This document shows positions 1-40,693 of a stretch of 40,693 bases of DNA, piece after piece. A program made the position numbers and the translations under genes. Source of the DNA: an uncultured Bacteroidia bacterium (GTDB lineage: Bacteria; Bacteroidota; Bacteroidia; Bacteroidales; F082); assembly GCA_902791165.1 (NCBI GenBank), contig CADAVB010000007.1, positions 1 through 40,693 on the forward strand, in the 5' to 3' direction. The notes under the pieces were generated by a model. It worked only from the letters and a program-made list of their open reading frames with translations, searched no databases and had not been told where the DNA came from. Each line of letters begins with the position of its first letter. Position 1 is the stretch's first letter.

Positions 1-2220
<2,220 letters not shown>

Positions 2221-2231
<11 letters not shown>

Positions 2232-2634
2232 CCATTTTTTTCGATTCATTTATCAACATCTCACGTTCTTCATCAGGTATCCGTTCCGCCTTGTTCGCCT
2301 TGCGGTCGAAATAGACCACCACGGCGTGGCATAAAGTCTTGACCTCGCCCGTTTCGGCATCCTTGAGGCATTGCTCCATCTTGAAACTGGAGTTGCCCAT
2401 CTCGGTGACGCGGCTCTCGCACACAATCGGGTCGTGGAAAAGCACAGGATGGCGGAAATCCAAGTCCACGTGGACGAGGACGTATTTGAATGTGAGCCAG
2501 TCGATTTTGGTTTGGAAGACATGCTCGAAATAGCGGCTTCGACCCATGTCGAAATAATTGCATTGCGCCCCGTTGTTGACGTGGTTGTATGGGTCGAGGT
2601 CGCTCATTCTGATTTGGATGGGACAGGAGAACAT
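2221..2634 (-). CDS. Acyl-CoA thioesterase, 4-hydroxybenzoyl-CoA thioesterase/YbgC-like hotdog fold
   Basis: This is a single-hotdog thioesterase of 137 residues that should hydrolyse an acyl- or aroyl-CoA thioester in the cytosol. The start MFSCPIQIRMSDLDPYNHVNN carries the family pattern of an aspartate followed by GHVNN-like residues (DPYNHVNN). The ATG at 2632-2634 fits the family's usual N-terminus; the frame is open for 35 more codons upstream, but these do not look like this family. The gene is divergent from a second, larger acyl-ACP thioesterase. Its last codons lie in an inserted hairpin repeat. The physiological substrate cannot be read from the sequence. Confidence 0.85.
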
Positions 2635-2672
2635 TTTTTGTTGAATTGTTGGTAATTGAATTGTTGCGACCA

Positions 2673-2731
2673 CAAAAATAAGAAAAATGCGGACAAAGCT
2701 CATTAAATTCCACCAAATTATCGTACTTTTG
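2673..2731. promoter_or_regulatory. Divergent -7 boxes between the two thioesterase genes
   Basis: TATTTTTG on the minus strand (2673-2680) points to the small thioesterase. TACTTTTG on the plus strand (2724-2731) points to the acyl-ACP thioesterase. Both fit the Bacteroidota TAnnTTTG consensus. Clear -33 boxes were not found. Confidence 0.5.
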
Positions 2732-2739
2732 TCCGTCAC

Positions 2740-2769
2740 AATCTGAAATCTTGAAATCTGAAATCTTGA
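2740..2769. repeat. AATCTGA/AATCTTGA tandem repeat, copy 1
   Basis: Alternating AATCTGA and AATCTTGA units run right up to the start of the acyl-ACP thioesterase and contain its likely TTG start codon. A second copy (3521-3547) forms the 3' end of the same gene. Confidence 0.75.
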
Positions 2770-3551
2770 ATAAAACCGGAAAATACGAATTCATAGCAGA
2801 GCCCTTCCACTGCGATTTTTCGGGGAGGATGTTTTTGGGGCACCTTGGAAACCAGATGCTTAACGCTGCCGACTTTCATTCCACCGACCGTGGCTTCGGG
2901 ATGAAATACCTGATGACAATAAAGCGATCGTGGGTGCTGTCGCGCTTGGCCATCGAGATGACGGAGATGCCAGAGCAATACGAGCGTTTCTCCGTGGAGA
3001 CGTGGGTGGAGAGCGCGATGCGCTATTTCACGAGCCGCAACTTCCAAGTGACGGGCAGCGACGGCCATGTTTACGGCTACGGACGCTCCATCTGGGCCAT
3101 GATTGACACGGAGTCGCGCCAACCCACCGACATTTTTTCCATCGAAAACGGCGCCATCAACAAGTGGATTGTGGACGACAAACCTTGTCCAATTGAGAAG
3201 GGCGGACGGGTGAAAATGTCGGAAAACACTGAATTTGTGCGTGTTATCGACATCAACTACAACGACATCGACATCAATGGGCACGTCAATTCGGTGAAAT
3301 ATATAGAACATGTGCTGGATTTGTGGGACATTGCTTGGTATCGCGAGCATCGGTTGAAAAGATTCGAAATCGCCTACGTTGCCGAGGCACACCAAGGAGA
3401 CAAGTTGAGCTTTTATCGAGAGCAAACCGCTGAAAATGAGTATTGTGTGCGATTGGTGAAAACAATTCCATCGACGCAGACCGAAACGGAAGTCTGCCGG
3501 TGCAAGGCGGTGTTCGCACAAATCTTGAAATCTGAAATCTTGAAATCATAA
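2766..3551 (+). CDS. Acyl-ACP thioesterase (FatA/FatB-like, double hotdog)
   Basis: This enzyme is predicted to release fatty acids from acyl-ACP. It is 261 residues long with two hotdog halves. The N-terminal half contains AEPFHCDFSGRMFLGHLGN and RSWVLSRL; the C-terminal half contains the catalytic-type segment YNDIDINGHVNSVKYIEHVLD (Asn and His of the family active site). The start is a TTG at 2766 giving MNKTGKYEF, which fits the family N-terminus; an alternative TTG at 2751 would add only repeat-encoded residues. The last ten codons (QILKSEILKS) are encoded by the same repeat family, so both gene ends sit in repeats. The prolyl oligopeptidase gene follows after 11 bases and is probably cotranscribed. 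Confidence 0.88.
   Translation: MNKTGKYEFIAEPFHCDFSGRMFLGHLGNQMLNAADFHSTDRGFGMKYLMTIKRSWVLSRLAIEMTEMPEQYERFSVETWVESAMRYFTSRNFQVTGSDGHVYGYGRSIWAMIDTESRQPTDIFSIENGAINKWIVDDKPCPIEKGGRVKMSENTEFVRVIDINYNDIDINGHVNSVKYIEHVLDLWDIAWYREHRLKRFEIAYVAEAHQGDKLSFYREQTAENEYCVRLVKTIPSTQTETEVCRCKAVFAQILKSEILKS
3521..3547. repeat. AATCTTGA/AATCTGA tandem repeat, copy 2
   Basis: This is the same unit series as 2740-2769, in the same orientation. It encodes the C-terminal ILKSEILKS of the acyl-ACP thioesterase. Confidence 0.75.
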
Positions 3552-3562
3552 ATACAAACCAA

Positions 3563-5713
3563 ATGAAAAAACTCACCTTATTAGTTATGGGCACCATCAC
3601 CCTCATGGGCTGCAACCAACAACCAAAGCAGCCTGAACGCTATTCCGTCAAGGCTTACCCCGAGACGCGCATGGACGAAACCGTCGTTGACGACTACTTC
3701 GGAACGAAGGTCGCCGACCCGTACCGTTGGCTCGAAAACGACACTTCCGCCGAGACCGCGAAATGGGTCAAGGAGCAGAACGAAGTCACGCAAGACTACC
3801 TGAGCCACATCCCCTTCCGCAACGCCATTAAGGACCGCTTGACGCAAATCGTTAATTACGAGCGTTATAGTATGCCATCGAAGAAGCATGGCCGCTACAT
3901 CTACTCGAAGAACGATGGCCTCCAGAACCAAAGCGTCATCTACATGCAAGAGACGCTTGACGGCGAGCCTACCGTCCTCCTCGACCCCAACAAACTCTCC
4001 GACGACGGCACCGTTTCCCTCGGCGGCATCAGTTTCTCCAACGACGGCAAATACATGGCCTACACCATCCAACGCAGCGGCTCCGACTGGGTTGAAATCT
4101 ATGTGAAGGACATGGCCACCCTCGAACTCCTCCCCGACCACATCGAATGGGCCAAGTTCACGGGTGCTTCGTGGTACAAGGACGGCTTCTTCTATGCCGC
4201 CTACGACCGTCCCGAAGCTGGCAAGGAGTTCAGCAATGTGAACGAAAACCACAAGATTTACTATCACAAACTCGGCACGCCGCAGGAACAGGACGAGCTC
4301 TTCTACAGCAATCCTAAACAACCGCGTTATTTCCACCAAGTGGACCTCACCGAGGACGAGCATTATATGTTCCTCTTCGAGAGCGGTCAAGGCGCGGGAA
4401 GCACGCTTTGGATTCGCGACATGCAAGACCCGAAAGGCAAGTTCGTGCAGATTGCCGACGACATGGACTACCAATACAGCCCCATCGACGTGATTGACGG
4501 CACTTTGTACATCTTCACCAACTACAACGCTCCGAAGGGTCGTATTTGCAAGGTTTCGACCAAGGCTCCACAAATGGCGAATTGGGTGGATGTGATTCCC
4601 GAAAGCGAGAACGTCATTTCGGGCATCAGCCTCGCCAAGGGCAAGATGATTGTCACCTACGACAAGGATGCCGCCAACCACGCCTACGTTTACACCATGG
4701 ATGGCCAGCAGCTCCACGAAATTGCTTTGCCCACCTACGGTTCGGTCGGCTTCAGCAGCGAATATAAAGAACCCGAAGTGTTCTATGCCTTCACCTCTTT
4801 CGTATTCCCGACCACGATTTACCAATACAACATCGACGACAACACCTCCACCGTGTTCCGCGCGCCCGCCATCGACTTCAAGTCGGACAATTACGTCACC
4901 GAGCAAGTCTTTGTCACCTCGAAGGATGGCACCAAAGTCCCGATGTTCCTGACCTATAAAAAAGGCTTACAGAAAGACGGCAACAACCCGACCTTCCTGT
5001 ACGGTTACGGCGGCTTCAACGTGACGCTCAATCCCGGCTTCAGCACCTCGCGCCTGCCCTTCATCGAGAATGGCGGAATTTATGCCCAGATGAACCTGCG
5101 TGGCGGCAACGAGTACGGCGAGGAATGGCACATTGCCGGCACTAAGTTGCAGAAACAGAATGTTTTTGACGATTGCATCGCCTGCGCCGAATACCTTATT
5201 AATAATAAATACACCTCGCCGAAATATTTGGCTTTGAACGGCGGTTCCAACGGTGGTCTGCTCGTCGGTGCGGTAGTGAACCAGCGCCCCGACCTCTTCG
5301 CTGTGGCCGTGCCGCAGGTCGGCGTGATGGACATGCTTCGCTACCACCTCTTCACCATTGGCTGGAACTGGGCCAGCGACTACGGCACCAGCGAGGACGA
5401 CGAGGCCATGTTCAAGGCTTTGTATGCCTACTCGCCGCTGCACACCATCAAGAGCGGTGCCGACGTACACTATCCTGCCATCATGGTCACCACTGCCGAC
5501 CACGACGACCGTGTGGTGCCCGCCCACTCGTTCAAGTATGCCGCTGCCTTGCAGGCCGCCCAAACCGGCGACCAGCCTAAAATCATCCGCATCGACACCA
5601 AAGCCGGACACGGTGGTGGCAAGCCGATTTCCAAGGTTATTGAGGAACAGGCTGATATTTATTCGTTCATCCTCTATAACATGGGAGTGAATTATCCTAA
5701 AGAAGCGAAATAA
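3563..5713 (+). CDS. Prolyl oligopeptidase, lipoprotein (peptidase S9A)
   Basis: This serine peptidase cleaves short peptides after proline. Its 716 residues match the family length of about 700. A lipoprotein signal ends in LMGC (lipid-anchored Cys17), so the enzyme is on a membrane facing the periplasm or outside. An N-terminal seven-blade propeller domain runs to about residue 430, followed by the alpha/beta hydrolase domain. The nucleophile is Ser562 in GGSNGG, the acid is in TADHDDRVVP and the histidine is in KAGHGGGKP. The start is the ATG at 3563 because it opens the signal peptide. A strong hairpin terminator follows at 5734-5770. Confidence 0.95.
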   Translation: MKKLTLLVMGTITLMGCNQQPKQPERYSVKAYPETRMDETVVDDYFGTKVADPYRWLENDTSAETAKWVKEQNEVTQDYLSHIPFRNAIKDRLTQIVNYERYSMPSKKHGRYIYSKNDGLQNQSVIYMQETLDGEPTVLLDPNKLSDDGTVSLGGISFSNDGKYMAYTIQRSGSDWVEIYVKDMATLELLPDHIEWAKFTGASWYKDGFFYAAYDRPEAGKEFSNVNENHKIYYHKLGTPQEQDELFYSNPKQPRYFHQVDLTEDEHYMFLFESGQGAGSTLWIRDMQDPKGKFVQIADDMDYQYSPIDVIDGTLYIFTNYNAPKGRICKVSTKAPQMANWVDVIPESENVISGISLAKGKMIVTYDKDAANHAYVYTMDGQQLHEIALPTYGSVGFSSEYKEPEVFYAFTSFVFPTTIYQYNIDDNTSTVFRAPAIDFKSDNYVTEQVFVTSKDGTKVPMFLTYKKGLQKDGNNPTFLYGYGGFNVTLNPGFSTSRLPFIENGGIYAQMNLRGGNEYGEEWHIAGTKLQKQNVFDDCIACAEYLINNKYTSPKYLALNGGSNGGLLVGAVVNQRPDLFAVAVPQVGVMDMLRYHLFTIGWNWASDYGTSEDDEAMFKALYAYSPLHTIKSGADVHYPAIMVTTADHDDRVVPAHSFKYAAALQAAQTGDQPKIIRIDTKAGHGGGKPISKVIEEQADIYSFILYNMGVNYPKEAK

Positions 5714-5733
5714 TCGCTGAATTATATGTACAG

Positions 5734-5770
5734 AAATCGCCCGCCAGCACGAAACTGGCGGGCGATTTTT
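5734..5770. terminator. Bidirectional terminator between convergent genes
   Basis: The stem is AAATCGCCCGCCAG paired with CTGGCGGGCGATTT, with a seven-base loop and T-rich flanks on both strands. It lies between the rightward peptidase and the leftward phosphoesterase. Confidence 0.9.
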
Positions 5771-5792
5771 ATATCAAGCACTCTAATTCAGT

Positions 5793-6701
5793 TTATTCCA
5801 TTTCCAACTCCTCATATTCATACCTGACCTTCTCTCCCACCGTGACCACCAAATAGCTCGGTGTTCCACCATCGTTGAGGTTATCGCTCATCACATAGTG
5901 CACACCGCCAAACTGGCGTTGCTCGCGCATGTGGAAATGACCCATCAGCACCAACTCAACATCGTTTTGGCTCATCATGTCCATGAAAGCATATTGCTCG
6001 TCTTGCGGCAGATTGGCCGCCGGAGTGGTGGTGTAATTGTAAGACGTGCGGAAAAGCCAATTGTGGCTAATCACAATGCAATGGCGATAATCTGCTCTGT
6101 GTGAGAGTGTTTCCTCCAGCCACTCCAGCTGACGCTTGCCGTGGGTTCCGTTGCCCGAATCGAGGAAGATGTAAAGGTCTTTGAAGCCGCCCACGGTCTT
6201 CACGGTCACGGTGTAGGTCGAGGTGTGGAAATACTGCTTGAAGAAGTCAGCGCAGTCGTAATACACGTCGTGGTTGCCGATAACGGGGAAGCACGGGTCG
6301 TTTTTGGCCTGTGTTTCAGGGTTGTATTGAAGCGCGGCTTGCGACATCCTAAATCCCGCCTCGCCGCTCTCGTTGGCCAAGTCGCCGGCATGGATGGCGA
6401 AGATGGCTTTCGGGTCGTTGCGCTCGGCGGTGATGTATCTGTAGAGGCGGTCTTTCTCGCCTTGTGGAACGATACTGTCGCGCTCGGAATAGTGCGAGTC
6501 GGAGGTGGAATAAACGCGGTATTCGTCGGGAACGTTCTCTATGACGGGCATCCCGTTTTGCGCGTTGTAGTCGAGCCAGTCGCCCACGCGGGCTTCGGTG
6601 TCGCTGCGGTTCACGACCATTCCGGCGATGTCCAAACGGTTGCAGCCCGAGGCCAAAAACATGGCGGCTGCGGCTAATATAATAAGGTGTTGCTTTTTCA
6701 T
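5793..6701 (-). CDS. Calcineurin-like metallophosphoesterase lipoprotein
   Basis: This is a predicted two-metal phosphoesterase of 302 residues. The N-terminal signal ends in ASGC (Cys20), indicating a lipoprotein. The metal ligands are in order: SDSHYSE, AGDLANE, GNHDVYY, SHNWLF and GHFHMRE, which is the full calcineurin-like set. The substrate is unknown. It lies five bases after a beta-barrel gene and is probably in the same operon, so the pair may act together at the envelope. The C-terminus runs to the shared terminator. Confidence 0.88.
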   Translation of the reverse strand: MKKQHLIILAAAAMFLASGCNRLDIAGMVVNRSDTEARVGDWLDYNAQNGMPVIENVPDEYRVYSTSDSHYSERDSIVPQGEKDRLYRYITAERNDPKAIFAIHAGDLANESGEAGFRMSQAALQYNPETQAKNDPCFPVIGNHDVYYDCADFFKQYFHTSTYTVTVKTVGGFKDLYIFLDSGNGTHGKRQLEWLEETLSHRADYRHCIVISHNWLFRTSYNYTTTPAANLPQDEQYAFMDMMSQNDVELVLMGHFHMREQRQFGGVHYVMSDNLNDGGTPSYLVVTVGEKVRYEYEELEME

Positions 6702-6706
6702 GATGT

Positions 6707-7405
6707 TCAGTTTTTAGGTTTCCAAATCAGGCCGACATTGCCGAACCAGCCGTTGTATTGCGCCGACAGGTTGAGCACACCGCAAGGATGCACTCCTGCT
6801 TCGGCGTTGATTCTCAATCCGTTGCCGAGGTCATAATAGCCGTTCAGGCTGTAGAAAAACAGCGTGAACCGCTCGATGACGAAGTCGCGGTAGTTGGAGA
6901 TTCTCGCGCCCACGTTCCACGGATGGCTTTGCTCAAAGAAGTTGCCTTCAATGTTGAAGGTGACGTTCATCGGCTCGAAGACCACATCCATGCCGCCATT
7001 GGCGCGAAGCGGAATCGGAGCCGTGTAACGGTTGCAAAGACCCAATTGGAAGTTGAAATGGCGGTTGCGCCAGCCCAAGTCCAACAAGGCGTTGAATTCC
7101 TGCAAGTTGTAGTTAGGAAACAGTCTATAAAGGTAGCGGTTCTCCAAATATAGAGTGCCGCTTTTCGCCTTCAACAAGTCAATTTGGTATTGAAGGTTGA
7201 TGGCGTGACGATTCATCGTCGTGCCTTGATAGCCCAAGCCGACATTGAAGTTTTCAAACATTTGATAATCAGCTTTTACAGCCAATGAAGAACTACTTCC
7301 CGAGGTGCGCGTGTAGTCATACTCGGCATAGGTTTGCAATGTCCATTGCGCCCGCGCCACAAAGGTAACGAGCAGAAGGCTTAAAGTAAATAAGAGTTTT
7401 TTCAT
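6707..7405 (-). CDS. Outer-membrane beta-barrel protein, family not recognised
   Basis: This 232-residue protein has a clear signal peptide ending ARAQ, followed by strongly alternating, aromatic-rich strands (for example GLGYQGTTMN, RYLYRLFPNY and the terminal GNVGLIWKPKN). That pattern is typical of a small transmembrane beta-barrel. No enzymatic motif is visible. Only five bases separate it from the phosphoesterase lipoprotein downstream, and 49 bases from the permease gene upstream. The role, porin-like or structural, cannot be decided from the sequence. Confidence 0.75.
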   Translation of the reverse strand: MKKLLFTLSLLLVTFVARAQWTLQTYAEYDYTRTSGSSSSLAVKADYQMFENFNVGLGYQGTTMNRHAINLQYQIDLLKAKSGTLYLENRYLYRLFPNYNLQEFNALLDLGWRNRHFNFQLGLCNRYTAPIPLRANGGMDVVFEPMNVTFNIEGNFFEQSHPWNVGARISNYRDFVIERFTLFFYSLNGYYDLGNGLRINAEAGVHPCGVLNLSAQYNGWFGNVGLIWKPKN

Positions 7406-7454
7406 AAAGGGAAAAGGTTGGGATTTAAATATTTAATATTCATGATTTTAGAAG

Positions 7455-8522
7455 TTAATTGATTCTCACTCTCGGGTCAATGATGCCATAGATAATATCG
7501 ACCACGATATTGACGATGATCAGCATGACGGCGATGAGCAGCACCGCGCCCATGATGACGGGAAAGTCGTACTTGTCGAGGGCATCCACCACCACCACGC
7601 CGATGCCTTTCCAGTCGAAGACATACTCCACGAACACCGCGCCAGCCAACAGCGAGGCGAACCAGCCCGAAACAGCGGTAACGACTGGGTTTAGGGCGTT
7701 GCGCAAGGCATGTACGCCAATCACGCGCCACGGCCTCAAGCCCTTGGCCCGCGCCGTGCGCACATAGTCCATCGACAGGGCTTCCAAAAGCGAAGTGCGT
7801 GTCAGCTCGGTCACCACGGCTAATGGCCTCATGCCCAAGGTCAAGGCGGGCAAAATGAGGTTGCGCAGACTTAAAAACTCGCCCCTACCGTATTCATCCA
7901 CGGTGTAAAGGCTGCCCGTCATGCTCAAACCTGTAACTTCTTCAAGCAAAAAACCGAAAATCCATGCCATGAGGATGGCAGCGAAAAACGAGGGCAACGA
8001 CATTCCAATTGTGGTGATGAAAAGCGTTAGTTTATTGAGAAACTTCGTATTGAGCACTGCCGTTAGGATGCCAATAGCTAACCCTAAAAGCATGGCAATG
8101 GAGATGGATACCACCGCCAAGAGTAGCGTGTTCGGAAAAGCCTCGCCGAGCACATCGGAAACCTTGCGTTTGCTTTGGTATGACATTCTCAAATACGGTG
8201 CTTTCAGCACGATAGCAGTTGAACCCAACGTGGCAATTTTGGCATAACGCCCGATCTTGTCTAATTTTTGAGTGCCATCCGAAACATCGTAGAACGAAAC
8301 AGGAACCAAGTCATTCAAGTAGTCAATATATTGTTTTCCAAGACTTTGATTAAGACCAAGCTCTTCACGAATGGCGTTCACCGAGGCTTCGTCGGCACGT
8401 TGGCCGAGCATCATCTGGGCGGGGTCGCCAGGCAGGATGTTGAACAGGAAAAACACCAACGTAGCGACACCCCAAAGCACCGCGATTCCATACAGCAATT
8501 TCCGTGTGATATAGGCACCCAT
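7455..8522 (-). CDS. ABC transporter permease, DppB/OppB type
   Basis: This is an inner-membrane permease of 355 residues with about six transmembrane helices. The start YITRKLLYGIAVLWGVATLVFFL and the motif LPGDPAQMMLGQRADE are typical of the dipeptide/oligopeptide permease B subunit. The EAA-type loop is near SMDYVRTARAKGLRPWRVIGVHALRNAL. It would form the pore with a C-type permease and ATPases to import peptides or related solutes. None of those partners is next to it here, so it must pair with genes elsewhere. The end VDIIYGIIDPRVR is also typical. Confidence 0.92.
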   Translation of the reverse strand: MGAYITRKLLYGIAVLWGVATLVFFLFNILPGDPAQMMLGQRADEASVNAIREELGLNQSLGKQYIDYLNDLVPVSFYDVSDGTQKLDKIGRYAKIATLGSTAIVLKAPYLRMSYQSKRKVSDVLGEAFPNTLLLAVVSISIAMLLGLAIGILTAVLNTKFLNKLTLFITTIGMSLPSFFAAILMAWIFGFLLEEVTGLSMTGSLYTVDEYGRGEFLSLRNLILPALTLGMRPLAVVTELTRTSLLEALSMDYVRTARAKGLRPWRVIGVHALRNALNPVVTAVSGWFASLLAGAVFVEYVFDWKGIGVVVVDALDKYDFPVIMGAVLLIAVMLIIVNIVVDIIYGIIDPRVRIN

Positions 8523-8556
8523 ATTTTGATTAGCTTAATTCCTTTGTTTTCGGGAA

Positions 8557-8630
8557 CCATGACCTTTGACTATGACCATGACCACTTTTACAATTGTTGA
8601 AGTGGTCATCGTCATGGTCACAAGTCATGG
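8557..8630. repeat. ATG(G/A)C-unit hairpin element, copy 2
   Basis: Two 31-base arms (8557-8587 and 8600-8630) are inverted copies matching at 27 of 31 positions, with a 12-base loop. The arms are series of ATGAC-type units. It lies between the DoxX-like gene and the permease gene and is the only content of that gap of about 140 bases. It shares its layout and the CTTTTACAA arm-loop junction with 2137-2231. Confidence 0.85.
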
Positions 8631-8660
8631 TGGAAAGCAGTTAAAAGCATGTTTTTTTGA

Positions 8661-9947
8661 TTAATCAAACATCATTTCCAGTTTTTTCCCCTGCGGGAAG
8701 TCTATGGCACTCCACTTGTCTTTTACGATGCCGTTGTCCAGCCAAATCAACCCAGGATTGAAGCGCACTATCGTCTTGATTTCCAATGCGTCGCCGTAAT
8801 ACACCTCATTCAAGAAATCGTATTTCGTGCGCAGTTGTTCCACCGTTTCTGGCGCGTCGGCCACCGTCCAAACCACCGTAAAGCCTTTCGATTCGGCCGT
8901 TTCGATGATGTTTCGCATCTTTTCCCATTCTTTTTCAGTGACTTTCGACAAGTCGTTAGAGGTGAACATCAAGAGGTTTTCTGTGCTGAGAATCATGTCG
9001 GTGACATCGTTGCCGTCCTCATCCAAGGCACTGAAACCAAGATAGTTAACACCGCCTTCCACCCTTTGCTCGACAAACTCCCACTGGCTCATCCACACCG
9101 AGTCGTTCCAAGGATAGTCGGGAAAGAGGTATTCTTGGGTTTCCCCTGTTGCCTTGTTTCTGTATTTCAGATAGATGCGCATATCTTCGGCAGGTTCGGC
9201 GTTCATCTGCTTGCCCACTTTCCAATTCATAAAATCAACTACGGGAAGATGGCGATAGTTGTAAATCTCGAAGCCCAAAAACACCAAAGCGAAAAGGCCA
9301 CCAATGATGAATTGCTTCGGCACAGAAAGCCGGTTTTTCAACTGCTTGTTATTGAGTATCAACGGGATAAGTACCGCGTCAATGACCAAGTTCTTGTAGA
9401 ACGTTTGCCAGTTCGTCATTTTCACCGCCGTTCCAAAACAACCGCAGTCGGGCACAAGGTCATAGAGCGCATCAAAAAGTGTTGTGGTGGTGAAAAACGC
9501 CATCAACAAAGTGGCACCCAAAACTGATAATCTTGGCAAAACATTGGTCATGAAGCAGATGCCAACCAGAAACTCCACCAGAATCATCAGCATCGCCAAC
9601 GGCAAGGCGAAGTCGTTGAGCCAAGTGATGCCGTAGGCTGCGAAGTATTCGAGCATCTTGTATTTCGTTCCGAGCGGGTCCACTCCCTTGGTGAAACTGC
9701 TGAAGATGAATAGCGCCCCGACCAACAAGCGGCAGACGGTCAATAGTCTAGATTGCTTCGCTTCGCTCGCAATGACGTCATTGCGAGGCGCAAGCCGTGG
9801 CAATCCACCAAAAAAAGCCAACAGCAAATTAGCAACCAGCACTACTAAAAACAGCGGCTTAAGTGCAGGGACGAAAGGAATAGCGACGGCACAGGCCAAA
9901 GCCACAAAGAGGCTCACCCAGGCCAAAACGGGTTGTTTGCTTTTCAT
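8661..9947 (-). CDS. DoxX/MauE-like membrane protein with soluble C-terminal domain
   Basis: The 428-residue protein begins with two membrane segments (residues about 8-45) and continues with a four-helix DoxX/MauE-like region (about 70-215), including CGCFG, a cysteine pair typical of MauE-like proteins. A soluble C-terminal part (about 250-428) contains thioredoxin-fold-like text such as SKGFTVVWTVADAPETVEQL and RFNPGLIWLDNG. A redox role at the membrane is inferred. It overlaps the DUF1599 gene by four bases (ATGA). Residues 49-66 are encoded by an inserted palindrome giving RNDVIASEAKQS between the second and third membrane segments. Confidence 0.8.
   Translation of the reverse strand: MKSKQPVLAWVSLFVALACAVAIPFVPALKPLFLVVLVANLLLAFFGGLPRLAPRNDVIASEAKQSRLLTVCRLLVGALFIFSSFTKGVDPLGTKYKMLEYFAAYGITWLNDFALPLAMLMILVEFLVGICFMTNVLPRLSVLGATLLMAFFTTTTLFDALYDLVPDCGCFGTAVKMTNWQTFYKNLVIDAVLIPLILNNKQLKNRLSVPKQFIIGGLFALVFLGFEIYNYRHLPVVDFMNWKVGKQMNAEPAEDMRIYLKYRNKATGETQEYLFPDYPWNDSVWMSQWEFVEQRVEGGVNYLGFSALDEDGNDVTDMILSTENLLMFTSNDLSKVTEKEWEKMRNIIETAESKGFTVVWTVADAPETVEQLRTKYDFLNEVYYGDALEIKTIVRFNPGLIWLDNGIVKDKWSAIDFPQGKKLEMMFD
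9751..9805. repeat. REP-like palindrome encoding RNDVIASEAKQS, inside the DoxX-like gene
   Basis: The inverted halves are GATTGC...TCGCAATGAC and GTCATTGCGA...GCAATC, around a central TGACGTCA. On the minus strand it is read in frame as GGLPRLAPRNDVIASEAKQS. This is a peptide signature I recognise from palindromic repeats in many bacterial genomes. A related half element is at 34531-34565. Confidence 0.85.
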
Positions 9948-10498
9948 AGTTCCTCCCCTTCCGAAATCAAAATGAGTGCGAAAACCGCATAATTAATCAT
10001 GTCGTAATAATTGGCGTCAAGTCCTTCCGAAACGAGGGTATGTCCGTCATGGTCTTCGATGCTCTTGGTACGCAGCACTTTGCTCATTATCAGATCGGTA
10101 ATGGAGCTAACGCGCATATCGCGCCAGGCTTCGCCATAGTCGTGGTTTTTGCGGGCCATCAGCTCGTAGGCCTCGGTGGTCACTTTGTCGTACAAAGCCG
10201 TGGCTTCGTCAGCCGTCAGGTCGGGCTGATCGACCACGCCCAGTTGCAGTTGGATAATGCCCATTGCGGCGTAATTGACAATACCGATGAATTCCGGCTC
10301 AATGCCTTCGTCCACAAGACGTTGTGCCGTTGTTTGCAACGTTCTGATTCTCTTTACTTTGATAAAGATCTGGTCGGTAATCGAAGGCGTTCTCAAAATC
10401 CGCCAAGCCGGACCATAGTCCTTCATCTTGTCGATAAACAGTTCGCGGCATTGTGCCAAGACTGCGTGAAATTGGGTTTTTGTGTCTTTTCTTGACAT
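9944..10498 (-). CDS. DUF1599 domain protein
   Basis: The 184-residue protein matches DUF1599, with two repeated halves. Each half contains a kDYG...WR pattern: KMKDYGPAWRILRTPSITDQI in the first and KNHDYGEAWRDMRVSSITDLI in the second. The family has been linked to nucleotide modification on genomic-context grounds, but the reaction is not established. It sits between DUF58 and the DoxX-like gene; the four-base overlap with the latter suggests translational coupling. The start is the ATG at 10496-10498. Confidence 0.85.
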   Translation of the reverse strand: MSRKDTKTQFHAVLAQCRELFIDKMKDYGPAWRILRTPSITDQIFIKVKRIRTLQTTAQRLVDEGIEPEFIGIVNYAAMGIIQLQLGVVDQPDLTADEATALYDKVTTEAYELMARKNHDYGEAWRDMRVSSITDLIMSKVLRTKSIEDHDGHTLVSEGLDANYYDMINYAVFALILISEGEEL

Positions 10499-10510
10499 GG
10501 TTATATAGGT

Positions 10511-11446
10511 TTAATGCAATCGCGTTCGCTTGATGAGGTAGCTCGTCAGAACCTGGTTATAGTCCTTATTAATATCGGCCTCCACATAGTCAATCTGGTA
10601 TTGGTAGCAATGGCGCAGCAAGGCTTCCTTTCGCTCGGCCATGATTTTTTGGTAGGCTTCCTGAATCTCTATCGGATTGAGTTTCAACACATCGCCCGAC
10701 TCCAAATCGACGAAACGGTAGGGACGATTCTCGAAATCCAGGTTTTGCTCTAAATTGCCGTCAAAGACATGGAACAAGATGACTTCGTGCTTATTATATT
10801 TAAGGTGTTCCAATGCTTCAAACATCGGTTTGTAGTCGTCGAGGCCGTCAAGCATATCGGTGAAGATGACCACAAGGCTGCGGCGATGGGTCATTTCCGC
10901 GATTTGGTGCAAACATTGCGGCGTTGAAGTGGTCTTGCGGTTGTTTTTGTCGTAATCGTGAATCAGCTTCTCCAATTCACTATAAATCAATTTATTGTGA
11001 ACTGTTGAAGATTTTGCGGATTCGTGAAACGAAATGGTTTCGTCAAACAAGTCCAAGCCCACGGCATCACGCTGACGGCGCATCAGTTCCATCAGCGAGG
11101 CGGCGGCGTAAATGGAGAAAAAGAGTTTGTTAGGATGCTCAAAGTCAACCTTTTGCCTCACGGGAAAGCACATGCTCGAGCTTTGGTCAATGACCAATTG
11201 ACAGCGTAGATTGGTTTCCTCCTCGTAGCGTTTCACGAAGAGTTTTTCGGTGCGGCCATACAATTTCCAATCGATATGACGGATGGGCTCGCCTGTGTTG
11301 TAGAGGCGATGTTCGGCAAATTCGACAGAAAAACCGTGGAAGGGACTCTTGTGTAAACCCGTTATGAATCCCTCCACGATTTGACGTGCCAAAAACTCAA
11401 GGCTGCCGAACTGGGTCAGCCGGTTCCTGTCGATTGAAAAGTCCAA
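10511..11446 (-). CDS. DUF58 protein (VWA-like, MoxR-associated family), TTG start
   Basis: The 311-residue protein has the DUF58 signature YNTGEPIRHIDWKLYGRTEKLFVKRYEEE, followed by a VWA-like core whose first metal-site motif is DQSSSM. Such proteins usually work with MoxR-type AAA+ ATPases in envelope or chaperone functions; no MoxR gene is adjacent here. The start is a TTG directly abutting the stop codon of thioredoxin, so the two genes are probably translationally coupled. Confidence 0.87.
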   Translation of the reverse strand: MDFSIDRNRLTQFGSLEFLARQIVEGFITGLHKSPFHGFSVEFAEHRLYNTGEPIRHIDWKLYGRTEKLFVKRYEEETNLRCQLVIDQSSSMCFPVRQKVDFEHPNKLFFSIYAAASLMELMRRQRDAVGLDLFDETISFHESAKSSTVHNKLIYSELEKLIHDYDKNNRKTTSTPQCLHQIAEMTHRRSLVVIFTDMLDGLDDYKPMFEALEHLKYNKHEVILFHVFDGNLEQNLDFENRPYRFVDLESGDVLKLNPIEIQEAYQKIMAERKEALLRHCYQYQIDYVEADINKDYNQVLTSYLIKRTRLH

Positions 11447-11767
11447 TTAGAACAATTTCTCGAGTTTTTCCACGAATACCTTCTTCGGGGCTGCGCCGAC
11501 ATTCTTATCGACGGGTTGTCCGCCCTTGAAGTAAAGCACGGTGGGGATGTTCATGATGCCGAACTTGGCGGCGGTGGCGGGACATTCTTCCACGTCACAC
11601 TTCACGGCAATCATCTTGCCATCGTATTCTTCAGAGATTTCCTCGATAAGGGGTTCAACCTTTTTGCAAGGACCACACCAAGTGGCACCAAAGTCCACCA
11701 TCACAGGGAGTTCCGATTTCAGGACGACTTCTTCAAAACGGTCGTCAGTCATTTGAATTACTGCCAT
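11447..11767 (-). CDS. trxA: Thioredoxin
   Basis: This is a cytosolic disulfide reductase of 106 residues, the standard length. The active site is WCGPC at residues 30-34, the cis-proline is in IMNIPTVLYF, and the family text MVDFGATWCGPCK is intact. It is the first gene of a likely operon with DUF58, DUF1599 and the DoxX-like protein. Its promoter lies at 11819-11849, with the -33 box inside the 3' end of dnaE. Confidence 0.96.
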   Translation of the reverse strand: MAVIQMTDDRFEEVVLKSELPVMVDFGATWCGPCKKVEPLIEEISEEYDGKMIAVKCDVEECPATAAKFGIMNIPTVLYFKGGQPVDKNVGAAPKKVFVEKLEKLF

Positions 11768-11818
11768 TTTCTTGTTAGTTTAGTTTATAATGATTCTAAT
11801 TTTCAATAAATGAGATTG

Positions 11819-11839
11819 CAAAGGTACAAAAATTTCGGA

Positions 11840-11849
<10 letters not shown>
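11819..11849 (-). promoter_or_regulatory. trxA promoter
   Basis: The -7 box TACCTTTG (complement of 11819-11826) follows a TTG (complement of 11846-11848) after a 19-base spacer, matching the Bacteroidota pattern. The TTG is within the final codons of dnaE. Confidence 0.7.
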
Positions 11850-15820
<3,971 letters not shown>

Positions 15821-16044
15821 CGTTTTCAGTTGAAAGTTAATAGTTTAACATTGAAAATTGGGATAGATTTTGTACCAATTTTCGGGGTTCAAAATTATGA
15901 GAATTTCATGAACGATGCAAGGAAGCGAGAAGATTTTTTTGGGGAATTTGCGCCAAACGTTCCATTGTGTTGAAGATGAGTTGGTTTTTGTTCCTTTGTG
16001 GGTAAGATTTAGCAAAAAGAAGGCTTCGTTGAAGTTTTCCTTTT
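15821..16044 (-). promoter_or_regulatory. dnaE leader and promoter; otherwise empty
   Basis: The -7 box TAATTTTG (complement of 15890-15897) follows a TTG (complement of 15918-15920) by 20 bases, giving a leader of about 60 bases to dnaE. No further feature is seen between the promoter and the end of the exonuclease gene. Confidence 0.6.
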
Positions 16045-16539
16045 TCACAAAATCTCCCGCGCAATCCAAGCGCAAGCCTCGGCATCGGCCAAGGCGTGAT
16101 GATGGTTGAAAAGAGGAAAGCCACAGGCTTCGGCCACGGTGTGCAGTTGATGGTTGGGCAATCGCTTCCCGAAATGCTTTCGCGAAGCCCGACAAGTACA
16201 ATAAAACTGATAATCAGGGTAATCCATCTGATAGACGCGCATCACGGCTTTCAGGCAACCTTCGTCGAAAGGGCTGTTGTGAGCCACCAGCGGCAAACCC
16301 TCAATCAGCGGCTCAATCTGTTGCCAAACGTAGGGAAACACAGGCGCGTCCTCAGTGTCCTCTTTGGTAATGCCATGCACGAGCGTGTTCCAATACAGAT
16401 AATAATTCGGCTCTGGCTGAATAAGCGAATAGAACGAGTCCACAAACTCGCCTTCGCGAACAATCACCACCCCGACGCTGCACACACTACTGCGCTCGTT
16501 GTTGGCGGTCTCGAAATCTATGGCGGCGAAGGAGTTCAT
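16045..16539 (-). CDS. 3'-5' exonuclease, DnaQ-like DEDDh family
   Basis: This small exonuclease of 164 residues has all the DEDDh motifs: DFET (Asp8, Glu10), HNSPFDEGCLK and HHALADAEA near the end. Such single-domain proteins degrade single-stranded DNA or RNA ends; which one cannot be told. It overlaps the WYL regulator by four bases (ATGA), so it is the downstream partner of that gene and is likely controlled by the same operator-promoter. Confidence 0.9.
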   Translation of the reverse strand: MNSFAAIDFETANNERSSVCSVGVVIVREGEFVDSFYSLIQPEPNYYLYWNTLVHGITKEDTEDAPVFPYVWQQIEPLIEGLPLVAHNSPFDEGCLKAVMRVYQMDYPDYQFYCTCRASRKHFGKRLPNHQLHTVAEACGFPLFNHHHALADAEACAWIAREIL

Positions 16540-17444
16540 TTCTTGTTGTAGTTGTTCCCCATCCGCTTCACCATTCCCGCCATCTCTTCACGCAGCCAAA
16601 GCGGTTCCAGCACTTCAAGCGCGTCGCCATTCCAAAGGAGTTCTTGCTGGAAATCGAAGGTGGGGCGGACATGTAGGGTGAAAATGCTGTAATCGTCGTC
16701 GCGATCGGTTTCCTTTTGGCTTGGGTGCAAAGGCAAGGAACGCAGGTAGTTGGATTGATTGGCACTAACCTTAATCTTCACCGTTTCTATTCCGGTTCCA
16801 TCGCCACGGATGACACCGAAACAGCCCTCAAAATAGACCTCTGGACTGAAATCTTTGGGATAGGGAAAAGGCTCGTCCGTCAGTTGGGCCTCCAAAACGC
16901 GGTCCAGGGAATAGATGCGTATTTTGCCCTCATAAACGCTGTTGCCGACCAAATACCAGCGTTGGCGAAACAGTTTCACACAATATGGTGCCACCCTGAA
17001 AGTGCTTTCGTGTTCTCTCCAATATCCCTTGTAGGTGATTTCCAGCACCTTGCTTTTCTTCATCGCGGCCATCACCGTGTCCAAGAAATCCTGTCCCGAT
17101 GGTATGTTTTCAAGCAAAATGCGGTCGCTGAGCGACTTGTTTTCAAGTAGCGTGTTGCTGACCGACATACTGTTGAGCAGCCAGCGTTGCAGGCTGTCGT
17201 CTTCAAGCGCCTCGCGGTTCTCGATGTAATAGCGGTCGCCGTCGCTCTTGTCGCACATAATGACGAGGCCGAACATCTCTTCCACCGCGTTTTTCCAAGA
17301 GTGGAACGTGCGGCGCGGAATCTCCAGACCCTCGCTCAAATCGGTTTCGAGCCACCGCCGGTTGATTTCCTTCAGGGTGATTTTCTTGGCTTTGTAGAGT
17401 GTTTCGACGAGCCAGACGTATTTGTTTACTTGGTTTTTTGCCAT
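16536..17444 (-). CDS. WYL-domain transcriptional regulator
   Basis: This is a predicted ligand-sensing DNA-binding protein of 302 residues. An N-terminal winged-helix-like region (about 1-75, including RRTFHSWKNAVEEMFG) is followed by the WYL domain (about 130-210: FRVAPYCVKLFRQRWYLVGN...RIYSLDRVLEAQ) and a C-terminal WCX-type extension. The ATG at 17442-17444 is preferred over a GTG seven codons upstream. WYL proteins often control phage-defence or DNA-damage genes, as repressors or activators. A copy of the island's dyad-promoter lies directly upstream, suggesting autoregulation, and six more copies precede the neighbouring operons. It is the best candidate for the regulator that binds them. 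Confidence 0.9.
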   Translation of the reverse strand: MAKNQVNKYVWLVETLYKAKKITLKEINRRWLETDLSEGLEIPRRTFHSWKNAVEEMFGLVIMCDKSDGDRYYIENREALEDDSLQRWLLNSMSVSNTLLENKSLSDRILLENIPSGQDFLDTVMAAMKKSKVLEITYKGYWREHESTFRVAPYCVKLFRQRWYLVGNSVYEGKIRIYSLDRVLEAQLTDEPFPYPKDFSPEVYFEGCFGVIRGDGTGIETVKIKVSANQSNYLRSLPLHPSQKETDRDDDYSIFTLHVRPTFDFQQELLWNGDALEVLEPLWLREEMAGMVKRMGNNYNKK

Positions 17445-17464
17445 AGCATTAGGTTTTGATGGCA

Positions 17465-17504
17465 CAAAAATACGAAAAGATTGTGCCGAATTATTGCACA
17501 GGCA
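17465..17504 (-). promoter_or_regulatory. Dyad-promoter module O1 (WYL gene)
   Basis: The dyad core is TGTGC, a nine-base spacer and GCACA (17482-17500), with a good outer left arm (GCC) but a decayed right arm. Eight bases after the ten-base right-arm block comes TTTG. The -7 box TATTTTTG (complement of 17465-17472) is the best match to consensus of the seven. The left arm also encodes the end and stop codon of the gene at 17491-17931. Confidence 0.75.
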
Positions 17505-17931
17505 AAAAATTTATCCACCAATATCTTCTCCGAATGGAATTGGCATATTGTGTCAGTTCATTCCGAAGTTCGGGTTGCAACGAAGTGTATCGGATGCAGG
17601 CGGCAAGCCAAGCAAGAATGACTTGGCGATAGGCTTCGCCTTTGTATTCGATGAGAGCGGAAGTTTCACTTTGTTGGTCGTTGAGGGTTAAACTAAGCCG
17701 ATTGCGCTTATGCTCAACGGTGATGCTTCTTCCCTGATTGTCAACAATCAGCAAGTCGGAACTTACTTTGGCTGATTCACAATCGAATGGGAATGGCCGT
17801 TTCTGCCGTATCACTTCATTTAGAAAGGCAAACATGAATACACGCCCCATGCCGTGCTCGTCCTCGTGACTGAGCAGACGGGCGATAGTTGCCGTGTTGA
17901 ATGATTTCGATGCCATCGCTTTTTTGTTCAT
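17491..17931 (-). CDS. Hypothetical protein of the WYL island
   Basis: I do not recognise this family. With the ATG at 17931 it is 146 residues (an ATG at 17961 would overlap the previous stop). It is basic at the C-terminus (NSIRRRYWWINF) and contains a possible beta-hairpin core (SDLLIVDNQGRSITVEHKRNRLSL). It has no signal or membrane segment and is likely cytosolic. It follows the gene at 17945-18613 after 13 bases and shares its promoter. Its last codons and stop overlap operator O1 of the WYL gene. Confidence 0.7.
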   Translation of the reverse strand: MNKKAMASKSFNTATIARLLSHEDEHGMGRVFMFAFLNEVIRQKRPFPFDCESAKVSSDLLIVDNQGRSITVEHKRNRLSLTLNDQQSETSALIEYKGEAYRQVILAWLAACIRYTSLQPELRNELTQYANSIRRRYWWINFLPVQ

Positions 17932-17944
17932 AGTCGTTGTATTG

Positions 17945-18613
17945 TTATGAGATTTCAACATTCAGTTCGATATTGAAGTCGCGCACCCAAAGGAGGTCAA
18001 AAATGGCGAATTCCATGTGCTCGAAAAGGTCGTGGAATGCGAATATAAGATGCATGTCTTTTGTCAGTTTTTCGTCTAAACCCTCATTCCAATTGTCCGT
18101 TTCTTCGCTCAAATAGAGCATTTGATGTTCGGATTCTATTGTTGGGACGGGGGAGTGATAGGTGTCAATTCGGAATTGCCCGAATCCGTCACTGTACAAG
18201 GGGATAAAGTCATCGATTGTTCCATTTAGTATGTCCCACATCCGTTTGGCGCGTTCGTCTTGAATGGGATGCGAAGGAGGATAGTCGTAGCCAAGGAAAC
18301 ATTTGCCCTCCACTTCGATAGTTCCTGGCAATTCTGCTTTGACCACCGACTCATAAAGCGCTATAGTGCGTTTGCGCATCTCTATCATCTGTTGCTTCAT
18401 GGCCTCGTTGAAGTCACTGAGCAGTTGCAAATAATAGTCTTCCATCACGAACATTTCGTTCAAGATGGTTTTCCTGATGCTCAAAAGGTTTTGGATGGTT
18501 ACTCTTCCAGTTTCCATGCCCCACATGCCTTTCTCGCTCTGTCGCTGGCAGTCGAGAATCATGTACTCCACCTTCCTGACGGGCTGTGAGTTGTAAATTT
18601 CTTGTATGGTCAT
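17945..18613 (-). CDS. Hypothetical protein of the WYL island
   Basis: A 222-residue soluble protein that I do not recognise. The N-terminal half is helical with a likely coiled coil (about 45-95: LLSIRKTILNEMFVMEDYYL...KQQMIEMRKR). The C-terminal half is acidic and rich in aromatics (FDLLWVRDFNIELNVEIS). It is the first gene after module O2 and is followed closely by another unknown gene, so the two may form a complex; that is inference only. Confidence 0.75.
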   Translation of the reverse strand: MTIQEIYNSQPVRKVEYMILDCQRQSEKGMWGMETGRVTIQNLLSIRKTILNEMFVMEDYYLQLLSDFNEAMKQQMIEMRKRTIALYESVVKAELPGTIEVEGKCFLGYDYPPSHPIQDERAKRMWDILNGTIDDFIPLYSDGFGQFRIDTYHSPVPTIESEHQMLYLSEETDNWNEGLDEKLTKDMHLIFAFHDLFEHMEFAIFDLLWVRDFNIELNVEIS

Positions 18614-18630
18614 AATGCGTTACGATTTAA

Positions 18631-18676
18631 CGCTGCAAAGAAAAAGAAAGCCTGTGCCGAATTGAAGCACAGGCTT
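18631..18676 (-). promoter_or_regulatory. Dyad-promoter module O2
   Basis: A perfect ten-base dyad (AAGCCTGTGC / GCACAGGCTT, 18648-18676, nine-base spacer) is followed by eight bases and TTTGCAGCG. It lies 22 bases after the HAD gene and in front of the gene at 17945-18613. Confidence 0.85.
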
Positions 18677-18698
18677 GACGACAAATGAAAAATTGTTC

Positions 18699-19211
18699 CT
18701 AACGGTTCAAAATGTTTATGGCTTCATAGGCTTTTTGGATGGTTAATCCATCGTTTTCATCGGTCTGAACCAAGTGTTCCTGCTGACTATGGAAGAAGAC
18801 GTTTTCATCGTCGAGAATGACATATTGGAATGGCGGTGATGCACATTTATGCAACCATGCCTGAATCTCGAGCGCTTTAGCATTGCGTTCCGGGACGGAT
18901 AGCATTTCGCCGCTTTTGGCATCTTTGTATGTAGTGCTCAGAAGGATTGGTGTCATTGAAAACAACTCATTAGGAAGGTTGCGGTCTTTCCATAACGCCT
19001 GCATTTTTATCCAACCTTCGTTTCGCCAAGTGGAGGAAAGAACGATTTTACAGCCAGAATGATCAACAATGTATTTAAGATTGCTGATGGTTTTTGGGTC
19101 GAACATGGCACCGAACTCGTCATAATGGTCGATGCCTTCTTTTCTGAGCAGTTTGGCATAATTGGTAGTGTTCAACACGCCATCAAAATCGAGGAAGAGG
19201 TATTTTCCCAT
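18699..19211 (-). CDS. HAD-superfamily phosphatase-like protein (RNA-repair-associated HAD type)
   Basis: A 170-residue HAD protein. Motif I is LFLDFDGVLN (Asp8, Asp10), motif II is in KIVLSSTWRN and motif IV is in YVILDDEN. No cap domain is seen. The text resembles the HAD domains found in bacterial 'Swiss Army Knife' RNA-repair proteins, which are thought to trim phosphates from nucleic-acid ends; this subfamily call is from memory of the motif pattern. It is the last gene of a three-gene unit with the unknown at 19362-19766 and a 58-codon reading frame that overlaps its start. Confidence 0.82.
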   Translation of the reverse strand: MGKYLFLDFDGVLNTTNYAKLLRKEGIDHYDEFGAMFDPKTISNLKYIVDHSGCKIVLSSTWRNEGWIKMQALWKDRNLPNELFSMTPILLSTTYKDAKSGEMLSVPERNAKALEIQAWLHKCASPPFQYVILDDENVFFHSQQEHLVQTDENDGLTIQKAYEAINILNR

Positions 19212-19359
19212 TTAAGTAAGTGTTCAGAATTAAACTACAATATCTTTTGACTTCGGGACTTATCATTTCTTTTACCAAAAAACAATCCCACCAGTTGCGC
19301 ATCCTGTTTTCAGCATAGCGAAACAACACATGCAAAGCTGTCTGTATTTCATGGCACAT
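19183..19359 (-). CDS. Small predicted protein, 58 residues, translationally coupled
   Basis: This frame starts with an ATG two bases after the stop codon of the previous gene (TAA TA ATG) and ends 29 bases inside the HAD gene. It begins MCHEIQTALHVLFRYAENRM and contains NWWDCFLVKEM. The amphipathic, codon-like text and the tight coupling at both ends favour a real gene. It fills an otherwise empty 150-base gap. The family is unknown and the call is tentative. Confidence 0.45.
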   Translation of the reverse strand: MCHEIQTALHVLFRYAENRMRNWWDCFLVKEMISPEVKRYCSLILNTYLNGKIPLPRF

Positions 19360-19361
19360 TA

Positions 19362-19766
19362 TTATGTTAGACTTGTCAATTCCTCATCGGTCAATTCCTT
19401 GTTCGCTATGATTGCGCCTTTGGCATCTATTCCGTAAACGGTATGGTCTTTCAGGCAGACAAAATAGTTTTCATTTGCTTGAATAACCTTACCAACGGTT
19501 TCAACAGACACGGCAGCAACGTGTTCGCCTTTTTCGTCATAGATCAGATACTCGTCTTCGGTGATACCCGCAAAGAATGTTTTGCAAATGATGAATCCTT
19601 TGTAATAATTTTTCTTGACGGAATTGCCGCCAAGCATAAGCGAATAAGGCTCGTTGGTTTCATTGTAGGTGATTGTCGCAAGGGCCATATACAACACTTT
19701 ACGGGGTTCGCCTGGTTTCCTAGAGCCAACTTTCGACATCCTAACTTTTACGTTTTTAATAGTCAT
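19362..19766 (-). CDS. Hypothetical protein of the WYL island
   Basis: A 134-residue protein I do not recognise. It is beta-rich with a repeated pattern of short strands and turns (KGFIICKTFFAGITEDEYLIYDEKG, ENYFVCLKDHTVYGIDAKG), compatible with a small beta-sandwich or propeller-like fold. It has no signal peptide. It is the first gene after module O3 and lies upstream of the small coupled gene and the HAD gene, so the three are probably expressed together. Confidence 0.75.
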   Translation of the reverse strand: MTIKNVKVRMSKVGSRKPGEPRKVLYMALATITYNETNEPYSLMLGGNSVKKNYYKGFIICKTFFAGITEDEYLIYDEKGEHVAAVSVETVGKVIQANENYFVCLKDHTVYGIDAKGAIIANKELTDEELTSLT

Positions 19767-19788
19767 AATTCACTGTTTTTAAGTTTCT

Positions 19789-19834
19789 CGCTGCAAAGAA
19801 AAAGCAAGCCTATGCCGAATTGAAGCACAGGCTT
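19789..19834 (-). promoter_or_regulatory. Dyad-promoter module O3
   Basis: The dyad is 19806-19834; one arm has a single change (GCATAGGCTT) against AAGCCTGTGC. The spacing of eight bases to TTTGCAGCG is kept. It lies 30 bases after the gene at 19864-20673. Confidence 0.82.
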
Positions 19835-19863
19835 GGTGGAAAATAATAATTTGAAAAACTTCG

Positions 19864-20673
19864 TTAAAAGTTGTGGTCGCATTGTTTCAAAAAAGCCGAA
19901 AATGGGCAAGAAACTCGTTCTTGAAATTCCCAATCAGCTACAACATAAGATGGATGATAAGAATTGATTACTACTAAATTCCTTTGTTTATAATACCTTA
20001 AACGACATTGCATGGTTACTTTAGGATGGAAATACTCCTCCTGTTTTTTGTCATCCCAGAAAGGATATCTATTGTCATATTCCCAGTCAGGCGTTCCAAA
20101 ATATTCATTCGTGATGAAATTAAACATAATGCCTTCTCCATCACAACAAACAATGATATTAGGGGAAAGGATGTCTATCTCTTTCTTCAGAAACACTTTA
20201 TCTCTGTTCAACGCTTCTTTCAAAACATTGCCTTCGCAATTCGATCCTCCTGCCAGTTTTTTGGCTTCCAAAAAAGCTAATGGTTTTGTATTCCAAGCCT
20301 CTTTAACTTTGTTCATGTTGGCATTAACCATTCTGTCATTTACCCTATAATCAGCTTTGTTTTCAAGAAGACCAAAGAACAACTTGGCTATCTTCTGATA
20401 AAAGGTTTCAGTCAAGTTGGCAATTTTTCCTTCCTTGTCGAATTTGCTTAATAATTCTCTTGTGTCCCAGCCCCATCCGTCTGGACAATCTTTCAACAAA
20501 AACAATACACGTCTTGGAGCTTTTTCCCACAGTACATCTACATTCAAAGATTCATCTGGTTTAAGCATAAGGCCATCTTTACAGAATCTTTTTTTGTCAT
20601 CTTCATCGTAACTGTTTTTCCATTGCTCAAAGAGCGTGCTTAGTAGTGCGTTGTAATTAATATACTTTTCCAT
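19864..20673 (-). CDS. Possible uracil-DNA-glycosylase-superfamily protein
   Basis: A 269-residue soluble protein. The order of motifs resembles the uracil-DNA glycosylase fold: an early strand with RRVLFLLKDCPDGWGWD, a middle strand NIIVCCDGEGIMF and a late NLVVINSYHPSYV, where HPS matches the family's C-terminal motif. Length and spacing also fit. The catalytic water-activating residue cannot be assigned with certainty, so activity on uracil is not claimed. It follows a 36-residue zinc-ribbon gene by ten bases. If correct, the pair would act on DNA bases or on nucleic acid of a foreign element. Confidence 0.5.
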   Translation of the reverse strand: MEKYINYNALLSTLFEQWKNSYDEDDKKRFCKDGLMLKPDESLNVDVLWEKAPRRVLFLLKDCPDGWGWDTRELLSKFDKEGKIANLTETFYQKIAKLFFGLLENKADYRVNDRMVNANMNKVKEAWNTKPLAFLEAKKLAGGSNCEGNVLKEALNRDKVFLKKEIDILSPNIIVCCDGEGIMFNFITNEYFGTPDWEYDNRYPFWDDKKQEEYFHPKVTMQCRLRYYKQRNLVVINSYHPSYVVADWEFQERVSCPFSAFLKQCDHNF

Positions 20674-20683
20674 TTCTATGATT

Positions 20684-20794
20684 TTAGTTTAGTTTGTTCC
20701 ACTGATGATACCCACCCGAAGGGCAGTCAAATGCATTGGGCGATTTTGAGGCATACAACAGAATGCCACATTTCTTGCATTGGTAATTGTCCAT
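20684..20794 (-). CDS. Tiny zinc-ribbon protein, 36 residues
   Basis: The frame begins MDNYQCKKCG and ends PSGGYHQWNKLN. Cys6, Cys9, Cys24 and His30 form a plausible zinc site. It ends ten bases before the glycosylase-like gene. A -7 box TACCTTTG lies about 60 bases upstream, and module O4 further up. An overlapping longer frame lacks any protein-like pattern. The short size makes proof difficult, but the spacing of the metal ligands and the position argue for a real gene. Confidence 0.6.
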   Translation of the reverse strand: MDNYQCKKCGILLYASKSPNAFDCPSGGYHQWNKLN

Positions 20795-20850
20795 AGGCGG
20801 CCTGCTTGGATTTTGAACTAATAGGCATAACGCCAGTATGATATTTGCAG

Positions 20851-20858
20851 CAAAGGTA
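20851..20858 (-). promoter_or_regulatory. Extra -7 box upstream of the zinc-ribbon gene
   Basis: TACCTTTG followed by CTGC is a full match to TAnnTTTG. It lies between module O4 and the zinc-ribbon gene, so this operon may have two starts. Confidence 0.45.
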
Positions 20859-20918
20859 AACATTTTTCCTAAACAAAACCATTATTGACATATTTTTCAG
20901 ACCGCTTTTGTTTTTCAC

Positions 20919-20963
20919 GCTGCAAAGAAAGCAAAAGCCTGTGCCAAATCGCAGCACAGGCTT
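20919..20963 (-). promoter_or_regulatory. Dyad-promoter module O4
   Basis: A perfect ten-base dyad (20935-20963) with spacer TGCGATTTG, then eight bases and TTTGCAGCGTGAAA. It lies about 20 bases after the WYL/AAA+ relic. Confidence 0.85.
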
Positions 20964-20982
20964 GGATAATCTTTATTTTTTT

Positions 20983-21090
20983 TTATTTGAATCCGATTCT
21001 ATGGCTTTCTTTCGTTTCAAGGCGTTCACCATCGCAATGCGCCATGAGGGTTTCGACGAGCCAGACGTGTTTGATGATTATGTTTTCCAT
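20983..21090 (-). pseudogene. Chimeric relic: WYL gene start fused to AAA+ gene end
   Basis: The 35-codon frame begins MENIIIKHVWLVETL, which matches the WYL regulator's KYVWLVETL; 22 bases around it are nearly identical. It continues LMAHCDGERLETKESHRIGFK and stop, matching the last residues (LMEHCDSERLEQKESRKIGFK) of the AAA+ gene at 25975. The upstream bases resemble the WYL promoter and the downstream bases resemble the region after the AAA+ gene. This looks like a deletion product of a lost second copy. The intact frame and promoter mean that expression of a short peptide is not excluded. Confidence 0.75.
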
Positions 21091-21108
21091 GGGTTTGGTT
21101 TTGTGCGG

Positions 21109-21116
21109 CAAAGATA
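21109..21116 (-). promoter_or_regulatory. -7 box in front of the chimeric relic
   Basis: TATCTTTG fits the consensus and aligns with the WYL gene's own TATTTTTG, followed in both by a related leader ending in ATGG. Confidence 0.5.
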
Positions 21117-21182
21117 GCGACTATGGCTATACACACAACATCACGCACAAATTTTCAGCCTGCAAAATGACCCATTGAACCA

Positions 21183-21710
21183 TTAGTCGTTTTGTCCCAG
21201 CCTGCATTTTACCCTATACTCTCGAAGTTGTTTTTCACGTTGAATAGTGCCATCAAATAAAAACTCAATATAAGTTTCATTAGTGATTTCTAACATAGTA
21301 ATAGTATTTGGATTCACATTTAAATCTGCGATGCCCACTTCATAAGAGTTAATTAGTTCCTTATTTATCATAACCTGCATTGATTCTATAAACACCTGCC
21401 GAATCACACCTATACCTACAATCCCAAAGAATCCCTTCCTCTCTTCTAGAAAAGGAGGAGTTATAAAAAGCACATAATCGCCAACTTCAATCTTGTTGAA
21501 TGTTTCTATGCTTAGGTCTTTCAACTCGTATCTCACAATATCATCGTTGTCTTCATCCCTTCTTATTTTTTCAGTTTGCCAAAGGTAGTCTGCAATGTAT
21601 TCCCATGTCAGTTCTTTCAGACCGAATTCTTTGATTTCTTCATTTTTGCCATCCCATGTTTTGTGTTTAGAAAACCAATAATAGTTTGAGATGAAATACT
21701 TCCTTTTCAT
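21183..21710 (-). CDS. Hypothetical protein, possible PUA/EVE-like fold
   Basis: A 175-residue soluble protein without a firm family. It begins MKRKYFISNYYWFSKHKTW. The stretch KIEVGDYVLFITPPFLEERKGFFGIVGIGVIRQVF has the look of a PUA/EVE-type beta barrel, domains that bind modified bases in DNA or RNA. That resemblance is weak and rests on pattern only. The gene stands alone behind module O5 and is noticeably AT-rich compared with the core genes of the window, consistent with acquired DNA. Confidence 0.7.
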   Translation of the reverse strand: MKRKYFISNYYWFSKHKTWDGKNEEIKEFGLKELTWEYIADYLWQTEKIRRDEDNDDIVRYELKDLSIETFNKIEVGDYVLFITPPFLEERKGFFGIVGIGVIRQVFIESMQVMINKELINSYEVGIADLNVNPNTITMLEITNETYIEFLFDGTIQREKQLREYRVKCRLGQND

Positions 21711-21758
21711 ACGTATTAAGTTTTAGTTTATATTGAAATTTGCATTTTTCGATTTCAC

Positions 21759-21803
21759 GCTGCAAAGAAAACAAAAGCCTGTGCCAAATTGAAGCACAGG
21801 CTT
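21759..21803 (-). promoter_or_regulatory. Dyad-promoter module O5
   Basis: A perfect ten-base dyad (21775-21803) with spacer TTCAATTTG, then eight bases and TTTGCAGCGTGAAA. It lies 27 bases after the phospholipase D-like gene. Confidence 0.85.
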
Positions 21804-21829
21804 GAAACTTTATAGTTTTCTTGAAAAAA

Positions 21830-22342
21830 TCAGGCGATTGGGTCACCGCAAAAGGCTTTCCGTTTACAGGACTTGCAGTGTTTGCCTATCCAGACGGCAT
21901 CGAATTGGTTCATGGCTTGCTCAACCAGTTCGGGATTGTCGGTGAGGATGCCAGCCTCGAAGTTGCGAGTGCCGTCGCCTTTCATGCCGATGCCTGCGCC
22001 GGTGAGGTTAGCGCTGCCGATGTAGGCTACTTGGTTATCAAAGACCAAGATCTTGAAATGTACCCTTGGACAAAGTGCTCTTTCAAGGCCATCAAACAAA
22101 GCAGGGTATTTGTCGAAGTCCTCGCGGAACGCGGGACCTGGCTCCTTGGCGTGGATGAGCCGTACCTCAACGCCTTTTTTGATAAGTTGTGCCAAGACCG
22201 CAAGGAATGGCTTCATTTGTGAGCCGACCTTGACATAAAGGTCTTTGATGTCGGCGGTGCCAATCCAGAGGCTGCGCTTGACATTGGGCACAAGGGCAAG
22301 GACTTCGGTGTAATGGGCTTTGTCAGCGATGAATTTCAACAT
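21830..22342 (-). CDS. Phospholipase D-like protein with a single HKD motif
   Basis: A 170-residue protein of the PLD superfamily. The HKD motif is HFKILVFD (His95, Lys97, Asp102), followed by AYIGSANLTGAG. One motif per chain means that a dimer would form the active site, as in the Nuc-type nucleases; phosphodiester cleavage of nucleic acid or lipid is possible. The last residues hold a cysteine cluster (CKSCKRKAFC) that may bind a metal. It is the last gene of the RavA-like operon, 34 bases after the YgjP-like gene; TATTTTTG in that gap could be a weak internal promoter. Confidence 0.85.
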   Translation of the reverse strand: MLKFIADKAHYTEVLALVPNVKRSLWIGTADIKDLYVKVGSQMKPFLAVLAQLIKKGVEVRLIHAKEPGPAFREDFDKYPALFDGLERALCPRVHFKILVFDNQVAYIGSANLTGAGIGMKGDGTRNFEAGILTDNPELVEQAMNQFDAVWIGKHCKSCKRKAFCGDPIA

Positions 22343-22376
22343 ATTTCTTTCGTTTTATGGTGCAAAAATAATAACC

Positions 22377-23006
22377 TCATTTCATTAAGAACATGTAAAA
22401 GCCCCAGTATTTTGAAAGGGCGATGTCCTGGACGACTTTTTGCTGCTCGGCATCCTCACCGATGAGCTGAGACAAGTATTTCCAAAATGATTTACGGTGA
22501 TGGTGATATTTCAGGTGAGCCATTTCGTGAAGGATGATATCATCCATCATCTCTTTCGGGAAAATGGCAATGATGGGTGAAAGTGTGATGTAATTGGTGT
22601 GGGTGCATAGCCCCAAAACGCCTTTTCGCAAAGGCTTTACACTTACGCCTTTTGCGAATAGTTGATGTTTGGCTTCGAGTTCGTGCATTCGTTGAGGCAA
22701 CACTATAGAGGCGCGAACGATAATCTGTTCCTTTATGCTTTCCCTAAGCCATTTCTGCAATTTCATATTGTGGAAATCAATAGCATCGGAATACAAGATG
22801 TCGGTTTTGGAATGGTCTTCGCTATTAAGAATAATCACGCAAGTGGTTTTTGTGCGGTACACTTTCCTGAAGGGGCTTTCTTTCCTTTGGTCTTGAAATA
22901 GGTCTTGATGGTCGCAAAGGTGCCATTCGATGCTATAGTATGGGAACCGAAGCCTGGCATTGGGGTTTATCCAATAGAGGGGCTGCCTTTTCTTTATGCT
23001 TTCCAT
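22377..23006 (-). CDS. YgjP-like zinc metallopeptidase
   Basis: A 209-residue protein of the YgjP/SprT-like metallopeptidase group. The HExxH motif is HEMAH (160-164), followed by KYHHHRKSFWKYL, where a later histidine before FW gives the third ligand. The preceding CTHTNYITLSP fits the family's strand before the metal site. Related domains act as DNA-protein crosslink proteases or as subunits in restriction-type systems; the substrate here is unknown. Its start overlaps the end of the VWA gene by 13 bases, showing close coupling. Confidence 0.85.
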   Translation of the reverse strand: MESIKKRQPLYWINPNARLRFPYYSIEWHLCDHQDLFQDQRKESPFRKVYRTKTTCVIILNSEDHSKTDILYSDAIDFHNMKLQKWLRESIKEQIIVRASIVLPQRMHELEAKHQLFAKGVSVKPLRKGVLGLCTHTNYITLSPIIAIFPKEMMDDIILHEMAHLKYHHHRKSFWKYLSQLIGEDAEQQKVVQDIALSKYWGFYMFLMK

Positions 23007-24334
23007 ATTCTATCCAGTATTTCGTTGTAAGGGTTTCTGTAACTGCCTATTTGCAGACCGTAAAACCGTGTTCCTTTTTCATGTTCCATGCGCATCTTTT
23101 CGCGAGTGGATGGCCTTGGTAAATTAAACTCAAAATCACTGATGACAAGGACATCGGCCATGGCGTATTTGGCAGTGTAAAGCATCTTCAAGGCCGCATC
23201 AAGCATTTCTTCTCCATCGGTGCCACCTGTGAAATGCTCATCAAGAAAAGCATTAAGCTTTGACCAGGCATTAGGTGTGCTTAAATCCAAGCACTTTGCC
23301 CGGACAGAAAACTCTATCAGGAAACAACGCCGTTTTTGTTTCCTTGCCATCCTCAACAGTTGCATGAGCAGGCACTTGGCCAGCTGTTCGGGGCGGCCAT
23401 GCATGGAACCGCTGGTGTCAACGCTTACGATGATTGGGCCTTTTTCCATTCGGGGCTTGGTGACTTTTTGCTGCTCAATCTTTGTTACACTCTCATTTTT
23501 TGGCTTGTTGGAAAAGAGTTGCAACTTACGGGATGCATATTTAAGACAGAACAGGTCTTCGGTCTGATTATCCGACATGAGGGCTGTTTCGACTGGAAGC
23601 AAGTGTTGCAAATCATTGCCCAATGCCACTTCCTCTATCTCGGTGACAGGCCTGGGTGGTGAGGGCAATATGGGAAGGTAACGTTTGACAGTATCGTCCA
23701 ATTCGTCTTTTCGCTGAGGTTGCTCGCGACCGATGATGCGAACGATTTCGACCAATTGAGGGTTGGAGTAGAAAGCCTTTTCGACTTTTCGACGTTCTTT
23801 GTAGTCGTCGGAACCGTGATTCCAAAGACGAGTTTCCCAGTTGGGCCTGTGAGTTTCAATTACTTCCTGTAACTTCTTTCTATAATTCTCTTCACATGCC
23901 TTATTCCAATCTTTGGCTAATGACGACATGACCAACTCAACGTCTTGGCTCTTTATCTGCTCAAGGTAGCCGTTGACGTTTACCTGGTCAGCGCTATAGT
24001 TGGATAGGATGTGCAGATAGGTCTCTTTCCAATCCTTCCTTTTTTGGGCAAGGTTGCCTTCAGCGAAAAGCCTGATTCGGCGCTTTTCTTGGTGGTATGC
24101 TTGTATGATGGGCTGGTATAGCTTCAGCATTGCTTCCAAGAATTTCATCATCTCATCCTTCAGAATTTCTGCCCAAAGAGGATCCTGGCTGTCCAGTTGA
24201 GGGTTGGCTGCAAAAGTTTGCTTCATGAAGCCAGCCAAGGGATCTTCAGGATGCAGGGTGTCGGGCATTTTGCCCTGGTCCAAATAGAAGTCAAAGGCTT
24301 CGTCGTATTCTTGGAGTTTCTTTTCGATGTCCAT
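22994..24334 (-). CDS. VWA-domain protein, ViaA-like partner of the MoxR ATPase
   Basis: The 446-residue protein has a helical N-terminal half (about 1-290) and a C-terminal VWA domain. The metal-ion site is complete: DTSGS (306-310), Thr372 in TGGTDGEE and Asp400 in VISDFEF. This layout and the text GPIIVSVDTSGSM resemble ViaA, the partner of RavA in enterobacteria. The two proteins are thought to act as a chaperone-like pair. It lies nine bases after the ATPase gene, so the pair is coexpressed. In this island two more enzymes follow in the same operon. Confidence 0.9.
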   Translation of the reverse strand: MDIEKKLQEYDEAFDFYLDQGKMPDTLHPEDPLAGFMKQTFAANPQLDSQDPLWAEILKDEMMKFLEAMLKLYQPIIQAYHQEKRRIRLFAEGNLAQKRKDWKETYLHILSNYSADQVNVNGYLEQIKSQDVELVMSSLAKDWNKACEENYRKKLQEVIETHRPNWETRLWNHGSDDYKERRKVEKAFYSNPQLVEIVRIIGREQPQRKDELDDTVKRYLPILPSPPRPVTEIEEVALGNDLQHLLPVETALMSDNQTEDLFCLKYASRKLQLFSNKPKNESVTKIEQQKVTKPRMEKGPIIVSVDTSGSMHGRPEQLAKCLLMQLLRMARKQKRRCFLIEFSVRAKCLDLSTPNAWSKLNAFLDEHFTGGTDGEEMLDAALKMLYTAKYAMADVLVISDFEFNLPRPSTREKMRMEHEKGTRFYGLQIGSYRNPYNEILDRIWKA

Positions 24335-24342
24335 GGCAAATG

Positions 24343-25887
24343 CTATAAAAGTTGCTGAGCGTTCTTCGCTTTGATTTTCATCTCTTCAAGGCGTTTCTCG
24401 CAAAGGGAGAGTTGTTTTTTGGAGAGTTTTTGATCATCTTCCGAAAGGAAGAGATTGGCCGACTTGTAAAACAAGTCTTTCAGTTTTTCAAACTCAGGCT
24501 GCACTTTGTTTTCCAAGGTCTGCAATGCGACGCCAGCTTCGTTTTCGACGCTGGAAAAAAGCGTTGCATTAGCGCCTTTGACCTTCTCCAATCCGTATGG
24601 TATGCCATCGATAAAGATGCCGCCAGTACATTTCTTCAATTTGACCTTTTTCACATTAGTGTCTGTCTTGGTTTTGTAGGCAAACGGAGCACCCGTATAG
24701 ATGGCCCTGACAATCCAAGCTTTCTTGTCGTTATCCGGATACACAATGCCATCAGTGGTTTTTCCAGTGGTATAATCCTCAACATACTCGTAGTCTGCTT
24801 TATAAAAGAGGCATTTCCCTTGAGGATAGCCTTGTATGATGTAATAGAAGTAGTTGGTCACAGATAAATTGCTTTCCGAAACGCTAGTGGCTCCTGTTTT
24901 CTGTTTGGATTTCTCCTTAAGAGCTTTGTCGATTTCCTTGCTCAACTTTTCAATCTGTTTATCAACATTCACAGTAAGACTGCCGCATACCATGTCAATG
25001 ATTGAGGGAATTGTTTCGGATTTGTTCCAGAGGCCATGCACCAGCAATGGAATGTCGGTCATGTCGATGGTTTTTCTGCCATTCAGGAACGCTGATGTTT
25101 GAAGCAGATGGAAACACTTTTTCCAGCGGCGGTCGGATATGTAATAGTCCATCACGTTGATCTCCTCTTTCTTGGATTGCTCTTTCAGTTCCTTGCGTAT
25201 GTACGACACAGCAGCACATATTTCATCGGGTATCTGAACGGAGTTGATTTCTTTTTGCCAGGAATCATAATGTGTTTCGGTGATTAAAAGGTCACTTGGC
25301 ACTGAGACATCTTGGATGGCCTGATTGCGTATCATCTTGAAGAATTCGGCTTCGCTCTGTATGCAGTTGGACACCATGCGTACCAAGAACCTGTCCCAAA
25401 GGGCTTCAAGGCCTTCCTCTTCGGCGGGCAACTCGTTGCTGGCGGCAATCAAGACTTTCATGGGCAGGCGCAGGGTCTTGTCTCCATTCTGGAAGATGCG
25501 TTCGTTGATGGCGGTAAGCAGTGCGTTTTGGATGGAAGGACTGGCTTTCCAGATCTCATCAAGGAAGACGATATGAGCAGTGGGCAGGAAGCCTTTCACG
25601 ACCCTTTCGTATCGGTCTTCGTTTTTGAGGAGCGAGATAGAGACGGGGCCGAAGATTTCATCTGGTGTGCTGAATCTGGACATCAGGTATTCAAAAGACT
25701 GTCCATCCTTGAACGCTAATTTCAATCTTCGAGCCACAAGACTTTTCGCCGTCCCGGGAGGACCGAGAAGAAAGATACTTTCGCCAGCAACGGCACTTAA
25801 TAACGCCATCGCCAAGATATGCTGCTTTTCATAAACGCCTACTGAAAAATGCTTCAGCAAGGCTGATATTTGTGTCTTTGCATCCAT
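24343..25887 (-). CDS. RavA-like MoxR-family AAA+ ATPase
   Basis: A 514-residue ATPase. Walker A is GPPGTAKS (42-49), Walker B is IVFLDE (106-111) and sensor 1 is in LIAASNELP. The segments ESIFLLGPPGTAKSLVARRL, EYLMSRFSTPDEIFGP and SDRRWKKCFHLLQTSAF are close to RavA. The C-terminal part (about 320-514) is an insertion-like arm as in RavA, here probably coiled at the end. The ATG at 25887 is chosen; the open frame further upstream is only the translated operator. It heads the operon RavA-like, ViaA-like, YgjP-like, PLD-like behind module O6. Confidence 0.92.
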   Translation of the reverse strand: MDAKTQISALLKHFSVGVYEKQHILAMALLSAVAGESIFLLGPPGTAKSLVARRLKLAFKDGQSFEYLMSRFSTPDEIFGPVSISLLKNEDRYERVVKGFLPTAHIVFLDEIWKASPSIQNALLTAINERIFQNGDKTLRLPMKVLIAASNELPAEEEGLEALWDRFLVRMVSNCIQSEAEFFKMIRNQAIQDVSVPSDLLITETHYDSWQKEINSVQIPDEICAAVSYIRKELKEQSKKEEINVMDYYISDRRWKKCFHLLQTSAFLNGRKTIDMTDIPLLVHGLWNKSETIPSIIDMVCGSLTVNVDKQIEKLSKEIDKALKEKSKQKTGATSVSESNLSVTNYFYYIIQGYPQGKCLFYKADYEYVEDYTTGKTTDGIVYPDNDKKAWIVRAIYTGAPFAYKTKTDTNVKKVKLKKCTGGIFIDGIPYGLEKVKGANATLFSSVENEAGVALQTLENKVQPEFEKLKDLFYKSANLFLSEDDQKLSKKQLSLCEKRLEEMKIKAKNAQQLL

Positions 25888-25901
25888 GTTGAATCGTTTT
25901 G

Positions 25902-25947
25902 ATGCTGCAAAGAAAACAAAAGACTGCGCCAAATCACGGCACAGTCT
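25902..25947 (-). promoter_or_regulatory. Dyad-promoter module O6
   Basis: The dyad (25921-25947) is AGACTGTGC / GCGCAGTCT. Relative to the other copies one base has changed in each arm so that AGACTG still pairs with CAGTCT. Eight bases to TTTGCAGC are kept. It lies 27 bases after the AAA+ gene and in front of the RavA-like operon. Confidence 0.82.
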
Positions 25948-25974
25948 CAATAATCTTTACATTGTTCTCCCAAA

Positions 25975-27627
25975 TTATTTAAAGCCAATCTTACGGCTTT
26001 CTTTCTGCTCCAAGCGCTCGCTATCGCAGTGTTCCATGAGCTTCTCCAACGATGCCGCCGAATCGCTGTGCAAGATGCTGTCGATGGCATAGTGTCGCGC
26101 GATGTTCTCAATTTGTCCACCGCTGAAGTCGTACTTCTCGGCCAAGGCACGAATGTCTGACTCTTGCAACTCGGGGAGCATCGAATGCCAAATCTGCATC
26201 CTCGCTTCCAGCGTAGGCTTGTTGAACTTGATTTTGTAAAGGAAACGGCGTTCGAAAGCCTTGTCCATGTTTTGGGCAAGATTGGTGGTGGCGATGAGGA
26301 TGCCGTTGAGGGTTTCCATCTCTTGAAGGATGATGTTCTGGATGGAGTTCTCCATCTTCTCAACGGCGCGCTCTGCACCTTCTTGGCGCTTTCCGATGAT
26401 GGCATCGGCCTCGTTGAAAAGCAAGATGGGGGCGATGGTGGACGTTTCAACCTTCATGCGGTATTGCTCAAAGACTTTCTTGATGTTCTTCTCGCTCTCG
26501 CCCACCCACATGCTCTTGATTTCCGAGATATTGACCTGCATGATGTCGCGCCCCGTTTGACGCGCCAATTGCAAAACGGTTTCGGTCTTGCCGGTGCCTG
26601 GTGCGCCATAGAAAAGGCAGGTGAAGCCGCTGCGGTAGCCTTTGTCCTTTAGGCGACTACACACGTCGTTGTAGTGGCTTTCTTCCAAAAGTTGCCCCAG
26701 ATCGGAAACCTGAGACGCGACGGCCTTATCATAATAGAGTTGTTTCTGCACAATCTCCTCGTGCTTGATGACGTTTTTCCTGTCCTGATTCATCGAAACC
26801 AGATTCAGCTCCGAGAAAAGGGCCTGTTTGGCAGCCCATGTCATACGGAACGACTCCCGATTGACAAAGCCCTCGTCGTTGTTGAATTCAATCATCTTCG
26901 TCTCTTGCAAGATATGCGAATTTTTATTCAGCCGACCCTTGATTAGACTCCATTGCGTTGGGCAGTCGAAGAAGAAGTTCAAGTCATGGTAGCCGATGTT
27001 GTCGTCATTGTTGTTGACAAACAGGTGCGAGAACAAAAGCAGCAGCATCTCGTCCTTCTCATAAAGGTTGAAACTCTTCAGCTTTTGGACAAACAACAAA
27101 TGATTATTGCCGTCCATGAGTTGTTGAAGTCGCATGATGGCCACTTCGGTGCTCAATTCTTTGTCTTTGCGCATTTTCATGATTTCCTCTATCACGTTGA
27201 ACAATTCGGAACAGTTTAGGCCAGAATAGTCGCGGGGCGTGTATTTTTCGTTGCGTTTGAAAGCCTCCACCACTTCCCATGGCACCCGATAACTGATATC
27301 AGACTCATCGCGACGACAGCACACCAAGCCTCTGCGCTCCAGCTCTTCGATGTCCGACATAAGGCGAATCACCCGCGTGGTGCTACATTCCAAATGTCGC
27401 GAGAAGTCGCTATTGCGGATGCTTGTGTCGTTGCTGTTGTCGATAAACAGCGCCATCATCACGCTTTGTTCCTTGGTCATTTCCAGTCTTTCGGAGAGGT
27501 GTTTCAGCGGGTGGGCGGCTTTTTTGAAGAACTCGGCATTGAGGCGCGAGCCTTTTGAGAGTTCGACGACTTGTTCCACAGCGGTCAGCAAATCCAGTTT
27601 TCGGGTCATTCTTTTCTTTGTTTCCAT
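25975..27627 (-). CDS. AAA+ ATPase with winged-helix N-terminal region
   Basis: A 550-residue protein. An N-terminal region (about 1-300) includes a probable winged helix (about 68-115: SIRNSDFSRHLECSTTRVIRL...RRGLVCCRR). The AAA+ module follows: Walker A GAPGTGKT (341-348), Walker B-like ILLFNEAD (401-408) with Asn in place of the usual first acidic residue, sensor 1 IATTN and an arginine-finger type FERRF. It is of the SpoVK/FtsH-like remodelling class. It is first behind module O7 and its end was duplicated in the relic at 20983. The client is unknown. Confidence 0.88.
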   Translation of the reverse strand: METKKRMTRKLDLLTAVEQVVELSKGSRLNAEFFKKAAHPLKHLSERLEMTKEQSVMMALFIDNSNDTSIRNSDFSRHLECSTTRVIRLMSDIEELERRGLVCCRRDESDISYRVPWEVVEAFKRNEKYTPRDYSGLNCSELFNVIEEIMKMRKDKELSTEVAIMRLQQLMDGNNHLLFVQKLKSFNLYEKDEMLLLLFSHLFVNNNDDNIGYHDLNFFFDCPTQWSLIKGRLNKNSHILQETKMIEFNNDEGFVNRESFRMTWAAKQALFSELNLVSMNQDRKNVIKHEEIVQKQLYYDKAVASQVSDLGQLLEESHYNDVCSRLKDKGYRSGFTCLFYGAPGTGKTETVLQLARQTGRDIMQVNISEIKSMWVGESEKNIKKVFEQYRMKVETSTIAPILLFNEADAIIGKRQEGAERAVEKMENSIQNIILQEMETLNGILIATTNLAQNMDKAFERRFLYKIKFNKPTLEARMQIWHSMLPELQESDIRALAEKYDFSGGQIENIARHYAIDSILHSDSAASLEKLMEHCDSERLEQKESRKIGFK

Positions 27628-27657
27628 GATTATCCTTTCTTTAGATATTTGTTTTCA

Positions 27658-27698
27658 CGCTGCAAAGAAAAAGAAAGCCTGTGCCAAATTGCAGCACA
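27658..27698 (-). promoter_or_regulatory. Dyad-promoter module O7
   Basis: The inner dyad TGTGC / GCACA (27680-27698) is kept, but the outer left arm has decayed. The right arm with GGCTT, eight bases and TTTGCAGCGTGAAA are intact. It precedes the AAA+ gene. Confidence 0.78.
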
Positions 27699-27762
27699 AG
27701 ATAATAAAATCTGCAAATTTTATGCTTACCACCATCAACACGCAAAAAAAGCGTATTGTTGT

Positions 27763-28644
27763 TTAATAACCAATCCGATAATACCCCTGCAACGCCTTGA
27801 AATTATCTTGCGCCGAGAGGCAAGTGTCGCGCAGATAGCCGTCGATTTTGCCCCAGTTTTGGATGCCTCGGTAATAGAACAGGCGCAAGTCCTCTGTGAT
27901 GATGAAGGGAACAATGCCCGCTTGCAAACATTGCCAAAACAACAGCAGCCTGCCTACGCGCCCATTACCGTCTTGAAAAGGATGAATGCGCTCAAACTGC
28001 ACATGGAAATCCAACAGGTCGTCAAACGTAATTTGCTTTTTGGTATTATAATCGGCAAGCAGCGACTTCATCTGACGGTGGACTTCTTCCGGTCGCGCAG
28101 TTTCTTCTTCACCCACGGCATTGGCCAAACGCTTGTAGTCGCCCACGGCAAACCATGACTTGCGGCTGTCGGAAGTGTTTGTTTTCAACATCAGGTGTAA
28201 CTGCTTGATATGCGTTTCGGTAATCTTGTCCGTGGCATGGTCGATGACATAATCGATGCAGCGGAAGTGGTTGACAGTCTCGATAATGTCGTCGATGCGC
28301 GTGTTTTCCGTGGTGATGCCTAAAGTGTTGGTTTCGAAAATGTAGCGCGTCTGCTCCTTGGTCAGGCGGCTGCCTTCGATGTGGTTGGAGTTGTAGGTCA
28401 GGTCGATTTGGATACGATGATAAATGCCGCCTTTCATCTTGGCTTCCTTTTGTTCGCGCAAGGCGGCGAGCAAGGGCGACACTTTCTTTTTGCTGCGTTT
28501 GGGCAAGGTGGCCTCGGCGGGAATGTTCCATGTCTTTCCCGTGATGAACGCGCCTTCTATTTTTCCCGTAGCGCAATAATTACGGGCGGTGCGCTCACTG
28601 ATACCGTATTTTTCGGCAAACTGACTGACTGAAATGTATTCCAT
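27763..28644 (-). CDS. Fic-family AMP-transferase with N-terminal HTH
   Basis: A 293-residue Fic protein. An N-terminal helix-turn-helix of MerR/excisionase type (about 1-45: SVSQFAEKYGISERTARNY) is followed by the inhibitory helix motif SNHIEG (86-91) and the Fic core HPFQDGNGRVGR (221-232), all complete. Fic enzymes usually transfer AMP to a target protein; the inhibitory motif keeps the enzyme restrained. The target is unknown. The HTH and a palindrome in its own promoter suggest autoregulation. It lies at the border of the WYL island but lacks the island's dyad. Confidence 0.93.
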   Translation of the reverse strand: MEYISVSQFAEKYGISERTARNYCATGKIEGAFITGKTWNIPAEATLPKRSKKKVSPLLAALREQKEAKMKGGIYHRIQIDLTYNSNHIEGSRLTKEQTRYIFETNTLGITTENTRIDDIIETVNHFRCIDYVIDHATDKITETHIKQLHLMLKTNTSDSRKSWFAVGDYKRLANAVGEEETARPEEVHRQMKSLLADYNTKKQITFDDLLDFHVQFERIHPFQDGNGRVGRLLLFWQCLQAGIVPFIITEDLRLFYYRGIQNWGKIDGYLRDTCLSAQDNFKALQGYYRIGY

Positions 28645-28645
28645 C

Positions 28646-28707
28646 TATCGGCATGTTTTTGTCTAAAATCCGCTGCAAAGATAGCACTTTTTTGCCGATA
28701 CCGGCAA
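28646..28707 (-). promoter_or_regulatory. Fic gene promoter with palindromic operator
   Basis: The -7 box is TATCTTTG (complement of 28676-28683). The palindrome TTGCCGATACCGGCAA (28692-28707) covers the -33 region. A half site TATCGGCA (28646-28653) lies between the start of transcription and the ATG. The Fic protein's HTH may bind these. Confidence 0.6.
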
Positions 28708-28727
28708 GTTGTTTCTCGCGATTTGGA

Positions 28728-29621
28728 TTAGTTTTGCTTCCTCTCCGTCAAAATCATAAACAAAATCGCGAACAGAATCAGCGCGACACCGAGGGCGACA
28801 TTCAACGTGAAGGCCTCTTGGAATACCAATGTTCCGATGACGATGGCCGTCAAGGGTTCGAGAATGCCGAGAATGGAGGTCTTGGTGGCACCCACAGCCT
28901 TGCTCGAGGCGGCCAAGGTGACGGTGGCAACGGCTGTCGGGAGAACCGCCAACCCCAAGACATTCAGCCAACTAACCGTATCGGGAACGGGATTGAGGTT
29001 TACGCCGAAACCCGACAAGGCAAACAGCATCACCGAGCCGATGAGGAAGCAATAAAAAGTCAAAATGAGGTTGGGCAATGCCTTGATGGCTTGGCTCTGA
29101 TTGACAATTACTATAAATAAGGTGTAACACAATCCCGATGCCACCACCAAAGCGATGCCTCGCCAGTCGATGAAGCCGCCGCTGCCTTTGATGGATAGCA
29201 ACACCGCGCCCGCCACGCCCGCAAAGATGGAAAGCCATGTCTTCCATGTCGGGAACTGGCCAAAAGCCATCATAATCAGCGCAACCATGATGGGATAGAC
29301 ATACAGAATGCTCGTGGCAATGCCCGACGGAATGTATTTGTAAGCCTCAAACAAGGTGATGCTGCACCCGGTGAACAACGCGCCGAGAATCGCCATCATG
29401 CCGAACTGTTTCCAAGTGATGCGGATGGGCTTTTTCGCGACGAGCATAAAGACCAACATAAGCAAGGATGCCAATCCGTAGCGATAGAACAGCAACGAAT
29501 TGACATCCAGCCCTTTGTTGATGACTGGCACACCGAAAAGCGGGTTCATCCCGTAGGTGATGCCCGAAACGATGCCGGCAAGATAGCCCCATTGAAGTCG
29601 ATTCCTCTTTTCCATGGTCAT
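28728..29621 (-). CDS. EamA-family (DMT) transporter
   Basis: An inner-membrane carrier of 297 residues with about ten transmembrane helices in two EamA halves (for example GYLAGIVSGITYGMNPLFG and the second repeat ending TSILGILEPLTAIVIGTLVF). Such proteins export or exchange metabolites such as amino acids; the substrate cannot be read. The start is the ATG at 29621 (MTMEKRNRL); the frame is open upstream but that part is not membrane-like and overlaps the promoters. It is divergent from rpsP. Confidence 0.9.
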   Translation of the reverse strand: MTMEKRNRLQWGYLAGIVSGITYGMNPLFGVPVINKGLDVNSLLFYRYGLASLLMLVFMLVAKKPIRITWKQFGMMAILGALFTGCSITLFEAYKYIPSGIATSILYVYPIMVALIMMAFGQFPTWKTWLSIFAGVAGAVLLSIKGSGGFIDWRGIALVVASGLCYTLFIVIVNQSQAIKALPNLILTFYCFLIGSVMLFALSGFGVNLNPVPDTVSWLNVLGLAVLPTAVATVTLAASSKAVGATKTSILGILEPLTAIVIGTLVFQEAFTLNVALGVALILFAILFMILTERKQN

Positions 29622-29635
29622 TTTCAAAAAGTTTG

Positions 29636-29684
29636 CAAAATTATGGAATTTTGTAAGCCATTTCACCGAAATTTTGTAATTTTG
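29636..29684. promoter_or_regulatory. Divergent -7 boxes of the EamA gene and rpsP
   Basis: TAATTTTG on the minus strand (29636-29643) serves the transporter. TAATTTTG on the plus strand (29677-29684) serves rpsP, with a leader of about 55 bases. Confidence 0.6.
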
Positions 29685-29745
29685 CCGCCGAAACCTCGGG
29701 TAGGTTTTAGTTAATTCATTCATAATCAACTTAAAACATCAAATT

Positions 29746-30351
29746 ATGCCTGCAAAAATCAGATTGCAAAGACATGGCAAGAAGGGTCAGCCCTTCTATC
29801 ACATCGTAGTTGCCGACTCTCGCGCACCACGTGATGGTAAATTCATTGAGAAATTAGGCACCTACAACCCCATCACCGATCCGGCTCAAATCAACATCAA
29901 GTTCGACAGAGCCTTGCATTGGTACAGCATTGGCGCTCAGCCCACCGACACCGCCCGCTCGCTGCTTAGCAAGACTGGCGTCATGATGAAGTATCACCTG
30001 ATGCGTGGCGTCCAAAAAGGTGCCTTGACTGAAGAACAAGCCGAAGTCAAGTTCCAAAACTGGATGAAGGAGAAGGAAGCCAAGATGAGTGGCCTTATGA
30101 AAGCCAAGGAAGAAAAGGTTCGTGGCGAAAAGAAGACCCGTTTGGAAGCCGAAAAGCAAGTGAACGAGACCCGCGCCGCCGAACTCGCCAAGAAGAGACT
30201 CGCTGAAATCGAGGCCCAAAAGGCTGAAGAAGCTGTCGAAGCTGCTGCCGAAGAGGCTGCCGAGGCTGTCGCCGAAGAGGCTGTTGAAGCCGTCGCCGAA
30301 GAGGCTCCCGCTGCCGATGCTCCCGTTGAGGAAGCTCCCGCTGAAGCCTAA
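29746..30351 (+). CDS. rpsP: 30S ribosomal protein S16 with long Ala/Glu tail
   Basis: The first 80 or so residues are a standard S16 ([31 protein letters not shown] in the family pattern). The total of 201 residues is more than twice the usual bacterial length of about 80-90. The extension is a charged helix (about 105-160) and then an Ala/Glu-rich low-complexity tail ending EEAPAEA. Extended S16 proteins are common in Bacteroidota. It stands alone with its own promoter and a strong terminator. Confidence 0.96.
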
Positions 30352-30369
30352 ACACGAGATTCTTCGAAA

Positions 30370-30723
30370 TCACATAAAAAACCGTTCCGTTTGGAGCGGT
30401 TTTTTTTTATAAAACAAATACGCCTCATTTTTGATGAAATCACGCAAGTTGCGACATTCTCCATCGGTTTCCGGCATGAGCCTATCGGGACATTCGTACA
30501 CCAGATCAAACTCGGCGACATCAACCATCGTAATATCGCGCGGAACATATCCAGTCAAGTCAATCAGACATTCCTTCATCATCACAACAACCTTTGAATC
30601 AATGGTTTCCAACGGGTTTCGTCCGACCGAAACCACGTCCAACACAGGGGAATAGTCGCGTAAAAAGGCCGCAGCCATCGGGCCGCAACACGCATCCGTA
30701 TCGGTTATGACAAGCACTCGCAT
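30370..30723 (-). CDS. Degenerate low-molecular-weight phosphatase-like protein
   Basis: A 117-residue protein. The start MRVLVITDTDACCGPMAAAFLRDYSP aligns with the LMW protein-tyrosine phosphatase/arsenate reductase P-loop, but the nucleophilic cysteine position holds Thr and the arginine is replaced by Cys. It is therefore predicted inactive as a phosphatase and may bind a ligand. The aspartate region DLVYECPD resembles the family's second motif only loosely. Its C-terminal codons run through the rpsP terminator hairpin on the opposite strand, an unusual arrangement. Function unknown. Confidence 0.7.
   Translation of the reverse strand: MRVLVITDTDACCGPMAAAFLRDYSPVLDVVSVGRNPLETIDSKVVVMMKECLIDLTGYVPRDITMVDVAEFDLVYECPDRLMPETDGECRNLRDFIKNEAYLFYKKKPLQTERFFM
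30377..30408 (+). terminator. rpsP terminator
   Basis: The stem AAACCGTTCC / GGAGCGGTTT with a four-base loop is followed by a run of eight T. It lies about 25 bases after rpsP and inside the 3' end of the opposite gene. Confidence 0.9.
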
Positions 30724-30812
30724 ACCTTATTATTAATGGAACGCAAAAATAAGGAAATTGAACAAACTAAAGATTTTTGCCCAGAAAATTCACCAATTCA
30801 AGTCAATTTATT

Positions 30813-30820
30813 AATTTTGC
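30813..30820 (+). promoter_or_regulatory. yebC -7 box
   Basis: TAATTTTG followed by CGCC lies 33 bases before the ATG of the YebC gene. Confidence 0.55.
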
Positions 30821-30853
30821 GCCCTAAATAAAAAATATCTAAAATTCTACATA

Positions 30854-31582
30854 ATGGGAAGAGCTTTTGAATACCGCAAAGCGGCCAAAATGAAAAGATG
30901 GGGACACATGTCGAGAGTGTTCCCGAAACTCGGTAAACTGATTACCATCGCTGCCAAGGAAGGCGGTCCGGACCCCGACATGAACCCTAAACTGAGGCAA
31001 GCCATTCTGAATGCCAAGGCTGAAAACATGCCCAAGGACAACATCGATGCCGCCATCAAGCGCGCCACCGATAAGGACGCCGCCAACCTCGTGGAAATCA
31101 CCTACGAAGGCAAAGGCCCCTATGGCATCCAATGCATGGTGGAATGTGCCACCGACAACACCACGCGCACCGTGGCCAACGTGAAGTCGTACTTCAACAA
31201 GTGCGGCGGCTCGTTCCTGCCCATCGGTTCGCTGGAATTCATGTTCACCCGCAAGGCCGTCTTCGAAATCGAAATGCCCGCCGGCATGGACAAGGACGAA
31301 CTCGAACTTGAACTCATCGACTACGGTCTGGACGAAATCGTGAGCGAAACCGACGAAGAAGAAGGCACCACCACGACCACCGTCTATACCGCATGGACTG
31401 ACTACGGCACCATGCACGATGCCTTAGAAGAACGTAAAATCAACATCGTGAAAGCCAACCTGCAACGTTTCCCCAACCAAACCGTCAGCTTCACCGACGA
31501 ACAGATGGTGGAAATTGAGAAGTTCCTCGACAAAATGGACGAGGACGAAGACGTTCAGGCTGTCTATACCAATATGGAATAA
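30854..31582 (+). CDS. YebC/PmpR/TACO1 family protein
   Basis: A 242-residue member of the YebC family, which affects transcription or translation of polyproline stretches. The start MGRAFEYRKAAKMKRWGHMSRVFPKLGKLITIAAKEGGPDPDMN is diagnostic. The three-domain length matches. It has its own promoter and a strong inverted repeat terminator, so it is a single-gene unit. Direct DNA binding or ribosome function in this organism is not shown. Confidence 0.94.
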   Translation: MGRAFEYRKAAKMKRWGHMSRVFPKLGKLITIAAKEGGPDPDMNPKLRQAILNAKAENMPKDNIDAAIKRATDKDAANLVEITYEGKGPYGIQCMVECATDNTTRTVANVKSYFNKCGGSFLPIGSLEFMFTRKAVFEIEMPAGMDKDELELELIDYGLDEIVSETDEEEGTTTTTVYTAWTDYGTMHDALEERKINIVKANLQRFPNQTVSFTDEQMVEIEKFLDKMDEDEDVQAVYTNME

Positions 31583-31594
31583 CCGTCTGACAGA

Positions 31595-31634
31595 CATCAA
31601 AACAGCGTTTTCAATCGAAAGCGCTGTTTTGATG
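31595..31634 (+). terminator. yebC terminator
   Basis: The arms CATCAAAACAGCG and CGCTGTTTTGATG (13 bases, perfect) enclose a loop whose TTTC/GAAA bases can extend the stem. It lies 12 bases after the stop codon. Confidence 0.8.
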
Positions 31635-31659
31635 AAACGCCAAAGCAAACCATTCAACC

Positions 31660-32382
31660 ATGTCAATCAAAACCTCCATATCAGACAAGTTGGCCGCCAT
31701 CTCGAACACCGAGTTTCAATATATTGAGACCAACGACATCTCAAAACTCTCGGAATTAGATACCACTGCCTCTGGTATCTATATGGAAGCCTCCGTAATC
31801 TACTTCGGAATCAAGAACTTGGCTTACATCATCAAAGAGAATGGACGCAGAAAAACCGTTCAAACCTACGATCTGTATCATGCAATAATAACTGAAATTG
31901 CAGCCAGCGAAGGTGGTTTCGTCAATTGCTACTCACCTGAAGGCTTCCTAATTATCCTGCCTGGCAACGATGCCGACAGCAAAAACGCCGTCAATTGCGG
32001 ATGGAAAATCGCCCACGCGATTACTTCCACCTTCAAAGACCATCTCTCTCTCATTTCTGGCATAGAATTTAGCATGGGCATCGACCACGGCCACATCTTG
32101 GGCAACAAAAACCTCTCCGACAATGGACTTGAACATCTCTCGTGGTTCGGACCTTGCATCTGCAAAGCCATCAGAATCAGCATGGAATGTTTGCGTCCAT
32201 TCTATGTCGGCATCTCAAGCATCGTGTTCCACAACCTTCCTGAAGACATGATTACCACCACCCGACGTATCTTGGGCATCAAGAAAACTGTGGAATACTG
32301 GTCGCGTGTGTCATACCAATACGAGAACACCAAAAAACATCTCTACCAAACCAACCACAAAATTGACTTTGAGGAGCAATAA
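31660..32382 (+). CDS. Class III nucleotidyl-cyclase-like protein, probably degenerate
   Basis: A 240-residue soluble protein whose middle (about 40-190) follows the class III cyclase pattern: a first strand ASVIYFGIKNLAYII, helix, GGFVNCYSPEGFLIILPG, AVNCGWKIAHAI, then FSMGIDHGHILGN and WFGPCICKAIRI. The metal aspartates usually found in the first strand and in the GDG-like turn are replaced by Gly and by Pro-Glu, so catalysis is doubtful. It could be a sensor or a pseudo-enzyme. The next gene encodes an outer-membrane DUF3078 protein and gives no clue. The family call is a fold inference from the pattern. Confidence 0.6.
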   Translation: MSIKTSISDKLAAISNTEFQYIETNDISKLSELDTTASGIYMEASVIYFGIKNLAYIIKENGRRKTVQTYDLYHAIITEIAASEGGFVNCYSPEGFLIILPGNDADSKNAVNCGWKIAHAITSTFKDHLSLISGIEFSMGIDHGHILGNKNLSDNGLEHLSWFGPCICKAIRISMECLRPFYVGISSIVFHNLPEDMITTTRRILGIKKTVEYWSRVSYQYENTKKHLYQTNHKIDFEEQ

Positions 32383-32430
32383 ACGAGTCCAACAATCCGT
32401 TCTTATTTAAGAAACGACACGGTTTTGATA

Positions 32431-33660
32431 ATGCTATTGAAAAGGCAGTTTATTCGTATATTATTGACTACCATATCTTTAACAATTGGCAACACACTGC
32501 TTGGCCAAGAACGTTATCCTTTTGTCACGCCCGAAATCAGTTCCATCTGCCATAATACACTCGAATACGTCCGCATCAAAAGACAACTCGAACAGCAACA
32601 ATTCCAGATCAACCAGGAGGCCCATCAGCTGGAACAAACCCTTGCTACACTCAATCGCCACCGCGAAGACCTTGTGGAAGAGCAAGAAGCTATTGAAAGC
32701 GAACTGGCCGCCATCAACCGCCATTTGGATTCGCTTGCGCCAAAACGCCCCGATGGTCCAAAACCCAAGGAAAACATCATCAACATCTTGAACGAAAGAC
32801 TAAGTTTTCATGGAAGCTACGGATTGAATATCAACCAATTGGCACTTTCAAACTGGGCCGCTGGCGGCGAAAGCTCCTCCACGGGAAAAGCCTTCGCCAA
32901 TTTCATTCTCTTGGACAAAAAGAAAGCTTTTGAGCAAAAACTGACCGGCTCATTCGCTTTCGGCATCTCACATTTTTCTGATCGACGCATCGAAAAAAGC
33001 GACGACAAAATCGACCTCACCTACGCCTTGTCGCTCAACAGCAAACAAAGGCTGAGGTTTTCGGCTGTTGCCACCTTCAATACGCAGTTTGCCGACGGCT
33101 ACAAATACCCGAATGACTCAACCCGCATTTCAGGCTTTTTTGCGCCAGCCTATCTCACGGTTTCGGTCGGACCCACCTTCAAAAGCAAAAACGAGAATTT
33201 CCAAATCTTTCTTAGCCCTTTAGCTGGCAAGGTTACCTTCGTGACCATACAAGACCTTGCCGACCAAGGCGCTTTCGGCGTGAAGAAAGGCTATTACACT
33301 GCTGAAAACCAATGGATTCCTGGCGAAAACATAGCCGCGTCCGTGGGCGTGAACGCTATCATCAACTACAAGCAACCCATCGGGAAAAGCATCACCTACA
33401 CCACCATGCTCAACGCTTTCTACAACTACACCGAGAAACGCGACGACGACCGACTGCGCCTCGATTTCAATTGGGAAAACAATCTCAATTTTACCATTAC
33501 AAAATACATCAAAACCTTACTCTTTATCCACCTGAAATACGACCACAACACCACCTTCCCCGTTTACCAAACCATTGACGATGAAGAAGTTGTCGTCGAT
33601 AACATACCCAAACTGCAATTCAAAGAATCATTAGGCATCGCCTTTGTACATACTTTCTAA
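32431..33660 (+). CDS. DUF3078 outer-membrane protein with N-terminal coiled coil
   Basis: The ATG at 32431 gives 409 residues with a signal peptide (ending LLGQ). A coiled coil rich in Gln/Glu (about 50-100: RIKRQLEQQQFQINQEAHQLEQ) is followed by the DUF3078 signature LNINQLALSNWAAGGESS and a beta-barrel of alternating strands to the aromatic C-terminus (IAFVHTF). The function of this Bacteroidota family is unknown. The coiled coil may reach into the periplasm. A TTG two codons upstream is a less likely start. Confidence 0.88.
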   Translation: MLLKRQFIRILLTTISLTIGNTLLGQERYPFVTPEISSICHNTLEYVRIKRQLEQQQFQINQEAHQLEQTLATLNRHREDLVEEQEAIESELAAINRHLDSLAPKRPDGPKPKENIINILNERLSFHGSYGLNINQLALSNWAAGGESSSTGKAFANFILLDKKKAFEQKLTGSFAFGISHFSDRRIEKSDDKIDLTYALSLNSKQRLRFSAVATFNTQFADGYKYPNDSTRISGFFAPAYLTVSVGPTFKSKNENFQIFLSPLAGKVTFVTIQDLADQGAFGVKKGYYTAENQWIPGENIAASVGVNAIINYKQPIGKSITYTTMLNAFYNYTEKRDDDRLRLDFNWENNLNFTITKYIKTLLFIHLKYDHNTTFPVYQTIDDEEVVVDNIPKLQFKESLGIAFVHTF

Positions 33661-33671
33661 ACCAATTGAAA

Positions 33672-34553
33672 ATGAACATCTTAGTCACAGGCTGCAACGG
33701 CCAATTGGGCACCGAACTCCAAAAAATTGCCTCGGGTGACAACCATAATTGTTGGTTTTTCACCGACGTGGACACCCTCGACATCTGCGACAAGGAAGCC
33801 GTAGAACATTGTTTTTCAACCCATAACATTGATGTTTGCGTGAATTGCGCGGCCTATACCGCCGTCGATATGGCCGAAGACGAATACAAATTAGCAGAAA
33901 AAATCAATGCATACGCGCCTCAAGTATTGGCCGATACCTGCCTGAAACACAACGCCTTGCTTGTTCACATTTCCACCGATTACGTTTTTGGTGGCGATGC
34001 AAACGAGCCCTATAAGACAGACGACCCCGTCAATCCGCAGTCGGCATACGGTCGCACCAAGGCAGAGGGCGAAAGACTTATCCGCGAAAGTGGCTGCAAC
34101 CACTTCATCATCAGAACTGCATGGCTCTATTCCGCAGTGGGCAAGAACTTCGTGAAGACCATGCTCATGCTGGGCGATACGAAAGACGAAATCAATGTGG
34201 TGGCTGACCAAAAAGGCTGTCCCACATGGGCTTACGACCTAGCCCTTGCCATCGTCCGTCTCATCGAACTGAACGAGAAAAAGGCCGCGCACGAAACCTT
34301 CCACTTCACCAACGAAGGACAAATCACCTGGCACGACTTTGCCACGGCCATCATGGAAATCGGCGGAAAACGCTGCAAAGTGAACCCGATTACCTCCGAC
34401 CAATATCCCACCAAGGCCAAACGACCCGCCTATAGCGTGCTGGATTTAAGCAAAATAAAGGAGTTTGCTGGGATTGAAATACCTGATTGGCGGGAAAGTT
34501 TGGTGAAGTGCATGGAAGAACTAAAACCTGGATTGCTTCGTTCCTCACAATGA
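33672..34553 (+). CDS. rfbD: dTDP-4-dehydrorhamnose reductase
   Basis: This enzyme performs the last step of dTDP-L-rhamnose synthesis (NADPH-dependent reduction). It is 293 residues long. The Rossmann nucleotide-binding start is ILVTGCNGQLG and the active site is ISTDYVFGG...SAYGRTKAEGE, with the Tyr and Lys of the SDR triad. The ATG at 33672 is used. The last residues (GLLRSSQ) are encoded by a repeat of the 9751 family, so the native end has been replaced or extended. The rfbA, rfbB and rfbC genes are not adjacent. Confidence 0.94.
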   Translation: MNILVTGCNGQLGTELQKIASGDNHNCWFFTDVDTLDICDKEAVEHCFSTHNIDVCVNCAAYTAVDMAEDEYKLAEKINAYAPQVLADTCLKHNALLVHISTDYVFGGDANEPYKTDDPVNPQSAYGRTKAEGERLIRESGCNHFIIRTAWLYSAVGKNFVKTMLMLGDTKDEINVVADQKGCPTWAYDLALAIVRLIELNEKKAAHETFHFTNEGQITWHDFATAIMEIGGKRCKVNPITSDQYPTKAKRPAYSVLDLSKIKEFAGIEIPDWRESLVKCMEELKPGLLRSSQ

Positions 34554-34565
34554 CGCGAAGCGATG
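34531..34565. repeat. Half REP-like element at the end of rfbD
   Basis: It starts GGATTGCTTCGTTCCTC, close to the palindrome at 9751-9770, and holds the stop codon of rfbD. The second arm is absent. Confidence 0.7.
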
Positions 34566-34599
34566 TGGGAGCAAAGCCTCGAAGGGGTAAGACTTTAGT

Positions 34600-34700
34600 A
34601 ACCGTAGGTCGCGACCTACGGCAGCCCCCCGACAGGCAAGCAAAGCCCCGTAGGGGCGACAGGATAATAAGCAGGCGACGTAAGTCCCTGCGCTAAAACG
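34600..34700. repeat. Composite palindromic repeats between rfbD and the mutase gene
   Basis: It contains a perfect 20-base palindrome CCGTAGGTCGCGACCTACGG (34602-34621), GCCCCGTAGGGGC (34645-34657) and a GCAGG...CCTGC stem (34671-34691). The motif AGCCCCGTAGGGGCGAC is of a kind frequently seen between genes in Bacteroidota. No gene is present in this gap. Confidence 0.75.
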
Positions 34701-34721
34701 ACAACCTAAAAATATAACAAC

Positions 34722-36443
34722 ATGGATAATCAAATCATCGAAAGAGCCAAAGCGTGGCTCACCGACCAATACGACGAAGAAACACGAAAGAGCGTGCAAG
34801 CCATGCTCGACAACGACCCTAACGAGCTGACAGAGAGCTTCTACCGCAACCTGGAGTTCGGCACAGGCGGACTGCGCGGCATCATGGGTGCCGGCACAAA
34901 CCGCATGAACATCTATACCGTGGCCATGGCCACACAAGGCTTCGCCAACTACATCAAGAAGATGAATCCGGGCAAGAAAGACCTGAGCGTCGCGGTGGCC
35001 TACGACTGCCGAAACAACAGCCCAGCCTTCGCCAACATCACGGCGGATGTGATGTCGGCCAACGGCATCAAGGTCTATCTTTTCGATTGCCTCCGCCCCA
35101 CCCCCGAGCTTTCCTTCGCCGTGCGCGAAATGAAATGCGACGCCGGCGTGATGGTGACCGCCTCGCACAATCCAAAGGAATACAACGGCTACAAGGCCTA
35201 TTGGAACGACGGCGGACAATTGGTCAGTCCGCACGACAAGAACGTCATCGCCGAGGTGGAGAAAATCACCGACCCCTCGATGGTGAACTTCAAGCGCAAC
35301 GCCGACCTCATCACCATTTTGGACGAGAGATTTGACGACATCTATTTAAATAAGGTGTATGGCCTTTCGCTCTCGCTCGACCTCATCAAAAAGCACAAGG
35401 ACTTAAAGATTGTCTATACCCCGATTCACGGAACAGGTCGCCGCTTGGTGCCCGAAATCCTGAAACGCAAAGGTTTCGAGAACGTGTATTGCGTTGAGGA
35501 ACAGATGGTTGTCGATGGCGACTTCCCCACCGTGAAGTCACCCAATCCCGAGGAACCCGCCGCCATGGCCTTGGCCGTGAAGAAGGCCCAAGAACTGAAC
35601 GCCGACCTCGTCATGGCCACCGACCCCGACGCCGACCGCGTGGGCATCGCCGTGAAAGACGACAAGGGCGAGTTCATTTTGCTCAACGGCAACCAAACCG
35701 CCAGCCTTTTCGTGTATTACATGCTGCGTCGCTGGAGCGAATTGGGCAAACTCACTGGAAAAGAGTATATTGTGAAGACTATTGTCACCACGGAACTGCT
35801 GTTTGAGATGGCCAAGAAATACAACGTGGAGCGTTTCGACGTGCTGACGGGATTCAAGTACATTGCCGACAAGATTCTCGAACTCGAAGGCAAAATGCAA
35901 TTCATCGGTGGCGGTGAGGAAAGTTATGGCTACTTGGCCGGCGACTTCGTCCGCGACAAGGACGCCGTCATTGCCACGAGCATGATTGCCGAGGCAGCAG
36001 CTTGGGCCGCCGAACAAGGCAAGACACTCTACCAGGTGCTCATGGACATCTACGAGGAATTTGGTCTCTACAAGGAAAAACTCGTTTCGCTCACCAAGAA
36101 AGGCATCAGCGGCGTGGAGGAAATCAAAGCCATGATGGAACGTTTCCGCTCCACACCTCCGACCGAAATCGAATATGAGAAAATTATTGAAATAAGAGAT
36201 TATAAATCGCAGGAAACCAAAGATTTGCGCACTGGTAAAACTACGCCTATCGCATTACCCAAGAGCGATGTGCTGCAATTCTTCACCGAGGGCGGCTCGA
36301 AAATCACGGTGCGACCTTCGGGCACCGAGCCGAAGATAAAGTTCTACTTCAGTATGAAGGCTCCCGTAGGAGAACCCGTCGAAACGGCTATGAAGAAACT
36401 CGACGAGAAACTGGAAAAAGCTGCCGAGTTGCTGACCCAGTAA
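34722..36443 (+). CDS. Phosphohexomutase (phosphoglucomutase/phosphomannomutase)
   Basis: The enzyme shifts a phosphate between C1 and C6 of a hexose. It is 573 residues long, in four domains. The active serine is in VTASHNPKEYNGYK, the metal loop is in TDPDADRVGIAV, the sugar-specificity loop is in GGGEESYGYL and the phosphate loop is in RPSGTEPKIKFY. All are intact. The length and text suggest the PgcA/Pgm-type group; the exact sugar is not certain. It lies after the repeats and ends 18 bases from the convergent DUF721 gene; no terminator is visible between them. Confidence 0.93.
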   Translation: MDNQIIERAKAWLTDQYDEETRKSVQAMLDNDPNELTESFYRNLEFGTGGLRGIMGAGTNRMNIYTVAMATQGFANYIKKMNPGKKDLSVAVAYDCRNNSPAFANITADVMSANGIKVYLFDCLRPTPELSFAVREMKCDAGVMVTASHNPKEYNGYKAYWNDGGQLVSPHDKNVIAEVEKITDPSMVNFKRNADLITILDERFDDIYLNKVYGLSLSLDLIKKHKDLKIVYTPIHGTGRRLVPEILKRKGFENVYCVEEQMVVDGDFPTVKSPNPEEPAAMALAVKKAQELNADLVMATDPDADRVGIAVKDDKGEFILLNGNQTASLFVYYMLRRWSELGKLTGKEYIVKTIVTTELLFEMAKKYNVERFDVLTGFKYIADKILELEGKMQFIGGGEESYGYLAGDFVRDKDAVIATSMIAEAAAWAAEQGKTLYQVLMDIYEEFGLYKEKLVSLTKKGISGVEEIKAMMERFRSTPPTEIEYEKIIEIRDYKSQETKDLRTGKTTPIALPKSDVLQFFTEGGSKITVRPSGTEPKIKFYFSMKAPVGEPVETAMKKLDEKLEKAAELLTQ

Positions 36444-36460
36444 TCCGGCTTGAAACGGAT

Positions 36461-36751
36461 TCAACTCAACACGATTTCAGTCAGCAGGTCTTTGCCTACC
36501 AAATCGTTCAGGTTTTTGAGCAACACCGACTTGGAATAACTCAACTCCATCCTAAGCGAGTCGGAATCAACGCGCACGAAAAGCACGTGGTTATTAATGG
36601 AAAGGTCGATGGTATGGGTCGCGATGAACGGCCCTACCACTTTTCCCCATGATTGGATGATTTTCAGCTCATCAACATATTCGGGGCCTTTGTGCTGGGC
36701 ATAAAACGCCTTGATCAAATCGCCAAGCGACTGCACATCGTAATAAATCAT
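36461..36751 (-). CDS. DUF721 (DciA-like) protein
   Basis: A 96-residue protein of DUF721, distantly related to DciA, a helicase-loading factor in many bacteria. The text WGKVVGPFIATHTIDLSINNHVLFVRVDSDSLRMEL is typical. It overlaps the end of recF by four bases (ATGA), the common Bacteroidota arrangement, which supports a role in replication or repair. Confidence 0.87.
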   Translation of the reverse strand: MIYYDVQSLGDLIKAFYAQHKGPEYVDELKIIQSWGKVVGPFIATHTIDLSINNHVLFVRVDSDSLRMELSYSKSVLLKNLNDLVGKDLLTEIVLS

Positions 36752-37866
36752 GGCTGGCCTCCTATCTCTTGCATCTGCCCTTTCGCCACAGAGAAAATCT
36801 TGTGGTTAATGGTCGTGTCCTCAAACAGTTTTTCCACCCTTTGTTGCTGGGTATCAGTGATGAACACCTGGCCGAAATGGTCGTCGCCCACCAAACGCAC
36901 CAACTTCATCACACGCTGGTCGTCTAATTTGTCGAAAATGTCGTCCAACAACAAAATGGGCTTGTAGCCGATTTTCTGGTAATTGAACTCGAATTGTGCC
37001 AATCGAATCGAAACCACGAACGATTTCTGCTGTCCCTGCGACCCAAATCTTTTCAGCGGATGACCATCGAGGGTAAACTCCAAATCATCCTTATGGATGC
37101 CCACATTGGTATAACCCGAATGTCGGTCTTGTTGAAGATTCGCTTCAAACAACGCTTCCAATGGCTTTTCATCCAATCGCGATTGATAGACGACGCCCAC
37201 CTTTTCCGTGCCTCCCGAAACCATTTCATAATAATGCTGAAAAATCGGAAGAAAATGCTCCAAAAACTGATGGCGTTTAGCATGAATATCGGCGGCATTG
37301 AGGGCCAACTGGTCTTCCCATAAGCGAAGCAGTTCGCGGTCGAAAGTGCGTGTTTCGGCAAACTGTTTCAGTTGCATATTACGTTGCAGCAAGGCACGGT
37401 TATACTTCAGCAAAGCGTTGAGATACAGCGGGTCGAACTGTGAAATCACACCATCGATGAACTTACGGCGAAGCTCGCTGCCATCATTGATGAGGTCGGC
37501 ATCGTAGGGCGAAATCATCACCAGGGGAAACTTTCCGATATGGTCGCTCAAACGGTCGTACTCCTTCTTGTTAAAACGAAACGACTTCTTCGCGTCGCGC
37601 TTCTGCACACACGATACCAACTCGTCTTCCTTCTCTTCATGCCGATAAGTGCCGTGTATGGCGAAAAAGTCTTGTTCATGCCTAATATTCAACTTGTCGG
37701 CTGCTCCGAAAAAACTCTTGCAGAAAGAAAGATAATAAATCGAATCCAAGACATTGGTCTTACCCGCTCCGTTCAAGCCGACAAAGCAATTCACCTTCTC
37801 GGAAAACAGCAAGTCGGCCGTTTCGCAATTCTTGAAGTTCGTCAGTTTCAGTTCGTGGAGATACAT
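36748..37866 (-). CDS. recF: DNA replication and repair protein RecF
   Basis: An SMC-like ATPase that loads RecA at gaps. It is 372 residues long. Walker A is GLNGAGKT (30-37), the signature region is FGSQGQQKSFVVSIRLAQ and Walker B is PILLLDDIFDKLDDQR. All are intact. The start MYLHELKLTNFKN is standard. It lies two bases after the PorQ gene's stop region on the same strand, the two being separated by only a few bases, and is coupled to DUF721. Confidence 0.96.
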   Translation of the reverse strand: MYLHELKLTNFKNCETADLLFSEKVNCFVGLNGAGKTNVLDSIYYLSFCKSFFGAADKLNIRHEQDFFAIHGTYRHEEKEDELVSCVQKRDAKKSFRFNKKEYDRLSDHIGKFPLVMISPYDADLINDGSELRRKFIDGVISQFDPLYLNALLKYNRALLQRNMQLKQFAETRTFDRELLRLWEDQLALNAADIHAKRHQFLEHFLPIFQHYYEMVSGGTEKVGVVYQSRLDEKPLEALFEANLQQDRHSGYTNVGIHKDDLEFTLDGHPLKRFGSQGQQKSFVVSIRLAQFEFNYQKIGYKPILLLDDIFDKLDDQRVMKLVRLVGDDHFGQVFITDTQQQRVEKLFEDTTINHKIFSVAKGQMQEIGGQP

Positions 37867-37868
37867 GA

Positions 37869-38912
37869 CTAGAATTTGCTCAAATCAAGTCTGAGTGTCA
37901 AGAAGTTAGGCGACCCAACAATATTGTTCCTTGAACGGGCATAATCTATCTGGAACGCCTTGATTTTTACGCCGAAGCCAGCCGAAAAGCCGACCAAGGT
38001 ACGATCTTGCGGAACATCCATATTGTAGTGAGTTCCATAGTTGTAAGAAGCCCTAAGCACCAAGTTCTTGCCTAATTCGAGTTCGCCGCCTACCACGATA
38101 TGGCAAGCCAGGTTGGTAAAGAATTGCGAAGCCTTCGAGGGCACCTCATACTCTGCCGTGATGGGATTATAGTTTGGCGAAACGATGGTATCCAAATAGG
38201 TTTTGTCCCATTGCTGAATGTCGTCGAAAGCAAGGTAAATCGTCAAAGGCAGATGGTTGAGCTTCTTGGAGGCCATGAAGTCGAGGCTGAAAGGCAATTT
38301 GGCGTTTCGATGGTCGAAATCGTTGAAGAGCTGCATTCCGATGTTGCGAGCGGCCAAGGTGAACGCCCAATTGGAATAGGCCCAATAGGTTGTGGCCACA
38401 TCAACGGCGATGGCACCGCCGTGATAGCTCTCAAACTGGAGTCCGGCATACTTCAGGTTGGCCCCGATGCTCCATTTGTCGCTGAGTTCGCGCCCCCAGC
38501 CGAGGGTAACGCTATAGTCAGAAACGTTAAAGGTGCTACCATCAACATAACTCCCTTCCGAGGCGTAGGGCATATTGCCGTAATTATAGTACTGCACCGA
38601 CGCCGCAAAACTTCCCAGTTTCTCGAACGTGCGACTGTATTGCGCCGAGGCATAATTGGTTGAAAGGTTAAAGTCGCCCACATACGACAGCACAAGTTGG
38701 TTGTGCATGGCAGACGAGATGGCCGAAGGATTGAAAGTGGCCGTTTGGAGGTCGCCGTCATGAATGGCCAGCGGCAAGCCGCCAAGCGCCACCACACGGG
38801 CCGAGTTGGCATCGGTCAGCGAACGGTAAGTGCCATTGGTCACTTGCGCATTGATGTCCAATGTGAGAAACATGACTATGAGCAGTCCTAACAACGGGTG
38901 ATGCAGTTTCAT
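37869..38912 (-). CDS. porQ: Type IX secretion system protein PorQ
   Basis: An outer-membrane beta-barrel linked to attachment of type IX cargo at the cell surface. With the ATG at 38910-38912 it is 347 residues with a signal peptide (ending DINAQ). The segments ARVVALGGLPLAIHDGDLQTATFNPSA and IDYARSRNN fit the PorQ family. The open frame upstream is not protein-like. Its presence means that the organism probably has a type IX secretion system, although no cargo domain is seen in the window. Confidence 0.87.
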   Translation of the reverse strand: MKLHHPLLGLLIVMFLTLDINAQVTNGTYRSLTDANSARVVALGGLPLAIHDGDLQTATFNPSAISSAMHNQLVLSYVGDFNLSTNYASAQYSRTFEKLGSFAASVQYYNYGNMPYASEGSYVDGSTFNVSDYSVTLGWGRELSDKWSIGANLKYAGLQFESYHGGAIAVDVATTYWAYSNWAFTLAARNIGMQLFNDFDHRNAKLPFSLDFMASKKLNHLPLTIYLAFDDIQQWDKTYLDTIVSPNYNPITAEYEVPSKASQFFTNLACHIVVGGELELGKNLVLRASYNYGTHYNMDVPQDRTLVGFSAGFGVKIKAFQIDYARSRNNIVGSPNFLTLRLDLSKF

Positions 38913-38970
38913 TTTCAGTGGTTTTGAGTATAACGTGGAAGGGGTTGTATTATTGCAGTTATCGATGCAT

Positions 38971-39936
38971 TTATTTGTCAATCAGACCAATGCCCGTCTT
39001 GACCAACTTACCTTTCTCCTTAAGAAGAATGGCCATCCGGTCTAACATTCCGTTCACAAAACGGCGGCTATCGGGCGTGCTATAGTATTTGGAGATCTCG
39101 ATGTATTCGTTGATGGTCACCTTGACGGGGATGAAATGGAACTCACAAAACTCGGTCATGGCCATGAAGATGAGAATCCTGTCCATCAAGGCCAAACGGT
39201 CGTAGTCCCAATTCGAGATGTTATCTTTCACCAAATCAACGTATTCATCGGCATGAAGAAGCGTCTTTTCAAACAGCTTGACGACAAATGCCTTGTCATC
39301 CTCATCCCCCTCGTTCTGGGTTTTATAGGCGGGAGGCAACATCGAGTTTTCGTTAAACGAGGCCGGTAGGTCGTTGAGAAACTTCCAAGTCAGATAAAGC
39401 GCCAGTTGGTAATCGCTATTGAAGGCCAAATCGCGATCGGAATAGAAGTCATACAGCAGGCTGTCCTCTGGCATATATTTGTCGATGATAGTCATCAGCA
39501 AGCGACGGTCGCCCTCAAAGTCGTTGGTTTCCTTGCTCATATATTCCTTGTATTCAGGAAACTCGAGCATCCTATTATAAAACGAACGGATAAAATCTTC
39601 CCTATGGTCTGCCCAATTGATTTTGTAGGTTTGCTCCAAACGAATCAAATGGTTATTATTATCCAAAGCATTGAGAACCAAATTATTAACAAACTTTAAA
39701 TTGGGATTCAGGTCTTCCTTTGTGGGTAAAAGTTTGTTGCGGTTTTCCTCAATGCGGCGTTCGGCAAAACGCTTCACTTCCACCCAAAACGAAAGTTGAT
39801 ACACAAACAGCGCATAAAGCATATCAACCGACTGAAGCAAATGACGCTCGGCCTTGGCCAAATCATGTTCGTTCGACTGGCGATAGGCGTAAATTTCCTG
39901 CAACGCCTTGATTCTTAAAAATCTTCTATTCAGCAT
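38971..39936 (-). CDS. nusB: Transcription antitermination factor NusB
   Basis: A 321-residue NusB. The RNA-binding family domain is in the C-terminal third (YDRLALMDRILIFMAMTEFCEF...VTINEYIEISKYYSTPDSRRFVNGMLD), preceded by a long N-terminal region as is usual in Bacteroidota (start MLNRRFLRIKALQEIYAY). It acts with NusA/NusE at rRNA operons. It ends 58 bases before the PorQ start and may be cotranscribed. A -7 box (TACCTTTG) lies about 32 bases upstream. Confidence 0.93.
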   Translation of the reverse strand: MLNRRFLRIKALQEIYAYRQSNEHDLAKAERHLLQSVDMLYALFVYQLSFWVEVKRFAERRIEENRNKLLPTKEDLNPNLKFVNNLVLNALDNNNHLIRLEQTYKINWADHREDFIRSFYNRMLEFPEYKEYMSKETNDFEGDRRLLMTIIDKYMPEDSLLYDFYSDRDLAFNSDYQLALYLTWKFLNDLPASFNENSMLPPAYKTQNEGDEDDKAFVVKLFEKTLLHADEYVDLVKDNISNWDYDRLALMDRILIFMAMTEFCEFHFIPVKVTINEYIEISKYYSTPDSRRFVNGMLDRMAILLKEKGKLVKTGIGLIDK

Positions 39937-39967
39937 AATAACTCTAAAATCCTTTCAAAACAGTTTG

Positions 39968-40025
39968 CAAAGGTAACAATTTTTTGTCAAAAACATTGTC
40001 AATACAATAAAAATGCGTATCTTTG
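39968..40025. promoter_or_regulatory. Divergent promoters of nusB and rubrerythrin
   Basis: nusB: TACCTTTG on the minus strand (39968-39975). Rubrerythrin: -33 ATTG (39995-39998), a 19-base spacer and TATCTTTG (40018-40025), one of the clearest promoters in the window. Confidence 0.75.
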
Positions 40026-40075
40026 CGTAAACAAAACGAATTAGAATTTTAACTCATTAAATCATTTAAAAACTC

Positions 40076-40621
40076 ATGAAGAAAAAATTTATCTGCCCTA
40101 TTTGCGGGTATGTCCACGAGGGAGAAGAAGCGCCGGAGCGCTGCCCTCAATGCAAACAAGTTGTTGAATGGAAGGTCGTTGATGAAAACGCGGCCTTGAA
40201 TTTCGTAACCGAGCACGTCATCGGCATTGCCAAAGGCACTGGCGAAGACATGATCAAGGACCTGAATGCCCATTTCATGGGCGAGGCCACCGAAGTCGGA
40301 ATGTACTTGGCCATGAGCCGTCAGGCCGACCGCGAAGGCTATCCCGAAATCGCTGAGGCTTTCAAGCGCTACGCTTTTGAAGAAGCCGAGCACTGCGCCA
40401 AGTTCGCAGAATTGCTTGGCGACGTGGTTTGGGACACCAAGACCAACCTCTACAAGCGCATGATTGCCGAATGTGGTGCCTGCGAAGACAAGATGCGCAT
40501 CGCCCGCGTGGCCAAGGAGCGCAACCTTGACGCCATCCACGACACAGTCCACGAAATGGCCAAAGACGAAGCCCGCCACGGCAAAGGCTTTGAAGGTCTG
40601 TACAAACGCTACTTCGGATAA
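40076..40621 (+). CDS. Reverse rubrerythrin
   Basis: A peroxide-reducing di-iron protein of 181 residues. An N-terminal rubredoxin domain (Cys7, Cys10, Cys23, Cys26 in CPICGY and CPQC) precedes a ferritin-like four-helix domain with the iron ligands in [20 protein letters not shown] and DEARHGKGF. The rubredoxin-first order defines reverse rubrerythrins, which help anaerobes survive oxygen. It has its own strong promoter. The stop is followed by a repeat. Confidence 0.95.
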
Positions 40622-40632
40622 CTTATCAAGTA

Positions 40633-40693
40633 TGGAGTGTTGAATGTTGAGTGATGAGTTATGAGCAACTCTTAACCCCCAACTCCACACTCC
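40633..40693. repeat. Heptamer-arm hairpin repeat at the window end
   Basis: The arms begin GGAGTGT and end ACACTCC, with GAGTTGA/GTTGAGT-type units inside; it may extend beyond the edge. It is related to 281-380 and 15451-15485. Confidence 0.7.

Follow-up and report, generated by a model that had tools for sequence, protein, structure and literature searches.

The window, a 40,693-nucleotide stretch of DNA from an uncultured member of the Bacteroidales, contains an island of genes punctuated by seven copies of a short module (Table 1). Genes were called with a dicodon-based script. All those predicted from 16045 to 28644 lie on the minus strand, as the first-pass annotation had described.

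Searches of PADLOC and NCBIfam with the island proteins and their relatives returned matches for single genes, several of them partial, and no named system covering the whole island. The AAA ATPase of cluster c7 matches IetA in PADLOC (2.8e-32) and reaches 101 bits with IteA in NCBIfam, under the cut-off of 510. A relative of the uracil-DNA-glycosylase-like protein scores 2.3e-4, likewise under the cut-off. The cluster of the DnaQ-like exonuclease is present in 35 of 61 loci.

Table 1. Genes and module copies of the island, in window positions.
Feature	Position	Strand	Description
Module copy 1	27663..27703	-	Left arm of dyad 27675-27703 degraded; gap of 8 bases; TTTG 27666-27663; precedes AAA gene
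AAA ATPase, cluster c7	25975..27627	-	Pfam PF00004 8e-25; ATPase half resembles IetA
Module copy 2	25908..25948	-	Dyad 25920-25948; arms GAGACTGTGC / GCGCAGTCTT; TTTG 25911-25908; precedes MoxR gene
MoxR-type AAA ATPase	24343..25887	-	PF20030 bpMoxR 1.6e-52
vWA-domain protein	22994..24334	-	PF05762 5e-5, under its cut-off
YgjP/WLM-like metallopeptidase	22377..23006	-	PF01863 7e-18
PLD-family nuclease-like protein, c8	21830..22342	-	PF13091 4.8e-15
Module copy 3	21763..21803	-	Dyad 21775-21803; perfect arms; TTTG 21766-21763
175-aa protein	21183..21710	-	No family match (Pfam, PADLOC, NCBIfam)
Module copy 4	20923..20963	-	Dyad 20935-20963; perfect arms; TTTG 20926-20923
Uracil-DNA-glycosylase-like protein, c18	19864..20673	-	PF03167 0.0025, under its cut-off
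Module copy 5	19794..19834	-	Dyad 19806-19834; TTTG 19797-19794
134-aa protein	19362..19766	-	Weak PADLOC match alone (BrxP 0.009)
HAD_SAK_2 protein, c24	18699..19211	-	PF18143 8e-26
Module copy 6	18636..18676	-	Dyad 18648-18676; perfect arms; TTTG 18639-18636
222-aa protein, c3	17945..18613	-	No known family; frequent cassette gene in relatives
PD-(D/E)XK-like protein, c9	17491..17931	-	PF14281 7e-4, under cut-off; PADLOC PDC-S26 2e-13, partial
Module copy 7	17465..17505	-	Diverged dyad 17477-17505; canonical -7 TATTTTTG; TTTG 17468-17465; precedes WYL
WYL+WCX regulator	16536..17444	-	N-terminal helix-turn-helix-like domain; PF13280 1e-14, PF25583 4e-13; proposed binder
DnaQ-like 3'-5' exonuclease	16045..16539	-	PF00929 4e-17; adjoins WYL

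The module in the window and in related genomes

All seven dyads have arms of 10 bases and a spacer of 9, on the minus strand. The fixed gap of 8 bases from the right-arm block to TTTG, claimed in the first-pass annotation, is exact in every copy. The dyads themselves are real: five copies fit the consensus dyad at ≤3 mismatches, and none of 100 dinucleotide shuffles of the window reached five dyads (largest shuffle count 0). A repeat search groups six copies as a 70-nt family and reaches the WYL-proximal one through another family, and a profile search recovers the same seven (E 2e-17 to 2e-5). The WYL copy is the most diverged, with poorly pairing arms (TTGCCTGTGC / GCACAATCTT). Stops of upstream genes, placed earlier at 20-30 bases before most copies, precede the left arm by 19-29 bases in five of the seven, but lie inside the dyad in the WYL copy and 59 bases away in the copy at 27675. 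Consensus searches of the own genome (98 contigs) gave five sites in one search and six in another, all within the island; dyads mainly outside such islands were looked for there and not seen.

The module is not confined to this locus and has almost the same sequence in dozens of species. A profile search found 183 copies in 58 of 61 loci, which were chosen for holding a module or a WYL relative and not sampled at random; L128-L130 lack it. L108 and L109 share a module that enters the count twice, so the numbers of distinct copies are 182 rather than 183 and, for the strong ones among them (E<1e-4), 164 rather than 165. Conservation of the right half is partly selected, since the 122 seed copies of the profile were picked by this half at ≤3 mismatches. 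The spacer is conserved as well, and neither it nor the left arm was under seed selection. In the order-wide search, 4 of 393 genomes have a match: the own genome and G067, of the same genus, G175, of another family, where the match is a relic, and G536, whose match with 3 mismatches is probably due to chance and was rejected. Viral contigs searched with the exact right-half pattern gave 0 matches.

Within the 37 loci holding at least two strong copies, all 150 of these are co-oriented. The sole copy first scored against its array, at L145, is a lone copy whose palindrome was matched on both strands. The next gene is co-oriented with the module in 162 of the 165 strong copies, at a median of 31 nt after TTTG. 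The upstream gene is co-directional in 135, divergent in 25 (4 of these depending on small ORFs or the tiny cluster c37) and absent in 5. Where it is divergent or absent, arm pairing is 8.2 of 9 including G-T (7.6 strict), and 8.4 (8.1 strict) in the 110 copies near a co-directional stop. The direction of the next gene and the persistence of the module at the 25 divergent genes point to an operator-promoter geometry, as the first-pass annotation had argued.

Cassettes between the modules

In comparisons of loci, the stretches between modules act like cassettes that can be exchanged; arrays of this kind are numerous, and the island belongs to them. Homology between cassettes ends at the module, on either side, a whole cassette is present or absent between identical neighbours in 28 gene-level cases (one, c24, checked at the nucleotide level), and cassettes appear to move between species; the locus pairs in these three comparisons are not independent. 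In some species, the copies that turned up all stand before a WYL operon or upstream of it.

Integron arrays share with these loci cassettes that all point one way, an order that varies and what looks like exchange from species to species. Most integron cassettes have no promoter of their own, whereas a promoter-like module accompanies those studied here. Also unlike integrons, none of 31 tyrosine recombinase (PF00589) matches lies on an array contig, in seven array genomes with fragmented contigs. A literature search, mainly of non-subscription sources and covering titles and abstract openings, returned no such arrays among the matches listed.

The WYL protein and the -7 element

The WYL protein, named at first pass as the natural binder, is also the probable one by comparison of genomes. 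Among the matches listed, in 99 genomes, 33 have both the module and a WYL protein of at least 70% identity, 5 the module alone, 5 the WYL protein alone and 56 neither (Fisher p 8.6e-16). The WYL gene is often preceded by its own module copy. The arms also differ jointly: 64 thinned dyads have 22 coordinated arm changes, against a shuffle mean of 8.7 and maximum of 19 (1000 shuffles) and 13 in a control with the pairing slid by 2, and this co-variation is owed partly to shared ancestry. WYL clades at 54-60% identity have outer arms ACAT, AGGTA or AGAT, but keep the spacer of 9 and have 8 or 9 bases in the gap. G062, a genome from one of these clades, carries two copies of the cassette type that combine the ACAT arms of that genome with a TT core. 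No dyad of this geometry was found at L149 (WYL 55%) or at L152-L157 (47-52%). For pairs with a sensor-domain identity of 0.60-0.70, identity of the DNA-binding domain is 0.88 inside the window's WYL clade (33 pairs) and 0.63 against other clades (129 pairs), where the window's clade comprises 32 proteins, including L122 with its diverged arms, and the pairs are not independent.

The closest solved folds to the WYL fold model are DriD (3.5e-13), PafBC (5e-10), CapW (2e-7) and BrxR (7e-6), with a model of moderate quality (pLDDT 68.9, pTM 0.51) and TM-scores of about 0.3. The layout of N-terminal HTH, WYL and WCX fits DriD/PafBC-type activators, the HTH-like part being predicted from this model alone. 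In the arginine pair that binds ssDNA (the PafBC-type RxxR), the second Arg is retained, whereas Ser or Ala replaces the first, which DriD has, in all 17 aligned proteins shown, so the ligand may differ.

DriD of Caulobacter is the closest solved protein in both sequence and fold. Its half-sites lie on either side of the -35, and their distance to the poor -10 elements does not vary, according to excerpts of the published account (PMC12340889). The dyad here is likewise an inverted repeat with a constant distance to a poor core, but has arms of 9-10 and a spacer of 9 where the DriD site reads ATACGAC-N7-GTCGTAT. In the same excerpts the DriD site overlaps the -35, as the dyad here would. The targets here are clustered exchangeable cassettes, unlike those of DriD. 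DriD reportedly does not regulate its own promoter, whereas the WYL gene here often has its own module. As far as excerpts describe them, PafBC (PMC11804915) and SiwR (PMC10693628) are mycobacterial WYL activators that answer to ssDNA or genotoxic stress; PafBC acts as a heterodimer on a -26 motif, unlike the WYL dimer and dyad proposed here, and SiwR controls neighbouring DinB/YfiT-like genes rather than arrays whose cassettes can be swapped. BrxR is a defence-linked WYL regulator with inverted-repeat operators, as proposed here, but a repressor, with two R-BOXes in the plasmid studied (PMC9122601, excerpts).

In 187 upstream regions of the host, TAnnTTTG occurs 78 times against 7.8 expected, and TTnnTTTG 11 times against 6.7. 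The -7 of the 129 cassette modules is TT in 111, TA in 8 and CA in 1, with 9 lacking TTTG at the spacings tested; the profile seeds are TT-type, so TA-type cassette copies are possibly under-counted, though each is one base different. WYL-first modules have TAnnTTTG in 12 of 12 cases, and modules before other genes in WYL-containing runs have TT in 11 of 24. A TTG 18 bases before the -7, present in 40 of 128 copies, might act as a short-spaced -33, an element that in some lineages of this phylum gives a weak signal or escapes detection, as excerpts of one study have it (PMC7366714). A scan for sigma-70-type promoters (TTGACA/TATAAT) uses the wrong model for the phylum and was excluded from the evidence. 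The degraded cassette -7, set against the canonical -7 of WYL-first copies, favours activation, the mode of DriD and PafBC, the closest folds, over BrxR-type repression. The sign of regulation, overlooked at first pass, is probably activation.

Proposed mechanism and alternatives

We propose, with a probability of about 0.65, that the module is an operator-promoter activated by the WYL protein at a poor -7, and that cassettes are co-induced and exchanged together with this switch. A WYL dimer would sit on the dyad, centred near -33, replacing the -33 contact, and would aid RNA polymerase at the poor -7 (TTnCTTTG) over a fixed distance, switching the cassettes on jointly. The gap of 8 (7/7) and the poor cassette -7 fit a DriD-like site, with the -33 position predicted from the sequence. 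The inducing signal would most likely be a nucleic acid, e.g. single-stranded DNA from damage or phage replication. WYL-first copies, with their canonical -7, would let the sensor be made without induction. Blocks between modules would be swapped as cassettes, each incoming block carrying the same switch. This proposal is weakened by the genomes with either partner alone (5 and 5, among the matches listed), the weak or undetected -33 in some lineages of the phylum, the TTG in 40/128 copies, the replaced first Arg of RxxR, the TT in 11/24 WYL-run modules, the possible under-count of TA-type cassette copies, the loci without a dyad of this geometry (L149 and L152-L157), the 13 changes of the slid control, the share of ancestry in the co-variation and the moderate fold model.

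The WYL protein might instead be a repressor, as CapW, a WYL regulator linked to defence (PMC9122588), reportedly is, occupying the dyad and blocking polymerase until freed by an infection signal. The dyad would overlap polymerase, CapW and BrxR are among the fold matches, and the WYL protein BrxR represses the defence island that it controls (PMC9122601, excerpts). DriD and PafBC outscore both in the fold match, and strong repressed targets would need the reverse of the -7 pattern, in which 111 of 129 cassette modules lack the host consensus that all WYL-first copies have. In addition, R-BOX1 of BrxR lies directly downstream of its promoter in the excerpted text (PMC9122601), while the dyad here is upstream of the -7; the module thus does not have the operator downstream of, or blocking, a good promoter that is typical of BrxR and CapW. 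We consider repression unlikely.

A joint in which the hairpin stops the upstream transcript and the TTTG element starts the next, making a regulator unnecessary, is more doubtful still. The predicted best RNA fold is the dyad hairpin in five of the seven window copies (-17.9 to -20.5 kcal/mol, then T-rich DNA), a terminator scan lists six window dyads, five at its top, with a 9-pair stem at 27678-27700 despite the degraded left arm of copy 1, and the stop-to-arm distance of strong copies peaks at 25-26 nt. Against this, the WYL copy and the copy at 27675 do not fold as the dyad hairpin, the spacer is conserved too, the arms vary with the WYL clade, and arms and T-tract are largely kept after the divergent genes, which makes a terminator-only role unlikely. 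The suggestion that the module may do both stands in part, with a possible secondary terminator role in at least five of the seven window copies. The slimmest chance is given to a module that is mainly an integron-like recombination site and looks like a promoter secondarily. The homology breaks on both sides, the 28 presence/absence cases, the apparent movement between species and the uniform orientation would all agree with it; the tyrosine recombinase result in the fragmented contigs of seven genomes, the copies at WYL operons of species that yielded no further copy, and a -7 that differs with regulatory class speak against it. Our operator-promoter proposal could be extended to a module that is both switch and joint, i.e. 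a shared WYL-dependent promoter and the homology where blocks recombine, integron-like and integrase-free. We hold this extension tentatively, at somewhat less than even odds.

Defence genes cluster in islands, and the common control of newcomers is an open question. By the comparisons made here, the genomes of gut Bacteroidales contain arrays of swappable blocks. Many of the blocks resemble defence or repair genes, and each stands behind a near-identical 45-base switch, which a WYL-family sensor probably uses to activate the blocks jointly. As the control element travels with each block, the regulon could grow by cassette shuffling. The -7 dichotomy predicts activator-dependent cassettes and a constitutive sensor, and the genes behind modules that lack a known function (c3, c5, c10, c12, c36) are candidates for defence or repair. 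If true, the scheme would amount to a novel route to a jointly controlled arsenal, and, if the module serves as switch and joint at once, every newly acquired block for immunity or repair would come under the same nucleic-acid-sensing control from the start.

The module in the window and across genomes

The seven dyads described in the first-pass annotation, with arms of ten bases and a spacer of nine, were found where it had placed them, and the distance from the right-arm block to TTTG, claimed to be fixed, is exactly eight bases in all seven. Five window copies lie within three mismatches of the consensus, against none in 100 shuffles, and the remaining two were recovered with a repeat search and a profile. 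Every predicted gene from 16045 to 28644 lies on the minus strand, as had been proposed, and the consensus has matches in its own genome (where contig C7 in its entirety is the window) only within the island.

A search for the module's right half plus TTTGCAGCG, allowing up to three mismatches, located it in 38 of the family's 173 genomes, every one belonging to the window's own genus, one of 16 in the family; the reversed control pattern gave one match in the same family-level search. The module is widespread and forms arrays within this one genus. The named relatives found for the WYL gene come from MAGs of Bacteroidales or Bacteroidia, and several of the titles mention goat, sheep or roe-deer forestomach; RUG names we take to denote rumen genomes.

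The locus set comprises 60 fetched stretches, with the profile applied to 61 loci. Here 122 distinct copies, picked on the right half, give a gap-free alignment; they have in common a left arm and a spacer (usually TTCAATTYG), both of which lay outside the selection. The profile found 183 copies, one counted twice, over 58 of the 61 loci. Orientation is the same in 165 of 165 at loci with at least two copies (n=40), and in 150 of 150 when copies are limited to E below 1e-4 (n=37). Outside the genus, the order-level search gave two matches. The convincing one lies in G175, which belongs to another family, where a PLD gene tail, 89% identical over 55 residues to the window's PLD cluster c8, precedes the module. 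From its sequence, this locus is read as a probable transfer beyond the family of a cassette, the exchangeable gene block between modules.

A second array locus, with WYL absent from the fetched stretch, was seen in L095, L098, L100, L102 and L105, flanked by genes that are DinB-polymerase-like and XRE-type-regulator-like, judged by eye from protein starts. These arrays suggest a single WYL protein acting in trans on several loci.

Cassette content and exchange

Cassette content is highly variable, with 61 distinct internal gene strings. The families include PLD, HAD_SAK_2, UDG-like (below cut-off), PD-(D/E)XK, GmrSD, Nmad2, Nmad3, RhuM-Fic, an UzuA-like protein, FtsZ/tubulin GTPase and IetA-like AAA. 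By these assignments many cassette genes are putatively defence- or repair-like, and several common ones have no recognised family. The FtsZ/tubulin-family GTPase (cluster c11, 14 members in L143 and other loci; PF00091, 7e-31) is a frequent cassette gene and an unusual cargo next to nucleases.

Between loci sharing the gene after a module and not the one before it, identity is at background left of the dyad; where only the preceding gene is shared, it is at background right of about +30. At gene level there are 28 cases of a cassette that is present in one locus and missing from another between the same neighbours; for the HAD_SAK_2 gene (c24) between the UDG-like c18 and the 222-aa c3, flanking DNA was read in L091 and compared with L089 and L114, and is consistent with presence/absence. 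Between the window and L091, c24 has 97.4% DNA identity and the WYL genes 80.5%; c3 has 96.9% between the window and L090, with WYL genes at 80.3%. Cassette identity exceeds WYL identity by more than 5 points in 24/42 pairs for c3, 23/78 for c8, 13/45 for c5, 12/76 for the PD-(D/E)XK-like c9, 9/34 for c11, 1/3 for c24 and 1/2 for c18, and in just 1/44 for the AAA cluster c7 and 0/15 for c12. Some cassettes thus appear to move between species; for the c3 gene alone, slow evolution is an alternative to transfer. Not every cassette shows transfer, which weighs slightly against the module being both shared promoter and recombination joint. Tyrosine-recombinase matches on array contigs were 0 of 31 (seven genomes), and we infer homologous exchange at the modules. 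In the window, a fossil ORF points to a putative former second WYL/AAA pair, lost through internal deletion.

Coordinates of modules and neighbouring features in the window and in two other loci
Location	Strand	Feature	Remarks
Window 27675-27703	-	Dyad, copy 1	Before AAA gene
Window 20983-21090	-	Fossil ORF, 35 aa	WYL-like gene start fused to last codons of c7-like AAA gene; own canonical TATCTTTGCCGC; module copy 4 comes next
Window 20935-20963	-	Dyad, copy 4	
Window about 20683-20793	-	Mini-ORF	CxxC...C pattern, zinc-ribbon-like by eye; own TTTACCTTTGC element; precedes UDG-like gene
Window 17491-17505	-	End of PD-(D/E)XK-like ORF	Within pre-WYL dyad
Window 16536-17444	-	WYL gene	Preceded by copy 7
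L179 (G175) 10447-11785		Cassette-type PLD tail, module, gene	Gene has P-loop by eye
L177 (G062) about 12113 and 12646	-	Two modules	Different arms, AAACATCTGC / GCGGATGTTT; near GmrSD-like pair and own WYL

The WYL protein as candidate binder

Among the matches listed for 99 genomes of the genus, the module and a WYL protein of at least 70% identity occur together in 33, the module only in 5, WYL only in 5 and neither in 56 (p 8.6e-16). WYL clades at 54-60% identity have dyads before or upstream of WYL in which the nine-base spacer is constant, the gap measures 8 or 9 bases and both arms differ: AACATGTGC/GCACATGTT, AAGGTATGC/GCATACCTT (gap 9) and AAGATGTGC/GCACATCTT. Upstream of WYL, the variant-arm search located such a copy in 10 of 12 genomes; the matches in G090 and G091 lie elsewhere. 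It also gave two cassette-type copies in G062 that have this genome's ACAT outer arms and a TT core, possibly a parallel array under an operator of its own. Near WYL, loci L149 and L152-L157 showed no dyad of this geometry.

Coordinated base changes in the two arms number 22, against a maximum of 19 over 1000 shuffles; slid controls of arm pairing gave 3 and 13. At a sensor-domain identity of 0.60-0.70, DNA-binding domains share 0.88 identity in the 33 pairs from the window's clade and 0.63 in the 129 pairs that compare it with other clades, these pairs being mutually dependent and the figures still containing shared ancestry. The first residues of the predicted recognition helix vary with operator type. 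By sequence, the best solved relatives are entries for DriD (E about 1e-11) and for PafBC (8e-4); by fold, with a moderate model, the ranking is DriD, PafBC, CapW and BrxR. BrxR is a repressor with R-BOX1 just downstream of its promoter (PMC9122601). One of two ssDNA-contacting arginines is not conserved in the WYL protein, so its ligand could differ from ssDNA.

Proposed promoter core and possible terminator role

The host -7 element TAnnTTTG occurs 78 times, against 7.8 in shuffles, in 187 regions upstream of genes outside the arrays, and TTnnTTTG is barely enriched (11 against 6.7). Of the 129 cassette modules, 111 have TT, 8 have TA, one has CA and 9 lack TTTG at the tested spacings, counts in which a small bias is possible since the profile seeds were TT-type copies. 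Modules immediately before WYL have TA in 12/12; before other genes of a run that includes WYL, 13 have TA and 11 TT. TTG stands at the offsets of the weak host -33 preference in 1/128 copies and at -18, within the spacer, in 40/128 (numbering is inferred from the consensus rather than from start mapping). The -33 element is described as generally weak in this phylum (PMC7366714). A core that is both conserved and off-consensus, and that keeps a constant distance from a dyad centred near -33, looks like an activator target, and the canonical core before WYL fits a constant supply of the sensor.

Neighbouring genes were counted for the 165 copies with E below 1e-4. The next gene is co-directional in 162, its predicted start lying a median of 31 bases beyond TTTG. 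On the upstream side the gene is co-directional in 135 (in 11 its stop lies 15 bases into the left half of the dyad), absent in 5 and divergent in 25, 4 of which depend on small or doubtful ORFs; among first modules of a locus having an upstream gene, 18/47 follow a divergent one. The first-pass annotation had left a terminator role open. With the dyad hairpin folding as RNA in five of the seven window copies (-17.9 to -20.5 kcal/mol; the other two fold otherwise) and stop-to-arm distances peaking at 25-26 bases, a secondary role of this kind is possible, and the terminator scan still reports a stem at copy 1. A terminator alone is unlikely: it would be workless after divergent genes, yet arms and T-tract are kept there, with 8.2 of 9 arm positions pairing (G-T included; 7.6 strict) compared with 8.4 (8.1 strict) in 110 copies that have a co-directional stop nearby. 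Beyond WYL, the layouts contain a module at L116 only, a weak copy. Some diverged copies have a nine-base gap, and this and the -18 TTG weigh slightly against an operator-promoter; the terminator reading, though unlikely, gains a little.

Parts of this machinery are of known kinds. In line with the first-pass annotation, which knew of no described system of this kind, the literature searched, judged by titles and abstract starts, showed no regulon built of cassettes each with the same switch. The sequence comparisons indicate that the module is most likely an activating operator-promoter for the WYL regulator, heading exchangeable defence- and repair-like cassettes.
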